Part shown: positions 1-64,000 of the stretch, one piece after another | Layout of the letters: every line of letters starts with the position of its first letter | Position numbering within the stretch: position 1 is the stretch's first letter | NCBI GenBank assembly: GCA_015059685.1 | Contig: SUZW01000002.1 | Coordinates: 62,001-126,000, forward strand | DNA: 64,000 bases | From: Rikenellaceae bacterium | GTDB lineage: Bacteria; Bacteroidota; Bacteroidia; Bacteroidales; Rikenellaceae | Direction: 5' to 3' | Notes under the pieces: model-generated | Database searches by the model: none | The model's input: the letters and a program-made list of their open reading frames with translations, nothing else | Told to the model about the DNA's origin: nothing | Translations under genes and position numbers: made by a program

Positions 1-2
1 TG

Positions 3-962
3 AATGGCTCGGGCGAGTCGTTGCGACAGGTGTTGAACAAGCTCGCCTTCGATAAGGCCCTATTCGGAAACGCCTTTCTGGAGGTTGTGACCGACGAGAA
101 GCACACCTTCCTCTCGCTCTACCATCAGGATGCCACCCGTTGCCGTGTGGCCAAGGACTCCTTGCACATACTGCTGCACCACGATTGGTCGCAGTTCCGT
201 ATGTCGGAGGCGGTGTCGTTGCCTATATACCCCGCCTTCGAGAAGAAGGAGGATGGCTCGCTGCGCTCGATAATCCACTACAAGGACTACGAACCGCAAT
301 TCGAACACTATGGCGTACCGCAATATATCGCAGGTATGAATGTCTCGGCCATAGCCTACAAGACCGATCGTTGGAACATCGCACGCCTCGATAACTCGTT
401 CCAGCTCTCGGGTGTGATGATGCTCGATGGCGCAGTCGATAGCGAGGAGGAGGCAGCATCGTTGGCCCGTATGGCCGAGCAACGCTTTGCCGGCAAGCCC
501 GGACAGGTGATGTTTGTGATTAAGAGTGATGGCGAGGGCGACAACTCCCGCTTTATCCCTATCGAGTCGCAGAACGATGGCGATTGGCGGGCGTTGCACG
601 AGCAGGCCACAAGCGATATCGTGGTGGCGCACTCGTGGTTCCGTTCGTTGAGTGGCTTGGACTACTCGTCGGGCTTCTCGTCGGAGCGCATCTTGCACGA
701 GTATGAGGTGGCACTCAACACGGTGATTTTGGGCGAGCAGGCGGAGCTGTTGGAGCCTATCACTTCGGCCATAACCATGGTGCTGGGCGTAGATTGCTCG
801 TCGCTCGAGATTATAAACCGCCCGCCTACACGCTCGAAACCTATATATATGAAGGTGTGGGAGGCTCGCAAGGCCGATGGCTTGGACTACGACGAGAACG
901 ATGAGCGCCAGCAGCTCTTCCTCTCCGAGATTACGAAGTATAACCTTAAAGAGATTGGATAG
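3..962 (+). CDS. Phage portal-like protein, 5' end truncated by window edge
   Basis: Open frame from the window edge; portal-like composition and position immediately before a connector-like ORF. Confidence 0.7.
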   Translation, partial: NGSGESLRQVLNKLAFDKALFGNAFLEVVTDEKHTFLSLYHQDATRCRVAKDSLHILLHHDWSQFRMSEAVSLPIYPAFEKKEDGSLRSIIHYKDYEPQFEHYGVPQYIAGMNVSAIAYKTDRWNIARLDNSFQLSGVMMLDGAVDSEEEAASLARMAEQRFAGKPGQVMFVIKSDGEGDNSRFIPIESQNDGDWRALHEQATSDIVVAHSWFRSLSGLDYSSGFSSERILHEYEVALNTVILGEQAELLEPITSAITMVLGVDCSSLEIINRPPTRSKPIYMKVWEARKADGLDYDENDERQQLFLSEITKYNLKEIG

Positions 963-963
963 T

Positions 964-1437
964 ATGAAAACCTTGATTACAAATGCGGATGTCGTGACCC
1001 TCGCCTTTGGCGATGGCGAGTACATCTCGGCCGAGGTTGTGCTGGAGTCGGATATTGCCGTAGCCGAGGAGCGTTATATCCGCCCTATTGTGGGCGAGAG
1101 GCTCTATGCGAGGCTTCTTGACGGGGACTACGACACGCTCCGCACAGATTATGTGGCACCGGCCTTGGCTATGGCGGTGCGCACGATGATACAGCCATCA
1201 CTCAATGTCCGCACGGGGCAGGCGGGGTTGAGTATCTCGGCATCGTTGCGCTCGGACTCCTCGACCAAGAGTGCCGTGGAGGGGCTGCAACGCTCACTTG
1301 TGAGGCGTCGTCGAGCCCTGTGCCGCAGATTGTCGAACTATTTGTCGAACCACGCATCGGAGTTTCCCGAGTACGACCGAGACTGCGATGCCTTACAACA
1401 CTGCGTGATAGATGGAGGCTACATACAGACTTGTTAA
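964..1437 (+). CDS. Phage head-tail connector/adaptor-like protein
   Basis: ATG 964 (MKTLITNADVVTLAFGDGEYIS) directly after portal stop; size and position typical of connector proteins. Confidence 0.5.
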   Translation: MKTLITNADVVTLAFGDGEYISAEVVLESDIAVAEERYIRPIVGERLYARLLDGDYDTLRTDYVAPALAMAVRTMIQPSLNVRTGQAGLSISASLRSDSSTKSAVEGLQRSLVRRRRALCRRLSNYLSNHASEFPEYDRDCDALQHCVIDGGYIQTC

Positions 1438-1849
1438 TGCGGCAGCGATGGGGGCTTTTGCACTGTTTGCTCCGATTGAGCCGGTGGTGTGGTGCACACT
1501 CTCGTTTATAGTTGTCGATTTTGTTACGGGTGTGCTTGCCTCACGCTACGAGGCCCACAGCGAGGGGCGAGAGTGGTTCTTCTCCTCCCGTGAGGCGTGG
1601 CGCACGGTACGCAAAGCGGGCTTTGTCGTTACGACGATAGCTATGAGCTGGCTGGTCGAGAGCTGTGTGTTGAACTTTGTGACCTTGAACCTCACCCGTG
1701 TTATTGCGGGGGCGATATGTGGTGTGGAGATGTGGTCGTTTTTGGAGAATGCCTCGGTGTTGAGCGATGCCAAGCTCTTTGTGTGGCTGCGCAACTATGT
1801 TCGTCGTCGGGTGGAGAAGGAGATTGGAGAGTATGACAAAGATGAGTAG
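1412..1849 (+). CDS. Phage holin family protein
   Basis: 145 aa, several hydrophobic segments, FIVVDFVTGVLA motif typical of Bacteroidota phage holins. Confidence 0.75.
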   Translation: MEATYRLVNAAAMGAFALFAPIEPVVWCTLSFIVVDFVTGVLASRYEAHSEGREWFFSSREAWRTVRKAGFVVTTIAMSWLVESCVLNFVTLNLTRVIAGAICGVEMWSFLENASVLSDAKLFVWLRNYVRRRVEKEIGEYDKDE

Positions 1850-2258
1850 AGGCCTGCGAAACCTAAATCCCGGAAATATCCGCCTTGGCTCCTTCCTCTA
1901 TAAGGGGGAACGGGCACGGAGCAGCGACTCGGCCTTTCGGCAGTTCGAGGCGATAGAGTGGGGCTATCGTGCGATGTTCGTGCTGCTGCACACCTACGCT
2001 GTGAAGCACCGTTGTCGCTCGTTGCGAGATTTCATTACACGCTACGCACCGCCTGTGGAGAACAATACCGAAGCCTATCTGCGTCGTGTGGCTGCGGCCA
2101 CCCACCTTCAGCCCGAGGAGCCGATATCGACCACCGATGGGGCTACGATGACGGCCGTTGTGGCGGCTATGTCCGAGGTCGAGAATGGAGCCGAGGCGGT
2201 GATGAACGATGTGTGGCGAGGTTGGGAACTTTTTATTGCCGATTTTCCCGAAAAGTAG
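1833..2258 (+). CDS. Phage endolysin/structural-protein-like (muramidase-like) protein
   Basis: ATG 1833 overlapping holin stop; RGLRNLNPGNIR...F..FEAIEWGYRAMF...YAPPVENNT pattern. Confidence 0.65.
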   Translation: MTKMSRGLRNLNPGNIRLGSFLYKGERARSSDSAFRQFEAIEWGYRAMFVLLHTYAVKHRCRSLRDFITRYAPPVENNTEAYLRRVAAATHLQPEEPISTTDGATMTAVVAAMSEVENGAEAVMNDVWRGWELFIADFPEK

Positions 2259-2266
2259 TATCTTTG
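2259..2266 (+). promoter_or_regulatory. Bacteroidota -7 box TATCTTTG upstream of comEC
   Basis: TATCTTTG, 9 nt before ATG 2276. Confidence 0.6.
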
Positions 2267-2275
2267 TTCTTCGGA

Positions 2276-3715
2276 ATGGGGAACAAGAGGGACAACATAG
2301 CGGAGTTAGTATCGAAGATGCCGATGGCGGTAGTTGTAGCACTATTTGCCATGGGCATCTTTTTGGGTGATAGGGTAGAGGTGCCGATATGGCTCTATGT
2401 GGCCGTGATGACACTGCTCTTGTGCGGAGCCTTTGTGGTTAAGGGGTGGTTGCGTATGGCGGGCATCGCAGCTGTGGTGCTCTTTTTGGGCGCAGCACTG
2501 CATACGACCTCCTTTCGTGGCGATATACCATACAACCAACCCGTGAATATGTTGCTCAAAGTGGAGCAGATGTCGGCCGTGCGGGATGGTTATACCTCGA
2601 CCGAGGCGACCATCGTCGAGAGCGAGGCGGATCTGTTGAGGGGCTGCAAGGTCGTTGTGTGGGGTGACTCGTTGGTGCGGTTTTCGACAAACGACAGATT
2701 GCAAATTTGTACCCCTGTGAGGGCTTTTCGTGCCGAGCGCGAGAGGTATGCAAAACTTATGCACACCCGAGGTTTTGTCGGCTCGGTGTCGGTTTCGGGG
2801 CGAGGAACCTACGGCTATATCCCTGCCGAAGGCGGCTCACTGCACGATTTTGCCACACGCCGCCTGCAGGAGGCTTTGGGCGAGAGCGCAGGGCGTAGTG
2901 TGGTGCTGGCAATGACTGTAGGTGAGCGAGGCGAGCTGACTTCGGAGCTGCGGCAGGGGTATGCTCGGGCTGGAGCTTCACACCTCTTGGCGGTGTCGGG
3001 ATTGCATGTGGGAGTTGTCTTTCTTGTTGTGAATATATTGTTGGTACCTCTTGCGATGTTGCGTTATGGTAATGTCGTGAGGTCGCTTGTGGCGATTGTG
3101 CTGGTGTGGTTGTATGTGGCGATGTGCGGAATGTCGCCAAGTGCGGTGCGTGCTGCGGTGATGTTCTCGTTTCTGCAATACTCGATAGGGTCGTTGCGAC
3201 GCTACGATAGTGTAAATATTCTCGCCACGACAGCCTTCGTGATGTTGATGTGTAACACACGGCTCCTCTTCGATATCTCGTTCGAGTTGTCGTTCTTGGC
3301 TGTGGCGGGTATCGTGTTGTGGGGCGTGCCACTATATCGGCTCTTGACGACACGCTATAGAGTGGTCAATTCGCTGACTGCCGTGATGTGCGTGGGCGTG
3401 GCCTCCACGCTCGCTACGATGCCACTCGTTGCCTCGACCTTTTCGGTGGTGTCGTTGGTTGGCGTTGCGATAAATCCGATAGTTATACTCTTGGCAAACA
3501 TCATTATCGCCTGTGGAGCAGTGGCGGTTGCGGTGCCTGCCGTAGCACCACTTGCTGGGTGGGCTGCGGAGCTGCAAAACAGAGTTGTCGAGATAGCCGC
3601 AGGGTGGCCGTATAGCCACATCGACTATCAGCTTTCGGAGGGTGCGATGTGGGGTGTGTATGCCGTTATGGCGGTGGCAACTGCGCTCTTTTTTGTCGTA
3701 AGGGGTAAAAAGTAG
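2276..3715 (+). CDS. comEC: ComEC/Rec2-family competence protein, no MBL domain seen
   Basis: GASHLLAVSGLHVGVVF motif and many TM segments; ORF ends without a metallo-beta-lactamase domain. Confidence 0.85.
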   Translation: MGNKRDNIAELVSKMPMAVVVALFAMGIFLGDRVEVPIWLYVAVMTLLLCGAFVVKGWLRMAGIAAVVLFLGAALHTTSFRGDIPYNQPVNMLLKVEQMSAVRDGYTSTEATIVESEADLLRGCKVVVWGDSLVRFSTNDRLQICTPVRAFRAERERYAKLMHTRGFVGSVSVSGRGTYGYIPAEGGSLHDFATRRLQEALGESAGRSVVLAMTVGERGELTSELRQGYARAGASHLLAVSGLHVGVVFLVVNILLVPLAMLRYGNVVRSLVAIVLVWLYVAMCGMSPSAVRAAVMFSFLQYSIGSLRRYDSVNILATTAFVMLMCNTRLLFDISFELSFLAVAGIVLWGVPLYRLLTTRYRVVNSLTAVMCVGVASTLATMPLVASTFSVVSLVGVAINPIVILLANIIIACGAVAVAVPAVAPLAGWAAELQNRVVEIAAGWPYSHIDYQLSEGAMWGVYAVMAVATALFFVVRGKK

Positions 3716-3726
3716 AGTAAAAATAG

Positions 3727-3734
3727 TATCTTTG
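3727..3734 (+). promoter_or_regulatory. -7 box TATCTTTG, N4 before ATG
   Basis: TATCTTTG-CACT-ATG. Confidence 0.65.
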
Positions 3735-3738
3735 CACT

Positions 3739-4893
3739 ATGTTTAGCACCGAGGAGTTTGCGATACTCTGTAGCGAGGAGTGCTACGAGGCCGTGAAGAG
3801 CAATATCGAGCGTAAGCCGACCGATATCGCCCTCGATAGGCGTGTGCCTCACGCCTCGGTGGTGGCTACGCAGGTCAAAAATCTGCAGAAGGCCCGCACG
3901 AAGCTACCCTCCTACTTTGCTGTGCAGGCTATAGTGCCGACACTCGCCTACGAGCAGTCCTCGAGCGAGAAGGCGGCTCTGCGCAAGCCCCTCGAGGGCG
4001 ATAGTGTCTTGGATCTGACCTGCGGTCTTGGTGTTGATGCCTACGCTCTGTCGAAGCGATTTCGCAGGGTCGTGACCATCGAGCGTGACGAGATGGTTGC
4101 AGCCGTGGCGAGGGAGAATTTCAGACGACTCGGGGCCGATAATATCGAGGTCGTATGCTCTTCGGCCGAGGATTTTGTGGCTCGATGCAGCGACCACTTC
4201 GATTGGTGCTTTGCCGATCCCGACCGCCGAGGTGCGAGGGGCGAGAAGTTGGTGCGACTGGAGGCCTGCTCACCCGATGTTGTGGCCTTGATGCCTGCGT
4301 TGCGACGCCTTGCCGACAGGGTCTGCATAAAGTGTTCGCCCCTCTTCGATGTCGATGAGGCTCTGCGACTCTTTGATGACTGCTCGGTCGAGTGCGTGTC
4401 ACTTGGCGGTGAGGCCAAGGAGGTGAATATATATATCGGTGACATGGAGCCCCACACGCTTACGGCTGTGGCTATCGGTATGGGCGAATATTCGTGCCGA
4501 GCCGAGGAGCGAGGCGGTGCAGGGTGGAGTGGTGTGCCGAGCGACTTTTCACGCTATCGCTATATCGTGCTGCCCGATGTGGCTTTGCAACACACACGAA
4601 TGGTGGCTGCGGCCTTTGAGGGGCAGTGCGATGTGTGGTCGAATGGAGGCGTAGCCTTGTCGGAGATGCGCCCCGAAGGAGTTTTGGGCAGATGCTTCGA
4701 GGTGGAGGCAATATATAATATCGACAATGCGTTTAAGCGTGTCGTGAAGGGGATGAAGGCGGAGATATATCGTCGTGATTTCCCGATGTCGAACTCCGAG
4801 ATTTGCAAACGCTATCGCTGTTCGGAGGGCGGCACCGAGAAGTGGTGCTTCACAACGGTTGGAACAAATTTGTTGGCAATAAAATTCAACTAA
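3739..4893 (+). CDS. Class I SAM-dependent methyltransferase with THUMP-like domain
   Basis: DSVLDLTCGLGVDAYALSKRF motif I; DPDRR. Confidence 0.8.
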   Translation: MFSTEEFAILCSEECYEAVKSNIERKPTDIALDRRVPHASVVATQVKNLQKARTKLPSYFAVQAIVPTLAYEQSSSEKAALRKPLEGDSVLDLTCGLGVDAYALSKRFRRVVTIERDEMVAAVARENFRRLGADNIEVVCSSAEDFVARCSDHFDWCFADPDRRGARGEKLVRLEACSPDVVALMPALRRLADRVCIKCSPLFDVDEALRLFDDCSVECVSLGGEAKEVNIYIGDMEPHTLTAVAIGMGEYSCRAEERGGAGWSGVPSDFSRYRYIVLPDVALQHTRMVAAAFEGQCDVWSNGGVALSEMRPEGVLGRCFEVEAIYNIDNAFKRVVKGMKAEIYRRDFPMSNSEICKRYRCSEGGTEKWCFTTVGTNLLAIKFN

Positions 4894-4896
4894 AAA

Positions 4897-5670
4897 ATGA
4901 GAGTAGTTGTTGTTGGAAGTGGTAATGTTGCTGAGTCGTTGGCACAGGCGATAGCCGAAGCTGACGGCTTGGAGCTGGTGCAGCTCTTTGCCCGCAATGA
5001 GGAGCGTGGCCGTAAGGTTGCCGAGCTGGCACATACGGAGTGGAGCGACAGCTCGCTCGCCGAGGCCGATTTGTACCTCGTGTCGGTTAGCGACAACGCT
5101 GTAGAGGAGTGTGCAAAAAAGTTGCATACCCCCGAAAATGCCGTTGTGGCACACACGGCAGGGTGTTGTCCGATAGATGCACTTGCTCCGCACACGCATC
5201 GTGCCGTATTCTATCCGTTTCAGACCTTTTCGGTGGGTCGCAAGGTCGATTTTACGAAGGGCTACATCTTCTTGGAGGGGGCGACCGACCACGCATTGCG
5301 TGTTGTAGAGGAGGTGGCACATCGCCTCACCTCGAAGGTCGAGATGGCCGACTCGGCACGCCGTGCCGTGATACATTTGTCGGGTGTCTTTGCCTGCAAC
5401 TTCGCAAATGCGATGTACGCCAACGCTGCCGAGGTGCTATCGAGTGCGGGGCTGCCATTCGATATCGTAGCGCCCGTAATTGAGGAGACAGCCAAGAAGG
5501 CTGTGGAGGTGTTGAACCCCGTGGCGACACAGACAGGGCCGGCTCGTCGTGGCGACACGCAGACCCTCGAGCGACACCGCAGGATGTTGGCCGGTGAGGA
5601 GCGCAAGTTGAGAATTTATAACGAAATAAGTGAAGATATATGGGACAAAACAAAAACTTCAAAGAGCTGA
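4897..5670 (+). CDS. Rossmann-like and DUF2520 domain protein
   Basis: MRVVVVGSGNVAESLAQA N-terminus; HTAGCCPIDAL / YPFQTFS motifs. Confidence 0.8.
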   Translation: MRVVVVGSGNVAESLAQAIAEADGLELVQLFARNEERGRKVAELAHTEWSDSSLAEADLYLVSVSDNAVEECAKKLHTPENAVVAHTAGCCPIDALAPHTHRAVFYPFQTFSVGRKVDFTKGYIFLEGATDHALRVVEEVAHRLTSKVEMADSARRAVIHLSGVFACNFANAMYANAAEVLSSAGLPFDIVAPVIEETAKKAVEVLNPVATQTGPARRGDTQTLERHRRMLAGEERKLRIYNEISEDIWDKTKTSKS

Positions 5671-6200
5671 TAGCCGATGTTGAGGCTATCGTATTCGATG
5701 TCGATGGCGTGATGACCGACGGAGGTATTATGCCGCTGCCCGATGGCGATTTTCTCCGTAAGTACAACGCCAAGGATGGCTACGCCTTGGGTTATGCCGT
5801 GAAGCACGGACTCAATGTCTGCATCATCTCGGGAGGCTTTGGTCGCACCTTGGAGAGCCGTATGAAACGCCTCGGTGTGGAGAACTACTACCTCGGCTGC
5901 ATGGATAAGATTGCCGCCATCGAGGAGTTCTCCGAGCGCTGCGGTGTGCCGGTCGAGAAGATGATGTATATGGGCGACGACATTCCCGACTTGGAGTGTA
6001 TGCGCCTCGTGGGTGTGCCCGTAGCACCGGCTGATGCTTGCACCGAGGTGCTCGAGACCGCTATCTATGTGTCGGAGTATGCCGGAGGCAAGGGCGCAGT
6101 GCGTGATGTCATCGAGCAGGTTATGCGAGTGAAAGGCACCTGGGCCCTCGATATGAAGGGGGTTATTGCCGACGACTCGAAGGAGGTCGCTTCACGATAG
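5640..6200 (+). CDS. kdsC: KdsC-like HAD phosphatase (3-deoxy-manno-octulosonate-8-phosphatase)
   Basis: AIVFDVDGVMTDG, MGDDIPDLECM motifs. Confidence 0.8.
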   Translation: MGQNKNFKELIADVEAIVFDVDGVMTDGGIMPLPDGDFLRKYNAKDGYALGYAVKHGLNVCIISGGFGRTLESRMKRLGVENYYLGCMDKIAAIEEFSERCGVPVEKMMYMGDDIPDLECMRLVGVPVAPADACTEVLETAIYVSEYAGGKGAVRDVIEQVMRVKGTWALDMKGVIADDSKEVASR

Positions 6201-6203
6201 AGG

Positions 6204-6674
6204 ATGCAGGAGATAGAGCGTAAATATCTTGTTGCCGACGAGGGATTTCGGAGGGATGTGGTGCGCACGATGCGTATTGCGCAGGGCTACTTGTGCCGTC
6301 GTCGTGTTACGGCCCGTGTGCGAATAAGCGACGACAGGGGCATCCTTACATTCAAGGGCAAGAGCCGTGATGGTGGCTTGAGCCGCTTCGAGTGGGAGCG
6401 CACGATACCGCTTGGTGTGGCGGAACGGCTCCTGAAACGCTGTGATGGCGTGGTCGAGAAGTGGCGACATATCGTCGAGTACGAGGGCTACACCTTCGAG
6501 GTCGATGAGTTTACGGGCGACAACGAGGGACTCATCGTTGCCGAGGTGGAGCTCTCGAGCTGCGAGGAGAGGCCTACGCTACCACCGTGGTGTGGCGACG
6601 AGGTTACGGGCGTAGGGCTCTTCTATAACTCCTACCTCTCGAAAAACCCTTTCAAGAGATGGAAAAAGAGATAG
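6204..6674 (+). CDS. CYTH domain protein
   Basis: EIERKYLV N-terminus. Confidence 0.85.
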   Translation: MQEIERKYLVADEGFRRDVVRTMRIAQGYLCRRRVTARVRISDDRGILTFKGKSRDGGLSRFEWERTIPLGVAERLLKRCDGVVEKWRHIVEYEGYTFEVDEFTGDNEGLIVAEVELSSCEERPTLPPWCGDEVTGVGLFYNSYLSKNPFKRWKKR

Positions 6675-6692
6675 CGCGAGCTATCTCTTTTT
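6663..6692 (+). terminator. Intrinsic terminator overlapping CYTH stop
   Basis: AAAAAGAGATAGC-GCGA-GCTATCTCTTTTT. Confidence 0.8.
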
Positions 6693-6730
6693 TATTAGCC
6701 ATTAGCCATTAGCCATTAGCTATTAGCTTT
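6693..6730. repeat. TTAGCCA heptamer repeat block
   Basis: ATTAGCCATTAGCCATTAGCCATTAGCTATTAGC. Confidence 0.85.
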
Positions 6731-6742
6731 TTCAATTCTCAA

Positions 6743-7933
6743 TTATTTCGTTGGGTAGGCCGCAATGAAGAGGTCACGCTCACGAATTTGGGCGTTTATC
6801 TTATGCAGGTTTGCCAACGAGATATGGCCTACGACATATTGGTAGTCGTTGCTTATATACTGCTCCTCGATGCTTGCGAACTCGAACAAGGCTCTATCCT
6901 CGGCATTCGAGTAGCGGAGATATACCCGTACCAACACATCGTCGGTGTACTCTACAGGTGCGTGGTCGAACATACGCTTGTACTCGTAGCGGTAGTTGTA
7001 GAAGCAGGCGGTGATATCGCTCAACACGGCCGAGCCTGTCGGATGACCACCCGCACCACGACCAAACATAAACTGCTTGTCGTAGAATTTACCCTTGATA
7101 ACCACACCGTTGAACTCATCCTCGACCGAATAGATGTACTTGTCACGAGAGATAAGTTGCGGCATCACGCTCATAATGATTTTGCCACTCTCCAACTTCT
7201 CGACATGGGCAACCAACTTGTAGCGACGCTCCTTCTCGTTGGCGAAACGGATGTCGTTGTCGTTCATTGTGGAGATACCGTAGGTGAAGATCTTATCGGG
7301 CGATACATAGCAACCAAAGGCGTGTACGGTGATGATAATCAGCTTGAACAGCGAGTCCCAACCACCGATATCGAGTGTTGGGTCGCTCTCGGCAAAGCCC
7401 AGCTCCTGCGCACGACGCAAAGCCACATCGTAGGAGTAGTTCTCGTTAAAAATCTTCGACAGAATAAAGTTCGATGAGCCATTCAGGATACCCTTCACCG
7501 ACACGAGGAGGTCGTTATCGTAGTACTCCTCGAGGTTACGGATTACAGGTATCGAACCGCAGGCCGAAGCATCATAGAGGAGTGCAACATTGTGCTTCTG
7601 CTGCAACTCTATAAGCTCGGGCAGGTGGTGTGCCAACATCTTCTTGTTGCCCGACACAGCCGAGCGACCACTCTCCAAGGCACGCTTTACGATATGATAT
7701 GCCGCCTCGGCATCGTCGATAAGCTCGACGATAAGGTTTATCTCCTTGTCGTTGAAAATATCGTCAGCCTTATCGGTGAAGTCGGCCTTCACGCCACGCT
7801 CCTTGGTGATGTCACGCACACAGATACGCTTTATGCTCGCCTCCTTCGACGAGATTGTGTTCAGCACATCGTAAAGACCTCGTCCCACATTGCCGAAGCC
7901 GAACATTCCGATTGTAAGTTGTTTGTTTCCCAT
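6743..7933 (-). CDS. hom: Homoserine dehydrogenase
   Basis: GMFGFGNVGRGLYDVL; VSGNKKML; LNGSSNFILSK. Confidence 0.9.
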   Translation of the reverse strand: MGNKQLTIGMFGFGNVGRGLYDVLNTISSKEASIKRICVRDITKERGVKADFTDKADDIFNDKEINLIVELIDDAEAAYHIVKRALESGRSAVSGNKKMLAHHLPELIELQQKHNVALLYDASACGSIPVIRNLEEYYDNDLLVSVKGILNGSSNFILSKIFNENYSYDVALRRAQELGFAESDPTLDIGGWDSLFKLIIITVHAFGCYVSPDKIFTYGISTMNDNDIRFANEKERRYKLVAHVEKLESGKIIMSVMPQLISRDKYIYSVEDEFNGVVIKGKFYDKQFMFGRGAGGHPTGSAVLSDITACFYNYRYEYKRMFDHAPVEYTDDVLVRVYLRYSNAEDRALFEFASIEEQYISNDYQYVVGHISLANLHKINAQIRERDLFIAAYPTK

Positions 7934-7943
7934 TTCTCTATCT

Positions 7944-8963
7944 TTAATTATTTATAAACTCCAAAATAAGTTTATTGAGCGACTCCGCCTCCACGAGGAA
8001 GCCATCGTGACCAAAAGACGAGTCGATAAGGTGGTAGTGCGCACCCTCGATATTGTCGGCAAGGTAGCGATTTTCGACCTCCGTGAAGAGGATATCGCTC
8101 GTGATGCCCACCACAAAGGTACGGCTCTTAATCGTTGCCAAAGCTGCCTCTACGCCACCACGACCACGGCCTATATCGTGCGAATCGACCGCATCGGCCA
8201 CACGACAGTAGGAGTAGGCGTTAAATCTGCGACGCAACTTCTCGCCCTGATAACGCTGGTACGAATGGACTCTGCGCTTGAACAGCCCGCCCTTCAGCTC
8301 CTCGTTATCCTGCTGTGTGAGGCAGTAGGCCGGGCCTCCTCTATAGCTCAACAACGCCACGCTTCGAGCCACGGCCATACCCTGCTCGCCCGCATCGTCA
8401 CGACGCTCACCAAATGTAGGGTCAGTCTCGAGTATCCAGCGCTGCGACTCGTTGAATGCCGAAATCCACGGTGTTGTCGTGGCACCCGTAGCTATAAGCA
8501 CAAGGTTTTCGGCAAAGTCGGGTTGCGACACCGCCCACTCGAGGCATTGGAAGCCACCTATCGAGCTACCTATCAAGAGCATTACACGCTCTATGCCAAG
8601 ATGGTCGGCCAGGCGTTGATGACACGCCACCATATCACGCACCGTAATCTTCGGGAAGTCGCCATACCACTTCTCGCCCGTAGCGGGGTTTATCGAAAGA
8701 GGCCCCGTAGTGCCGTAGTGCGAGCAGAGGAAGTTGGCGCAGATGATGAAGTAGTGTGATGGGTCGAGCAACTTGCCCTCGCCCATCATCTCGGGCCACC
8801 ACGACTCCACATCCGACGATGCAGTCAAGGCGTGACATACCCAGATAATATTCGAGTCATCGGCATTGCGCTCTCCGTAGGTGTCGTAGGCGATAGTCAG
8901 CTCGCTCAACACCTCGCCACCTTCCAAATGCAATGGAGTTGTATCGTGAAAAAATTTAGCCAT
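7944..8963 (-). CDS. metX: Homoserine O-acetyltransferase
   Basis: HALTASSDVE, GSSIGGFQCLEWA, operon context. Confidence 0.9.
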   Translation of the reverse strand: MAKFFHDTTPLHLEGGEVLSELTIAYDTYGERNADDSNIIWVCHALTASSDVESWWPEMMGEGKLLDPSHYFIICANFLCSHYGTTGPLSINPATGEKWYGDFPKITVRDMVACHQRLADHLGIERVMLLIGSSIGGFQCLEWAVSQPDFAENLVLIATGATTTPWISAFNESQRWILETDPTFGERRDDAGEQGMAVARSVALLSYRGGPAYCLTQQDNEELKGGLFKRRVHSYQRYQGEKLRRRFNAYSYCRVADAVDSHDIGRGRGGVEAALATIKSRTFVVGITSDILFTEVENRYLADNIEGAHYHLIDSSFGHDGFLVEAESLNKLILEFINN

Positions 8964-8970
8964 ATTTTTT

Positions 8971-9043
8971 TAGCTATTAGCCATTAGCCATTAGCCATTA
9001 GCTAATTCTGCATTCTCAATTATCAATTTTCAATTATCAATTA
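8971..9043. repeat. TTAGCCA heptamers followed by TCAATTA/TCAATTT repeats
   Basis: TAGCTATTAGCCATTAGCCATTAGCCATTAGC...CTCAATTATCAATTTTCAATTATCAATTA. Confidence 0.8.
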
Positions 9044-10321
9044 GATTTGAGCAAACGCTTGCTCAAAGTCCTCGATAATATCCTCGACGGCCTCCAAGCC
9101 TGCCGAGATTCGCAACAAGGTCGGAGCGATACCCGCCTTAACCTTTGCCTCATCGCTCAACTGCTTGTGAGTGGTCGATGCAGGGTGGGTAACAACGGTT
9201 ATCGAGTCGCCAATCATAGTCATATTGGCAACCAACTTCAACCCCTCGACAAAGCGCACGGTACTATCCAAAGTTCCCTCCAAGATGACCGAGATAACGC
9301 ACGCTGCACCCTTGCGGAAGTATTTTTGTGCCAAGGCGTAGCTTGGGTTATCCTCGAAGCCTACATAGCTCACCTCCTTGACATACTTGTTCGCACGGAA
9401 GAACTCGGCCAACTTCTCGGTAGCCTCGGCCTCGTGGCGAACACGCAACGAGAGTGTCTCCAAGCCGAGCATCATAAGGTAGGTGTCGAATGGCGAAGGC
9501 GAACAACCAAAGTCACGCAAACCATCGACACGGCACTTTACGATAAAGGCTTGGTTGCCAAAGGTCTTCCACAAGTTCAAGCCGTGGTAGCCCTCGTTAG
9601 GTCCGTCGATAGCCGGGTAGCGACCATTGCCCCAATCGAAGGTTCCGCCATCGACGATAATGCCGCCCATAGCCGTGCCGTGGCCGTTTATCCACTTCGT
9701 GGCCGAGTCGCAGATGATATCTGCGCCCCACTCAAACGGGTTGCAGAGGTAGCCGCAAGCACCGAAGGTGTTATCCACAACGAGTGGCATACCGTGTGCG
9801 TGAGCAACCTTTGCCAGAGCCTCGATATCGGCTACGATGCAACTCGGGTTGCTCATAGACTCGACAAATACGAAGCGTGTCTGCTCGTCAATCAAGGCCT
9901 CGATACTCTCTGCCGAGGCATCCTTGGCAAAGCGCACCTCGATGCCGAGGTTGCGCAACGAGATAGTGAACTGATTGTGTGTTCCACCATATACGAATGG
10001 CGAAGTGACGATATTTTCGCCCGCCTTGGCAAGGGCTGTGACAACCAAAAGTATCGCCGACATACCCGACGAAGTGGCCAACGCACCTACGCCACCATAG
10101 AGCGCAGCAACACGATTTTCGTAGGCTGCGGTGGTTGGGTTGTGGATACGGGTATATATATTTCCCGGCTCGCTCAACTCGAAGAGGTTAGCCGCATATT
10201 CGCAGGTCTTAAAGTGGTAAGCTGCGGTTGGATATATCGCCAAACCGCGCGACAGAGTGTGGTCGGGAGCATACCCGCCATGTATCTGCAATGTCTCAAA
10301 ACGGAGTTTTTTACCTTCCAT
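9041..10321 (-). CDS. metY: O-acetylhomoserine aminocarboxypropyltransferase / sulfhydrylase
   Basis: LRFETLQIHGGYAPD N-terminus; SATKWINGHGTAMGGIIVDGG PLP site. Confidence 0.9.
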   Translation of the reverse strand: MEGKKLRFETLQIHGGYAPDHTLSRGLAIYPTAAYHFKTCEYAANLFELSEPGNIYTRIHNPTTAAYENRVAALYGGVGALATSSGMSAILLVVTALAKAGENIVTSPFVYGGTHNQFTISLRNLGIEVRFAKDASAESIEALIDEQTRFVFVESMSNPSCIVADIEALAKVAHAHGMPLVVDNTFGACGYLCNPFEWGADIICDSATKWINGHGTAMGGIIVDGGTFDWGNGRYPAIDGPNEGYHGLNLWKTFGNQAFIVKCRVDGLRDFGCSPSPFDTYLMMLGLETLSLRVRHEAEATEKLAEFFRANKYVKEVSYVGFEDNPSYALAQKYFRKGAACVISVILEGTLDSTVRFVEGLKLVANMTMIGDSITVVTHPASTTHKQLSDEAKVKAGIAPTLLRISAGLEAVEDIIEDFEQAFAQI

Positions 10322-10422
10322 TGTATGAAAAGTTTTATAAAATTGTAACTATTTTCTATTGTTGAGGGATTGTTGTGTTCGAGTGTCGGGCGGTGCGTAG
10401 CTGCCACAGTGAGAGATAGTGC

Positions 10423-10476
10423 CTATCGGCACATTCGCATCATCATACCGGCCATTATGTTCTGTATGCTATACAT
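10423..10476 (-). CDS. Candidate Met/Cys-rich leader peptide MYSIQNIMAGMMMRMCR
   Basis: 17-codon ORF between metY -7 box and metY; stop overlaps perfect hairpin GTGCC-GATA-GGCAC. Confidence 0.55.
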   Translation of the reverse strand: MYSIQNIMAGMMMRMCR

Positions 10477-10498
10477 ATCTCGAACTCGTTTGCAGTGG

Positions 10499-10506
10499 CA
10501 AAGATA
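10499..10506 (-). promoter_or_regulatory. -7 box TATCTTTG of metY-metX-hom operon
   Basis: CAAAGATA on + strand; about 175 nt leader. Confidence 0.6.
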
Positions 10507-10530
10507 CATATTTTTTCTTAAAAAGAAAAT

Positions 10531-10554
10531 GCAAGGGTAATTTTTCACCCTTGC
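10531..10554 (-). terminator. Intrinsic terminator of MFS gene
   Basis: GCAAGGGT...ACCCTTGC followed by a T-rich tract on the minus strand. Confidence 0.7.
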
Positions 10555-10600
10555 ACTCTATCTTTGGTTACTTTGAGCCAAATTGAGAATTGGCAATTTG

Positions 10601-10637
10601 GCCATTAGCCATTAGCCATTAGCCATTGGCTTTTTTG
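10601..10637. repeat. TTAGCCA heptamer repeat block
   Basis: GCCATTAGCCATTAGCCATTAGCCATTGGCTTTTTT. Confidence 0.85.
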
Positions 10638-10656
10638 ATTGTCAATTAGAACGAAA

Positions 10657-12081
10657 TTACTCCTCTTGTACCTTTTTGCGCCAATTCAAAATTGGCAAGA
10701 GGAACGAGATAATCGACGCTCCGATCCAGAATATGGCCGCTGCCGAGAAGTCGTAGTGTGTGACCTTCTCACCGAGCTCGTTCAAGACCTCGGTCTTGCC
10801 GCCATCGATAAGCCAACCACTGATGACATCCTGCAAACCTGCAGCGATGTAGCTCGCCATACCTACAATGCCGAGGGCGGCACCCGTAGCCTTACGAGGT
10901 ACGATATCCACGGCCATCAAACCACCCAAGAAGGCAATCAACACACCGATAGCGATACCGAACAGCACCATCGAGGCTACATTTACCCAATATTCGTTGC
11001 CGCCATAGATGAAGATGATGTAGGATATCGACAACATCACGCCCGACACAAAAGCCGGCATCTTACGGTCACCCTTGAACAGTACATCCGACATCCAACC
11101 TGCCAACACCGTGCCCACGATGCCGAGCAGAGCGTTAATCGAGATGATGAATGTTGCCGACTCGAGCGAAAAGCCCTTCTCCTCCTGCAGGAAGAGGATA
11201 CCCCACGAGTTGAGCGAGTAGCGAGAGATATACATAAATGCCGATGCGAGGGCCAAAATCCATACGGCAGGGGTACGCAACACCTGCTTCTGGATATCGC
11301 CCACGGACTCATCCTGCTTCTTAACCTCGACCTTCTCGCCTGTCAAGACCTCAATCGAAGGCAGACCCTTGCTCTCGGGTGTATCGTGCATCATAAAGAG
11401 GATGACGACAACGCCTATAGCACCCGCCAAAGCCGAGCCGAAGAAGCCCCACTGCCAGCCGGCTACGGCAACGAGCGAGCCGACGAAGATAAATGACAAC
11501 CACTCACCGATGTTGTGACTTGCCGAGAAGAAGCCGTAGAATGTTCCACGGCGAGAGAGTGGGAACCATCTCGACAGAGCGATAATTGCCGGAGGCGCAC
11601 CCATAGATTGCGACCATCCATTAACGCCCCACATAATGGCAAAGATGATGAATACCGCAGTCGAAGGTATCACGGCCTCGCCGAGGAACTCGTTGTTCGA
11701 GCCAAAGAGTCCGATAATACCCATCGTGAGGTTTGCCAAGGTCGAAACCAACAGACCCGTAGCCATAAAGCGTTTGATGTTTGAGTGGTCGGCAATAAAT
11801 CCATTGACCAACTTACCTATGGCGTAGGCAAAGAGCAAAGCCGAGCCGATAACTCCCAACTGCGTAGCATCGAGCATACCGCTGTCGAGAATAGGCTTCT
11901 TCATCACATTGAGCGATGTGCGGCACACATAGTAGAGGCTGTAGCCGAGCGTACCCGCCACAAAAGATTGAAATGCCAACGAGCGATGCAACTTCTTCTG
12001 TCCCTGCTCGTCGAGATCGGCACGCAGAGGCTTCGGAGCACTCGTGCCGTAGAAATTCTTAAATGCTGAAATAAATCCCAT
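10657..12081 (-). CDS. MFS transporter (UhpC/GlpT-like organophosphate:Pi antiporter)
   Basis: 12-TM-type hydrophobic protein; YYVCRTSLNVMKKP and WGVNGWSQSMGAPP motifs. Confidence 0.8.
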   Translation of the reverse strand: MGFISAFKNFYGTSAPKPLRADLDEQGQKKLHRSLAFQSFVAGTLGYSLYYVCRTSLNVMKKPILDSGMLDATQLGVIGSALLFAYAIGKLVNGFIADHSNIKRFMATGLLVSTLANLTMGIIGLFGSNNEFLGEAVIPSTAVFIIFAIMWGVNGWSQSMGAPPAIIALSRWFPLSRRGTFYGFFSASHNIGEWLSFIFVGSLVAVAGWQWGFFGSALAGAIGVVVILFMMHDTPESKGLPSIEVLTGEKVEVKKQDESVGDIQKQVLRTPAVWILALASAFMYISRYSLNSWGILFLQEEKGFSLESATFIISINALLGIVGTVLAGWMSDVLFKGDRKMPAFVSGVMLSISYIIFIYGGNEYWVNVASMVLFGIAIGVLIAFLGGLMAVDIVPRKATGAALGIVGMASYIAAGLQDVISGWLIDGGKTEVLNELGEKVTHYDFSAAAIFWIGASIISFLLPILNWRKKVQEE

Positions 12082-12093
12082 AGTGTTCTTTTT

Positions 12094-12130
12094 TAGGCTA
12101 TTAGCTTTTAGCCATTAGCCATTGGCTTTT
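12094..12130. repeat. TTAGCCA-type repeat block
   Basis: GGCTATTAGCTTTTAGCCATTAGCCATTGGCTTTT. Confidence 0.75.
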
Positions 12131-12171
12131 TATGTTAGTAGTTTGTTCTGTTCAGATAAAATTATTTGGAG

Positions 12172-14406
12172 TTATTTAATTGTGAACTTTCCCTGTAGAG
12201 GAGCATTAGAGTCGGCTCCAACCCACACATTGAAGTCACCCTTGTCGGCCTTCCAGCTCAAATCGGTGTGGCAGTAGGCCAACTCCGAAGTAGGTATCTC
12301 AAAGGTTACAACCTTCGCTTCGCCCGCCTTCAACGACAGACGCTCAAAGCCCTTCAACTCACGCACAGGGCGTGTGGTCTCGGCCACGATATCGTGCACA
12401 TAGAGCTGCGCAACATCCTCGCCTGCAACCTTACCCTTGTTTGTGACCTTCACGCTAACCTTCACTACGCCACCCATCTCTACGCTTGGGGTCAGGACCT
12501 TCAAGTCCGAGTACTCGAACTCGGTGTAGCTCAAACCATAGCCGAATGGGAAGAGTGGAGCATTCTGAATATCGACATAGCTCGAGCTATATCCCTGCGC
12601 CTTGAATTGGCTCTTTGGCGGGCGACCCGTATTCTTCGAGTTGTAGTGTACGGGCACCTGTCCTACATGGTACGGGAAAGACATTGTGAGGTGTCCCGAA
12701 GGGTTTCTGTCGCCCGATACGAGGTCTGCAACAGCAGGACCTGCCATTGTTCCACCATGCCAAGCAAGAAGCACCGCATTGGCCTTCTCTACCTCGTTGC
12801 GGATATCCATTGCACGACCCGTCGAGAGCAAGACGACAATCTTCTTGCCTGTCTTTTTCAGTTCGTCGAGCAGCTCCTGCTGCTCCGCAGGCACTGTAAT
12901 CTCGGCTCGTGAGCGTGACTCTCCGCTATGCCAGCCCGAGAGTCCCATCGAGAGGAGTATCACATCCGACTGCTCGGCAATCTTTATGGCCTCCTCGATG
13001 CCGCCCTCGATAATGCCATTCTTGTATCTGCCGCACTCGCAAGCCTTGGTGTAGAGCACATTCTCCTTGCCAAAACGCTCCTCGAGGGCTGTGCGGAAGG
13101 TTATCGAACGCTTCTCGTCGCCCAAGCCTCGCCAAGCTCCAAGCTGGTCCTTCGGTGCATCGGCAAATGGGCCTATAAGGGCAATCTTGACACCCTCTTT
13201 GAGTGGCAATACGCCATCATTCTTGAGCAGCACCATCGACTCGGCAGCCACCTTGCGGGCAAACTCCATATTCTCGGGGCGATAATAGACCTTCGACAAA
13301 TCCTGCTTTCCGTATTTGTAAGGGTCTTCGAACAATCCGAGGCGATACTTTATCACCAAAACATCACGGACAAGCTCATCGACAAGCTTCTCGGAGATAC
13401 GGCCCTCCTTAACAAGCTGCTCTCCGTAGGCGATGTAGTCACCACTGATCATATCCATATTGAGGTGAGCCTTCAACGACAACTCGGCCGCCCCCTTGCT
13501 ATCGGCCGCTACGCCATGGATAATCATCTCGTCGATGGCGTTGTAGTCCGAAACAACAAAGCCCTTAAAGCCCAACTCCTTGCGGAGAAGGTCGTACAAG
13601 AGCCACTTGCTGCCCGAGGCTGGAACGCCCATAAAGTCGTTGAACGACGACATTGCGGTCACTGCACCGGCCTCTACCGCTGCACGATATGGCGGGAGAT
13701 AGAGGTTGCGGAACATCAACTCCGACATATCGACCGTGTTGTAGTCTTTGCCCGCCTGCACTGCGCCATAAGCGGCAAAGTGCTTGACACACGCTGCGAT
13801 GGTATTTGTTGTCGAGAGGTCGTCGCCCTGGTAGCCACGCACCATGGCTGCGGCAATCTTCGAGCCGAGATATGGGTCCTCGCCTGCACCCTCTGAAACA
13901 CGGCTCCAACGAGGGTCGGTCGAGATGTCGCACATAGGCGAGAAGGTCCAATGTATTGCCGAGGCGGCACTCTCCTCCGCAGCGATGCGGGCCGAGCGCT
14001 CTACGGCTTCCATGTTCCACGAGCAGGATACAGCGAGATTTTCGGGGAAGATAATCTTGCAACCGTGGATAATATCGAAACCAAAGATAAGAGGAATACC
14101 CAATCGGCTCTCCTCCACCGCCATCTTCTGCAGACGCAGAGCCTCATCTCTGTTGCGTATCGAGAGGAACGAGCCCACCTCACCGTTGCGAATAGAGCTT
14201 TCGATATCACGCTTAACCCCCTCGGGACCCGTGACAGCACCATCGTAAGTGACAAATTGCTCGAGCTGTCCGAACTTCTCGCGCAGGGTCATCTTCTTGA
14301 TAAGTTTGTCGGCAAACTTGATAGCCTCCTTCTCCTCTTGTGTTGTTTGAGCTGTTGCCGAGGCAACAAGGGCGACAAACAGCAATAAAATCGAAAATTT
14401 CTTCAT
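12172..14406 (-). CDS. bglX: GH3 beta-glucosidase, BglX-like, secreted
   Basis: GFDIIHG; VSDYNAIDEM nucleophile region; PFGYGLSYTEF. Confidence 0.9.
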   Translation of the reverse strand: MKKFSILLLFVALVASATAQTTQEEKEAIKFADKLIKKMTLREKFGQLEQFVTYDGAVTGPEGVKRDIESSIRNGEVGSFLSIRNRDEALRLQKMAVEESRLGIPLIFGFDIIHGCKIIFPENLAVSCSWNMEAVERSARIAAEESAASAIHWTFSPMCDISTDPRWSRVSEGAGEDPYLGSKIAAAMVRGYQGDDLSTTNTIAACVKHFAAYGAVQAGKDYNTVDMSELMFRNLYLPPYRAAVEAGAVTAMSSFNDFMGVPASGSKWLLYDLLRKELGFKGFVVSDYNAIDEMIIHGVAADSKGAAELSLKAHLNMDMISGDYIAYGEQLVKEGRISEKLVDELVRDVLVIKYRLGLFEDPYKYGKQDLSKVYYRPENMEFARKVAAESMVLLKNDGVLPLKEGVKIALIGPFADAPKDQLGAWRGLGDEKRSITFRTALEERFGKENVLYTKACECGRYKNGIIEGGIEEAIKIAEQSDVILLSMGLSGWHSGESRSRAEITVPAEQQELLDELKKTGKKIVVLLSTGRAMDIRNEVEKANAVLLAWHGGTMAGPAVADLVSGDRNPSGHLTMSFPYHVGQVPVHYNSKNTGRPPKSQFKAQGYSSSYVDIQNAPLFPFGYGLSYTEFEYSDLKVLTPSVEMGGVVKVSVKVTNKGKVAGEDVAQLYVHDIVAETTRPVRELKGFERLSLKAGEAKVVTFEIPTSELAYCHTDLSWKADKGDFNVWVGADSNAPLQGKFTIK

Positions 14407-14420
14407 ATCTTATTAGTATC

Positions 14421-15170
14421 TTACTTTTTCTCTATTGGTGTTATGTAGGTGTGCTTCGTGCGGGCAACCTTATTTATAACAGGGAGAATGGTCGGCTCCA
14501 GCACCTCGGCATAGCAGAGCGAGTTGGGGTGTACCTCGTCTTTGTGGTACTTGCGGTTCATGCCCTTGCGCTCATCGACGAGCAGTGAGTGGTAATCGAC
14601 ATAAGGGATTTTTTTGCTCTCGGCATACTCCTTAATCATCTTGTTGAGGCGGATAATCTCCTCGGCAGGGTTGCAGCCTACATCTGGTCGCCAGCGGAAC
14701 GACACGGCAGGGGTTACCGAGCAGAGTATAACCTTAATCTTGTGCAACTTTGCCAACTCGCACATCGAGATGATGTTGCCCAAGATGTTCTCGTGGGTGA
14801 TTTTGCCGTTGTTGAGGGCGATATCGTTGATGCCCGCCATAATAACCACACAACGAGGGTTCAGCTCGATAACATCACGACGGAAACGCACCAACATGTG
14901 CGATGTGGTCTGACCGCTGATACCACGGCCAAGGAAGTTGTTGTTTTTGAAGAAGTCGGGGTTTTTCCTCGCCCAGCCCTGTGTTATGGAGTTGCCCATA
15001 AAGACAGCATCGGGGCGCACACCCGAGGCCAAAACCTCGGCATTAGCCTTCTCGTAGCGATAGAACTTCGCCCAATCTTTGTACTCCTTCTTTTTGGTCT
15101 GTGCAGATGCATAATCACAGAGAAACAACGCAGCCACAGCCACGATGCAACAAGCAAGAAATCTCTTCAT
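14421..15170 (-). CDS. SGNH/GDSL hydrolase, secreted
   Basis: FMGNSITQGW block; MAGINDIALN. Confidence 0.85.
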   Translation of the reverse strand: MKRFLACCIVAVAALFLCDYASAQTKKKEYKDWAKFYRYEKANAEVLASGVRPDAVFMGNSITQGWARKNPDFFKNNNFLGRGISGQTTSHMLVRFRRDVIELNPRCVVIMAGINDIALNNGKITHENILGNIISMCELAKLHKIKVILCSVTPAVSFRWRPDVGCNPAEEIIRLNKMIKEYAESKKIPYVDYHSLLVDERKGMNRKYHKDEVHPNSLCYAEVLEPTILPVINKVARTKHTYITPIEKK

Positions 15171-15218
15171 ATAGTTTGGTGAATTAGCTGTTGTGAAAAT
15201 ATTACAAAAAAGCTTTTA

Positions 15219-15262
15219 GAGGGCAATTTCGGCATCGGTAGTTCGGTGCCGAAATCACCCTC
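15219..15262 (-). terminator. Hairpin terminator downstream of ROK gene
   Basis: GAGGG..ATTTCGGCA...TGCCGAAAT..CCCTC. Confidence 0.6.
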
Positions 15263-15274
15263 CAAAACAACTTT

Positions 15275-16288
15275 TTACTTTGCCTGCCAAACGAGAGCCG
15301 AGGCTCCGAGAATGGCGGCATTCTTATTCTGCAACTCTGAAGGGAGAACCTTGACCTTATTCTTGAAGGTGATGAGCATATTCTCCTCCATGTACCACTT
15401 GATAGGGTTCATAATAAGGTCGCCCGCCTTGGCCAAGCCTCCGAAGATAAAGATAGCCTCCGGAGATGTCACAGTCACAATATCTGCCAAAGCATAGCCC
15501 AACTTCTGTCCCGTAACACGGAAACACTCCTTGGCGATAGGGTCGCCCTTTACGGCATATTGGTAGAGTATAGCCGACTCGAGCTGGTCGTAGGTGTACT
15601 CACGAAGTGGCGATGGGTCGGACATCGTAGCCATCAACTCAAAGGCGGTACGCTTGATACCTGTAGCCGAAGCGTAGGCCTCCAAGCAGCCCTTGCGACC
15701 GCAACCGCACTCACGACCACCACGCTCCACGATGACATGGCCGAACTCGCCTGCGAAGCCGTCGTGACCATAGATCATCTCGCCATTGGCAACAAAGCCC
15801 GAGCCTACGCCCGTGCCGAGGGTGATCATTATAAAGTCCTTCATACCCTTGGCACCACCATAGACCATCTCACCGATGGTTGCTGCGTTGGCGTCGTTGG
15901 TGATGTAGATAGGTACATTCAGGAAGTGCTTACCGAGGTCCTCGGCGAAGTTGAAGTTACGATCCTCCTCCCGCATACCGGCTGCAATCTGCTCGTCGGA
16001 GTACTTCCACATATTCGAAGGTATCTCGATAGTACCCTGATAGTAGTTGGCATTTGGTGCTCCGATGCCGATGCCGACAAGCTCGAAGTTGAAGCCCACG
16101 CTGTCTATAAGGGTCTTCATCGCCTTTGCCAAATCCTCGATGTAACGAGGGTAGTCGTCGTATTTCATATACGACTTTGTGGATATGGCCGATTCGCCAA
16201 AAATTTCACCCTTGGCATCCACCAAGCCAAATGCTGTGTTTGTACCACCGATGTCAATACCGAAAACAAGTTTTTTCATAGTGTTCAT
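15275..16288 (-). CDS. ROK family sugar kinase / glucokinase
   Basis: FGIDIGGTNTAFGLVD; ITLGTGVGSG; CGCGRKGCLEAYAS. Confidence 0.9.
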   Translation of the reverse strand: MNTMKKLVFGIDIGGTNTAFGLVDAKGEIFGESAISTKSYMKYDDYPRYIEDLAKAMKTLIDSVGFNFELVGIGIGAPNANYYQGTIEIPSNMWKYSDEQIAAGMREEDRNFNFAEDLGKHFLNVPIYITNDANAATIGEMVYGGAKGMKDFIMITLGTGVGSGFVANGEMIYGHDGFAGEFGHVIVERGGRECGCGRKGCLEAYASATGIKRTAFELMATMSDPSPLREYTYDQLESAILYQYAVKGDPIAKECFRVTGQKLGYALADIVTVTSPEAIFIFGGLAKAGDLIMNPIKWYMEENMLITFKNKVKVLPSELQNKNAAILGASALVWQAK

Positions 16289-16374
16289 GTTCTAATAAAG
16301 TATTTTGTGTTTTAGATTAAACTCTTCGCAATGCTCAAAGTTAAGGATAAATTTCAAAAGTGCAAAAAAATTGT

Positions 16375-16382
16375 TATATTTG
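16375..16382 (+). promoter_or_regulatory. -7 box TATATTTG
   Basis: Matches TAnnTTTG upstream of polyprenyl synthetase. Confidence 0.45.
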
Positions 16383-16411
16383 ACCTCGAAAAAGAGGTAT
16401 AATTCGATATT

Positions 16412-17404
16412 TTGATGGCATTGAATATGAAAACCTACACAAATACCCAGCTGCTCGAGATGTTCGAGCGACACTTGTCTGCTATGCAGACACCCAGCGA
16501 GCCACACCGCCTCTATGCCCCTATAAAGTATGGTTTGGAGGAGGGAGGTAAGCGTATTCGCCCAACCCTGTTAATGCTTGCATACAACCTCTATGCCGAG
16601 GATGTCGAGCGTGCGCTGACACCCGCCATGGCGGTGGAGATTTTCCACAACTTCACGCTCCTGCACGACGATATTATGGACAACGCACTTGTGCGTCGCT
16701 CACGCCCTTCGGTCTATGCCAAGTGGGGCGAGAATGTAGCTATCTTGTCGGGCGATGCGATGTTGATTTTGGCCTATAGCCACCTGCAACGCACCTCCAC
16801 ACCGCAACTGCCTCGTATCTTCGAGTGCTTCAATAAGATGGCTGCCGAGGTGTGCGAGGGTCAGCAGATGGATATGGACTTCGAGACGCAGGAGAAGGTG
16901 GCTGTGGTCGATTATATGCGGATGATAGAGCTCAAAACGGCCGCTTTGTTGGCCGGCTCGGCCCTTATAGGTGCAATTCTGGGTGGCGGCTCCGAGCGTG
17001 ACTGCCGACGACTCTACGACTTTGCACTGGAGGTCGGTTTGGCCTTCCAGTTGCAGGATGACCTGCTCGACAGCTTTGGCGATGAGCGTCTCGGCAAGAA
17101 GATTGGTGGCGATATCTTGGAGGGCAAGAAGACAATCTTGATGCTCGAGGCCTTCTCTCGTGCCAACGAGGAGCAGCGTGAGGTGCTGCGCACAACCCAT
17201 TTGCGCAAAGATTTGAGCGATGCCGATAAGATTTCGACAATCAAGGCCCTATACGAGGAACTGGGTGTTCCCGAGAGGGTGGAGCAGCAGATTGCCTCCC
17301 GCTTCTCGAAGGCACTCTCTATCCTCGACACTCTCGAAGTGGAGGCCGAGCGCACCGCAGAGTTGCGCCACTATGCCGAAAACCTTATCGGCAGAAAACA
17401 TTAG
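16412..17404 (+). CDS. Polyprenyl synthetase
   Basis: GGKRIRP; LLHDDIMD; LQDDLLD. Confidence 0.9.
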   Translation: MMALNMKTYTNTQLLEMFERHLSAMQTPSEPHRLYAPIKYGLEEGGKRIRPTLLMLAYNLYAEDVERALTPAMAVEIFHNFTLLHDDIMDNALVRRSRPSVYAKWGENVAILSGDAMLILAYSHLQRTSTPQLPRIFECFNKMAAEVCEGQQMDMDFETQEKVAVVDYMRMIELKTAALLAGSALIGAILGGGSERDCRRLYDFALEVGLAFQLQDDLLDSFGDERLGKKIGGDILEGKKTILMLEAFSRANEEQREVLRTTHLRKDLSDADKISTIKALYEELGVPERVEQQIASRFSKALSILDTLEVEAERTAELRHYAENLIGRKH

Positions 17405-17550
17405 ACGAAAGACGAGAGACGAGAGACGAGAGTTGGCGCAATTTAATAACGGCCAGTAAGGGCTATTAAGGGCTATTAAGGGCTATTAAGGGCCAGTAAG
17501 GGTATAGCGCCTTCTTTACTAGCCCTTACTAGCCGTTACAAACCCTTAAT
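17405..17550. repeat. Composite: (GACGAGA)n heptads plus 10-bp (AAGGGCTATT) repeats and inverted arm
   Basis: GACGAAAGACGAGAGACGAGAGACGAGAGTTGGCGCAAT...AACGGCCAGTAAGGGCTATTAAGGGCTATTAAGGG. Confidence 0.85.
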
Positions 17551-17596
17551 TTTGTTGCGCCTTGACAAGTTTAGGAGTTCGGAAAACAAACAAGAT

Positions 17597-18835
17597 ATGA
17601 AACGCACAGATATTGAAATAATGGCACCCGTGGGGTGTTACGAGTCGCTCCACGCAGCGATAAATGCCGGTGCCAACTCGGTATATTTCGGCATTGGCCG
17701 ACTCAATATGCGCTCCGCCTCGGCAGCAAACTTCTCCGAGGCCGACCTGGAGCAGATTGTCGAGATTGCCCACGCTGCGGGTGTTAAAACCTACCTCACG
17801 GTCAATACCATCATCTACGATGATGAGATGCAGGCGATGCACGAGGTTGTCGATAAGGCAAAGGCCGTGGGTGTCGATGCCATCATCGCCTCGGACTTGG
17901 CGGTTATAACCTACGCCTACCACGCAGGTGTCGAGGTTCATATCTCCACGCAGTGCAACATCTCCAACTCGGAGGCGGTAAAGTTCTTCTCGCAGTGGGC
18001 CGATGTGGTGGTCTTGGCTCGTGAGCTGTCGCTCGAGCAGATTGCCGAGGTGCATCGAGCCATCGTGGAGCAGGATATTCGTGGCCCTAAAGGCGAGTTG
18101 GTCGAGATTGAGATGTTTGCCCACGGAGCGTTGTGTATGTCCATCTCGGGTAAGTGCTACTTGAGCGAGCACGAAACCGCTTGCTCGGCTAATCGTGGTG
18201 CCTGCCGTCAGATTTGCCGCAGAAAATATACTATCCAGGACAAAGATACGGGCGAGATGCTCGATATAGATGGTCGCTATATCCTCTCGCCAAAGGATTT
18301 GTGTACGGTCGATTTTCTCGACCAATTTATCGCTGCGGGAGTGCGAGTGCTGAAAATCGAGGGTCGAGCTCGTGGTGGCGAGTATGTCAAACGAGTGGTT
18401 GAGGCCTACGACAAGGCGCTGCGGCTTATCGAGGCGGGCGAATATACCCGTGAGAGTGCCGAGGGGCTGAAAGAGGGGTTGTTGCGTGTCTTCAACCGTG
18501 GCTTCTGGGGTGGCTACTACGCCCACAAGCGCATTGTTGAGCATAGTCAGGCGTATGGCTCGTCGGCAACACACCGCAAGGAGTATGTCGGCAAGATTAC
18601 CAACTACTTCAAAAACATAGGTGTTGCCGAGATTACGGTCGAGGCATCGACTCTGGCTGCGGGCGACGACATCCTGATTATGGGCGAAAAGACGGGTGTT
18701 GTGGAGCAGAAGGCCGAAGGCATAGTCCTTGCCGAGAGGGTCGTAGAGAGTGTTAAGCAGGGCGATGTATGCTCTATTAAAACAGTCGAATTGGTGCGCC
18801 GAGGCGATAAACTATACAAAGAGGTAAAGAGATAA
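17597..18835 (+). CDS. Peptidase U32 family protein
   Basis: IEIMAPVGCYESLHAAINAGANSVYFG; ALCMSISGKCYLS. Confidence 0.9.
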   Translation: MKRTDIEIMAPVGCYESLHAAINAGANSVYFGIGRLNMRSASAANFSEADLEQIVEIAHAAGVKTYLTVNTIIYDDEMQAMHEVVDKAKAVGVDAIIASDLAVITYAYHAGVEVHISTQCNISNSEAVKFFSQWADVVVLARELSLEQIAEVHRAIVEQDIRGPKGELVEIEMFAHGALCMSISGKCYLSEHETACSANRGACRQICRRKYTIQDKDTGEMLDIDGRYILSPKDLCTVDFLDQFIAAGVRVLKIEGRARGGEYVKRVVEAYDKALRLIEAGEYTRESAEGLKEGLLRVFNRGFWGGYYAHKRIVEHSQAYGSSATHRKEYVGKITNYFKNIGVAEITVEASTLAAGDDILIMGEKTGVVEQKAEGIVLAERVVESVKQGDVCSIKTVELVRRGDKLYKEVKR

Positions 18836-18888
18836 CCTTTGGTTATCCAATTGGCAATTGATAATTGATAATTAAAATATTATATTAA

Positions 18889-18926
18889 AAAAAGCTAATG
18901 GCCAATGGCTAATGGCTAAAAGCAAA
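18889..18926. repeat. TTAGCCA repeat block, opposite orientation
   Basis: AAAAAAGCTAATGGCCAATGGCTAATGGCTAAAAGC. Confidence 0.8.
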
Positions 18927-18937
18927 AATATACAATT

Positions 18938-20332
18938 ATGTTCAGTGCAGATACTTACAAACAAAGACGCACGGAGTTGCGCAAGCGAATTGGTAACGGA
19001 TTGATTTTGATACCGGGAAACACCTTTTCGCCAAATAACTATCCGAATAACGCCTACTACTTTCGTCAGGATTCGACATTTCTCTACTACTTCGGTCTGA
19101 ACTTGCCGACCTTGATGGCTGTGATAGATGCCGAGTCGGGCGAGGAGATGCTCTTTGGCGACGATTTTACGGTTGAGGATATCATCTGGACAGGCCCACA
19201 ACCACGCCTTGTGGAGTTGGGTGTGCAGGTCGGTGTGTCGAATTGCCAGCCTTTGAAGGCCCTCGATGGTGTTGTCGCTGCCGCAATGAAGCATGGGCGC
19301 AAAATTCACTACCTGCCGCCATATCGTGGCGAGAGCAAAATCGAGCTTTCGCGCCTTCTTGGTTTGCCGATTTCGGAGTTGTACAACCACAAATCGGTCG
19401 ATTTGATGTTTGCCGTAGCGGAGATGCGAGAGGTGAAGTCGGCCGAGGAGATTGAGGCGTTGGAGCGAGCATTCCAGCTCGGTTACGCTATGCACACCAC
19501 GGCTATGAAGATGTGCAAGGCTGGCGTTGTCGAGCGTGAGATTGCGGGAGCAATGGAGGGTGTCGCAAAGGCACAAGGTCTTGGCGTGTCGTTCCCAAGT
19601 ATCGTGTCGCAACACGGTGAAACGCTGCACAACCTAAACTGCGATGGCGTTTTGGAGAATGGTCGCTTGCTGTTGGTTGATGCGGGTGCCGAGTCGGTGG
19701 AGAACTACTGCTCCGACCACACTCGTACATACCCCGTGTCGGGTAAGTTTACGCAGAAGCAAAAGGAGATATACGAGATAGTACTGCGTGCGCACGACGA
19801 GGCTCCGAAAAATATGAAAACAGGTGCGATGTATATGGAGGAGGTGCACAAGAAGGCGTTGCTCTCGTTGGCAGAGGGCTTGCACGATGTGGGTCTTATT
19901 CACGGTTTGGCCGAGGATGCAGTCGAGGCGGGGGCGATGTATCTCTTTATGCCTCACGGCCTCTCGCACGGCCTCGGTATGGATGTCCACGACTGCGAGG
20001 CTATGGGCGAGCGCAGCTACGACTTCTTGGAGTTCAAGGAGAGGGCTATTGCATCGGGTACTTGCGTCTATCGTGCCGCTTGGAAACTGCACGAGGGTAC
20101 GGTTATGAGCAACGAGCCGGGCATCTACTTTATCCCTGCCCTGATTGACAAGTCGAAGGCCGAGGGGTTGTACAAGGGTATTGTAAATTACGACCTTTTG
20201 AACGAGTACCGTGACTTTGGCGGTATCCGCATCGAAGACGATATCGTTGTAACGGCCGAGGGTGGCCGAGTTATCGGCGACAAGCATATCCCTTCGTCGG
20301 TGGAGGAGCTGGAAGCTGTTGTTGGAAGATAG
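18938..20332 (+). CDS. Aminopeptidase P family (Xaa-Pro) metallopeptidase
   Basis: DAGAESVENYCSDHTRTYPVSGKF; PHGLSHGLGMDVHD. Confidence 0.9.
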   Translation: MFSADTYKQRRTELRKRIGNGLILIPGNTFSPNNYPNNAYYFRQDSTFLYYFGLNLPTLMAVIDAESGEEMLFGDDFTVEDIIWTGPQPRLVELGVQVGVSNCQPLKALDGVVAAAMKHGRKIHYLPPYRGESKIELSRLLGLPISELYNHKSVDLMFAVAEMREVKSAEEIEALERAFQLGYAMHTTAMKMCKAGVVEREIAGAMEGVAKAQGLGVSFPSIVSQHGETLHNLNCDGVLENGRLLLVDAGAESVENYCSDHTRTYPVSGKFTQKQKEIYEIVLRAHDEAPKNMKTGAMYMEEVHKKALLSLAEGLHDVGLIHGLAEDAVEAGAMYLFMPHGLSHGLGMDVHDCEAMGERSYDFLEFKERAIASGTCVYRAAWKLHEGTVMSNEPGIYFIPALIDKSKAEGLYKGIVNYDLLNEYRDFGGIRIEDDIVVTAEGGRVIGDKHIPSSVEELEAVVGR

Positions 20333-20356
20333 GGTCGTTAGAGGCGTTAGGGTCGT
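20331..20356. repeat. GGGGCGTTA-type 9-mer block between pepP-like and mqnB
   Basis: AGGGTCGTTAGAGGCGTTAGGGTCGTTA. Confidence 0.7.
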
Positions 20357-20357
20357 T

Positions 20358-20867
20358 ATGATTTTTCTCTTTCCAACCGAATTTGAGGCCTCTCGTTTGA
20401 GGGCGTTGCGTCCCGACCTCGATATACGCATCTGCGGCATCGGGGCGGTCGAGACAGCGACCGAGGTGGCCCGTATTCTCCGCACCGAGCGTGAGCCTTT
20501 GCTGCTCTGCGGTATTGCGGGGGCATACGACCACTCTCTCCAAAAAGGGGATGTCGTAGCTGTTACGGAGGAGCGATTTGCCTACCTCTCAACGGGTTAT
20601 GACCGTTCATATCTGGCTACTATGGTGGTTGAAGATTTGCCGATGGTGCGCAGCAACACCGTGTCGCACTGCTCAATGGCGGCCGATGGTGCCGAAATAG
20701 AAAATATGGAGGGGGCAGCCCTCTTTGCCCTTGCCCAAGCCGAGGGAGTGTGCTGTGGCGAAATTCGTGCCATATCGAACTATGTCGGTGAGGAGCGCAG
20801 CGAGTGGAATATTGACCTCGCCCTCGAAAACCTTACCAATACAATATTAGACTTAAATATCGAGTAA
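20358..20867 (+). CDS. mqnB: Futalosine hydrolase
   Basis: ENMEGAALFALA; AISNYVGEERSEWNID; mqnD nearby. Confidence 0.8.
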   Translation: MIFLFPTEFEASRLRALRPDLDIRICGIGAVETATEVARILRTEREPLLLCGIAGAYDHSLQKGDVVAVTEERFAYLSTGYDRSYLATMVVEDLPMVRSNTVSHCSMAADGAEIENMEGAALFALAQAEGVCCGEIRAISNYVGEERSEWNIDLALENLTNTILDLNIE

Positions 20868-20869
20868 CT

Positions 20870-23533
20870 ATGACAAAACGAAACCTATGGATCTTGGCAG
20901 CGATACTCTTGGTGTCGTGCTCTAATGTTCGACCTTCTCAATTAACTTGCGAGTATCAAGTATCCCCACTTATAGATATTCAGATACCTCGCTTAAGTTG
21001 GAAAAACAGATCTTGCCGAGAGGGCGCTGCGCAGACGGCTTATCAAATTCGAGTAACAAAACACTCGGCAGGCGAAGATGTTGTCGTGTGGGATAGCGGA
21101 AAGGTGGAGTCCGAAAACTCTTTGTATATCCGCTATGCAGGCGAGCCACTCTGCTCCTCTTGTGACTATTCGTGGCAGGTGCGAGTGTGGGACGAGCAGG
21201 GTAGAGCTTCGCGTTGGAGCAGCAGAGCGAAGTGGCATACCGGAAAACTATCTGCCGAGGAGTGGGTAGCGAAGTGGATAGGTGTGCCTTGGCAGGGCGA
21301 TGACTCCTACGATATAGAGTGGGCAAGGAGTGCGAAGAAGCCTTCACGCCCCAAATTGAAGAAGGAGCGTATCAACGATGTTGTGCCTGCTCCACTTCTT
21401 CGCAAAGAGTTTGAGGTAACGAAGGCGGTACGCTCGGCTCGTTTCTATGGCACTGGTCTTGGCTATTTTGAGTTGTATCTCAATGGCGAGCGTGTGGGAG
21501 AGGACTACCTCTCGCCCAATCAGACAAATTATGACCGTCGCCCACTGCTCGGAACACGAGGTATAGCGGTTGAAGACCCATTTGAAGAGTATCTTGTGGC
21601 TTATGTGAGCCACGACATTACACCTCATATTAAGCGTGGGCGAAATTGTGTAGGAGCAATTCTCGGTAATGGCTTCTACGATTTGGTGGAGTATTGGCCA
21701 CCAATGGGATATGGCACTCCTCGAATGTTTGGCCAGATAGAGATTGAATATGTTGATGGCACACGCGAGGTGGTTGCAACCGACACCTCGTGGCATTGTG
21801 CAAAGAGTGCTATTGTGGCAGATCAGATGTTCCTCGGAGAGCACTACGATGCTCGACTCGAGCACGAGGGCTGGGCGACGGCAGGCTACGATGATGGCGA
21901 GTGGAGTGCGGTTGTCGAGAAGCGGGCACCTTGTGGCAAACTCGTTGCGCAACAAGGTCCTGCCGACAAGATTGTAAGACGATACAGGCCTACCTCGATA
22001 ACAAAACAGGAGGATGGCTCGTTGTTGGTAACCTTCCCCAAGGAGATTTCGGGTTGGGTAGCACTTAAAAATCTTCGACTCGACAAGGGACAGAGGGTCG
22101 ATATAAAGTATATCTGCGAGTCGCTGAATGGTGCAAACAGCTACACGGCAAAGGGCGTTGGTCGAGAGTCGTATCACGCACGATTTATATGGTTCGTATT
22201 CTCGCAGGTCGAAATTCGTGGTGTCGAAGATTTGACCTCGAGTCAGATTGAGGCTCACGCCGTAAACTCCGATTTGGAGATGGTTGCCGAGTTCGAGAGT
22301 TCGAATAAACTGCTCGATGCTTTGGTTCGTGCTTGGCAACTTACGCAACTCGACAATATGCACGGAGGTGTGGCGAGTGACTGTCCGCAACGAGAGCGTT
22401 CTCCATATACGGGTGACGCTCAGTTGGCGTGTCAGATGGTGATGCACAACTTCGATGCTGCCGCATTCTATAATAAGTGGTTGCGAGATATGCGAGGTGC
22501 GCAGACCGAGGATGGTTATGTGCCGAACTCCGCACCTTGGCAACCGGGTTGTGGCGGAGGCCCTGCGTGGGGTGCAGCAATTGCGATTATCCCGTGGGAG
22601 TTCTACCAATATTATGGTGATAAGCAGGTGTTGGAGGAGCACTATGTGCCGACAAAGCGTTACATCGAGTGGATGGATCGTTGGGTTGACGAAGATGGCG
22701 TGATGGAGTCGAAAGATGAGCAGAAGTATAAGCGACTCTGCGACTGGATTATGCCATACGGGGAGTTCCCTGATGCTGCAGCAATGCATACATTCGCCTA
22801 CTTCTGCTGTGTGGATATTGCCGAGAAGATGGCGACGGAGTTGGGCTATGATGATGAGGCGAAGCACTATGCCTCGTTGCGTGAGCGCACAATTCGAGCC
22901 TTCCATAACCGCTTCTACAATGCCGAGGAGCGCAGCTATGGAAGACATGGTGCAAATGTTGTGGCTCTACGAATGGGTATGCCTGATGGCTACCAATCGG
23001 TGGCACTCGAGGCCCTGAAGCGAGAACTTGCCGAGGTCGATAACCATATTATCACAGGTATTGTCGCTACTCGCCACCTCTTCGATGTGCTGTGCGAAAA
23101 TGGCGAGGTGGATTTGGCATATACTATAATAAATAGACGCACCATGCCGAGTTTCGGCTATTGGATAGAGCAGGGTTCGACCACATTGTGGGAGAGTTGG
23201 GATGGTAATCCAAGAAACTCACGCAACCATCCGATGTGGGGTGGTGCAATGACCTGGTTCTATCGCTTCTTGGCGGGAGTGAAGCCCGTGCAGGCGGGAT
23301 TTCGTACCTTTGAGGTGGCTCCGATGGTGCCACAAGGCTTCGATTATATACACTATAAACTTGATACGGTTTATGGTGAGTTGGAGGTTGAATGGAGTAT
23401 TAAAAATGGAGTGTTCCACCTCGATTGCACCGTTCCCGTGGGTACAGAGGCTGTTGTTAGACTGCCTTATGGCGATGGAGAGAGCTATATGGTTGGTGCA
23501 GGTTGCCATAAGTTCAAAGCAGAGATCCGATGA
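20870..23533 (+). CDS. Alpha-L-rhamnosidase (GH78-like), lipoprotein
   Basis: Lipobox LLVSCSN; SDCPQRERSPYTGDAQ; 887 aa. Confidence 0.9.
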   Translation: MTKRNLWILAAILLVSCSNVRPSQLTCEYQVSPLIDIQIPRLSWKNRSCREGAAQTAYQIRVTKHSAGEDVVVWDSGKVESENSLYIRYAGEPLCSSCDYSWQVRVWDEQGRASRWSSRAKWHTGKLSAEEWVAKWIGVPWQGDDSYDIEWARSAKKPSRPKLKKERINDVVPAPLLRKEFEVTKAVRSARFYGTGLGYFELYLNGERVGEDYLSPNQTNYDRRPLLGTRGIAVEDPFEEYLVAYVSHDITPHIKRGRNCVGAILGNGFYDLVEYWPPMGYGTPRMFGQIEIEYVDGTREVVATDTSWHCAKSAIVADQMFLGEHYDARLEHEGWATAGYDDGEWSAVVEKRAPCGKLVAQQGPADKIVRRYRPTSITKQEDGSLLVTFPKEISGWVALKNLRLDKGQRVDIKYICESLNGANSYTAKGVGRESYHARFIWFVFSQVEIRGVEDLTSSQIEAHAVNSDLEMVAEFESSNKLLDALVRAWQLTQLDNMHGGVASDCPQRERSPYTGDAQLACQMVMHNFDAAAFYNKWLRDMRGAQTEDGYVPNSAPWQPGCGGGPAWGAAIAIIPWEFYQYYGDKQVLEEHYVPTKRYIEWMDRWVDEDGVMESKDEQKYKRLCDWIMPYGEFPDAAAMHTFAYFCCVDIAEKMATELGYDDEAKHYASLRERTIRAFHNRFYNAEERSYGRHGANVVALRMGMPDGYQSVALEALKRELAEVDNHIITGIVATRHLFDVLCENGEVDLAYTIINRRTMPSFGYWIEQGSTTLWESWDGNPRNSRNHPMWGGAMTWFYRFLAGVKPVQAGFRTFEVAPMVPQGFDYIHYKLDTVYGELEVEWSIKNGVFHLDCTVPVGTEAVVRLPYGDGESYMVGAGCHKFKAEIR

Positions 23534-24297
23534 AAAAGCTATCGCTCCATATCTCGCCTTGCCCGAATGATACTTTCGCCTTCGATGCAATCATAAATCG
23601 TCGCCTTGCGCACGACTTTGACCTCTCGGTCGAGTATCACGATATCGAAGAGCTGAATGAGGGGGTGCTGCGTGGCGAGCCCGATATCTCGAAAATCAGC
23701 TATGCGGTCTATCCGCTTGTGGCCGATAGGTATCGTCTGCTCGATAGTGGCTCGGCTTTGGGGCGTGGAAATGGACAACTTCTCGTTAGGCGCAAAGGTG
23801 AAACGGGGAAAATTCGCACGGTCGCCTCACCGGGAAAGAACACTACGGCCAACGCCCTCTTGATGCGCTACTTCCCCGAGGTCGAGGAGGTGCAGCAGAT
23901 GCTCTTTTCCGAAATTGCCGCAGCGGTGGAGCGTGGCGAGGCGGATGCGGGGGTCTTAATTCACGAAGGGCGTTTTGTCTATGAGCGTCGCAACCTCTCT
24001 CTTGTTGCCGACCTCGGAAAATTGTGGGAAAACGAAACAAATTTGCCTCTTCCGCTTGGTGCAATTATCGTTAAACGAGAATTGGGAGAGGAGATAATAT
24101 CGAAATTCGATAAACTGCTTGCCGAGAGTGTGCGTTATGCCTTTGCTCACCCTCTCGCCTCACGGGAGTTTGTCAAGCAACACGCCCAAGAGCTCGAAGA
24201 CGATGTTATCGAGAAGCATATATCGCTCTTTGTAAACGACTACACCATCTCGCTCGGAGAGGAGGGGCGAGCTGCCGTAGAGCGACTTTTGCAATAG
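23530..24297 (+). CDS. mqnD: 1,4-dihydroxy-6-naphthoate synthase
   Basis: LHISPCPNDTFAFDA N-terminus. Confidence 0.9.
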   Translation: MKKLSLHISPCPNDTFAFDAIINRRLAHDFDLSVEYHDIEELNEGVLRGEPDISKISYAVYPLVADRYRLLDSGSALGRGNGQLLVRRKGETGKIRTVASPGKNTTANALLMRYFPEVEEVQQMLFSEIAAAVERGEADAGVLIHEGRFVYERRNLSLVADLGKLWENETNLPLPLGAIIVKRELGEEIISKFDKLLAESVRYAFAHPLASREFVKQHAQELEDDVIEKHISLFVNDYTISLGEEGRAAVERLLQ

Positions 24298-24318
24298 GAG
24301 ATTTTAGTAAAAAGTAAG

Positions 24319-24413
24319 AAGCTGTCTAACAAGGCTCTTTTGGCATCTGCCTTGTCTGAAAAATGCTCATTTACGCTTAAGTAAACTCCGCTTTTCCAGC
24401 CTTCGAGCAGCTT
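24319..24413 (+). repeat. Long-hairpin repeat copy H1
   Basis: CTG-AAAAA-TGCTCA-TTTAC-GCTTAA-GTAAA-CTCCGC-TTTTCCAG with outer AAGCTG/CAGCTT. Confidence 0.65.
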
Positions 24414-24440
24414 CAAAATAGCTCTTGTTATACAACTTCT

Positions 24441-24488
24441 AACAACAAGGGAGTGTCTAAAAACTTTTTAGACACTCCCTTGTTTGTT
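24441..24488. terminator. Bidirectional intrinsic terminator
   Basis: CAAGGGAGTGTCTAAAAA-C-TTTTTAGACACTCCCTTG, 18-bp perfect arms, convergent genes. Confidence 0.9.
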
Positions 24489-24502
24489 GTACGAACGGCT
24501 CT

Positions 24503-25426
24503 CTATCGCATAGCAATCTCGGTCGAGCCGATAAGGTTGCCACCCGTGTAGAGTTCGATTTTGTAGGTGCCAGGGATAAAGCCGCTACCCTTGTAGAAGA
24601 TACTTACATCGACATCCTCGTTCTGGTAGTCTATCTCTCGTGATGCCGAGTAGCCCTTCCTCGAGCCGTGGAAGTCGAATGTAGGCATAGCATCGGTCGA
24701 GAGCAGGTAGCCATCAGGCGATGTGATGCAGAGGTAGATGGTGCGGTTGCCCGTCTGCGCAAGCTCGTTGGCCGCAACGGTGAAGTCGATACGCAGAGTG
24801 GCGGCATTCTTCACTCGGGTAATCATCTTGTCGTTGGCGTTGAGTGCTATCATCGCAATATCTCTTGCACGAAGCACCGAGCCCTGTGCCACCTTGTTCT
24901 GCAGCTCCGAAGCACGCTCCTCGGCAACATCGGCACGAAGGTTGGCGGTCGAAATCTCCTTGCGAAGCGATACATTCTCACCGATAACCTTCTTGTTGAT
25001 GGTGTTGAGCGAGTCGATCTGACGAAGGTAGTTCTTCATCACGGCACGAAGAGTACCGACCTCCTTCTGGTACTGCTTGAGTTTGTTGTAGTTGAAGCGA
25101 CGCTCACGCTTGAGCTGTCGGACCATCTCGTTGGCCTTCTCCAGCTGCGCTGCAATGGTGTCGTTCTGGTACTTGAGGTTGTCGTACTCGTTAATCAACG
25201 ATGTGAGATTGTTCTGAATGGTATCTCTATCGGCCTGCAACAGTGCGTAGTCCTCCTGCTGCTGGCGGTTGAGGTTGAAGTAGAGTATCGACAAGCCGGC
25301 AAGAATTATTGCCAACAAGATAACCACAATGCGATAGCCACGCAGTGACTTCTTGACCGCATCGTTCTCCTCGTTCTCGTAGTCATAACCCTCCTCGGGG
25401 TCATATTCGTATTTGTTCTCCTCCAT
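24503..25426 (-). CDS. Single-TM coiled-coil protein of unknown function
   Basis: TM segment after acidic N-terminus, then heptad-rich region. Confidence 0.6.
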   Translation of the reverse strand: MEENKYEYDPEEGYDYENEENDAVKKSLRGYRIVVILLAIILAGLSILYFNLNRQQQEDYALLQADRDTIQNNLTSLINEYDNLKYQNDTIAAQLEKANEMVRQLKRERRFNYNKLKQYQKEVGTLRAVMKNYLRQIDSLNTINKKVIGENVSLRKEISTANLRADVAEERASELQNKVAQGSVLRARDIAMIALNANDKMITRVKNAATLRIDFTVAANELAQTGNRTIYLCITSPDGYLLSTDAMPTFDFHGSRKGYSASREIDYQNEDVDVSIFYKGSGFIPGTYKIELYTGGNLIGSTEIAMR

Positions 25427-25494
25427 AGTTGTATGGTTTTAATTTCAAAAATCGGTGCAAAGATAATACTTTTTTGGCTTTTAGATTGTTTTTT

Positions 25495-25701
25495 TGTTTT
25501 CCGAACTCCGAGCCCTTGTCAAGGCGCAACAAAATTAAGGGTTTGTAACGGCTAGTAAGGGCTAGTAAAGGGGCGCCGCAGGCCTAAATAAAAATTTCTT
25601 TAATTATCACCGCTGCGATTAAGCCGAGTGCAGAGGCTGCTTGCAGACTTTGCCGAGGCGGAGCAGTGAAGACCGAAGGTCAATTGTCAATTGTCAATTT
25701 G
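25495..25701. repeat. Intergenic repeat mosaic, inverted copy of the 17.5 kb region plus GTCAATT heptamers
   Basis: CCGAACTCCGAGCCCTTGTCAAGGCGCAACAAAATTAAGGGTTTGTAACGGCTAGTAAGGGCTAGTAAAG is near reverse complement of 17515-17583. Confidence 0.85.
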
Positions 25702-26538
25702 AAAACTCCGCTTTCTGTTTTCCGTTATTTTTGATGTTAGTGGATATTTCAGTCCCTCGTAGCGACGGAGGTAGGCACGCACCTCTCCGACACGCACGGG
25801 CGAGGCGAGCATAACGGGTATCTTGTTGTCATCCTCGGTAATCCAGATAAAAAACTCCGTGCCATCGGTAAACGAAAACTCCTCGGAGGAGCCTATCGTG
25901 CAGGCAAACTTCATCGTCGCAAAACGCCCCGTGCGAGGCACTTTCACCGTGTCACGCTCGATAAAGCGGTAGCGCAGGTGGCGAATAGTATCCTCCAGCA
26001 CCATATCGAGGCGGTGGGGCTCACCCTCACGGAATGAGTTGAGGTCCACCGAGCGCAGGTTGAAGTAGAGCGATATGGCATCCATACTCTCGGGTGTGAG
26101 CTTCATCGTCTTGGTGCGAGGCTTATCCTGTCGCTTCTGCGCCCAGGTGTGCACCTTCATTGCACCCCAATCGTAGCGGTAGATGCTGCGGAAGGTGTAT
26201 CTATCCTCCTTCAAGTCGCTCTCGAAGCGTTGTGTCTTTTTCGACTCCTTGTCCACCCATATAGTATAGGTGTCGTTCATATCAAAGAACCAACGGAAAA
26301 ATGGCAGCGTGCGACCATTGCCCGTGATGCGATATACATCCCTGCCACCGAGCGTGTCGAGAGAGGTTGATACGGTGACCTCGCCAACCTCGGTGTTGGG
26401 TATCAGCTTGGCACGATAGGCGGCACGATAGTAGAGCTTCTCGCCATCCTGAAAAACCTGTGCCGAGCTGGTCGCTACCCCTGCAACGAGGAGTATCGCA
26501 AAAATCGCACCTTTTATATATCTGTTCACAATTTTCAT
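25687..26538 (-). CDS. DUF3108-like secreted protein
   Basis: Signal peptide; FQDGEKLYYRAAYR...GEVTVS pattern. Confidence 0.7.
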   Translation of the reverse strand: MKIVNRYIKGAIFAILLVAGVATSSAQVFQDGEKLYYRAAYRAKLIPNTEVGEVTVSTSLDTLGGRDVYRITGNGRTLPFFRWFFDMNDTYTIWVDKESKKTQRFESDLKEDRYTFRSIYRYDWGAMKVHTWAQKRQDKPRTKTMKLTPESMDAISLYFNLRSVDLNSFREGEPHRLDMVLEDTIRHLRYRFIERDTVKVPRTGRFATMKFACTIGSSEEFSFTDGTEFFIWITEDDNKIPVMLASPVRVGEVRAYLRRYEGLKYPLTSKITENRKRSFQIDN

Positions 26539-26570
26539 CTGTTCTTAAAACGCTTGCGTTGAGGAATTTA

Positions 26571-28688
26571 TTATGAAATCTCCGAAAAATCGGTTTTGTG
26601 TTCGGGTGCGTAGCGGTCACGCAACTCTCGTAGCACAAGGTGGTCGGGGTGCGAAAGCGATGCATCTACGCCCAATATCTGAATGGCCAACTCCTGCGCC
26701 AACTGCAAAATCTGGTTGTCGTAGGTCGGGTTGGCAATCTTCAAGTCGAAGGCCTCGCCACTCTGCATCGTGCCGTTTATATCGCCTGCACCTCGCAGTT
26801 TCAAATCGAGTTCCGCCAACTCGAAGCCATCGGTCGTCTGGCACATCGCCTCCAAGCGTTTGCTCGACTCCTTCGACAGCTTCTCATCCGACATCAACAC
26901 GCAGTAGGACTGCTCTGAGCCACGACCTACACGACCTCGCAGCTGGTGCAACTGCGCCAAGCCAAAACGCTCGGCCGACTCGATAACAATAACGGTCGCA
27001 TTCGGCACATCGACACCCACCTCAATAACCGAGGTTGCGACCAAAATATCCGCCTGCCCATTTTTGAACTCCTCCATCGCCTGCTGTTTGAGTTCGGGCT
27101 TCATCTTGCCGTGGCAGACCGCAACCTTATATTTTGGCAGCGGAAAATCGCGCACAATAGCGTCGAAGCCCTCCTGCAACGATAGGTAGTCCATCTTCTC
27201 GGACTCGGCAATCAACGGATAGACCACATAAATCTGTCGCCCTCGCTCAATCTGCTTGCGCATAAAGTTCTGCAACGACAATCGTGCCGACTCGAAGTAG
27301 TGGTAGGTCTTTATCGGCTGACGACCAGGAGGCAAACCCTTAATAATCGACACATCGAGGTCGCCATACAGGGTCATTGCCAAAGTGCGAGGAATAGGCG
27401 TTGCGGTCATCACAAGGATATGCGGAGGTTGCGCATTTTTGGTCCACAATCGTGCCCTCTGCTCAACGCCAAAGCGGTGTTGCTCGTCAATTATCACAAG
27501 TCCCAAATTCGAGAACTGCACCCTATCCTCAATCAGGGCGTGTGTTCCGACCAAAATATCTATCTCGCCCGCCTCCAATGCGGCTAAAATCTCTCGGCGC
27601 TCCTTCGCTTTGGTTGTTCCCGTAAGTATTGCGATGCGCACCAGCACACCCTCGCACATCTTCGTCATCGAGGCGTAGTGCTGGCGTGCCAAAATCTCGG
27701 TCGGCACCATCATGCACGACTGGAAGCCGTTATCGCCCGCCAACAACATCGACAACAACGCCACCACAGTCTTACCACTGCCGACATCACCCTGCAAAAG
27801 TCTATTCATCTGCACGCCCGACACGGTATCTTGGCGAATATCACGCACCGCCTGCTTCTGACCCTCGGTCAAGTCGAAAGGTAACTTCGTGTGGTAGAAG
27901 GTGTTGAACTTGTCGCCCACCTTCGGGAAGAAGAAACCATCTCTGCGCCCTGTACGCTCCGACCTGCGAGCCTGAATGTTCAACTGAATACCGAACAACT
28001 CGTCAAATTTCAGGCGATATTGCGCCTGTCGCAACTTCTCGGGCGACTGCGGAAAGTGGATATTGTAGAGTGCCTCTTCGAGCGACATCAAGCCATACTT
28101 GCGCACGATATATTCGGGCATATAGTCGTGGATATGGTTGCGCACAACACCCCACAACGAGCAGACGATATTGTATAAACCCTTGCCACCGAGCGTGGTC
28201 GAGAGCTTCTCGGTTGTGGAGTAGATACCCTGCAGGCCACTCTCAACCTTACGAGAGAGCGCTTTTTCGACAACCTCGATTTCGGGGTGCACCATCGAAA
28301 GCTCGCCACGGAAGAAGGAAGGGCGACCAAAGACGATATATTCACGATTAGGCTCGATAATCTTCTCAATCCACTTCACGCCACGGAACCAAATCAACTC
28401 CACACGCCCCGTATCATCGGCGCAATAGACCGAGAAACGCTGCTTGCGCCCCTCGCCCGCAAAGGCTTTGCCGAGAACTCGGACACGGAGTTGGATATAG
28501 GCGGAGGCGTTATCTTCGGTCACCTCACGCACTTTGTAGGTGCGGGAGCGGTCGATGTAGCGGAATGGGAAGTGGTAGAGCATATCACGCATAGTGACGA
28601 TGCCAAGCTCCTTCTCGAGCAACTTGGCACGCACCTCGCCCACGCCCTGCACAAACTTTATCGAATTATCGAGGATAGTACTTCCCAT
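26571..28688 (-). CDS. recG: ATP-dependent DNA helicase RecG
   Basis: LLQGDVGSGKTVVA; IIDEQHRFGVEQR; QLRGRVGRG. Confidence 0.95.
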   Translation of the reverse strand: MGSTILDNSIKFVQGVGEVRAKLLEKELGIVTMRDMLYHFPFRYIDRSRTYKVREVTEDNASAYIQLRVRVLGKAFAGEGRKQRFSVYCADDTGRVELIWFRGVKWIEKIIEPNREYIVFGRPSFFRGELSMVHPEIEVVEKALSRKVESGLQGIYSTTEKLSTTLGGKGLYNIVCSLWGVVRNHIHDYMPEYIVRKYGLMSLEEALYNIHFPQSPEKLRQAQYRLKFDELFGIQLNIQARRSERTGRRDGFFFPKVGDKFNTFYHTKLPFDLTEGQKQAVRDIRQDTVSGVQMNRLLQGDVGSGKTVVALLSMLLAGDNGFQSCMMVPTEILARQHYASMTKMCEGVLVRIAILTGTTKAKERREILAALEAGEIDILVGTHALIEDRVQFSNLGLVIIDEQHRFGVEQRARLWTKNAQPPHILVMTATPIPRTLAMTLYGDLDVSIIKGLPPGRQPIKTYHYFESARLSLQNFMRKQIERGRQIYVVYPLIAESEKMDYLSLQEGFDAIVRDFPLPKYKVAVCHGKMKPELKQQAMEEFKNGQADILVATSVIEVGVDVPNATVIVIESAERFGLAQLHQLRGRVGRGSEQSYCVLMSDEKLSKESSKRLEAMCQTTDGFELAELDLKLRGAGDINGTMQSGEAFDLKIANPTYDNQILQLAQELAIQILGVDASLSHPDHLVLRELRDRYAPEHKTDFSEIS

Positions 28689-28692
28689 ACTA

Positions 28693-28700
28693 CAAAGATA
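28693..28700 (-). promoter_or_regulatory. -7 box TATCTTTG, N4 before recG ATG
   Basis: TATCTTTG-TAGT-ATG on minus strand. Confidence 0.65.
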
Positions 28701-28701
28701 T

Positions 28702-28828
28702 AAAAAATCGTTCTGATTGGCAAATTTTGCACAAATCTTCAGTAGCCGAGTTCCTCACATACGCATAGTATGCTCCGGACTCGGCTCTTTGCTTTGCACA
28801 AAATTTCCTCAATCATTGACGATTTTTT
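28702..28828 (+). repeat. Long-hairpin repeat copy H2
   Basis: AAAAAATCGT...AGCCGAG-TTCCTCA-CATAC-GCATA-GTATG-CTCCGGA-CTCGGCT...ACGATTTTTT. Confidence 0.85.
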
Positions 28829-28830
28829 GG

Positions 28831-28957
28831 GTGGAGGAACTCTGGAGGGTGTCGGGGCGCAGGTGAATTAGGGTCGTTAGAGGCGTTAGGGGCGTTAGAG
28901 GTGCGCTTGAGGGTTTAGGTTGTCGGAACTCTGAAGGTGGTCGGGGCGCAGGGAGAA
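28831..28957. repeat. Intergenic mosaic: ACTCTGGAGG / GGGGCGCAGG / GGGGCGTTA modules
   Basis: Near-identical phrases recur at 39.7, 52.8 and 54.2 kb. Confidence 0.85.
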
Positions 28958-29165
28958 ATGGGGACGCCAACAAGTTGGCTATCTGGGGGCGCTCCCGATG
29001 GTCGCTTGTTGGGGACGCTGACTGTCAGTCAGCTATTTGGGGTGCGCTTAAAGTAATTGTCAATTGTCAATTTATTTTTTTGCGCCTCCCCATAAAGCAA
29101 TCTCCGATTGCGCCCCCATTAAGGGCGGAACGCCCGCCCCCATAAAGCAGTCGCAGACTGCGCCC
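28958..29165. repeat. Array of short palindromes separated by ~11-bp TATGGGGGC-type units
   Basis: GCCAACAAGTTGGC, GCTGACTGTCAGTCAGC, GCAATCTCCGATTGC, GGGCGGAACGCCC, GCAGTCGCAGACTGC. Confidence 0.8.
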
Positions 29166-29169
29166 CCAA

Positions 29170-29324
29170 AACACAGCGCAAAGTAAAGAAGGCGCTATAC
29201 CCTTACTGGCCCTTAATAGCCCTTACTGGCCCTTACTGGCCGTTATCAGATTGCGCCAACTCTCAACTCTCCTCTTTTTTTGAAATTTCTCTCGTCTCTC
29301 GTCTTTTGTCTTTCGTCTTTTTAT
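29170..29324. repeat. Inverted composite copy of the 17.4-17.5 kb repeat
   Basis: AAGAAGGCGCTATACCCTTACTGGCCCTTAATAG...GGCCGTTATCAGATTGCGCCAACTCTC...CTCGTCTCTCGTC. Confidence 0.85.
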
Positions 29325-29332
29325 TATCTTTG
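29325..29332 (+). promoter_or_regulatory. -7 box TATCTTTG, N4 before ispG ATG
   Basis: TATCTTTG-TGGT-ATG. Confidence 0.65.
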
Positions 29333-29336
29333 TGGT

Positions 29337-30815
29337 ATGAATTTGACAAAGTACATACGCAGAGCAAGCCACGAGGTCAAAATTGGCACAACCATCATAG
29401 GTGGCGACACTCCGATTGCCGTGCAGTCGATGACAAATACAGCCACTGCCGATGTGGAGGCGAGTGTGGCGCAAATTGAGCGCATTGCCGATGCAGGTGC
29501 GCCCATTGTACGCCTTACGGCACAGGGTAAAAAGGAGGGTGAAGCCCTATGCAACATTGTTGCACAGGTGCGTCGAGATGGCTATCCGACAGCGATTGTG
29601 GCGGATATTCACTTCGTTCCCGAGATTGCATCTATTGCTGCCGAGTCGGTCGATAAGGTGCGCATCAACCCTGGCAACTACCGCACAAGCGGTGGTGAGT
29701 TGGAGGCGCTAATCGCAAAATGTCGCAAGCGTGGTGTAGCGTTGCGCATAGGCGTTAATCACGGCTCGTTGGCTCGTCATATTATCGACCGACTTGGTGA
29801 TACCCCTGCCGGAATGGTTGAGTCGGCAATGGAGTTTTTAAGAATTTGTGTCAGGGAGCAGTTCGACCAAGTGGTCGTTTCGATGAAGTCGAGCAACACC
29901 CGTGTTATGGTTCACGCCTACCGCCTTTTGGTTGAGGCGATGGAGCGTGAGGGGATGTCGTTCCCTATTCACCTTGGCGTTACCGAGGCGGGTAACGGCA
30001 TCGAGGGCAGAATAAAGAGTGCCGTAGGCATTGGCGCACTCTTGGCCGATGGCGTGGGCGACACAATTCGTGTCTCGCTGACCGAAGCCCCCGAAAATGA
30101 GGTGCCCGTAGCGCAGATGTTGGTTGAGCATTTCCAAAGTCGTGAGGGCAAATTTGAGGTTTTGCACCCCGAGCGTTACTCTCCGACAGAGTATCGTCGT
30201 CGTACCTCGGCACCGATTGTGGCGCACAGCGAGATTACCGATGAATATATTGTGGTCGATGCCGTAAGCGGAAACCCTACAGCCGAGTGGCGTGCTGCAA
30301 TTCTCAATCGTGAGGATGATGCGCCCGTTGTTATCCGTCGCCACTACGAGGGCACAAAGGAGGAGGTTGCCGTGCGTGCCGCAGCCGATATGGGGCAGTT
30401 GTTGCTTGATGGTTTGGCAGATGGAGTGTGGATAGATGCACCGCAGATAGCCGAAAAGGAGTTGCACGAGGTGGAGTTGATGATATTGCAGGCCTCCCGT
30501 GCAAGATTTTCGCATACCGAGTATATTGCCTGCCCTTCGTGCGGTCGTACCCTATATAATATTGAGCAGGCGTTGGCAGATATCAAGGCTCGCACCTCGC
30601 ACCTCAAAGGTCTGAAAATTGGCGTTATGGGTTGCATTGTAAATGGCCCGGGCGAGATGGCGGATGCCGACTACGGCTATGTCGGAGCAGGCGCAGGACG
30701 CATTTCGCTCTACAAGGGCAAGGAGTGTGTCGAGCGCAATATCCCGCAAGAGGAGGCACTCGAACACCTTATAGCTCTCATCAAAGCAAACGGAGATTGG
30801 AAAGAGAGCGAATAA
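29337..30815 (+). CDS. ispG: 4-hydroxy-3-methylbut-2-enyl diphosphate synthase (flavodoxin)
   Basis: IAVQSMTNT; FIACPSCGR-type YIACPSCGRTLYNI; GCIVNGPGEMADADYGYVG. Confidence 0.95.
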   Translation: MNLTKYIRRASHEVKIGTTIIGGDTPIAVQSMTNTATADVEASVAQIERIADAGAPIVRLTAQGKKEGEALCNIVAQVRRDGYPTAIVADIHFVPEIASIAAESVDKVRINPGNYRTSGGELEALIAKCRKRGVALRIGVNHGSLARHIIDRLGDTPAGMVESAMEFLRICVREQFDQVVVSMKSSNTRVMVHAYRLLVEAMEREGMSFPIHLGVTEAGNGIEGRIKSAVGIGALLADGVGDTIRVSLTEAPENEVPVAQMLVEHFQSREGKFEVLHPERYSPTEYRRRTSAPIVAHSEITDEYIVVDAVSGNPTAEWRAAILNREDDAPVVIRRHYEGTKEEVAVRAAADMGQLLLDGLADGVWIDAPQIAEKELHEVELMILQASRARFSHTEYIACPSCGRTLYNIEQALADIKARTSHLKGLKIGVMGCIVNGPGEMADADYGYVGAGAGRISLYKGKECVERNIPQEEALEHLIALIKANGDWKESE

Positions 30816-30927
30816 AAAGCGAATTTTTGCGTTACGCTTCGGTCGTTGAGTTCCTCACATACGCCAAGTATGCTCCGGACTCAACGCCTCGCAAGCCTTG
30901 AACTTCATCTTTTTATTCGCTCTCTTT
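30801..30927 (+). repeat. Long-hairpin repeat copy H3, outer stem includes end of ispG
   Basis: AAAGAGAGCGAATAAAAAG / CTTTTTATTCGCTCTCTTT, core CGTTGAG-TTCCTCA-CATAC-GCCAA-GTATG-CTCCGGA-CTCAACG. Confidence 0.85.
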
Positions 30928-30944
30928 GGAGATTATTTTTAACT

Positions 30945-30990
30945 AAAAAAGCTAATGGCCAATGGCTAATGGCTAATGGCGAAAAGCAAA
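30945..30990. repeat. TTAGCCA repeat block reaching a WbqC candidate start codon
   Basis: AAAAAAGCTAATGGCCAATGGCTAATGGCTAATGGCGAAAAGC. Confidence 0.85.
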
Positions 30991-31602
30991 AAAGGTATGG
31001 TTGTTTTACCACTAACATATTGGGGTTCGATTGAGCATTTTGCCAACCTTTTGCGGGGTGGCGAGGAGGCTGTTATCGACCTTGGCGAAAACTATGTGAA
31101 ACGCTCGGAGCGCAACCGCACCGAGATTGTTACGCCTACGGGCGGAATGGTTTTGTCGGTGCCGCTCATTAAAGCAAACCGCCCTCGAACACCTATGCAA
31201 AAAATTTGCATAGATAACTCAAGGCGTTGGCAGCACCAACATTGGGTGGCAATTCTCTCGGCTTATCGTTCTTCGCCCTATTTCGACTATATTGCCGACC
31301 GCATAGCCCCGATTTATGAGCGCAAGTGGGACTCTCTCGTCGAGCTAAATCGTGAAATTTTGCAGGCGGAGTTCGATATTCTCGGCATTGAGCCGAAGCA
31401 CCGCTTCTCGGAGCTCTACATCGAGCCGAGCGAAGATTTAACAGACCTCCGCAACAAAAAAAGAGAGAGCCGTTTCTGCTCTCCCCAATATTTCCAGCTC
31501 TTTATGGACCGCACCCCCTTTGTCGCCAACGCTTCGATGCTCGACCTGCTGATGTGCGAGGGGCGTGAGGCTATCAGCGTTTTGGATAGCTGCCGATTGT
31601 AA
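30976..31602 (+). CDS. WbqC family protein
   Basis: LPLTYWGSIEHFANL; IDNSRRWQHQHWVAILSAYRSSPYFDYI. Confidence 0.85.
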   Translation: MAKSKKGMVVLPLTYWGSIEHFANLLRGGEEAVIDLGENYVKRSERNRTEIVTPTGGMVLSVPLIKANRPRTPMQKICIDNSRRWQHQHWVAILSAYRSSPYFDYIADRIAPIYERKWDSLVELNREILQAEFDILGIEPKHRFSELYIEPSEDLTDLRNKKRESRFCSPQYFQLFMDRTPFVANASMLDLLMCEGREAISVLDSCRL

Positions 31603-33523
31603 GCGTCATCTCGTCGCTCTTATCCCCAACCGATACTTTAATATCGTTTATACCCTTCAAGGTGAGGGTGTCGGTGCGATATACTGTGCGGGCGACATTC
31701 TCGCACGCCACGGTATCGCCATTTATGGTCATCGTAGGTCTGCCCACCGACGAGAATACGGTGATGGAGTGTTTGTCGCAAGTGCGGACACCTCTATCCT
31801 TTGAGACGATATGCAGTGTCGGAGTGCGACGGTTCCACAGCGACTTGTAGAGGTGGAAGATATCCTTACGCTCACGATGGGTTACATCCACAAGGCCTGT
31901 GGTGCGCTGACCGCAAGCGTGGCGCAGTGAGCCAAAGTCGAACATCGAGTTCACCCAAACACCCCAGAACAACCCCTCGTCGATAAGGCGTGTATAGCCC
32001 TCGTGGAAGAGAAGCTGTTTCTGCTCGAGGGCTCGGTTTGGTGTCTCGGCCTGTCCCGAGAAGTCGTCACCATAGCATACGCCTTGGCGCAGATGGCCCC
32101 AATTGTTGCGGAGCGCACCCTGCCACAAGTCGAGGTCGGAGATTGCACCCTTGCTCCACCCCGTAGCCTGGTGCCACACGATAAGGTCGGTGATAAAGTT
32201 GATGTCGCCATCCTGGTTGCTCAATGCCACCGTAGGGCGTGAAGCATCGAGCTGCTTGGCCGTATTGTTCAGCATACGGATATAGTTGAGTTGCGGTTTG
32301 GCATTGCCTCGCAACATCGAAAAGATACCCCACATTGCAACCGATGGGTGGTTGATATTCTGCAGCACAATCTCGTGCAGCTGCTCGATGCCGTTCTCCT
32401 CGAAGCGCTCGGTAGCGTAGTAGGCGATATCGCTGAAGAATGGCGAACGGGTAAAAGGAACATCTACCCACGCCAAGATGCCGAGGCGGTCGCACTCGTC
32501 ATAGAGGTATTGGGCGTGTGGTGCCGTTGCCGAGTGTATGGCGTTGGCTCCGAGCTCTCGCACAAGGGCGATGTCGGAGTTGTACTCACGCTTGGTGAGA
32601 GCATTACCTACCGAGGCTTGGTCGTGGTGCAGCGTGACACCATGGATGCGTATGCGACGGCCATTTATGGTGAGTTTCGTCTCGGCGTCCACCTCAATCT
32701 TGCGGAAGCCCGTAGTGACCTCGACCATATCGTTGCCCACGGTGACCCGCACCTTGTAGAGGCGAGGTTGTGCAGGTGACCACAACTCGGGGTTCTCGAT
32801 AGTGAAAGGTAGCGAAAAGAGTTTGCCATCGAGTTTGGTCTTCACACTCTTCGAGAGCGACACATAACCATCGGGGGCCACGAAGTCGATATTTACCAGA
32901 CAGGTGCTCTCCTTGCGCCCTGCAAGAGCGATATCGACATATCCTGCAACTCGCTCCTTGGCGACCTCGGTTTGGTGTATCATCACACCCTCGGTGCCGT
33001 AGTAGAGTGGTGATATGGTGGTCTGCTCGGTGACGATAAGTTCGACATCACGATAGATGCCGCCATAGGCGTTATCTTCGGTAGAGGTTGGCAACACATC
33101 GTTGCGCATAGCGTTGCTCACAACCACGAGCAACGAGTTGTTGTAGCCATACGATACGAGGTCGGTAATCTCCACGGCAAAGGCGGTATATCCGCCATGG
33201 TGGTTACCTGCGTGGTGGCCATTTACGAAGATGTCGGCAACACTCTGCACACCGCCAAAGCGCAAAAAGAGTCGCTTGCCTCGCCACTCGGCAGGTATCT
33301 GCAACGAGTGTTGGTAGTTGGCCGTGGTTTGGCAATAGAGGCTTGCGTTGGTCGCAGCCTCGGCGTTCCAGGTGTGCGGAAGGGTTATCTCACGGGCGTT
33401 GTCGCTCGAATTCTCTTCGGTGAAAAAGAATTTCCAATTATCGTTCAGAACATAGACCTCTCGTGCGGAAATGGTTGAAAATCCGCATATTAGGAGAGCG
33501 ATGTAGATAAAAAATCTCTTCAT
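31574..33523 (-). CDS. GH2 beta-galactosidase-like, secreted
   Basis: LPHTWNAEA; GVTLHHDQASVGNAL; secretion signal. Confidence 0.85.
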   Translation of the reverse strand: MKRFFIYIALLICGFSTISAREVYVLNDNWKFFFTEENSSDNAREITLPHTWNAEAATNASLYCQTTANYQHSLQIPAEWRGKRLFLRFGGVQSVADIFVNGHHAGNHHGGYTAFAVEITDLVSYGYNNSLLVVVSNAMRNDVLPTSTEDNAYGGIYRDVELIVTEQTTISPLYYGTEGVMIHQTEVAKERVAGYVDIALAGRKESTCLVNIDFVAPDGYVSLSKSVKTKLDGKLFSLPFTIENPELWSPAQPRLYKVRVTVGNDMVEVTTGFRKIEVDAETKLTINGRRIRIHGVTLHHDQASVGNALTKREYNSDIALVRELGANAIHSATAPHAQYLYDECDRLGILAWVDVPFTRSPFFSDIAYYATERFEENGIEQLHEIVLQNINHPSVAMWGIFSMLRGNAKPQLNYIRMLNNTAKQLDASRPTVALSNQDGDINFITDLIVWHQATGWSKGAISDLDLWQGALRNNWGHLRQGVCYGDDFSGQAETPNRALEQKQLLFHEGYTRLIDEGLFWGVWVNSMFDFGSLRHACGQRTTGLVDVTHRERKDIFHLYKSLWNRRTPTLHIVSKDRGVRTCDKHSITVFSSVGRPTMTINGDTVACENVARTVYRTDTLTLKGINDIKVSVGDKSDEMTLTIGSYPKR

Positions 33524-33542
33524 AATACAAGCAATATAGGTA

Positions 33543-33550
33543 CAAAGATA
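33543..33550 (-). promoter_or_regulatory. -7 box TATCTTTG of GH2 gene
   Basis: CAAAGATA upstream of the minus start. Confidence 0.5.
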
Positions 33551-33602
33551 GGAATTTGTAAAATAAATTGCTAACTTCGTGCGGATATTTGAACATAAAA
33601 CG

Positions 33603-34088
33603 ATGAATTTTTTTGATATTATCACACTTCTTGCTCTCGTTTGGGCGGTGGTGTCGGGTTGGCGAAGCGGCTTTGTGTCGCAGCTGCTCGGTCTGCTCGG
33701 TATAATCTTGGGTGTTGTACTGTCGATACGCTACGGAGCTGCCGTGGGTGAGATGTTTCATATCGACCCTCGATTTGCTGTGGTGGCGGGTTTTCTGATA
33801 ACATTTGTTGCAACGCTTGTCGTCGCTACCATTCTTGCAAAGTTGCTCGCACGAGTGCTCTCGTTTATAGGTCTGGGGTGGGTAAATATTGTGCTTGGCA
33901 TTCTGCTCTCGGTGGTCAAGGGGCTTATAGTGCTGAGTATGCTCTATGCCTCGATATTTGCACTCAACAAAAATCTCAAACTCATAGAGCCTCGATACTT
34001 CGACAGGTCGTTGTCGTTTGATGTGGTGCGCAGCTGTGCCGAGCCACTCTTCGAGTATTGGGAGGAGGCAAAGCGTACTGTCTTATAG
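33603..34088 (+). CDS. CvpA family membrane protein
   Basis: MNFFDIITLLALVWAVVSGWRSGFVSQLLGLLGIILG. Confidence 0.85.
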   Translation: MNFFDIITLLALVWAVVSGWRSGFVSQLLGLLGIILGVVLSIRYGAAVGEMFHIDPRFAVVAGFLITFVATLVVATILAKLLARVLSFIGLGWVNIVLGILLSVVKGLIVLSMLYASIFALNKNLKLIEPRYFDRSLSFDVVRSCAEPLFEYWEEAKRTVL

Positions 34089-34116
34089 AGGTGTTTGCAA
34101 AGAGGAGTAACTGTGT

Positions 34117-35043
34117 ATGGCAAAGGAGAGAGTTGAAGCGTTGGTGATGCGTGCCACGGGAAGCTGGTACGAGGTGTTGCACGAAGGAGAGGTGCTGCGT
34201 GCGAGGATGCGTGGCCGTCTGCGTCTGCGTGGTGTGCGCTCGACAAACCCTATAGTCGTTGGTGACACGGTAACTTGTGAGTCGGGCGAGGATGGCGAGT
34301 GGCTTATTACAGATATAGCACCTCGTCGCAACTACATCATCCGCCGAGCATCGAACCTCTCGAAGGAGTCGCATATCATAGCCTCGAATATCGACCGAGC
34401 GATGTTGGTCGTAACACTCGTAGAGCCTGTCACCGCCACAGAGTTTATAGATCGCTTCCTCGTTACCTGCGAGGCCTACAAAGTCCCCGTGACGATACTT
34501 TTGGCCAAGATAGACCTTCTGCAAGATACTCCCGAAGCTATCAAGGAGTTTCACCGAGTTTACGAGGGTGCGGGGTACGAGGTCATCGACATATCGGCGA
34601 CCGAGGGTGTAGGTGTAGAGCGTGTGAAGGCGATGTTGGCGGGGCGCACAACCCTGCTTTCGGGCAACTCGGGTGTGGGCAAATCGACGCTTGTGCGGGC
34701 GATAGACCCCTCGATAGATATCCGCACAGGTGAGATATCCGAGAGCTTTCACAAGGGTAAGCACACCACGACATTCTCGACAATGTATCGTGTTGCCGAG
34801 GGTTTTATAATAGATACCCCGGGGGTGAAGGGTTTTGGGCTTATAGATATCGAGGATGATGAGCTCTGGCACTACTTCCCCGAGATGATATCTCGAGCCG
34901 GAGAGTGTCGTTTCTTCAACTGCACGCACACGCACGAGCCTCATTGTGCCGTTGTGGAGGCGGTAAAGAGAGGCGAGATAGCCTTCTCCCGTTATGAAAG
35001 TTACCTGAAAATACTCGACGAAGATGATAAATACCGAAAATAA
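34117..35043 (+). CDS. rsgA: Small-subunit-dependent GTPase RsgA
   Basis: GNSGVGKSTLVRAI; DTPGVKGFG; CRFFNCTHTHEPHCAV. Confidence 0.95.
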   Translation: MAKERVEALVMRATGSWYEVLHEGEVLRARMRGRLRLRGVRSTNPIVVGDTVTCESGEDGEWLITDIAPRRNYIIRRASNLSKESHIIASNIDRAMLVVTLVEPVTATEFIDRFLVTCEAYKVPVTILLAKIDLLQDTPEAIKEFHRVYEGAGYEVIDISATEGVGVERVKAMLAGRTTLLSGNSGVGKSTLVRAIDPSIDIRTGEISESFHKGKHTTTFSTMYRVAEGFIIDTPGVKGFGLIDIEDDELWHYFPEMISRAGECRFFNCTHTHEPHCAVVEAVKRGEIAFSRYESYLKILDEDDKYRK

Positions 35044-35713
35044 CCTCTCCGTGGCCGAGTGTCGTGAGCGTATCGACTACCTCTCCTCGTTTATGTTGGA
35101 GGAGCGTTTTGCTACGCTGCGCAGGGCACTTACGATGCGTACCGACTACATAACGGTGCTTACCGAGAATATGTTTCACGAGCACAACGCAAGTGCCATA
35201 GTGCGACACTGCGAGGCCTTCGGTGTGCAGAACATCCACACGGTCGAGGAGTTGTGTCCATTTTCACCGACACTCAACATAGTCCTCGGCACGGACAAGT
35301 GGATAGATATCCATCGTCACGCCACAACGACCGAGGCGCTCGCTGCACTTCGCAAGGAGGGTTACCGCATCGTAGCCACAACGCCACACCACAAGAGCTG
35401 CACGCCCGAGACCTTCGATGTTACGAAGGGGAAGTTTGCGTTGGTATTCGGTACCGAGAAGACGGGGGTTACCGACGAGGTTATGGCCGAGGCTGACGAG
35501 TTTTTGCAGATACCGATGTGCGGCATGGTTGATAGTCTGAATGTTTCGGCCTCGGCAGCTATACTTATATATATGCTCTCGGAGCGTATGCGTCGTGAGT
35601 GCGAGGGTTGGCAGCTCGACGAGGAGCGTCACATCCGTACACTCTACGATTGGTGTCGCTATGCTGTCAAGGACTCGGAGCGTCTGTTGGAGAGAAAATT
35701 TTTAGAAAAATGA
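35024..35713 (+). CDS. TrmH family RNA (SpoU) methyltransferase
   Basis: NASAIVRHCEAFGVQNIHTVE; FGTEKTGVTDE; IPMCGMVDSLNVSASAAI. Confidence 0.9.
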   Translation: MINTENNLSVAECRERIDYLSSFMLEERFATLRRALTMRTDYITVLTENMFHEHNASAIVRHCEAFGVQNIHTVEELCPFSPTLNIVLGTDKWIDIHRHATTTEALAALRKEGYRIVATTPHHKSCTPETFDVTKGKFALVFGTEKTGVTDEVMAEADEFLQIPMCGMVDSLNVSASAAILIYMLSERMRRECEGWQLDEERHIRTLYDWCRYAVKDSERLLERKFLEK

Positions 35714-36690
35714 TACGGATTTTAGTTTTATTAGCACTCTTGTTTGCGGGTTGCAGCACAGCTCCCCGCTATCGTACGGTTGATGGCTCGATGCTCGGCA
35801 CGACATATCACATCGTGGCTCAAACGGAGCTGTCGCAGGAGGAGATTTTTGCCAAGATGGAGGCTATAAATCGTGAGGCCGATGCCTCGATGTCGATATT
35901 TAACCCCTCGTCGCTCCTCTCACGCATAAATCGCAACGAAACAGATTCGGTGGATTGTCACATCGCCCGAAATATCGGAATTGCGGCCAAGGTAAATGGC
36001 ATATCGCCACGCTACGATATAACCGTGAAACCGCTGGTCGATGCCTACGGCTTCGCAGCAAAGCAGCGTGAGCAGAGCCCCAACATAGACTCCCTGTTGC
36101 AGTTTGTGGGCTTTAGCAAATTTTATCTCGAGGGTAATCGCATCGTCAAGAGCGATGCTCGTGTGCAGCTCGATTTGAACTCCGTGGCAAAGGGTTACAC
36201 CGTCGATTTGGTGGCCGAATGGTTGGAGCAGTCGGGTTGCGAGAACTACATCGTGGAGATTGGTGGCGAAATTCGCTCGAAGGGTGTAAACCGACAGGGC
36301 GAGGCGTGGCGTGTGGGTGTCGATACCCCTTTCGACGACAACAACTCTCCGGGTAAATACCAGCAACGCATCATCCGCATCTCGGATCGTGCGCTTGCCA
36401 CCTCGGGCAACTATCGTCGCTTCTACTACAACAACCTCGGAGAGCGTGTATCCCACACGATAAACCCCGAAACGGGAGAGTCGAACACCACGAAGCTCCT
36501 CTCGGCTACGGTGGTGGCACAAAGTTGCGCTGTGGCCGATGCCCTCGCAACGATGTTTATGGCCTCCGACGAAAAAGATGCTATCACACTCGCCAAGGGG
36601 TTGCGTGATAGCATCGAAGTATATTTCGTGCTGGCACCGATAGAGGGTGGTTCCTATCGTGATTTCTCAACACTAATTGAAGTGCGGTAG
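35710..36690 (+). CDS. apbE: FAD:protein FMN transferase ApbE
   Basis: GSMLGTTYHI; DLNSVAKGYTVD; YIVEIGGEIRSKG. Confidence 0.9.
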   Translation: MIRILVLLALLFAGCSTAPRYRTVDGSMLGTTYHIVAQTELSQEEIFAKMEAINREADASMSIFNPSSLLSRINRNETDSVDCHIARNIGIAAKVNGISPRYDITVKPLVDAYGFAAKQREQSPNIDSLLQFVGFSKFYLEGNRIVKSDARVQLDLNSVAKGYTVDLVAEWLEQSGCENYIVEIGGEIRSKGVNRQGEAWRVGVDTPFDDNNSPGKYQQRIIRISDRALATSGNYRRFYYNNLGERVSHTINPETGESNTTKLLSATVVAQSCAVADALATMFMASDEKDAITLAKGLRDSIEVYFVLAPIEGGSYRDFSTLIEVR

Positions 36691-37977
36691 TGCTTCGGCA
36701 ACAACGAATGTGCTGCCTCCGACAAAGAGCATATCTTCGTCGGTGAGCTGTTGCTGCGCCTTCACAAGCGCCTCCTCGATGGTTGGAGCAACCTCGAAGT
36801 CGAGTTCCAACGACGAGGCGACCTCGGCAATATGCTCCGTTGCAGCGGCACGAGGAGAGTTGGCACGAGTAAAGATGTAGTGCGCATTGCGTGGCATCAA
36901 AGCCAACATATCGACAATATCCTTATCCTTGCAGAAGCCCATCACGCAGAGCAACTTACCGCTATTTGTGCGCTCCATAAGCTGCTCGCCCACCAGGCGT
37001 ATGCCGTGGCTGTTGTGGGCCGTGTCGCACACGATAAGCGGCTCTTGTGATACCACCTGCCAGCGACCTCGGAACGAGGTGAGTGCAACGACATCTCGCA
37101 CACCCTCGACAAAGGCTCGTCGTGATATTGAAAGAGGTGTCATCTCGTGCAGAATATCTATGGCGGTGGCTACCGTGGCGAGGTTTTGGCTCTGGCACTT
37201 GCCGAGCAGGTCGAGGCGTAGCTGGTAGATATTATGGTCGCGACGACGGGTTATGTTTACCACCTGCTTGTTGCCCTCCAATCGGCTCTCACCGAGCTCG
37301 AAGGCGTCGTTGGCGTAGTGCAACGAGGAGCGCAGATCCGAAGCAATCTCCTCCAAGACGAGGTTGTAGTTCGAGTTCTTCTCGCCCACGACTACAGGTG
37401 TACACTTCTTGATTATACCGCCCTTCTCACGAGCTATCTTTGGCAGCGAGTCACCGAGGTACTCGGTATGCTCGAGGCCTATGTTGGTGATGATGGAGAG
37501 TATCGGTTGCACGATGTTGGTGGCATCGAGGCGGCCACCAAGCCCTGTTTCGATAACGGCAACCTCGACATCGCTCTGCGCAAAGTAGTCGAAGGCCATG
37601 GCGGTCGTCATCTCGAAGAACGAGAGGTCGAGTCGCTCCATCTCCGTCTTGTGTCTATCGACAAAGTTTACAACTTTTTGTTTCGGTATCATCTCTCCGT
37701 TCACACGAATACGCTCACGGAAGTCGGTCAGATGCGGCGATGTGAAGAGGCCCGTTTGATAGCCCGCCTGCTGCAGTACGGCAGCTATCATATTCGACAC
37801 CGAGCCCTTGCCGTTTGTGCCGGCAATATGCACAACAAAGTAGTTGCGTTGAGGGTTGCCGATTATTCGGCAGAACTCCGTGATACGCTCCAGCCCGGGT
37901 TTGTAGGCATCGCCACCAACCTGCTGGAACGATGGCATCGACGAAAATAGATAATCGAGTGTTTCGGTATAGTTCAT
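36673..37977 (-). CDS. folC: Folylpolyglutamate synthase / dihydrofolate synthase
   Basis: VHIAGTNGKGSVSNMIA; TGLFTSPHL. Confidence 0.95.
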   Translation of the reverse strand: MNYTETLDYLFSSMPSFQQVGGDAYKPGLERITEFCRIIGNPQRNYFVVHIAGTNGKGSVSNMIAAVLQQAGYQTGLFTSPHLTDFRERIRVNGEMIPKQKVVNFVDRHKTEMERLDLSFFEMTTAMAFDYFAQSDVEVAVIETGLGGRLDATNIVQPILSIITNIGLEHTEYLGDSLPKIAREKGGIIKKCTPVVVGEKNSNYNLVLEEIASDLRSSLHYANDAFELGESRLEGNKQVVNITRRRDHNIYQLRLDLLGKCQSQNLATVATAIDILHEMTPLSISRRAFVEGVRDVVALTSFRGRWQVVSQEPLIVCDTAHNSHGIRLVGEQLMERTNSGKLLCVMGFCKDKDIVDMLALMPRNAHYIFTRANSPRAAATEHIAEVASSLELDFEVAPTIEEALVKAQQQLTDEDMLFVGGSTFVVAEALPHFN

Positions 37978-37984
37978 AATATAT

Positions 37985-38014
37985 AGCTGTTAGCCATTAG
38001 CTGTTGGCTTTTTT
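37985..38014. repeat. TTAGCCA-type repeat
   Basis: AGCTGTTAGCCATTAGCTGTTGGCTTTTTT. Confidence 0.7.
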
Positions 38015-39608
38015 AGTTCAAATAAAATCTCTTTTTTGTGCAGTATGCTATAAAATAGAGCACACACAATATCGCAATATAGAGCGACAGGCGACCAATG
38101 TAGTCGCCATACTTGGCGTAGAAGGTGACCCTCTTGTTGAGGCGGATATCGTCGGTCAGCACACCTCGCTTGTCCCAGCCTAAACGCTCTCGATCCTCGC
38201 CCTGCATCGTGATAAAGCCCGATACACCTGTGTTGGCGCTGCGTGCGATATCTCGGCGCAGCTCTATAGCTCGCAGACGACAGAAGGCGAAGAGGAACTT
38301 GTGGCCGAGGGTGTTGCCCCACCAACCATCATTCGACACCACAAACAATGCCTCGGCACCATTACGCACAAACTCTGCCATATAGTTGCCGTAGATGCCC
38401 TCGTAGCATATTGCCGGAGCAACTTTTTTGTCGTTGTAGGTGAATGGCTCGGCTGTGGTGCCTATGCCGAGTTGCCCGAGTGTGCCTCCGAGGTCGATGG
38501 CGAACTTGTTACCCTCACGCAGCCACGCAGGAGTGCTTTCGACACCTATGACGAGTTTGCCCTTGTGGTGTATCTGCACCACCTCCGAGGTGTCGATACC
38601 GAGTGACGAGTTGAAGATATCGTAGTATTGTGCGCCACGCTTACGGGCCGTTTCGGAGCCTCGCAAGGTGCCATACGACAATACGGTCTCTCCGCCTGTT
38701 ACGACCATGGTATTTGGTCGCTCGGTGCGAAGGAAGTTGGATATTCGCTTCACAATAGGGGCTTTCTGCGGCTCTCGGTCATTTACACGCTCGGCCAGTG
38801 CCGTCTCGGGAAGCAGCGCAAACTCGGCCGAGTCGGGAACCTCGGCAAGGAGTGTCATTATATTCTCCTGCTGCCACTTGCGGTCGGAGTTGAACTTCTC
38901 GTAGCAAGGCACATTTGGCTGTATGACCGACACGGTGCACTTCTCGAGTGAGGTGTATCGCTCACTCTCGGTGTCGTAGCGGTAGTACAAAACCACCGAT
39001 ATGCCGATAGGTATAAGTATGGCTGCCGTAGCCCTTACCCACGCCCTCTTGCGCATGGTGAGCAGGGCATCGAATGCGAGGATATTGACCAAAAGCACCC
39101 ACAACGAGCCTCCGAAAGCACCCGTGTACTCGTACCATTGCACCGCCCAAGTGTCGCCCGCAAAACCATTGCCGAGCATCAGCCACGGAAACGAGATCAC
39201 GGGTGCCTGCAGGTAGATATACTCTGTAGCAAGCCACGCAGCGATAAATGTGGTGTAGGCAAGGGCCTTTGGTGCATGCTTTGAAACTATATGGTAGAGC
39301 ATAAATGCCACAAGACTCCACCAGGTCGATACGACTGTTGCGGTGATAGGCCCTGCAGGCGTAGCTAACCACACCCACCATATTGTTGAGGCGTTCCACA
39401 GCACAAAGGTCAGGGTTGCCCATCCGAGCATAGAGAGTGTGTCACGCCACGAAGAGCTATATTGTGCGCTGAGCAGAAGCAGAGGTATAAAGGCACCGAA
39501 GAGTGTAAAGCAACTCGAGCCCCACCAGCTGAGCGACAGCAACAGTGCCGAGGCGAGCGCCAGCACCGCTTTTGTCTTTTTCGAAAATTGTCGTTTGAAT
39601 TGTATCAT
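38013..39608 (-). CDS. lnt: Apolipoprotein N-acyltransferase
   Basis: MTLLAEVPDSAEFALLPETAL; VAPAICYEGIYG; VSNDGWWG; start set at MIQFKRQ. Confidence 0.9.
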   Translation of the reverse strand: MIQFKRQFSKKTKAVLALASALLLSLSWWGSSCFTLFGAFIPLLLLSAQYSSSWRDTLSMLGWATLTFVLWNASTIWWVWLATPAGPITATVVSTWWSLVAFMLYHIVSKHAPKALAYTTFIAAWLATEYIYLQAPVISFPWLMLGNGFAGDTWAVQWYEYTGAFGGSLWVLLVNILAFDALLTMRKRAWVRATAAILIPIGISVVLYYRYDTESERYTSLEKCTVSVIQPNVPCYEKFNSDRKWQQENIMTLLAEVPDSAEFALLPETALAERVNDREPQKAPIVKRISNFLRTERPNTMVVTGGETVLSYGTLRGSETARKRGAQYYDIFNSSLGIDTSEVVQIHHKGKLVIGVESTPAWLREGNKFAIDLGGTLGQLGIGTTAEPFTYNDKKVAPAICYEGIYGNYMAEFVRNGAEALFVVSNDGWWGNTLGHKFLFAFCRLRAIELRRDIARSANTGVSGFITMQGEDRERLGWDKRGVLTDDIRLNKRVTFYAKYGDYIGRLSLYIAILCVLYFIAYCTKKRFYLN

Positions 39609-39612
39609 TTTA

Positions 39613-39620
39613 CAAAGATA
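39613..39620 (-). promoter_or_regulatory. -7 box TATCTTTG, N4 before lnt ATG
   Basis: TATCTTTG-TAAA-ATG on minus strand. Confidence 0.65.
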
Positions 39621-39626
39621 CAAAAT

Positions 39627-39660
39627 AATTGACAATTGACAATTGACAATTGACAATTTT
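39627..39660. repeat. (GACAATT)n heptamer block
   Basis: AATTGACAATTGACAATTGACAATTGACAATTTT. Confidence 0.9.
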
Positions 39661-39664
39661 TTGG

Positions 39665-39790
39665 TGGTGGGGACTCTGGAGGGGGTTGGGGCGCAGGTTT
39701 ATTAGGGTCGTTAGGGGCGTTAGGGGCGTTAGGGGGGGGGCGCTTGGGGCTTTAGGTTGTCGGAACTCTGAAGGTAGTCGGGGCGCAGGT
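39665..39790. repeat. Intergenic mosaic incl. GGGGCGTTA 9-mers and G9 tract
   Basis: GGGTCGTTAGGGGCGTTAGGGGCGTTAGGGGGGGGG then GCGCTTGGGGCTTTAGGTTGTCGGAACTCTGAAGG. Confidence 0.85.
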
Positions 39791-39793
39791 GTA

Positions 39794-39955
39794 ATGGCAT
39801 TGAATGGCAGGCGTTCGCTAACGCTCACTGAATGGCAATCGCTCGTTACACTCGCTGAATGGCAGGCGTTTACGCTTTTTTTGTTGCAGCTTTCTGCGCT
39901 TTGCCATTAAGCAGTCGATAGACTGCGCTGCCATTAAGGGCGAAGCCCGTTTGCC
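39794..39955. repeat. Palindrome array with TGAATGGCAR / TTAATGGCA units
   Basis: Second copy of the first part at 54400-54505. Confidence 0.8.
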
Positions 39956-40133
39956 ATTCTATGCCATCTTTGTTGCGCTTTGGCAAGGGTCAGAGTCCCC
40001 ACCAACAAAAAATTTCTCGTCTTTAATCCCACTTCGTGGGCTTTTCCTCCTTCTTGCAAGGGATAGTCTGCAAGCAGCCTCTCCTCTTGCTTCGTGCGTC
40101 GGTTCGTCTTTCGTCTTTTTATTATCTTTTTAT

Positions 40134-40141
40134 TATCTTTG
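40134..40141 (+). promoter_or_regulatory. -7 box TATCTTTG
   Basis: Upstream of ATG 40162; preceded by TTCGTCTTTCGTC heptads. Confidence 0.55.
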
Positions 40142-40161
40142 CAACGAAAAGATTTCTAAAT

Positions 40162-41457
40162 ATGAAGAGAGTTATAATATTTGTAGTCGCCATATTGGTA
40201 TCTGTGGCTCCGCTGTGGGCGCAGCAGGCCTACCGCACCGAGTTCTCGGTATTCGACACCCGCGAAGATGCGTTGCGGGGCAACCACGCTAAAACCGAGC
40301 GACATATAAAATATGAGCCCAAGACCATTGAGGTTGTCGGCAAGGTCGAGGTTGTAGGGCAGAAATTCGAGATGCCTACGGCCTGGAGTGACTTCAATGT
40401 TTATCTCCATATCCAAAACACAATCAAGGCCTACGATGTTGTTGTGAACGAGCAGCTTGTGGCCTCGGTTGAGGATGCCTACACCCCTGCCGACTTCCAC
40501 ATTTCGCCATATCTGCGTCAGGGTGCAAACGAGATACTGCTCCTGCTGCGTCGCTCCGAGTCGTTGGAGCTCAACAGCGGTGCGCAGAGTGCGTTAGTCG
40601 AGCAGTTTCGGGGTTGCTACCTCTTTGCGCAGTATCGTCGCCACATCTACGACTACGATGCGCAGATAGTGCAGGTGGGCAAGACCCTGCAGCTCGAACT
40701 CGACATCATAGCCCGCAACGACTTCAACTTCGAGGAGATAGTGCAGGTGGGCTACGACATCTACTCGCCCGAGGGTAAGTTGGTAGATTACGCTGTGCGT
40801 GATATGGCTGTGGCGGGTCGCTCGGTGGATACGCTCCGCATCCGCACCTCGCTCGGTGAGGAGAGCCGTTTCCTCTGGAGCAACGGCAAACCGCACCTCT
40901 ATCGCCTCACGCTCTACACCAAGCGTGACGGCAAGCCTCGTGAGTACCACACATTCCGCATCGGTGCCGGCTCGACAACCTTTGCCGACGGCAAGATTTT
41001 GCGCAATGGCAAGGCCATAACCATTAAGTCGGAGCGTTACAACGCCCGCACGACATACGCCTCGGCCCTTGCCGAGATAAAGGCGTTGCGTGCCAAGGGT
41101 GTGAACACCCTCTGTCCCGATGCTCCGCAGCCTGCGTGGTTCTACGATATCTGCGATGGTCTGGGCATCTATGTCATCGAGCAGGCAAATATAAACCCTA
41201 TCCTCGAGAGCGACAACCGCAAGGTTGGTGGCACGCCATCGAATGACCCTGCTCTCGTGGGTGAATATCTTGCTCGTGTAAAGGCGATGTACTACCGCAC
41301 ACGCAACCACAGTTGCATCATCGCCTACTCGCTTGGAGGTACAAAGGCGGGCAATGGTTACAATATGTACAAGGCGTACGAGTGGCTCAAGTCGGTCGAG
41401 AAGCGTCGTGCCGTAATATGCCGGTCGGCAGAGGGGGAGTGGAATAGCGATTTGTAG
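40162..41457 (+). CDS. Secreted GH2-related protein, probably catalytically inactive
   Basis: Signal peptide, sandwich plus partial barrel; SLGGTKAGNG where GH2 enzymes have SLGNE.G.G. Confidence 0.6.
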   Translation: MKRVIIFVVAILVSVAPLWAQQAYRTEFSVFDTREDALRGNHAKTERHIKYEPKTIEVVGKVEVVGQKFEMPTAWSDFNVYLHIQNTIKAYDVVVNEQLVASVEDAYTPADFHISPYLRQGANEILLLLRRSESLELNSGAQSALVEQFRGCYLFAQYRRHIYDYDAQIVQVGKTLQLELDIIARNDFNFEEIVQVGYDIYSPEGKLVDYAVRDMAVAGRSVDTLRIRTSLGEESRFLWSNGKPHLYRLTLYTKRDGKPREYHTFRIGAGSTTFADGKILRNGKAITIKSERYNARTTYASALAEIKALRAKGVNTLCPDAPQPAWFYDICDGLGIYVIEQANINPILESDNRKVGGTPSNDPALVGEYLARVKAMYYRTRNHSCIIAYSLGGTKAGNGYNMYKAYEWLKSVEKRRAVICRSAEGEWNSDL

Positions 41458-41459
41458 GT

Positions 41460-41933
41460 ATGAATATCGAACTGCTTGTCGTAGGAAAGACCGACTCGAA
41501 GGAGGTCGATGCGTTGGTTGCACTATACTCGAAGCGACTTGCGCACTATGTCCGTTTCTCGATAACCTATCTGCCCGATTTGCGCAACACGAAAAACCTC
41601 TCCGAGGCGCAGCAGAAGAGCAGTGAGGGCGATATGATACTCGCCTCGTTGCAGCCGAGCGACTTTGTGGCGTTGCTCGACGAGGGCGGCAAGGAGTTCC
41701 GCAGTGTGGAGTTTGCCGAGTGGATAGAGAAGAGGATGGCGAGTGGTCTGCGCCGCCTGGTCTTCGTCATCGGAGGCCCCTACGGCTTCTCGGAGGCGGT
41801 ATATGGGCGTGCCGATGCGAAGTTGTCGCTCTCGAAGATGACCTTCTCGCACCAAATCGTTCGTGCCATCTTTGCCGAGCAACTCTATCGAGCCTTTACA
41901 ATTCTGCGCAACGAACCCTACCACCATGAGTAG
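41460..41933 (+). CDS. rlmH: 23S rRNA pseudouridine-1915 N3-methyltransferase
   Basis: FVIGGPYGFSEAVYGRA; LSLSKMTFSHQIVRAIFAEQLYRAFTI. Confidence 0.95.
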   Translation: MNIELLVVGKTDSKEVDALVALYSKRLAHYVRFSITYLPDLRNTKNLSEAQQKSSEGDMILASLQPSDFVALLDEGGKEFRSVEFAEWIEKRMASGLRRLVFVIGGPYGFSEAVYGRADAKLSLSKMTFSHQIVRAIFAEQLYRAFTILRNEPYHHE

Positions 41934-41952
41934 CTTTGAGTCTTTCTCAAAG
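41932..41952 (+). terminator. Hairpin at rlmH stop
   Basis: TAGCTTTGAG-TCTTT-CTCAAAGCTA. Confidence 0.55.
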
Positions 41953-41981
41953 CTAAATTGTCAATTCTCAATTAATTTTCT

Positions 41982-41989
41982 TATCTTTG
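41982..41989 (+). promoter_or_regulatory. -7 box TATCTTTG
   Basis: Upstream of GH127 ATG 42027. Confidence 0.55.
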
Positions 41990-42026
41990 TGGGTTAGAAC
42001 AAAGCAAACAATTTAACCGACACGAT

Positions 42027-44504
42027 ATGAAAAAACTTCACGCTTTTGTTATGGCGCTGCTCTTTATGCCGTTGGTGGCTGTGGGTGGAGCGAAAACCGC
42101 CTATTCGACAACCTCCGAGGTGCAGTCGTTGCACCAAGTACCATTCAATAAGGTTGCATTCAACGACAACTTCTGGTTGCCTCGTTTGAAGATTCAGAAG
42201 GAGGTGCTGGTGCCGTTCTCGTTGGAAAAGACCGCCTTCTCGGTGGAGAATTTTCGCCGTGTTGGAGCCTATTTGCGTGGCGAGAAGGTTACCGAGCGTT
42301 TCAAAGGTCGCTACTACTCCGCATCTGACCTCTTCAAAGTTATGGAGGGTGTTGCCTATCTGCTGATGTTGGAGAAAGACCCTGCGCTCGAAGCGAAGAT
42401 GGACGAGATAATTGATGTTATCGCTGCGGCACAGAAGTCCGATGGATACCTCTACGAGCACCATATCCTGCCCGAGCATCTGCGAAACCCTAATAATAAC
42501 GCTCCTGCAGGCGAGAAACCGTACTCCTACGTCATAGTATCGCACGAACTCTACAATATGGGTCATATGTATGAGGCTGCTATTGCCTACTATCAGGCAA
42601 CCGGCAAACGCAAGTGGCTCGACATCTCGGAGAAGAATGCCAGCCACATAAACAAGGTGTTTTTCGAGGGCGATCCTAACTATAACGAAGGCAAACCCGT
42701 TATGGAGGCTCCCGGACATCAGGAGATTGAGTTGGCGTTGGTGAAGATGTACCAAACAACAGGCAAAAAACTCTACCTCGATATGGCGCAGCGATTTGTG
42801 GATATAAGTGGTGCAGACCGCAACATCGCCAATAAGCGTCGAGTGCAGCATATCCCTGTGCGCGAATTTACCGAGGCGTTCGGTCACGCCGTACGTGCCA
42901 CATACCTCTTCTCGGGAATGGCGGACTTGGTGGCGGTGAATGGCGACAAGACACTGCTGCCAGCGCTCGATATAGTGTGGAACGATATCGTAAATAAGAA
43001 GATGCATATCACGGGCGGTTTGGGTGCTGTGCCGAGCATTGAGGGCTTTGGTCCTGCCTATATGTTGCCAAATCGAGATACCTATAACGAAACTTGCTCG
43101 GCAATCGGCAACCTCTTGTTCAATTACAGAATGTTTTTGATGTCGGCAGATGCAAAGTATGTCGATGTTGCCGAGGTGTCGCTCTACAACAATATCTTGG
43201 CAGGAGTCAATCTCGAAGGAAATAAATTCTTCTATGTCAATCCGTTGCAAGCGAATAAATACAAGGCTTTCAACCACGGTAACGCAGGCCGTTCGCCTTG
43301 GTTCGGCACGGCTTGTTGCCCTTCGAATTTGGCACGACTTATTCCGCAAATATCGGGTATGGTTTATTCCACAAACGGCAACAATATCTACTGCTCGTTC
43401 TATGTTGGAACAACGGCAGAGGTGGCGTTAAAGGGCGGTAAAGTGAAGTTGAAGCAGACTACCGACTATCCTTTCGATGGCAAGGTCTCGATTAAGGTGG
43501 AGCCAAACGACAAAAGCGAGAAATTCACCCTCTGGGTGCGTATTCCGTCGTGGCTGAACGATAAGTTTGTGCCAGGCGAACTCTACTCGTATGCCGACGG
43601 CAAGAGCGTGAAATACACTCTCTCGGTTAATGGCGAAAAAGTTGTTGCAGAGGCTGTCAAGGGTTTTGTGCCAATCTCTCGCAAGTGGCGTAAGGGTGAT
43701 GTTGTAGAGCTTGATTTGCCGATGTCGGTGCGCTACTCGAAGGCGATAGATAAGGTCAAAGAGGACCGCAATCGCATCTGTATTACCCGTGGACCTGTGG
43801 TATTCTGCGCCGAGGAGGTGGACAATCAGCACGATGTTATCACGGCGTTTGTTACCGATGCCAATATGGGTAAAGCGGAGGTAAAACAGTTCAATTCAGG
43901 CATAATGAAGGGTATTCCTTACATCGAGCAGCAGTGTAATTCGTTGGATAGCTCGCAATCGCAAATACTCAAAATGGTGCCATACTATGCGTGGAACAAT
44001 CGTGGCGACTATATGGCTATGAATGTCTGGTTTGCTCGCGATAAGGTTACTGCCGAGGCGGGTCGTCAGCGTGTGGCAAAAAATATCCATTCGGTAAAGA
44101 CCACTTTTTCGGGTAAGGGCGACACTGATTTTGCGATAATTGATGGCGAATATCCTAAATCGTCGCACGACAAGTCTATCTTGCGTTGGACCTCTTACGG
44201 TCGTCAAGGCAAGGAGCAGAAGGTGGAGATAAAGTTGAAAAAGGAGCAGCCGATAGAGAGCATTATGGTCTATTGGTACGAGGATAATAAGGGTGTAATG
44301 CGACCTGCAAGTTGGCGTGCCGAGTATCTGCATAATGGCAAGTGGCACGACTATAAGCCATATATCACCGACCATTTTGGGGTACTTATCGACCAATTCA
44401 ACATGGTGCATCCCGACAAGGATATCAAGGCGGAGGCGATACGACTTATCGTTACACCGCAGAGTGGTAAAGCGGTTGGAATCTTGGAGGCGATAGTGGA
44501 GTAG
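42027..44504 (+). CDS. GH127 (DUF1680) beta-L-arabinofuranosidase-like, secreted
   Basis: GHAVRATYLFSGMADL; ETCSAIGNLLFNYRM; CCPSNLARL. Confidence 0.9.
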   Translation: MKKLHAFVMALLFMPLVAVGGAKTAYSTTSEVQSLHQVPFNKVAFNDNFWLPRLKIQKEVLVPFSLEKTAFSVENFRRVGAYLRGEKVTERFKGRYYSASDLFKVMEGVAYLLMLEKDPALEAKMDEIIDVIAAAQKSDGYLYEHHILPEHLRNPNNNAPAGEKPYSYVIVSHELYNMGHMYEAAIAYYQATGKRKWLDISEKNASHINKVFFEGDPNYNEGKPVMEAPGHQEIELALVKMYQTTGKKLYLDMAQRFVDISGADRNIANKRRVQHIPVREFTEAFGHAVRATYLFSGMADLVAVNGDKTLLPALDIVWNDIVNKKMHITGGLGAVPSIEGFGPAYMLPNRDTYNETCSAIGNLLFNYRMFLMSADAKYVDVAEVSLYNNILAGVNLEGNKFFYVNPLQANKYKAFNHGNAGRSPWFGTACCPSNLARLIPQISGMVYSTNGNNIYCSFYVGTTAEVALKGGKVKLKQTTDYPFDGKVSIKVEPNDKSEKFTLWVRIPSWLNDKFVPGELYSYADGKSVKYTLSVNGEKVVAEAVKGFVPISRKWRKGDVVELDLPMSVRYSKAIDKVKEDRNRICITRGPVVFCAEEVDNQHDVITAFVTDANMGKAEVKQFNSGIMKGIPYIEQQCNSLDSSQSQILKMVPYYAWNNRGDYMAMNVWFARDKVTAEAGRQRVAKNIHSVKTTFSGKGDTDFAIIDGEYPKSSHDKSILRWTSYGRQGKEQKVEIKLKKEQPIESIMVYWYEDNKGVMRPASWRAEYLHNGKWHDYKPYITDHFGVLIDQFNMVHPDKDIKAEAIRLIVTPQSGKAVGILEAIVE

Positions 44505-44558
44505 AGAACTATTTTGGGAATTATTTGCTATGAAATAGCATTATCCCGAAAAAATCGT

Positions 44559-44566
44559 TACCTTTG
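44559..44566 (+). promoter_or_regulatory. -7 box TACCTTTG
   Basis: Upstream of asnS; followed by GGGTTAGAA as at GH127. Confidence 0.5.
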
Positions 44567-44620
44567 CGGGTTAGAAAGAACTAATGGTTAAAAGCAAAGA
44601 AAAATCAAAAAAATATAGAT

Positions 44621-46000
44621 ATGAGAATTGCACAACTACTCAAATCGACCAACTACGGTAGCGAGGTTATCGTGAAGGGTTGGGTACGCACCAAGCGAGG
44701 TAACAAGAATGTCGCATTTTTGGCACTCAACGACGGCTCGTGTGTGGCTAATATTCAGATTGTTGCCGACCTCTCGAAAATCTCGGAGGAGGAGCTGAAG
44801 CCAATCACCACGGGTGCGTGTGTGGCTGTTACGGGTACGCTCGTCGAGAGCCTTGGCGCAGGTCAGGGTGTCGAGGTGCAGGCAACATCTATCGAACTCT
44901 ATGGCGCTGCCGACCCTGCAACCTACCCGTTGCAGAAGAAGGGCCACTCGTTGGAGTTCCTTCGCGAAATTGCCTACCTTCGTCCTCGCACCAACACCTT
45001 TGGTGCTATCTTGCGTATCCGCCACGCCATGGCCTACGCTATCCACAAGTATTTCAATGACAAGGGTTTCTACTACCTCCACACCCCGCTTATCACCGCT
45101 TCGGACTGTGAGGGCGCAGGCGAGATGTTCCAGGTTACAACCCTCGATTTGAACAATATGCCTCGTACCGAGGAGGGGGCAATCGACTTCTCGCAGGACT
45201 TCTTCGGCAAGCCTTGCAGCCTCACCGTATCGGGACAGCTCGAGGGCGAGCTTGGAGCCTTGTCGATGGGTCAGATCTATACTTTTGGCCCTACCTTCCG
45301 TGCCGAGCACTCGAACACTCCACGCCACTTGGCGGAGTTCTGGATGATTGAGCCGGAGGTTGCATTCTTCGACCTCCAGGACAATATGGATATGGCCGAG
45401 GAGTTTTTGAAATACCTTATCCGCTACGCACTCGACAACTGCAAGGAGGATCTCGAATTTATGAACAAGATGTGGGACAACGAGTTGCTTGAGCGTCTCA
45501 ACTTCGTCTTGGAGAACGACTTTGTGCGCCTCGACTACACCGAGGGTATCGAGATTTTGAAGGCTTCGGGCAAGAAGTTCGAGTTCCCTTGCGAGTGGGG
45601 TAGTGACCTGCAGTCGGAGCACGAGCGTTACCTCGTAGAGGAGCACTTCAAGAAGCCTGTAATCCTCATCAACTACCCGAAGGATATCAAGGCCTTCTAT
45701 ATGAAGCAGAACGAGGATGGCAAGACCGTGCGTGCTATGGATGTCCTCTTCCCAAAAATCGGCGAGATTATAGGCGGTTCGGAGCGTGAGGCAGACTATG
45801 GCAAACTCTCTGCAAGAATTAAGGAGTTGAACATTCCTGAAAAGGATATGTGGTGGTACCTTGACACACGCCGTTGGGGCTCTGCGCCTCACTCGGGCTT
45901 CGGACTCGGTTTCGAGCGTTTGTTGCTCTTCGTTACGGGTATGAGCAATATTCGTGATGTGATACCGTTCCCTCGGACCTTGAAGAACGCAGAATTCTAG
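44621..46000 (+). CDS. asnS: Asparaginyl-tRNA synthetase
   Basis: [51 protein letters not shown]. Confidence 0.95.
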
Positions 46001-46125
46001 GAAAATTGTTCTGACGAGTTCTTTTTGCACAAGCCGTCGGACGCCAAAATGCTCACATAGGCTTACTATGCTGCGCTTTTGTCGCCTAACCTTGCACAAA
46101 AATAATCTCGTCATAAGCAATTTTC
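46001..46125 (+). repeat. Long-hairpin repeat copy H4
   Basis: GAAAATTG...GACGAG...CAAAA-TGCTCA-CATAG-GCTTA-CTATG-CTGCGC-TTTTG...CTCGTC...CAATTTTC. Confidence 0.85.
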
Positions 46126-46133
46126 GAGGTTGT

Positions 46134-46259
46134 GGAAATCGTTCTGATTAGTTTTTTTTGCACGAAACTGCGGATAGCGAGATGCTCACATACGCTTGAG
46201 TATGCTCCGCTCTCGCTACCTAGCTTCGCACAAAATTTCCTCACTCATAAGCAATTTTC
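46134..46259 (+). repeat. Long-hairpin repeat copy H5
   Basis: TAGCGAG-ATGCTCA-CATAC-GCTTGA-GTATG-CTCCGCT-CTCGCTA. Confidence 0.85.
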
Positions 46260-46297
46260 GGGGGAGGGGTGAAAATTACTCCGATTTTTGAGTTGCA

Positions 46298-46335
46298 GAA
46301 AATTGTTGTGATAATCTTGTCATAAGCAGTTTTCG
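46298..46335 (+). repeat. Core-less derivative of the long-hairpin repeat (H7)
   Basis: GAAAATTGTTGTGATAATCTTGTCATAAGCAGTTTTC joins family left and right ends. Confidence 0.5.
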
Positions 46336-46353
46336 AGATTAAAGGGTAAAATA

Positions 46354-46390
46354 AAAGCTAATGGCCAATGGCTAATGGCTAATAGCCAAA
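46354..46390. repeat. TTAGCCA repeat block
   Basis: AAAGCTAATGGCCAATGGCTAATGGCTAATAGCC. Confidence 0.85.
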
Positions 46391-46419
46391 ACAGAGTCTA
46401 TGGTCGCCATAGACTCTGT
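46391..46419. terminator. Perfect hairpin upstream of rpoN
   Basis: ACAGAGTCTATGG-TCG-CCATAGACTCTGT. Confidence 0.6.
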
Positions 46420-46470
46420 TCTTATAAATGAAGAATCGGTAAGGGGTTGCAGTTGAACTTTTTGACCGCT

Positions 46471-47889
46471 ATGAAATTATCAAACGCACAACTGCTCTTG
46501 CAGCAGCAGAAACTCTCGCCACAGCAGATCCAGATGATTAAGCTTCTGGAGCTGCCTACCGTTATGCTCGAACAGCGCATAAAGGAGGAGATCGAAGAGA
46601 ATATCGTCTTGGAGGAGGCTGCGCCTGCCGAGAGCGACGAGGAACCACAGCAAATCTCGGTCGAGGAGTATCTGCGTGAAGACGATACGCCATCCTACAA
46701 AACAAGGCTCAACCACTACTCCAAGGATGACCAACCGCGCAATATCCAAATCTCGGGTGGTCGCTCCCTGCAGGAGTCGCTAATCGAGCAGCTCGGCTTC
46801 AAAAGTCTCACCGAGCTTCAGATGCAGCTGGCAATATATATTATAGGTAGTGTCGATAGCGATGGCTATCTGCGCCGTGACCTTCTATCTCTATCCGACG
46901 ATATAGCCTTCTCGCTTGGTATCGAAGTGTCGGTGGAGGAGCTGGAGCAACTGCTCTCCATAATACAACACCTCGAGCCTGTGGGCATCGGGGCCCGAGA
47001 TCTGCGTGAGTCGTTGCTGCTGCAACTCGAGGCGCTGGGCATAGACACCCCCGAGCGACAGCTGGCGCATACAATCTTGGGGCAGCACTTCGAGGAGTTT
47101 GTCAAGAAGCACTACGAGAAGTTGATGGTCCGCCTCGGTGTTACGGAGGAGGAGTTCCGTGCCGCAGTGCAGGAGATACAGCACCTCTCGCCCAAGCCGG
47201 GAAACCTCTTCTCGGAGGGTGGTGATGAGGCTGCGCCATACATTATCCCCGACTTCCTGCTCGACTACCACGATGGGCAGTTCGACCTGTCGCTAAACTC
47301 CTACAACATCCCCGAGCTGCGCATAAACCGCCACTATGCCGACATCATCCGCAATATGGCCTCGTCGAAGGGTGCCCAGAGCGAGAGCGACAAGGAGGCC
47401 GTGCAGTTTATAAAGAATAAAATTGACTCGGCAAAGTGGTTTATGTCGGCCATAAAGCAGCGTCACGACACGCTGATGCGCACGATGCAGACCATCCTCG
47501 ACTACCAGCGTGACTACTTCCGTGATGGCGACCGCAGCAAACTCCGACCGATGATTTTGAAGGATATTGCCGACCGCACAGGTCTGGATGTATCGACCAT
47601 ATCCCGTGTCGTAAATAGCAAGTATGTTCAGACGCAATTCGGCATTATTTTATTAAAATCACTCTTCTCGGAGGCTATGCAGACCAAGTCGGGCGAGGAG
47701 GTGTCGAGCTACGAGGTGAAAAATATACTTCAGGAGTGTGTCGCCTCCGAAAATAAGCGCAAGCCTCTGACCGATGAGCAGCTGATGGATATCCTCAACG
47801 AGAAGGGTTACTGCATCGCTCGTCGCACGGTCGCCAAATATCGTGAAATGTTGGATATACCTGTGGCGCGACTACGCAAACAAATATAA
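46471..47889 (+). CDS. rpoN: RNA polymerase sigma-54 factor
   Basis: QKLSPQQIQMIKLLELP; RPMILKDIADRTGLDVSTISRVVNSKYVQT; ARRTVAKYREMLDIP. Confidence 0.95.
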   Translation: MKLSNAQLLLQQQKLSPQQIQMIKLLELPTVMLEQRIKEEIEENIVLEEAAPAESDEEPQQISVEEYLREDDTPSYKTRLNHYSKDDQPRNIQISGGRSLQESLIEQLGFKSLTELQMQLAIYIIGSVDSDGYLRRDLLSLSDDIAFSLGIEVSVEELEQLLSIIQHLEPVGIGARDLRESLLLQLEALGIDTPERQLAHTILGQHFEEFVKKHYEKLMVRLGVTEEEFRAAVQEIQHLSPKPGNLFSEGGDEAAPYIIPDFLLDYHDGQFDLSLNSYNIPELRINRHYADIIRNMASSKGAQSESDKEAVQFIKNKIDSAKWFMSAIKQRHDTLMRTMQTILDYQRDYFRDGDRSKLRPMILKDIADRTGLDVSTISRVVNSKYVQTQFGIILLKSLFSEAMQTKSGEEVSSYEVKNILQECVASENKRKPLTDEQLMDILNEKGYCIARRTVAKYREMLDIPVARLRKQI

Positions 47890-48013
47890 AAATCGTTCTG
47901 ATGACCTCTTTTTGCACGAGTGCGTCGGACGCTGAAATGCTCACATAGGCTTACTATGCTGCGCTTTCATCGCCTAGCATCGCACAAAAATAGTCTCATC
48001 ATTGACGATTTTT
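47888..48013 (+). repeat. Long-hairpin repeat copy H6
   Basis: AAAAATCGT...TGATGA...TGAAA-TGCTCA-CATAG-GCTTA-CTATG-CTGCGC-TTTCA...TCATCA..ACGATTTTT. Confidence 0.9.
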
Positions 48014-48033
48014 GGGCAGAAGGCGCAAAAAAA

Positions 48034-48206
48034 TTAGGGTCGTTAGGGGCGTTAGGGTCGTTAGAGGCGTTAGGGGAGCGCCGCAGGCCTAAACAAAAAT
48101 ACCTTTAATTGTCAATTGTCAATTGTCAATTGTCAATTCAGCATTCTGCGCTTTGATTTTTTAGTTTTCCGCTTCTCTCGTCTCTCGTCTTTCGTCTCTC
48201 GTCTAA
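48034..48206. repeat. Intergenic mosaic: GGGGCGTTA 9-mers, GTCAATT heptamers, TCTCGTC heptads
   Basis: GGGTCGTTAGGGGCGTTAGGG...GCGCCGCAGGCCTAAACAAAAAT...AATTGTCAATTGTCAATTG...CTCGTCTCTCGTC. Confidence 0.9.
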
Positions 48207-48223
48207 TCTCTCAACTAAACAGA

Positions 48224-49012
48224 CTATCGTCTGTTCTCCGCCACCCACTTTGTTAGCTCCACGAAGTCGGCAACAGAGAGTTGCTCGGCTCGCTTTGTGA
48301 AGAATGGGTGTTCCGCACCGCCAAAATCTCCAAATGCGGAGCGCAGGGAGTTGCGCAGCATCTTTCGGCGTTGGCCAAACGAGGCCTTCACGACCTTCAC
48401 AAACAGCTGTTCGTCGCAGTCGAGTGAGGTAGTGTTGTTTCTGCGGAGGCGTATTACGGCACTCTTAACCTTTGGAGGCGGGTTAAAGACCTTCTCCGAG
48501 ACGGTAAAGAGGTAGTCGATATCGTACCAAGCCTGCAGCAGCACGCTCAAGATGCCGTAGGTCTTCGACCCCTCCTTCTCGGCAATACGCTCGGCAACCT
48601 CCTTCTGTATCATACCGACACTCTCGGGGATGAGGTTGCGGTGTTCGATAATCTTGAAAAATATCTGCGAGGAGATATTATACGGGAAGTTTCCGATAAC
48701 CTTAACACCCTCGGGGAAGTACTCTGCAAGGTCCATCTTCAAAAAATCGCCCTCACGCAAGCGTGGCGTAAAGTCGGGGTAGTGTTCGTGCAGCCACTCG
48801 ATACTCTCGGTGTCGATATCCACACCGTAGGTCACGATGTCGTCACGACGCAGCAGATACTGCGTCAGCACACCCATACCGCAGCCGACCTCCAACACCG
48901 TATCGGGTTTTTCGGTCGTGCCGCCACTCAACGAGTTGCAGATCTTCTGCGCTATATTCAGGTCGGTCAAGAAGTGCTGACCGAGTGCCTTTTTGGCTCG
49001 TACTTGTTCCAT
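48224..49012 (-). CDS. rsmA: 16S rRNA (A1518/A1519) dimethyltransferase
   Basis: KKALGQHFLTD; VLEVGCGMGVLT; GNFPYNISSQI. Confidence 0.95.
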   Translation of the reverse strand: MEQVRAKKALGQHFLTDLNIAQKICNSLSGGTTEKPDTVLEVGCGMGVLTQYLLRRDDIVTYGVDIDTESIEWLHEHYPDFTPRLREGDFLKMDLAEYFPEGVKVIGNFPYNISSQIFFKIIEHRNLIPESVGMIQKEVAERIAEKEGSKTYGILSVLLQAWYDIDYLFTVSEKVFNPPPKVKSAVIRLRRNNTTSLDCDEQLFVKVVKASFGQRRKMLRNSLRSAFGDFGGAEHPFFTKRAEQLSVADFVELTKWVAENRR

Positions 49013-49074
49013 AGATGGGTGATAACAATCGAGGCTGACTTTATGCCAACCTCGATTGTTGATATTTATAAGTT

Positions 49075-52000
49075 CTAAAACTCCATTTTGCTGCGGCGTA
49101 CATAACCCTCATAACGCCACTTTGCATTCTCCTCGGCTGCCTTGTACAACTCCTCGGCCTCCTGTGGGAAGGTCTTCTGAAGCGAAGTGTAGCGCACCTC
49201 CTTCAACAAGAAGTCACGGAACTTGCTCCAATCAGGCTCCTTCGAGTCGAGTACAAATGGGTTTTTGCCCTCCTCCTCGAGAAGTGGGTTGTAGTGCCAC
49301 AAGTGCCAGTATCCGCAAGCCACAGCCTCCTTACCTATCGTCTGTGTACGAGTCATACCGCCCTTGATACCGTGGTTGATACATGGAGCGTATGCGATAA
49401 TGAGCGATGGTCCAGGATAAGCCTCGGCCTCCTTCAAGACATTGAAGAGCTGTGCCTGCGATGCGCCAATCGAAACCTGTGCAACATATACATAGCCATA
49501 GGTCATTGCGATAGCACCCAAGTCCTTCTTGCGGATACGCTTACCCATCGAAGCGAACTTCGCAACAGCACCTACCGGAGTAGCCTTCGACGACTGACCT
49601 CCCGTATTCGAGTAAACCTCGGTGTCGATAACGAGGATATTTACATCCTCGCCCGTAGCCAAGACATGGTCAACACCACCGAAGCCGATATCGTAGCCCC
49701 AGCCGTCACCACCGATAATCCACTGCGACTTCTTCACGAGGAAGTCCTTGTGCTCGAGTATCGCCTTGCACTTGTCGCAACCGCAAGCCTCGCAAAGCTC
49801 TACAACTCGTGGAGCAACCTCGGCCGACTTGGCTGCGAGGTGACGAACCTCCAACCACTCCTTCAATACAGCCTTCAACTCGTCGGAGCACTTCTCGCAC
49901 TCCAAAGCCTCCTCTACGAGCGAAGCCAAGTTCTCTCGTATCTTCTCGTTACCGATATGCATACCGAGACCGAACTCTGCATTATCCTCGAACAACGAGT
50001 TAGCCCAAGCAGGACCTTGACCCTTCGAGTTGGTGCAGTATGGAGTCGAAGGTGCCGATGCCGAATAAATCGAGGTACAACCCGTAGCATTTGCCACCAT
50101 CATACGCTCACCAAACAACTGCGTAATGGTCTTGATATATGGAGTCTCGCCACAGCCTGCGCATGCGCCCGAGAACTCGAACAATGGCTGCATAAACTGC
50201 GAGTTTTTAACGGTCTTCTCACGGTCGAGGTTCTTGTAACCAACGGTGTGGTGCATGTAGTTCCACTTCTCGACCTCGCCCATCTGCGATGCAAGCGGCT
50301 GCAACTTGAGAGCCTTCTCCTTTGCAGGGCAGACATCAACGCAGTTGCCGCAACCTGTACAGTCGAGTGGCGACACCTGAATACGGAACTTGTACTCCTT
50401 GGTGTTACCGATGCCCTGCTTGAATGCAGTTCCCTCCGGTGCAGCAGCTGCCTGCTCCTCGGTTGCGAGGAATGGGCGAATAGCTGCGTGAGGGCAGACA
50501 TAAGCACACTGGTTACACTGGATACACTTATCGACATCCCACTGCGGAACATTAACTGCGATACCACGCTTCTCCCAAGCGGCAGTACCGTTATCCCAAG
50601 TACCATCCTCACGGCCATTGAATGCCGAAACAGGGAGCTGATCGCCCTTCAATGCGTTGATTGGATCTACCACATTGCGAACGAACTCAGGGCGTGACAT
50701 ATCGACCGATGCGTGAGCCTCCTCAACAACGAGCGATGCCCACTCGGCAGGTACCTCTACCTTCTCTACTGCGGTAGCACCTGCATCGACAGCGGCGTAG
50801 TTCATATTGACAATATCCTCGCCCTTCTTGCCGTAAGATTTGTAGATGGCCTTCTTCATCTCCTCGACAGCCTTCTCGAACGGAATAACATTCGCAATCT
50901 TGAAGAATGCCGACTGCATAATGGTATTTGTGCGGCTACCCAAGCCGAGCTCCGCTGCAATCTTTGTAGCGTTGATGATGTAGAAGTTTATGTTGTTCTT
51001 TGCAAGGAACACCTTCATGTGGGTTGGCAACGATGCGCAAGTAGCCTCGGCATCGAGTACCGAGTTGAGAAGGAACGAGCCACCACGCTTCAAGCCCTTC
51101 AAAACATCGTACTTATCGACATACGATGGAACATGGCAAGCGATAAAGTCTGGTGTTGTTACCAAGTACGGTGAAGTGATTGGCTTATCGCCGAAACGAA
51201 GGTGCGAAGAGGTGTAACCACCCGACTTCTTCGAGTCGTACGAGAAGTAAGCCTGGCAATACTTGTCGGTCGAGCCACCGATAATCTTAATCGAGTTCTT
51301 GTTAGCACCAACGGTTCCGTCAGCACCCAAACCGAAGAACAGAGCCTCGAAAGTTCCCTCCTTGGCCATCGAAATCTCCTCGCCAACAGGCAACGAGAGA
51401 TTTGTAACATCATCTACGATACCAACGGTAAAGTGGTTCTTTGGAGTCGAAAGAGCCATATTAGCATATACAGCCAACATCTGTGCAGGCGTAGTGTCCT
51501 TCGACGAAAGACCGTAGCGACCACCGATAATCTGTGGCTGCAACTCGTGACCGTAGAATGCATCTACGATATCGAGGTACAGAGGCTCGCCATTTGCTCC
51601 CGGCTCCTTCGTGCGGTCGAGAACGCAGAGGGTCTTAACCGACTTTGGCAATACATTGAAGAGGTACTTTGCCGAGAATGGGCGGTAGAGGTGTACCGTA
51701 ACGACACCCACCTTCTCGCCACGAGCGTTCAAGAAATCGACACACTCCTTCAAGGTCTCGGTTACCGAGCCCATAGCCACAACTACACGGTCGGCATCCT
51801 CTGCTCCGTAATATACGAACGGCTTATACTCACGACCTGTGATTTTTGAAATCTCCGCCATAGTCTCTGCCACCATATCAGGCACTGCATCGTAGAACTT
51901 GTTGGCAGCCTCACGGGTCTGGAAGTAGATGTCTGGGTTCTGTGCTGTACCACGGGTTACAGGCTTCTCGGGGTTGAGAGCACGCTCACGGAACTGCTTC

Positions 52001-52599
52001 AAAGCCTCACGGTCGAACAACGCTGTGAGCGAAGCCTCGTCCATAAGCTCGACCTTCTGAATTTCGTGCGAGGTGCGGAAGCCATCGAAGAAGTGAAGGA
52101 ATGGAACACGCGACTTCAATGCTACGATGTGAGCCACACCTGCCAAGTCCATAACCTCCTGAACAGACGAAGTAGCCAACTGCGCAAAGCCTGTCTGACG
52201 AGCAGCCATAACATCCTGGTGGTCACCAAAGATCGAGAGCGACTGCGCAGCCAAAGCTCGAGCCGAAACATGGAATACTCCAGGGAGCAACTCACCCGAA
52301 ATCTTGTACATGTTAGGGATCATCAGCAACAAACCCTGCGATGCGGTGAATGTCGAGGTCAAAGCACCACTCTGCAACGAGCCGTGTACTGCACCCGCAG
52401 CACCAGCCTCCGACTGCATCTCGACAACCTTTACAATCTCACCGAAAATGTTTTTGCGACCCTGAGCAGCCCACTCATCGACATACTCTGCCATGGTCGA
52501 TGATGGCGTGATAGGGTAGATGGCAGCAACCTCCGAGAACATATAGGCAATATGCGCTGCGGCGTAGTTACCATCACAAGTGATAAATTTTTTAGCCAT
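49075..52599 (-). CDS. nifJ: Pyruvate:ferredoxin (flavodoxin) oxidoreductase
   Basis: 1174 aa; CIQCNQCAYVCPH and CTGCGNCVDVCPA; YPITPSSTMAE. Confidence 0.95.
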   Translation of the reverse strand: MAKKFITCDGNYAAAHIAYMFSEVAAIYPITPSSTMAEYVDEWAAQGRKNIFGEIVKVVEMQSEAGAAGAVHGSLQSGALTSTFTASQGLLLMIPNMYKISGELLPGVFHVSARALAAQSLSIFGDHQDVMAARQTGFAQLATSSVQEVMDLAGVAHIVALKSRVPFLHFFDGFRTSHEIQKVELMDEASLTALFDREALKQFRERALNPEKPVTRGTAQNPDIYFQTREAANKFYDAVPDMVAETMAEISKITGREYKPFVYYGAEDADRVVVAMGSVTETLKECVDFLNARGEKVGVVTVHLYRPFSAKYLFNVLPKSVKTLCVLDRTKEPGANGEPLYLDIVDAFYGHELQPQIIGGRYGLSSKDTTPAQMLAVYANMALSTPKNHFTVGIVDDVTNLSLPVGEEISMAKEGTFEALFFGLGADGTVGANKNSIKIIGGSTDKYCQAYFSYDSKKSGGYTSSHLRFGDKPITSPYLVTTPDFIACHVPSYVDKYDVLKGLKRGGSFLLNSVLDAEATCASLPTHMKVFLAKNNINFYIINATKIAAELGLGSRTNTIMQSAFFKIANVIPFEKAVEEMKKAIYKSYGKKGEDIVNMNYAAVDAGATAVEKVEVPAEWASLVVEEAHASVDMSRPEFVRNVVDPINALKGDQLPVSAFNGREDGTWDNGTAAWEKRGIAVNVPQWDVDKCIQCNQCAYVCPHAAIRPFLATEEQAAAAPEGTAFKQGIGNTKEYKFRIQVSPLDCTGCGNCVDVCPAKEKALKLQPLASQMGEVEKWNYMHHTVGYKNLDREKTVKNSQFMQPLFEFSGACAGCGETPYIKTITQLFGERMMVANATGCTSIYSASAPSTPYCTNSKGQGPAWANSLFEDNAEFGLGMHIGNEKIRENLASLVEEALECEKCSDELKAVLKEWLEVRHLAAKSAEVAPRVVELCEACGCDKCKAILEHKDFLVKKSQWIIGGDGWGYDIGFGGVDHVLATGEDVNILVIDTEVYSNTGGQSSKATPVGAVAKFASMGKRIRKKDLGAIAMTYGYVYVAQVSIGASQAQLFNVLKEAEAYPGPSLIIAYAPCINHGIKGGMTRTQTIGKEAVACGYWHLWHYNPLLEEEGKNPFVLDSKEPDWSKFRDFLLKEVRYTSLQKTFPQEAEELYKAAEENAKWRYEGYVRRSKMEF

Positions 52600-52756
52600 A
52601 ATCTGTTGTTATTTAGTGTATTATTGTTGTTGTAATATCTTCTCCATTGCAAATACCTCGCAAAACGAAGTTTTGAAAAGCCCAAATTGCACACGCAAAA
52701 ATACAAATGATTTCCTACTTTTCCAACCTTTTTTCTTGTTAGTTTTTTCACAATAG

Positions 52757-53058
52757 GGGTTTGGGGTTGTGGGGGCTCTGGAGGTGGTTGGGGGCGCAGG
52801 AGGATTAGAGTCGTTAGGGGCGTTAGGGGTGCGCTTGAGGGTTTAGGTTGGTGGAACTCTGAAGGTTATCACGGCGCAACTTTTTTAGAGGTTGTTAGGG
52901 GTTGTTAGAGGCGTTAGGGGTGCGCTTGAGGGTTTAGGTTGGTGGAACTCTGAAGGTTGTTGGGGCGCAGGTTTATTAGGGTCGTTAGAGGCGTTAGGGT
53001 CGTTAGGGGTGCGCTAAAAAAAAACTCTCGTCTCTCGTCTTTCGTCTCTCGTCTAAAA
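52757..53058. repeat. Intergenic mosaic with two tandem GCGCTTGAGGGTTTAGG...CTGAAGG units
   Basis: GTGCGCTTGAGGGTTTAGGTTGGTGGAACTCTGAAGG at about 52830 and 52919; TCTCGTC heptads at 53027. Confidence 0.9.
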
Positions 53059-53084
53059 AATTGTCAACTCTCAATTATTTTTAC

Positions 53085-53092
53085 TATCTTTG
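53085..53092 (+). promoter_or_regulatory. -7 box TATCTTTG, 8 nt before glf ATG
   Basis: TATCTTTGCAAATAGTATG. Confidence 0.6.
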
Positions 53093-53100
53093 CAAATAGT

Positions 53101-54198
53101 ATGGCAGAGAACAAAAAATATGACCTTCTTGTTGTAGGTGCAGGACTGTATGGTGCAGTGGTGGCGCATCGTGCCCACAGGGCGGGTATGCGTGTGTTGG
53201 TTATCGACAAACGCCACCATACGGGTGGAAACTGCTACTGCGAGGAGGATAACGGTATCTTCGTTCACAAATATGGTGCGCATATCTTCCACACCTCGAA
53301 CAAAGAGGTGTGGGATTTTGTAAATTCGTTTGTCGAGTTTAGACCCTTTATCCACTCGCCACTCGCCAACTACAAGGGCGAAATATACCCTCTGCCGTTC
53401 AACCTAAACACCTTCGAGGCGCTGTGGGGCGTAAAGACCTCCGAGGAGGCGCAGGCCAAAATCGAGGCGCAGCGACTCCACCTCGACCAGGAGCCTCGAA
53501 ACCTCGAGGAGCAGGCGTTGTCGTTGGTGGGCAAGGATATTTTTGAGAAACTTATCAAGGGCTACACCGAGAAGCAGTGGGGGCGCAGCTGCAAGGAGCT
53601 TCCGGCGTGGATAATTCGTCGTCTGCCACTTCGCTTTGAGCGCAACAACAACTACTTCAATGATACCTATCAAGGTATCCCTGTCGGAGGGTACAACCCG
53701 TTGATTGATGGGCTGTTGGAGGGTGTTGAGGTGCGCCTTGGTACGGACTATTTCTCGGCCCGTGAGGCCCTTGATGCCGAGGCCGAAAAGGTGCTATATA
53801 CGGGTGAGCTCGATCGCTTCTACGACTACCGTTTTGGGGCGTTGGAGTATCGCTCATTGCGCTTCGAGGAGGAGCGATTGGCGCACTCCGATTTTCAGGG
53901 TGCTGCGGTGGTGAACTACACCGACCGTGAAACCCCATTCACACGCATTATCGAGCATAAACACTTCGAAGATAGGGGCACGGGGCATACCGTTATTACT
54001 CGAGAGTATCCTATGGAGTGGAGCGAAGGTGCCGAGCCGTACTACCCGATAAACGACGAGCGCAACACGGCTCTCTATGCCAAGTATCGAGCCCTTGCCG
54101 ATGCCGAGACGAAGTATCTCTTTGGTGGCCGCCTGGCCGACTATCGCTACTACGATATGCACCAAGTTGTCGAGAAGGCACTGGAGGTGGTTTGGTAG
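53101..54198 (+). CDS. glf: UDP-galactopyranose mutase
   Basis: DLLVVGAGLYGAVVAHRA; KYGAHIFHTSNKEVW. Confidence 0.95.
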   Translation: MAENKKYDLLVVGAGLYGAVVAHRAHRAGMRVLVIDKRHHTGGNCYCEEDNGIFVHKYGAHIFHTSNKEVWDFVNSFVEFRPFIHSPLANYKGEIYPLPFNLNTFEALWGVKTSEEAQAKIEAQRLHLDQEPRNLEEQALSLVGKDIFEKLIKGYTEKQWGRSCKELPAWIIRRLPLRFERNNNYFNDTYQGIPVGGYNPLIDGLLEGVEVRLGTDYFSAREALDAEAEKVLYTGELDRFYDYRFGALEYRSLRFEEERLAHSDFQGAAVVNYTDRETPFTRIIEHKHFEDRGTGHTVITREYPMEWSEGAEPYYPINDERNTALYAKYRALADAETKYLFGGRLADYRYYDMHQVVEKALEVVW

Positions 54199-54560
54199 TG
54201 GGGACTCTGGAGGTGGTTGGGGCGCAGGTAAAATAAGGGTTAGTAAGGGCTAGTAACGGCCAGTAACGGCTAGTAAGGGTGCGCTAAAGGTGGTCACGGC
54301 GCAGGTTTATTAGAGTCGTTAGGGGCGTTAGAGGCGTTAGGGGTGCGCTTGAGGTTTTAGGTTGTCGGAACTCTGAAGGTGGTTGGGGCGCAGACAAAGA
54401 TGGCATTGAATGGCAGGCGTTCGCTAACGCTCACTGAATGGCAATCGCTCCCGTTGGTCGCTGAATGGCAGGCGCTTACGCTTTTTGTTGCAGCTTTCAG
54501 CGCACCCCCAATACCCTTAAAACACCCCTAATACCTCTAACGACCCTAACGCCTCTATTC
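54199..54560. repeat. Intergenic repeat mosaic incl. 10-mer, 9-mer and palindrome-array modules
   Basis: GGGTTAGTAAGGGCTAGTAACGGCCAGTAACGGCTAGTAAGGG; TCGTTAGGGGCGTTAGAGGCGTTAGGGG; copy of 39794-39880. Confidence 0.9.
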
Positions 54561-54803
54561 CACTAACTTTCCATTTTCCTACTTGGACTCGAACGGCGGC
54601 AGCAGCCGAGAGGAGACCAAGAGGGGTAAGAATGGGCAGAAAACCGAAGGTTTAGATGATAGATTGAATAGCAGCAAGCAAATTTATTTGAAATGCTGAT
54701 GTTCAATCTATTATCATTGTTGCGAAGCAACTCTGCACATTCGTAACAACTTGCAGACAAGTCGCCCGAGGCGCCACAAGCTGACCGAGTCCTATTCTGG
54801 CAC

Positions 54804-54834
54804 AAAAAAAGCGATTGCCAAAAAGACAATCGCT
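54804..54834 (-). terminator. Intrinsic terminator of tRNA-Leu
   Basis: AGCGATTG...CAATCGCT plus T-run on minus strand. Confidence 0.8.
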
Positions 54835-54836
54835 TG

Positions 54837-54917
54837 TGCCCAGAATAGGACTCGAACCTACACGCCTCTCAGCACTCGCACCTGAAACGAGCGCGTCTAC
54901 CATTTCGCCATCTGGGC
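54837..54917 (-). tRNA. tRNA-Leu (anticodon CAG)
   Basis: GCCCAGATGGCG...CTCGT-TTCAGGT-GCGAG...GGTTCGAGTCC...TCTGGGC; long variable arm. Confidence 0.9.
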
Positions 54918-55016
54918 CTTTGCGTCTGCAAAGGTATATAAAATTTTGCTAATTCCAACTTTGCCGAGCTTTTTTTATCGCTTTTCGGTCATAATAGCCT
55001 CATTCGTAAAAGCAAC

Positions 55017-55040
55017 GCCCTGCCTTTTTCGAGGCAGGGC
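55017..55040. terminator. Hairpin terminator
   Basis: GCCCTGCC-TTTTTCGA-GGCAGGGC. Confidence 0.6.
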
Positions 55041-55116
55041 GGCTTTGTTTAGACAACTTTTTGGGGTGGGCGAGTTGTATTATTTTGGAAAATTTCCGAT
55101 TTTCGTTTTTAATTTG

Positions 55117-55124
55117 TACCTTTG
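55117..55124 (+). promoter_or_regulatory. -7 box TACCTTTG
   Basis: Upstream of galK. Confidence 0.5.
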
Positions 55125-55156
55125 AACGATAGAACAACCTAAAAAACTAAAATAGT

Positions 55157-56293
55157 ATGGATATCAATTTGGTAAAAAAGGCATTTGCCGACCATTTCGA
55201 GGGCAAATGCGGTGTTTATGCTTCACCGGGTCGTATCAACCTTATCGGTGAGCACACAGACTACAATGGTGGCTTCGTGTTTCCGGGTGCAGTAGATTGC
55301 GGTATCGTGGCTGCAATTCTCCCGAACGGCCTTGACAAGGTGCGTGCCTACTCAATCGATATGAACGAGTTGGCAGAGTTCGGCTTGAAGGAGGAGGATG
55401 CTCCCGAGCAGGGCTGGGCAAAGTATATCTTCGGTGTATGCCGTGAGATGGCGAAGTTGGGCGTTGAGGTCAAGGGCTTCGATTGCGCATTCGCAGGTGA
55501 TGTGCCTCTTGGAGCAGGTATGTCGTCATCGGCAGCGTTAGAGAGTACCTTCGCTTATGCTATCAACGATATGTTTGCAGACAACAAAATCGACAAGTTT
55601 GCCCTGGCAAAGGTGGGTCAGATGACCGAGCACCACTATGTGGGTGTAAACTGCGGTATCATGGACCAGTTTGCATCGGTATTCGGCAAGAAGGGCAACT
55701 TGATGCGCCTCGACTGTCGCTCGATGGAGTTTGAGTACTTCCCATTCGACCCACAGGGTTACAAACTCCTGCTCGTAAATTCGGTCGTGAAGCACGAGTT
55801 GGTGGACTCGCCATACAACAAGCGTCGTGAGTCGTGCGAGCGTGTTGCAAAGACCCTCGGTGTTGAGACCCTGCGTGATGCGGAGTTCGAGGACTTGGAG
55901 CGTGTAAAGGGCGAAATCTCGGAGGAGGACTACAAGCGTGCAAAGTATGTCATTGGCGAGAAGCAGCGTGTGCTGGATGTCTGCGAGGCTCTTATCAAGG
56001 GTGACTACGAGACTGTAGGTCAGCGTATGTACCAGACCCATTGGGGTATGTCGAAGGACTACGAGGTGTCGTGCGAGGAGCTCGACTTCTTGGCAGAGTT
56101 GGCGGAGAAGTGTGGCGTTACAGGCTCACGCATTATGGGCGGAGGCTTTGGCGGTTGCACCATCAACCTCGTGAAGGAGGAGTTGTATGACAACTTCGTT
56201 GCGACAGCAAAGAGGGAGTTTGCTGCAAAATATGGTCACGAGCCAAAGATTTACGATGTGGTGATATCGGATGGCGCACGCCGTTTGGAATAG
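55157..56293 (+). CDS. galK: Galactokinase
   Basis: SPGRINLIGEHTDYNGGFVFPGA; GAGMSSSAALE. Confidence 0.95.
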   Translation: MDINLVKKAFADHFEGKCGVYASPGRINLIGEHTDYNGGFVFPGAVDCGIVAAILPNGLDKVRAYSIDMNELAEFGLKEEDAPEQGWAKYIFGVCREMAKLGVEVKGFDCAFAGDVPLGAGMSSSAALESTFAYAINDMFADNKIDKFALAKVGQMTEHHYVGVNCGIMDQFASVFGKKGNLMRLDCRSMEFEYFPFDPQGYKLLLVNSVVKHELVDSPYNKRRESCERVAKTLGVETLRDAEFEDLERVKGEISEEDYKRAKYVIGEKQRVLDVCEALIKGDYETVGQRMYQTHWGMSKDYEVSCEELDFLAELAEKCGVTGSRIMGGGFGGCTINLVKEELYDNFVATAKREFAAKYGHEPKIYDVVISDGARRLE

Positions 56294-56310
56294 GCAACTG
56301 CAACCATACA

Positions 56311-56348
56311 AAAATATAAGGTAGTCGATTTCGACTACCTTATATTTT
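56311..56348. terminator. Bidirectional terminator between galK and tsaE
   Basis: AAAATATAAGGTAGTCGA-TT-TCGACTACCTTATATTTT. Confidence 0.9.
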
Positions 56349-56763
56349 ATATTATCGTAAATTGTCGCTCCGTAGGCGATAGGATATCTATCCGTACCAC
56401 CATCGCATCGTCAGGCAGTAGGTTTTCGACGAGTTCGGGCCACTCAATCAAGCACAAATCGCCCGAATAGAAGTACTCCTCGTATCCCATATCGAAGACC
56501 TCCTCGATACGATTTATACGGTAGAAGTCGAAGTGATAGACGGTGTCGTCATCGGCTGTACCATATTGGTTTACAAGGGCGAAGGTCGGACTCGTTACGC
56601 TGTCCGACGAGCCGAGCTGCTCCATTATTGCGCTTATGAGTGTGGTCTTGCCTGCACCCATAGCTCCGCAAAATGCCACCACTGACCGCCCCTCAAGCGA
56701 GGCGAGTATCTCCTGCGCAATATACGCCAAATCTTCGAGTGAATTTGCTCTAATCTGCTTCAT
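56347..56763 (-). CDS. tsaE: tRNA threonylcarbamoyladenosine biosynthesis ATPase TsaE
   Basis: CGAMGAGKTTLISAI; HFDFYRINRIEE; IEWPEL. Confidence 0.95.
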   Translation of the reverse strand: MKQIRANSLEDLAYIAQEILASLEGRSVVAFCGAMGAGKTTLISAIMEQLGSSDSVTSPTFALVNQYGTADDDTVYHFDFYRINRIEEVFDMGYEEYFYSGDLCLIEWPELVENLLPDDAMVVRIDILSPTERQFTII

Positions 56764-56781
56764 ATTCGTAACTTTGCACCG

Positions 56782-56789
56782 CAAAGATA
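56782..56789 (-). promoter_or_regulatory. -7 box TATCTTTG of tsaE
   Basis: CAAAGATA upstream of the minus start. Confidence 0.5.
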
Positions 56790-56899
56790 GCGATTTTATA
56801 GAAACTTTTTCTCTCGAAGAGAACAATAATACAAATTTTGCTATACCTTTGCACCTGCAGTTAGTTTTTAAGAAATTTTAATAATAGCGGACAAAAGAG

Positions 56900-58621
56900 A
56901 TGAAGAAGTTGAAGAGTTTATTGAGCAGTATTGACTTTGACCCAAAAATTGCCTACACTTTGCGACACTACAGCCGTGAGCTTCTGATGAAGGACTTGAT
57001 GGCGGGAGTAATCGTGGGTATTGTTGCTATACCATTGGCTATCGCCTTTGGTATTGCGTCGGGAGTAGGTCCGACCGAGGGTTTGGTAACGGCTATTATC
57101 GCAGGTTTCATAATCTCGGTAATGGGTGGCTCACGAGTGCAGATTGGAGGCCCTACGGGAGCGTTTATTGTCATCATATATGGTGTTATACAGCAGTTTG
57201 GCGTAGGTGGCTTGGCGATAGCGACCATTATGGCGGGTATAATGTTGGTGCTGATGGGTGTATTCAAGCTCGGCACAATCATAAAGTTTATGCCATATCC
57301 TATCATCGTGGGTTTCACGGCAGGTATAGCTGTGACGATATTCTCGACACAGATGAACGACCTCTTTGGTCTTGGCATCGAGGATGTGCCTGCAAACTTT
57401 ATCGACAAGTGGGTGTGCTACTTCCAAAATATAGCTAACATAAATTGGTGGTCACTCGGTATTGGTGTGGCCTCGATTTTGATTATTGTCGGAACGCCAT
57501 ACATCTCGAAGAAGTTGCCCGGCTCGTTGCTTGCAATCGTTGTGATGACAGCTCTCTGCTGGGCGTTGGAGCGTTTTGCGGGTATTCATCCCGTAGCAAC
57601 AATTGGCGACCTCTACGAGTTGCCTTCGGGCCTGCCCGAGTTCCGCCTGCCGCAGCTTGGCGGTGTAACGGGCGGTGAGTCGTTGTGGGCTACGGTGCAG
57701 TCGCTGCTCCCAACCGCCTTCACAATCGCCATGTTGGGTGCTATCGAGTCGCTGTTGTCGGCAATGGTGGCCGATGGTGTTATAGGCTCACGCCACAACT
57801 CCAACACGGAGCTTATGGCGCAGGGCGTAGCAAATATCGTCGTGCCATTCTTTGGTGGTATCCCTGCTACGGGAGCCATAGCACGAACAATGGCGAACAT
57901 CAACAATGGCGGTCGCACACCTGTTGCGGGCATTGTACATACGCTGGTGTTGTTGCTTGTGTTGCTGCTCTTGGGTGGTGTTGTGGGAGCGATACCTATG
58001 CCTTGCTTGGCGGGTGTGCTGATTATGGTGTCGTACAATATGAGTGGTTGGCGCACCATTCGCTCGATGTGCCGACAGTCACGCTCGGATATCACGATAC
58101 TCTTTACGACGATGCTCTTGACCATAATCTTCGACCTTACCATCGCTATCGAGGTTGGCCTGGTGTTGGCTGTAGTACTCTTTGTGCGTCGTATTATGGA
58201 GACCTCGCGTATCTCGGTGTTGCGTGACGAGATGGAGCTGCACCACGATGGTGAGGAGGGCGATGTTCAACTCGCCATACCGAAGGGTGTCGAGGTATAT
58301 GAGATTGAGGGACCATTCTTCTTTGGCGTTGCCACGAAGTTCGAGGAGATGACACGAGCCCGCAATGCTGCACCGATACGAATTATCCGTATGCGCAAGG
58401 TGTCGTTTATCGACTCTACGGGTCTGCATAACCTCGAGATTTTTATCGAGTCGGCAATACAGAATGGCCAGCAGGTTATCCTCTCGGGCGTAAGCAAGAG
58501 GGTCTATGACTCGATTGAGCGTGTAGGTCTTGTGGCAAAGATTGGCCAGGAGAATGTCCTCGACCATATCGACAAGGCTCTGGTTCGAGCCGAGGAACTT
58601 GCAAAGCATATTGAGAAATAA
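56900..58621 (+). CDS. SulP family inorganic anion transporter with STAS domain
   Basis: PLAIAFGIASGVGPTEGLVTAIIAGF; STAS region VSFIDSTGLHNLE. Confidence 0.95.
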   Translation: MKKLKSLLSSIDFDPKIAYTLRHYSRELLMKDLMAGVIVGIVAIPLAIAFGIASGVGPTEGLVTAIIAGFIISVMGGSRVQIGGPTGAFIVIIYGVIQQFGVGGLAIATIMAGIMLVLMGVFKLGTIIKFMPYPIIVGFTAGIAVTIFSTQMNDLFGLGIEDVPANFIDKWVCYFQNIANINWWSLGIGVASILIIVGTPYISKKLPGSLLAIVVMTALCWALERFAGIHPVATIGDLYELPSGLPEFRLPQLGGVTGGESLWATVQSLLPTAFTIAMLGAIESLLSAMVADGVIGSRHNSNTELMAQGVANIVVPFFGGIPATGAIARTMANINNGGRTPVAGIVHTLVLLLVLLLLGGVVGAIPMPCLAGVLIMVSYNMSGWRTIRSMCRQSRSDITILFTTMLLTIIFDLTIAIEVGLVLAVVLFVRRIMETSRISVLRDEMELHHDGEEGDVQLAIPKGVEVYEIEGPFFFGVATKFEEMTRARNAAPIRIIRMRKVSFIDSTGLHNLEIFIESAIQNGQQVILSGVSKRVYDSIERVGLVAKIGQENVLDHIDKALVRAEELAKHIEK

Positions 58622-58649
58622 AGGCAGAGGTTTTTAACCCCTATTACCG

Positions 58650-58682
58650 TTAGCCATTGGCCATTAGCCGATGGCTTTTTTG
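58650..58682. repeat. TTAGCCA repeat, terminator-like
   Basis: GTTAGCCATTGGCCATTAGCCGATGGCTTTTTT. Confidence 0.75.
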
Positions 58683-58693
58683 TTTTATATCGT

Positions 58694-60037
58694 CTATAAT
58701 TTTATCGTCATCGCGAGGTCGTGCGGTGCGGAGCCGGTGCCGAGGTAGTCTGTGGCGGGGAACTCCATCGGAGTCTGCGTATCTTCGAAGCCCAATCGCT
58801 CGTACAATCGCTTCGAGTCGGTGCTGCTCGGGATTAGAGCTGCAAGGTCGTAAGCTCCACTCTGTCGTATCATATCCAACGCCTCACCAAGAAGTTTTGA
58901 GGCGATGCCTCGACCACGATAGTCGGGGTGTGTGGCTACAGCGTAGATGTATGCAACTTTTTTGCATACCACCTCTAACGGTACCACAAACAGCATCGAC
59001 ACAACCTTCTCGCCCTCCTTCTGTATCATCGGCACGGCATCGCCATGGCGAACAAGGAACGAGTCAATCTCGTGGTACTCATCGCCAAAAATATCGTGCC
59101 ACAGCTCCCGCATCTGTCGCTGCTCCGGTGTGAGGTGCAGGGCCGAGGTCTTCTCGAGCAGTAGGGTCGGGTGGTACGACATCTTCGCAAAGCGCAGCCC
59201 CTCCAAGCCGAGGTCATCTTCTCGGTTTATAAACTCCACCTCCTCTTCGAGCGACTGCGCCATCAAGCGGTTTATCATCGTGGCAGCCCCCTCAATCGAG
59301 CTGTCGTATTTCTCGATATGTGTGCAGAAGGTTTTGCGGGTTAGGGGTGTACCATACGAAAATGCGGCAGGCGCACCATTGGCGTAGAGCACCATACCTC
59401 GCAAGCCGAGTGCCTCCGCATTGTCGAAGGCCCGATGCAGAGCCTGCTGCTCGGCTCGCTCCGTATCGCCTATCTCTCGCCCCTCCAACCACTTTTTGTT
59501 CAGGGCGTGGCAATCTTTGATGTTGCTGCTCGATAGAGCTTCTGCGTGCCAATCGTTGCGAGCCACAAAGTGGTTTATGTGGTTGCGCTTGGGTTGGTAT
59601 TTTCGACCTTGCAGACGAGCCAAATCTTCGGTGCGGTAGATGTAGTCGCATGCGGCACGAGGCGTATCGAAAGCGAACTCCGAAGGGTAGTTCTCCTCCA
59701 AAAAGTTGCGCCACTCGTGTGACAAACCGTAGAGGCGTAGCGGCATACGCTGCACGAAGGCATCGCGGCGTAGCAGCTCCATGATTTGTCGCTTGTCGCC
59801 ACAGCCTACGGGTTGCATATAGCACATTGCACCTTCTATATAGAAGCGGATGACGAGGAAGCCCTCGGCCTCGGCAACTTCGCTATGGTAGGTGTCGCTC
59901 CAGCAAAATATATTTGCGAAGTTGAGGTCGCAATTCTGCTCCTCGCTTGGCTCTATGTAGTGGGCGAACAGAGATTTGTCATCGAGGTTCACTCGATGAA
60001 ACGCAATCTCCGACTCGGAAGTTTTTCTCCTTTGCAT
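58694..60037 (-). CDS. DUF2156 (MprF C-terminal-like) - GNAT acetyltransferase fusion
   Basis: N-terminal DUF2156-like region (NFANIFCW...RKYQPKRNHINHF); C-terminal GNAT VATHPDYRGRGIASKLL. Confidence 0.8.
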   Translation of the reverse strand: MQRRKTSESEIAFHRVNLDDKSLFAHYIEPSEEQNCDLNFANIFCWSDTYHSEVAEAEGFLVIRFYIEGAMCYMQPVGCGDKRQIMELLRRDAFVQRMPLRLYGLSHEWRNFLEENYPSEFAFDTPRAACDYIYRTEDLARLQGRKYQPKRNHINHFVARNDWHAEALSSSNIKDCHALNKKWLEGREIGDTERAEQQALHRAFDNAEALGLRGMVLYANGAPAAFSYGTPLTRKTFCTHIEKYDSSIEGAATMINRLMAQSLEEEVEFINREDDLGLEGLRFAKMSYHPTLLLEKTSALHLTPEQRQMRELWHDIFGDEYHEIDSFLVRHGDAVPMIQKEGEKVVSMLFVVPLEVVCKKVAYIYAVATHPDYRGRGIASKLLGEALDMIRQSGAYDLAALIPSSTDSKRLYERLGFEDTQTPMEFPATDYLGTGSAPHDLAMTIKL

Positions 60038-61934
60038 TGCCGTAATATTGCTGAATAAAGGCTTTTATATACCTCTCAACACGCTCCTTCTCCACCTCTC
60101 CTACGAGGTTGTGGGTGCGGGAGATATCGTTAAGTGCGTAGATTTCGCTCACGCTGTCGTTGCTGAACACGAAGATATAGTCGTTGGTTATAGCTTTGTA
60201 GCCATTATCGTAGAGAACAACACACTGCTCTGATTGCTCGTCAAGCAGGTTGCGCCCATAGGCAAAATATGGCTCATCAATCTGCATCAACCCCATCATC
60301 GTCGGCATAATATCGATTTGTGAGGCTATACGGTCATACTCCCCTTTTAATGCGCCATCGGGTGTGTAGATAAAACCTACGATGTGCATATCGTATGGTA
60401 ACACATTGCTGCGTGGCGCAAAACGCTCGCTCGAGACATGATCCGCTACAAACACAAATACCGTGCGAGGAAACCACGCCTTGTGGCTGTTCTCCTCGAA
60501 AAAGCGCTCGATAGCGGCATCGGTGTAGGCCACACACTTCTGAACCTTTGTTTTGCCCTCGGGCAGACGCTCTCGCCACTTGTCGGGCACGACGAATGGA
60601 TGGTGCGAACTAATTGTGAATACGGAGGTCATAAAAGGCTCCTTCATATCGTCAATCTTTCTGCCCATAAACGAGAGGAAGCAGTCGTCCCATATACCCC
60701 AGAATCCATCAAAATCATCCTTACCGCACATCTGCTCATAATCCTCGAGACTGTAGTTTTGCTCGAAACCTGCGGTGTTGGCATAAGCTCCAAAGCCCAT
60801 TGAGCCTCGCTCCGAGCCGCAGAAAAAGGCGGTGGAGTACCCTCCGTCGGCCAAGATGCGTGGTAGCGGTCTGCTCTCGCCCAAAGATTCGGCCATCAGC
60901 ATAAATGGCTCTTTGAGCGATGGAATGGAGCTCCATATCGACGGCAGAGCCTGAATGGAGCGTTTGCCGTTGGCGTACATACGAGAGAAGGTGTAGCCCT
61001 CACGCATCAGCGAGTCGAGGAATGGGGTGTAGCCCTTCTGCTCCTCGTTGGCATAGATGTCGGGACAGAGATATGCCGAGTGTTCTGCCGACAGGCTCTC
61101 CATAACGAAGACAACCACATTGCGATTTGCAAGCGAAACATTTGTTGTCTTGGCAGGAGCGTGGCATGGCGAAAATATCTCGTTCAGCTCATCCTCCTCG
61201 AAGTATTGTGGCACGGTAACGCCCTCGCCCGACACGGTGCGAAGTATGCAGAACGGATTGCTCAATACGATGTTTGCCTTGTTGCCATCTGTAGCGTACT
61301 GCATAGCTACAGGTATGGCAATAGGTCGTACCATACGGCTAAAACCGCCACGAACTCCACCCACGGCAAGTGTTATGGAGGCAAAGAATAGTACGGTAGA
61401 GCAGATGTAGTATGCTGCGCCTTGCAGCAACGGTTTTGGTTTTATGTTGCGCCCGTAGCTCTTGGCAAGTAGCACCATAAACACTATGGCGCAGACAACC
61501 AAGTACCAATTTTCTGCTAAAAACTTAAACACCAACAGCACGGAGTTGGAGTTGTCGGCAAAGAATATCTCCTCGGCAGTAAAGCGTTTCTGTGTATATC
61601 TGAAATATACAGCATCGCACATATTTATTGCTACAACGGCAATCGAATTAACCACCACATATAGCCAATATAGGATATCGCTATATATTTTGTTTTCACG
61701 GAAGCGGAAGGGAAGTAACGACAACACTATCCACAGGCAGTTGGCGTAGATTATGGATACGGTATCAAAACGCAGGGCTCCTTCGATGAGCGCAGGTACT
61801 TCGCTCCACGCTATCGGGCAGAGTAACTCGGTGTTGTATAGGACAAAGGCTACACGACACAGCATCAGCACCACATATAGTAGTGCAATGCGCCATGTTG
61901 TAAGTAGAGGATAGGTTCGTATCAGCCGAGACAT
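59979..61934 (-). CDS. LTA synthase/sulfatase family membrane protein
   Basis: N-terminal TM segments then NVVVFVMESLSAEHS, FVFVADH, HIVGFIYTP. Confidence 0.85.
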   Translation of the reverse strand: MSRLIRTYPLLTTWRIALLYVVLMLCRVAFVLYNTELLCPIAWSEVPALIEGALRFDTVSIIYANCLWIVLSLLPFRFRENKIYSDILYWLYVVVNSIAVVAINMCDAVYFRYTQKRFTAEEIFFADNSNSVLLVFKFLAENWYLVVCAIVFMVLLAKSYGRNIKPKPLLQGAAYYICSTVLFFASITLAVGGVRGGFSRMVRPIAIPVAMQYATDGNKANIVLSNPFCILRTVSGEGVTVPQYFEEDELNEIFSPCHAPAKTTNVSLANRNVVVFVMESLSAEHSAYLCPDIYANEEQKGYTPFLDSLMREGYTFSRMYANGKRSIQALPSIWSSIPSLKEPFMLMAESLGESRPLPRILADGGYSTAFFCGSERGSMGFGAYANTAGFEQNYSLEDYEQMCGKDDFDGFWGIWDDCFLSFMGRKIDDMKEPFMTSVFTISSHHPFVVPDKWRERLPEGKTKVQKCVAYTDAAIERFFEENSHKAWFPRTVFVFVADHVSSERFAPRSNVLPYDMHIVGFIYTPDGALKGEYDRIASQIDIMPTMMGLMQIDEPYFAYGRNLLDEQSEQCVVLYDNGYKAITNDYIFVFSNDSVSEIYALNDISRTHNLVGEVEKERVERYIKAFIQQYYGNAKEKNFRVGDCVSSSEPR

Positions 61935-62786
61935 CTAACAAGCCTTTAGCGACATATCGAGCGACTTGATTTGGTGTGTCAATGCGCCTATCGAGATAAA
62001 ATCCACCCCCGTTTCAGCATAGTCACGCAGAGTCTCGAGCGTAATGCCGCCACTCGACTCGGTTTCGCAACGACCTGCAACCAACGCTACGGCCTCACGG
62101 GTCTGCTCGACCGAGAAGTTGTCGAACATAATTCTATCGACACCTCCAGCCTCGAACACCTCCTTGATATCCTCTAGCGAGCGCACCTCGCACTCGATAG
62201 GAATGTTCTTGCCCTTGGCCGCAAGGTAGGCCTTGGCACCCTGCACCGCCTTTGTTATGCTGCCTGCAAAGTCGATATGGTTATCTTTCAAGAGTATCAT
62301 ATCGAATAGACCGATACGATGGTTTTTGCCCCCTCCAATCTCGACCGCCATCTTCTCCAATACACGCATACCGGGTGTAGTCTTGCGGGTGTCGAGGACC
62401 TTGGTGTGGAGGTCGGCAATGCGGTCGGCATATACGGCTGTCTGTGTTGCTACGCCACTCATACGCTGCATAATGTTGAGCAGGATGCGCTCGGCACGCA
62501 ACAACGACTGCAAGTTACCCTCGACATAGAACGCCACATCGCCCACCTTTACTCGGTCGCCATCGTGGAGTATCTGCTCGAACTTAACCTCCTTGTCGAG
62601 CCTCTCGACAACCATCTTGGCTATCTCGATACCTGCGATTATGCCCTCCTGCTTGCACAAGAGTCGCATACGACCTCGCTCCTCGGCAGGGATGCAGCAC
62701 AATGAGGTGTGGTCACCATCGCCAATATCCTCTTTGATTGCCAACTCGATAAGTTCTTCTACATAGGGTTTGTATTCGGCCTTCAT
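61935..62786 (-). CDS. nadC: Nicotinate-nucleotide pyrophosphorylase (carboxylating)
   Basis: KEDIGDGDHTS; VLDTRKTTPGMR; KDNHI. Confidence 0.95.
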   Translation of the reverse strand: MKAEYKPYVEELIELAIKEDIGDGDHTSLCCIPAEERGRMRLLCKQEGIIAGIEIAKMVVERLDKEVKFEQILHDGDRVKVGDVAFYVEGNLQSLLRAERILLNIMQRMSGVATQTAVYADRIADLHTKVLDTRKTTPGMRVLEKMAVEIGGGKNHRIGLFDMILLKDNHIDFAGSITKAVQGAKAYLAAKGKNIPIECEVRSLEDIKEVFEAGGVDRIMFDNFSVEQTREAVALVAGRCETESSGGITLETLRDYAETGVDFISIGALTHQIKSLDMSLKAC

Positions 62787-62829
62787 AATTGTGTGATTTT
62801 GTTGCTGCAAATATACTGACAAAAATACA

Positions 62830-62856
62830 AAAAGTGTCCAAAAAGAGGACACTTTT
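62830..62856 (-). terminator. Intrinsic terminator
   Basis: AAAAGTGTCC-AAAAAGA-GGACACTTTT. Confidence 0.8.
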
Positions 62857-62871
62857 ACAAATTTTTACCGA

Positions 62872-63366
62872 CTAATTTGCCGGTGTTGTGTTGTTGTTGC
62901 CGGTGGCAGTGAATGTAACCTGCGAATTTCTCGACTCCATGGTGAACGAAATCTCGACCTTCGACTTGCCGATGTTGCCCCACACCCGATTTATAAGACG
63001 CTGCTCGTCATAGCCCTCGGGGATGATATTCTCGGCATCGAAGATGTAGTTTATCGAGTTCTCCTCCTCGTTTACAGTCATCGTAAACGGAATATCCGTA
63101 AGCTGAATATTGAGGGCAACGGGCATCGCTGCAGCGAACTTCACACCGTTGAATGTTATCTCCAACATCGTCTCGGTGATATCGGGAATAACCACCGATA
63201 CCGAGGCCTTGTCGTCGGAATAGGTCACCTCGCCCGAGGCCATATCGGTGACGACGAGCTTACCTTCGAAGTTGCCCTCCGATGAACCACTCGACGATGG
63301 ACCCTTTATGCACGAGGTCGAGAGCAAAAGCACCGCCCCGCAGATTAACATCATAATTTTTTTCAT
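62872..63366 (-). CDS. Lipoprotein of unknown function, possibly calycin-like
   Basis: Lipobox LLSTSCIKG; adjacent to TonB-dependent receptor. Confidence 0.5.
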   Translation of the reverse strand: MKKIMMLICGAVLLLSTSCIKGPSSSGSSEGNFEGKLVVTDMASGEVTYSDDKASVSVVIPDITETMLEITFNGVKFAAAMPVALNIQLTDIPFTMTVNEEENSINYIFDAENIIPEGYDEQRLINRVWGNIGKSKVEISFTMESRNSQVTFTATGNNNTTPAN

Positions 63367-63385
63367 AGACTCTCTCTTTATCGTT

Positions 63386-64000
63386 TTACAATATATTTAT
63401 CATCACCCTGACACCTCCCGCTACGGGTCGTCCTCGTTGCAGGAAGCGGTTGCCCATCGACTCGAAGTAGAATACATCGTACTTCGTGTTGGTGGCATTC
63501 TTGCACCAAAAATCTACGGCCCATATCTCCCCCTCGAAGCGTACCGAGCCGTCGAGCATGGCGTAGAATGGTTGCGACATATCGTTTGCCTCGTTCCAAT
63601 ATATCCTGCCCGCACCCGTAACCCCGACGCTCAAAACCATACGGTCTATCCAACGAGATTGGAATGGCACGGTCTGTACGAGTCGCAAAGATAACGAATT
63701 TTGCGGAGCGTATGGTATATAGTTGCCTGCATAATCTACTCCGCCCGACTTAAATTCACGGAATTTGGCATTCGTATAGCCGTAGGAGCCTCGCAAAACG
63801 AGGGTTTTTGCCAGTCGTGCCGTGGCCGACACCTCGGCACCAAAGGAGCGTGTGCGCCCCGCATTGGTCATCATACGCCCCGTGCTGTTCTCGTCGGGGA
63901 AGATGGTGAGTTGCTGATCGAAGCACTCGATATAGAAGAGTGCCGCATCGGCCGTAAATGCACCATTGCGTGTAGAGAAGTGTCCTCCCAACTCCAAGTT
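63386..64000 (-). CDS. TonB-dependent receptor C-terminus, N-terminal part outside window
   Basis: Beta-barrel repeats (LVLRGSYGYTNAKFREF; NSLSLRLVQTVPFQSRWID); C-terminal GVRVMINIL. Confidence 0.8.
   Translation of the reverse strand, partial: NLELGGHFSTRNGAFTADAALFYIECFDQQLTIFPDENSTGRMMTNAGRTRSFGAEVSATARLAKTLVLRGSYGYTNAKFREFKSGGVDYAGNYIPYAPQNSLSLRLVQTVPFQSRWIDRMVLSVGVTGAGRIYWNEANDMSQPFYAMLDGSVRFEGEIWAVDFWCKNATNTKYDVFYFESMGNRFLQRGRPVAGGVRVMINIL

Follow-up and report, generated by a model that had tools for sequence, protein, structure and literature searches.

Modular non-coding repeats fill intergenic gaps throughout a Rikenellaceae genome and turn over at orthologous sites in its relatives

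At 17.4 kb in the window (the whole 64-kb stretch of DNA that was analysed), a polyprenyl synthase gene is separated from a U32-family gene by a repeat unit composed of a 7-bp array, a core and a tail:

17401..17432, + strand: 7-bp array TTAGACGAAAGACGAGAG..., whose TAG at 17402-17404 is the stop codon of the polyprenyl synthase gene upstream
17435..17561, + strand: core composite GGCGCA ... TTGCGCC, 127 bp here and 117 bp in most copies, with a G-rich 10-bp array (17457-17502), the joint TATAGCGCC and an inverted 10-bp array (about 17516-17548)
17562..17596, + strand: tail module TTGACAAG..GGAGTTCGGAAAACAAA, which reaches the start codon of the U32-family gene

The original prediction held that this block reappears as its reverse complement at ~29.2 kb, and two inverted matches were found there, one between 17417-17492 and 29200-29275 (76 nt, 88% identity) and the other between 17457-17520 and 29182-29245 (64 nt, 92%). 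The right half of the unit, said to recur in inverted form at 25.5 kb, is identical there over 56 nt (17514-17569 versus 25515-25570, 100%), and the linker GCGCCGCAGGCCTAAAnAAAAAT is indeed common to about 25573 and 48079. Most of the window's long gaps (28.7, 39.6, 46.0, 47.9, 52.6 and 54.2 kb) are also filled by the same kit. The mosaic gaps contain the following features, given with the strand where one is assigned:

25491..25597, - strand: inverted right-half cassette (tail, GGCGCA, 10-bp array at 25536-25568, GCGC) plus linker GCGCCGCAGGCCTAAATAAAAAT
25605..25699: dispersed block (GCAGAGGCTGCTTGCAGACT) and AATTGAC heptads, the heptads supplying the stop codon of a minus-strand gene
28705..28830, + strand: element D, a ~125-bp imperfect palindrome AAATCGTTCTGAT...TCATTGACGATTTTT
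28845..28950, + strand: 9-bp cassette GGCGCAGG-(GTTAGRGGC)n-TGCGC plus tail/linker
28960..29181, both orientations: module C units, ~25-bp blocks with hairpins (6-bp stem, 3-nt loop) as read from the sequence
29055-29072: AATTGTC heptad array amid the module C units
29182..29256, - strand: left block of the 17.4-kb unit in inverted form, with a 10-bp array and GCGC joints
29257..29336, - strand: CTCTCGT heptads running into the ispG promoter -7 box TATCTTTG (29325-29332)
39609..40161: composite of AATTGAC heptads, a GTTGG..GGGACTCTGG end, a 9-bp cassette, hairpin units and a CAGAGTCCCCACCAAC end
46003..46383, + strand: two copies of element D and GGCTAAT heptads
47890..48204: element D, a 9-bp cassette, the shared linker GCGCCGCAGGCCTAAACAAAAAT, and AATTGTC and CTCTCGT heptads
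52786..53054, + strand: three cassettes in head-to-tail order with GCGC joints, followed by CTCTCGT heptads upstream of the promoter for a UDP-galactopyranose mutase gene
54199..54549: 10-bp cassette, 9-bp cassette, hairpin units and an inverted 9-bp array

The arrays with periods of 9 and 10 were found to lie in cassettes of constant order, which read along the G-rich strand as GGCGCA, 14-24 bases, the array and GCGC. GCGC is present within 30 bases on both sides of 27 of 33 such arrays; the p-value of this count overstates its significance, as the copies are related to one another. Two kinds of leader precede GGCGCA, either the tail motif (GGAACTCTGAAGGTGGTCGGGGCGCAGG and variants, of the form GGACTC..GGCGCA) or a 7-bp array (ACGAGAG, GAGAGTT). 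Cassettes are joined at GCGC head-to-tail, examples being the three at 52.8-53.0 kb and a triple in the related genome G133, where one conserved frame holds three different arrays in neighbouring cassettes, or tail-to-tail, which generates the 117-bp palindromic core seen in the majority of 18 intact copies. At the borders of cassette groups are 7-bp arrays, and the groups share their gaps with other dispersed pieces, namely the 125-bp palindrome (element D), the ~25-bp hairpin units and the GCAGAGGCTGCTTGCAGACT block. Within the modular element both the arrays and the outer modules vary. The left end of most cores is a 7-bp array and is therefore variable, and the right tail recurs among copies, with an inverted version at some left ends.

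The draft genome (1.82 Mb, 37 contigs, 87% complete) was searched with the 200-bp unit (17401-17600), giving 7.7e-101 for the locus itself and 5.8e-50 for the best match elsewhere, far beyond chance expectation. Outside the original locus, some 28 clearly extended, near-full-length copies lie on many contigs, and further copies are present in other species of the genus. A 298-kb sample of the genome, consisting of the window and contigs C24, C33 and C4, was examined for periodicity, and intergenic self-matches peaked at distances of 7, 9 and 10 (12.6, 4.1 and 7.0 per 1000 positions, versus 0.35, 0.98 and 0.23 in coding DNA and 0.17, 0.26 and 0.32 in shuffled intergenic DNA) and at multiples of these distances. 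The 54 period-7 arrays in this sample occur at 1.30 per kb in intergenic DNA and 0.020 per kb in coding DNA, and none of the 11 period-9 and 22 period-10 arrays is in coding DNA, confirming that the modular intergenic kit extends genome-wide.

The position and orientation of the 7-bp arrays follow tendencies and not laws, as the counts are small, orthologous loci were counted more than once and are thus dependent, the classes were drawn up after inspection of the table, and gene starts were taken from our own simple gene finder. All ten AATTGAC, GTAGTGA and ACGAGAG arrays located no more than 25 nt after a stop codon are in the sense orientation, and in several genes the array furnishes the stop codon itself. 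Of 11 antisense arrays upstream of genes (AATTGTC or CTCTCGT), 9 are separated from the start by a TAnnTTTG promoter box. The sense orientation predominates among GGCTAAT arrays (15 of 18), which lie at a median distance of 21 nt upstream of the start, and only 2 of 15 have the box in that position (Fisher p 0.0009 against the antisense arrays). In stretches from relatives, AATTGAC (8/8) and GTAGTGA (3/3) arrays on the stop side are again sense, as are GGCTAAT arrays (4/4), which have no promoter box. The possibility that heptads are universal three-frame stop cassettes was rejected, as GCAAAAT and CGGAAAA hold no stop codon. It might be speculated that GGCTAAT arrays form a start-stop relay in which each unit repeats TAATG. 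Such a relay would fit the sense bias of these arrays near starts, but some of the arrays are hundreds of bases from the upstream gene.

Strain alignments had been suggested as a way to find empty sites, and comparison with relatives revealed that the 17.4-kb site is empty (TGA-T-ATG) in G057, G005 and G049. At this site G047, G086 and G144 carry only 7-bp arrays, and in G133 and G077 the right half of the unit is present, with AATTGAC heptads and a different linker to the left of the GCGC joint. The block on the left of this joint is a direct record of module swapping, and the proposal that the intergenic regions are assembled from interchangeable modules is borne out both here and at the divergent ispG promoter. 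There, two promoter boxes are kept in six relatives and enclose four different fillers of 66-97 bp (GCAAAAT heptads in G005, G057 and G047, AATTGAC in G077, GAGAGTT in G068 and another sequence in G134), versus a 648-bp mosaic in the source genome. The 25.4-kb gap is 260 bp in the source genome and 32-33 bp in G005, G057 and G047. A further gap holds element-D-like sequence in G057 and AATTGAC heptads in G005, two genomes that are 90.6% identical over the compared stretches. As closely related species have different blocks at the same spot, these gaps undergo rapid rebuilding between genes that do not move. However, one core is found at the same place in both G057 and G077, indicating that copies can also be inherited and persist.

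Among 180 genomes searched within the genus, 10 have the 9-bp array pattern of the cassettes, whereas the reversed control had no occurrence in any of them. The source genome has 97 sites, G133 has 73, G135 has 38, G132 has 15 and six others have few. Nine of the ten genomes, including the source, fall in a cluster of 14 genomes whose U32 proteins are at least 92% identical; the tenth, G132 (58% complete), has no U32 match and hence could not be placed relative to this cluster. An exact 21-base piece of the core is shared with two further named genomes, one from an Alistipes and one from a sheep-gut Tidjanibacter, the latter a member of the Rikenellaceae. The source organism is therefore most likely an Alistipes-like bacterium of this family. 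The AATTGAY heptad array was detected in 41 of 296 genomes of the order Bacteroidales, representing 32 of 186 genera, with three matches to the control. Comparison of the two distributions indicates that the 7-bp arrays are widespread and patchy over the Bacteroidales, whereas the cassettes look recent and local.

On balance, and with modest confidence, we regard these sequences as non-coding mosaic repeats that spread and are reshuffled by copying or recombination between dispersed copies at short joints. The building block is an oriented cassette in which a leader with GGCGCA at its end is followed by a short tandem array of G-rich 9- or 10-bp units and then by GCGC, the joint at which cassettes concatenate head-to-tail or tail-to-tail. 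Exchange would take place by recombination or template switching via the short identical joints and arrays, and slippage would alter array lengths. The 7-bp borders abut the gene boundary, as a rule with the purine-rich strand in sense just after stop codons, the pyrimidine strand leading into the promoter -7 box, or GGCTAAT in sense just before start codons. The repeats may be retained because an array that replaces a gap still offers usable stop, leader and promoter-proximal sequence, and the replacement is thereby tolerated. The dispersal, the cassette boundaries, the block swap at a GCGC joint, the empty orthologous sites, the restriction to one clade and the orientation bias were observed directly; the recombination route, the tolerance and any regulatory effect are inferred. 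Against this reading, no recombination event was caught for which both parents are known, and the 25.4-kb locus has gained ~230 bp where relatives have 32-33 bp. A gain of this size at new loci such as that at 25.4 kb would require a step beyond exchange between existing copies.

That long block in place of a 32-33-bp gap would fit a MITE-like family moved in trans by a transposase. The tail motif (GGAACTCTGAAGGTGGTCGGGGCGCA, inverted at the opposite end) would then serve as terminal inverted repeat, and the mosaics would result from nested insertions. Inverted ends are recognizable in several copies and at 39.66-40.06 kb, and the hairpin is strong (z -4.8 and -6.5). However, the ends do not appear to be constant, most copies having a 7-bp array at the left, and inspection by eye of the 17.4-kb and 25.4-kb sites against relatives with an empty site or short gap revealed no target-site duplication at either. 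Moreover, no Y1 transposase, the sole transposase family searched for, was found in the 87% complete draft, and we consider a MITE-like origin possible but unlikely. The same search, for the Y1_Tnp domain (PF01797), was positive in 5 of 14 control genomes, and its negative outcome here largely refutes spreading of REP/BIME palindromes by a RAYT-type transposase, which has very little probability left despite the palindromic, intergenic and mosaic arrangement and the high copy number. The original prediction would have failed had the copies been confined to the window and been explicable by one segmental inversion or duplication. Some contigs of the draft genome do begin or end in repeats, as an assembly artefact might produce, but the copies lie on many contigs and in other species whose genomes were assembled independently, and the core in G057 and G077 was inherited at one orthologous site. 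A single local event or an artefact is thus refuted by the dispersal, and we give it next to no credence.

The core folds, as RNA or DNA, much better than shuffled sequences (z -4.8, -4.1 and -6.5), which would fit a core retained for its hairpin as a structured regulatory RNA or terminator, with dispersal secondary. However, a hairpin arises automatically from two inverted copies of one array and is therefore not evidence of a functional RNA. No covariation was seen in 16 core copies from several species (1 of 25 pairs changed on both sides; covariation term +0.64), an Rfam search of the window returned only a tRNA and no match to the repeats, and the left arm differs in unit number among copies. 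Conserved RNA structure was accordingly rejected, and selection for the hairpin appears improbable. The G-quadruplex was likewise discarded as an invariant feature, because the 10-bp array often reads GGGN7GGGN7GGGN7GGG but its units vary to CGG, AGG or TGG. A further, rather doubtful idea is that unknown dedicated machinery joins the GCGC-bounded arrays like bricks, with the 7-bp period rather than the sequence under selection and the orientation-locked arrays acting as interchangeable stop, leader and promoter-proximal parts.

Reshuffling at short joints would make these repeats work in a manner like that of pneumococcal BOX, enterobacterial BIME and staphylococcal STAR elements, an analogy that does not establish membership in any of these families. 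The BOX elements of Streptococcus (PMC3049150) are also intergenic, modular and non-coding, with variable inner tandem modules between outer ones and a predicted stable RNA fold. However, their 5' and 3' modules are fixed and their inner units span tens of bases, whereas the present repeats have inner units of 9-10 bp, GCGC joints, inverted joining as well, and 7-bp array borders. STAR elements of Staphylococcus aureus (PMC3532100) similarly alternate GC-rich short repeats with recurring spacers of ~40 bp, are intergenic with lineage-specific abundance, and spread by an unknown mechanism, but their spacers are locus-specific and stable within lineages, whereas here blocks recur across loci and are swapped at an orthologous site. 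BrickBuilt and other MITEs of Porphyromonas gingivalis (PMC4596501), a member of the same order, carry short tandem repeats inside a dispersed non-coding element; their 23-bp units, terminal inverted repeats matching the IS5 family and occasional target-site duplications were not seen here. BIME/REP sequences (PMC2817692) are likewise palindromic intergenic mosaics of alternating orientation, but no RAYT was found here and the unit architecture is unlike.

The TAACTGA heptamer direct repeats of Beggiatoaceae, Cyanobacteria and some Bacteroidetes (PMC4679880) share with the 7-bp arrays a period of 7, intergenic location mostly near start codons and patchy distribution, and according to their author other heptamer repeats occur in the same gaps. 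The 7-bp arrays are tandem 7-bp units, intergenic and, for GGCTAAT, close to start codons, and thus fit heptamer direct repeats by definition, the other types being at promoters and stops. Here, however, several different heptamers occur, with differing positions and orientations and linked to GCGC cassettes. As judged by the features tested rather than by module sequences, the GCGC cassettes match none of BOX, STAR, BIME/REP, the P. gingivalis MITEs or the heptamers, and no description of such a system was found in the open-access literature on Alistipes and Bacteroidales intergenic repeats, most subscription journals being outside the scope of the search.

For STAR elements and heptamer repeats, it is an open question by what means small non-coding repeats spread in bacteria when no transposase is evident. 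Close species with filled, empty and swapped versions of one gap allow boundaries and donors to be read directly, and the rules of position and orientation of the 7-bp arrays tie repeat turnover to gene expression signals in the Bacteroidales in a concrete and testable way.

The arrangement of five genes in the window at 46001-54198, g34+ g35+ g36- g37- g38+, was found to differ from that in relatives, as the counterpart of this region in genomes G047, G135 and G133 has the order g34+ g35+ g38+ g36+ g37+. The breakpoints that distinguish the window from these three genomes are located in repeat-rich gaps.

Two further kinds of repeat were identified in the window:

28705-28830, element D (125-bp imperfect palindrome)
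46003-46262, element D
47890-48013, element D
29080-29180, adjacent hairpin units of ~25 bp
39794-39990, adjacent hairpin units of ~25 bp
54400-54500, adjacent hairpin units of ~25 bp

The hairpin units have short perfect stems and 3-nt loops, with stem sequences that differ between neighbours, and a stretch of 51 bp is identical at 39794-39844 and 54400-54450.

Among the tandem 7-bp repeats (heptad arrays), the longest found is a GTAGTGA array of 78 bp (G000:C33:63329-63406, in locus L110), which lies directly at a stop codon. The gene at 30976 has its called start codon within a GGCTAAT array at window 30944-30980. The start codon of the U32-family gene may likewise fall inside a GGCTAAT array in G047 and G077. 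In both of the draft genomes G077 (contig C67) and G150 (contig C119), a single in-frame stop codon occurs within the ispG match.

A recurrent fragment resembling a tRNA 3' end (..GACCGTTCGAATCCCGTGG..) adjoins cassettes, the intergenic units built around G-rich arrays, at window ~54560-54620, and is also carried in the flanks of loci L015, L017, L020 and L028, as if it were a dispersed block derived from a tRNA remnant. In the relatives examined, element D was contained in many gaps, and it may represent a MITE-like family in its own right.

Follow-up and report, generated by a model that had tools for sequence, protein, structure and literature searches.

A candidate new type of intergenic palindromic repeat with four G-runs per body and a predicted single-stranded fold

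The small dispersed repeats (SDR) of Nostoc are tiny hairpin-forming cassettes within heptamer tandems, present or absent at homologous places. In vitro, the intergenic GGGGATT/GGGGACT repeats found in Nostoc fold into quadruplexes whose T1/2 in K+ exceeds 95 °C (PMC4692102). The stem-loop-containing quadruplex (SLQS) is an established structural class with four G-tracts and three loops, each either short or a stem-loop (PMC4477648). In REP/BIME elements, the hairpin is tagged at one end by GTAG or CGTC (PMC3733652). Most natural quadruplexes known from bacteria are single motifs or plain tandem repeats. The repeat described here lies between recG and ispG in the window (the whole 64,000-nucleotide stretch of DNA analysed) and, judged from its sequence, is probably a new type of intergenic palindromic repeat with an unusual structural rule and a predicted fold.

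A preliminary description had reported a CRISPR-reminiscent array in which a conserved unit alternates with perfect palindromes, and all of the units and palindromes that it named lie where it placed them. Using a stem of at least 5 and a loop of at most 4 as the criterion, six non-overlapping perfect palindromes (36 bp of stem) were counted in the 211-bp stretch 28958-29168, whereas 500 dinucleotide-preserving shuffles averaged 1.1 and never exceeded 5. The units between them include TATCTGGGGGC and TTGTTGGGGAC. Self-complementarity of every insert holds for these six but not for one that the description omitted, GCTCCCGATGGTCGC (28991-29005), an imperfect palindrome of the form GC-[TC/TC]-CC-GAT-GG-GC with a symmetric 2x2 mismatch. 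This mismatch form was found again in many related hairpins. The array is made up of modules A and B, which are copies of one dispersed intergenic non-coding element in inverted orientation. The features of the gap and its flanking genes are as follows; G-runs, heptamer tandems and hairpins with no other basis given were read from the sequence, and the G-rich strand of module B is the minus strand.

26571..28688, minus strand: left flanking ORF, diverging, a conserved neighbour; taken to be recG by protein family
28702..28828, no strand: imperfect inverted repeat of ~125 bp on the recG side of the block, with ends AAAAAATCGT...ACGATTTTTT
28825..28861, plus strand: header 1, GGAACTCTGGAGGGTGTCGGGGCGCA, a repeat, with bracket GGCGCA at its end (28856-28861)
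28862..28907, plus strand: hairpin-free body of four 9-mers (TTAGGG/TTAGAGG/TTAGGGG/TTAGAGG), closed by TGCGCT (28902-28907)
28914..28950, plus strand: header 2, which opens module A, with bracket GGCGCA at its end (28945-28950)
28960..28963, plus strand: module A G-run 1, GGGG
28966..28979, no strand: module A hairpin 1, GCCAAC-AA-GTTGGC; an identical hairpin occurs at other sites
28985..28989, plus strand: module A G-run 2, GGGGG
28991..29005, no strand: module A hairpin 2, GCTCCCGATGGTCGC, class 2; tandem TC.TC here is tandem GA.GA on the opposite strand
29011..29014, plus strand: module A G-run 3, GGGG
29017..29033, no strand: module A hairpin 3, GCTGACT-GTC-AGTCAGC; tip pair C-G, U-G or U-A between copies
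29039..29048, plus strand: module A G-run 4 (29039-29042) and closing bracket TGCGCT (29043-29048)
29055..29073, no strand: heptamer tandem AATTGTC, separating modules A and B
29081..29091, minus strand: module B bracket TGCGCC (29081-29086) and CCCC (29088-29091), minus-strand G-run 4
29097..29111, no strand: module B hairpin GCAATC-TCC-GATTGC, the sole hairpin with an R-N-A loop on the G-rich strand
29113..29117, minus strand: module B CCCCC, minus-strand G-run 3
29123..29135, no strand: module B hairpin GGGCG-GAA-CGCCC
29137..29141, minus strand: module B CCCCC, minus-strand G-run 2
29147..29161, no strand: module B hairpin GCAGTC-GCA-GACTGC, in a slot that holds GCACC...GGTGC at other sites
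29163..29180, minus strand: module B CCCCC, minus-strand G-run 1 (29163-29167), and outer bracket AGCGCA (29175-29180)
29191..29257, minus strand: 10-mer body of minus-strand AGTAAGGG units, flanked by GGCGCT (29191-29196) and TGCGCC (29252-29257)
29289..29321, no strand: heptamer tandem TCTCGTC, adjoining the ispG promoter region
29337..30815, plus strand: ispG/gcpE, right flanking gene, from ORF and translation

Elements similar to the ~125-bp inverted repeat (AAAAATCGTTCTGA... / ...ACGATTTTTT) adjoin arrays at three other loci (L079, L090 and L092), and it seems to be a further dispersed element. The heptamer tandem beside the ispG promoter region has the unit CTCTCGT here and CAAAATG/CAGAATG, GAGAGTT or TTGACAA in relatives (L308-L314); heptamer arrays upstream of ispG occupy an orthologous position with a species-dependent unit. 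Two more blocks of the same header family lie in the window at 39660-40005 and 52713-52950; they comprise a 9-mer body with a C-type TGAATGGCA element after it, which carries a swapped hairpin (CGCTCGTTACACTCGC), and consecutive 9-mer bodies.

A search of the source genome for unit, insert and unit gave 84 strict matches, against none for the reversed control. The pairing of a conserved unit with a palindromic insert was borne out in many more arrays. The matches group into about 25 sites, a count that rests on pattern searches and retrieved stretches of a draft genome of 87% completeness. Arrays run into contig breaks at the end of G000:C10 and the start of G000:C18, so the true number of sites is probably higher. 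All 25 sites lie outside ORFs, with neighbouring genes that are divergent at 8, convergent at 6 and co-directional at 5, while 6 are at contig edges. The resemblance to CRISPR did not survive this comparison. Near-identical direct repeats of about 21-48 bp are absent, the units being degenerate and 10-11 nt long, and in place of unique locus-specific spacers the ~25 sites share one set of hairpins in one order, each slot keeping its own hairpin genome-wide. Spacers are all different within one array, as first noted, but not between arrays. The only turnover of inserts consists of altered loops, compensatory changes in stems, a small number of swapped hairpins and a single slot that may be empty. 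It is the units, not the inserts, that hold the main regularity, namely four G-runs in each body.

The element is built from a header (..ACTCYnnnnnTnRTCRnGGCGCA), a body with four G-runs and a GCGC tail. Module A reads GGGGAC-GCCAACAAGTTGGC-TATTT-GGGG(A/G)C-GCTCCCGATGGTCGC-TTGYT-GGGGAC-GCTGACnnnGTCAGC-TATTT-GGGG-TGCGC and module B reads GGGGGC-GCAGTCTGCGACTGC-TTTGT-GGGGGC-GGGC(G)TTC(C)GCCC-TTAAT-GGGGGC-GCAATCnnnGATTGC-TTTAT-GGGGAGGCGC; GGGGGC or GGGGAC adjoins each hairpin. Modules occur singly or as A-B, B-A and A-B-A, the window holding an inverted A-B pair. Bodies are exchanged under the common header. In the source genome it is shared by GGGG bodies with hairpins (18), TGAATGGCA bodies with hairpins (22), and hairpin-free bodies of TTAGGG 9-mers (19) or AGTAAGGG 10-mers (10), and G005 adds TTTAAGGAA (n=3) and TTATAGGA with a hairpin (n=1). 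In the C-type element, header copies are inverted at both ends. A header with interchangeable bodies amounts to a very small element that changes its core and keeps its frame. The middle of the header is variable; CGAGGGTGG and CTACCCTTG are examples of the forms between which it switches, and these two seem to be complementary in part.

The hairpins GCAGTC..GACTGC, GGGCGAAGCCC and CGCTCCCGTTGGTCGC are common to several connector families, and some slots hold swapped hairpins. Within G005 one hairpin slot is optional: GGGGG-CGCAGTCTATGACTGCT-TTATAGGGG at two loci (L062, L066) corresponds to GGGGGTTATAGGGG at four others (L061, L065, L070, L075), and the form with one hairpin empty is GGGGGTTATAGGGGCGGGCGTTCCGCCCTTTATGGGGGC....

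The repeat is clade-specific, occurring in a subclade of the source genome's own genus. The header pattern gave 89 matches in the source genome and 62, 48, 41, 32 and 13 in five others of one subclade; elsewhere there were 2 in G092, 1 each in G082 and G075, and 0 in the other 92 genomes, with 0 for the control. By IspG, which is present in 100/101 genomes of the genus, the closest genomes are these six together with G092 and G082 (at least 89% identity), the remaining genomes reaching at most 82%. The GGGG pattern is abundant in G000, G005, G071, G073 and G081 and low in G101. A wider taxonomic spread was rejected, as pattern matches in GTDB were mostly chance hits in GC-rich genomes; the clear true match among those inspected was in Alistipes sp. 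RGIG5255 from sheep colon (L111), so the source, a gut bacterium, probably belongs to Alistipes. A phage origin was likewise rejected, none of the 66 pattern matches in viral contigs being palindromic, as expected of chance.

Orthologous gaps record the presence and absence of the element. The recG-ispG gap is about 650 bp here versus about 80 bp in G005, G081, G092, G101, G071 and G082. The site shows no recognisable target-site duplication, and the heptamer tandem is replaced there. Upstream of a gene that looks like pfkA, a three-hairpin array (G005, G081) stands in the place of 9-mer and C-type elements (G000), and a single element of G005 corresponds to three tandem copies in G081.

By a strict count in seven genomes, 79/86 bracketed hairpin bodies have four runs of at least 3 G, although all bodies may share one four-unit ancestor, so that the run counts are not independent events. 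A second parser, which could also start upstream, found four runs in 77/93 bodies, several of its exceptions being upstream over-runs. Read from the listings, three of the higher counts begin upstream of the bracket and have four runs inside it. Most exceptions to the four-run rule are parsing artefacts; the genuine departures include L089 (3 runs, one whole unit lost), L256 (5) and L297 (5). Hairpin-free 9-mer bodies of the source genome have four units in 23/29 cases and the left arms of the C-type element in 15/15, while 10-mer bodies mostly have five units, one usually degenerate to CGG. Whole elements are tandemly duplicated from header to tail up to three times in L275 (G081) and L272 (G073), with about four runs kept inside each copy. 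Four runs also occur in an array outside the subclade (G031, L303), whose hairpins are unrelated, one again with the TC/TC mismatch; a search for arrays closely related to it found no others. A different G-run array outside the subclade, in G075 (L304, about 550-800), is longer, consists of GATGGGGGTAATGGGGGCGCTTCGCTT units and is not restricted to four runs.

Between the runs, each loop is either short or a hairpin. Hairpin-free loops are T-rich and almost all 4-7 nt long (TTTACT, 15; TTACT, 13; TTATA, 11; few others). Hairpin-bearing loops are mostly 19-24 nt and comprise a hairpin of 13-17 nt followed by the same 5-6-nt linker at the end. When the SLQS loop criterion (at least 50% paired bases in loops longer than 7 nt) was applied to the G-rich strand, 132/236 long loops reached it, in a tally that includes some parser artefacts and in which class-2 hairpins fall below the criterion with standard DNA parameters.

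Pairing in the hairpins is conserved through covariation of the stems. In 19 class-2 sequences, 94.7% of cells are paired versus 79.2% in shuffles, and both sides have changed in 12 cells. An outer pair is exchanged between GC and AU (GCACC..GGTGC versus ACACC..GGTGT). The tip of the GCTGAC hairpin passes from C-G through U-G to U-A, in a set of six sequences only that does not go beyond shuffles. The triloops follow a purine-N-A rule, seen in 29/35 distinct loops (24 on the C-rich strand and 5 on the G-rich strand), a count for which a binomial value overstates significance because loops within a family are related. All five of the G-rich-strand loops belong to the GCAATC hairpin, which therefore looks inverted. 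The mismatches of the imperfect hairpins read as tandem G.A on the C-rich strand. In single-stranded DNA, both GNA loops and tandem G.A pairs have special stability. With DNA parameters, class-2 hairpins hardly fold on the G-rich strand (about 0 to -0.7 kcal/mol), and with RNA parameters they look more favourable on the C-rich strand; the structured strand may therefore not be the G-rich one. G.T wobbles were considered as a strand indicator and set aside as uninformative, since they occur on both strands.

The reading that we favour, with confidence a little short of even, is a dispersed, non-autonomous repeat, specific to the clade, in which what is conserved is the single-stranded fold. It is favoured because the body pattern agrees with the published SLQS definition and with Nostoc-type GGGG quadruplexes. 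On opening of the duplex, the G-rich strand would form an intramolecular quadruplex with hairpins for its longer loops (a quadruplex-duplex hybrid), and mini-hairpins with sheared R.A triloops and tandem G.A pairs would form on the C-rich strand. The trait that persists would be the fold and not the sequence, so that stems and unit sequences could drift or be swapped while run number and pairing stay. Spread may occur as non-autonomous DNA by a trans-acting or recombinational route on single-stranded DNA. The elements would accumulate in gene-free gaps, in no fixed relation to promoters or terminators, and might benefit the host.

A further possibility, which we regard as doubtful, is that a DNA fold is itself the heritable unit: a quadruplex of four tracts, with mini-hairpin loops that can be exchanged, would spread and be kept despite turnover of unit and hairpin sequences. 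Evidence against a quadruplex comes from sister bodies under this header whose runs are only GG or GAGG (TGAATGGCA, TTAGAGG, TTTAAGGAA), and such bodies make weak quadruplexes or none. Within this homologous family, run number, loop length and hairpin pairing become evolutionary characters to be scored over hundreds of natural variants, making the role of a quadruplex in a living bacterium testable by comparison and cheap biophysics.

A neutral mosaic is rather unlikely but accounts for part of the evidence. One ancestral repeat would have been copied by recombination and replication slippage, with four units merely inherited and perfect palindromes maintained by template switching. The homology of bodies within the subclade is in keeping with this, as are the heptamer tandems and whole-element duplications around arrays and the ending of the assembly inside arrays (contigs C10, C18). 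Nevertheless, units and hairpins have changed greatly (GGGG, GGCA, TTAGGG, TTTAAGGA) with about four units constant, the array outside the subclade has other hairpins and also four runs, and template switching alone does not predict purine-N-A loops.

It is unlikely that the element acts at the RNA level, where the transcribed C-rich strand would be a GCGC-closed multi-hairpin RNA, with three mini-hairpins and C-rich linkers between them, that stabilizes, ends or regulates transcripts. The tandem G.A pairs and R-N-A loops are located on the C-rich strand, which is the coding strand at 25 and the G-rich strand at 10 of the co-directional single-orientation sites (raw counts, five genomes). However, divergent (21) and convergent (17) sites are found too, both module orientations occur within one gap, the hairpins have no U-tract, and the window copy is between the divergent promoters of recG and ispG. 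The stability of GNA loops and tandem G.A pairs in single-stranded DNA favours a DNA reading over an RNA one. A search of the window against Rfam 15 gave only a tRNA elsewhere above the gathering score and no match for the repeats, so a known structured RNA family was rejected. A terminator was rejected because arrays also occupy divergent gaps.

Four binding sites for a DNA-binding protein (a nucleoid protein or silencer), with the hairpins as spacers, would suit the intergenic placement and the approximately four repeats per body whatever the unit type. This is improbable: the unit differs between families (GGGG, GGCA, AAGGG, AAGGA), spacing from 9 to 28 nt breaks helical phasing, and hairpin covariation is left unexplained. 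Highly improbable is a REP/BIME-type element moved by a REP-associated Y1 transposase (RAYT) with GGGGRC as the tag at the hairpin foot, since, although many sites do carry short palindromes between genes, each next to a conserved short motif and in alternating orientation, slots differ in hairpin sequence, the tag is neither GTAG nor CGTC, and Y1_Tnp (PF01797) was found in 0/8 subclade genomes (the source genome and seven relatives, 85-92% complete) but in 5/14 control genomes.

Compared with the described systems, the fold-conserved element proposed here shares with MITEs its non-coding, dispersed nature and, in the C-type, a header inverted at both ends, but no clean terminal repeats or target-site duplication were seen around the A/B type and no transposase is linked to it. 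Nostoc SDR likewise place hairpin cassettes within tandem repeats, with presence or absence at homologous places; here the hairpin sits at a fixed point after a G-run and the unit count is nearly fixed. REP, BIME and REPIN elements (PMC3733652, PMC2817692) are also high-copy intergenic palindromes in composite arrays, often as inverted pairs, whereas the present repeat has no GTAG/CGTC tag, no RAYT found in 8 subclade genomes, and several distinct hairpins in a fixed order per element with G-runs between them. The GGGGA(T/C)T heptamers of Nostoc and GGGAATC heptamers of Xanthomonas (PMC4692102) are similarly intergenic and dispersed on both strands, with a G-run and a 3-nt loop repeated. They form quadruplexes in vitro (PMC4692102), whereas the fold here is predicted from sequence; they are open-ended tandems of variable length, in contrast to about four runs in GCGC brackets with hairpin loops. 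The SLQS shares the plan of four G-tracts of 3-6 G with three loops, which was found here in 79/86 bodies. The human cases are scattered unrelated sequences (PMC4477648), whereas here the pattern belongs to a homologous dispersed bacterial family in which a body holds as many as three hairpins, the tracts are G4-5 and the stem variants covary.
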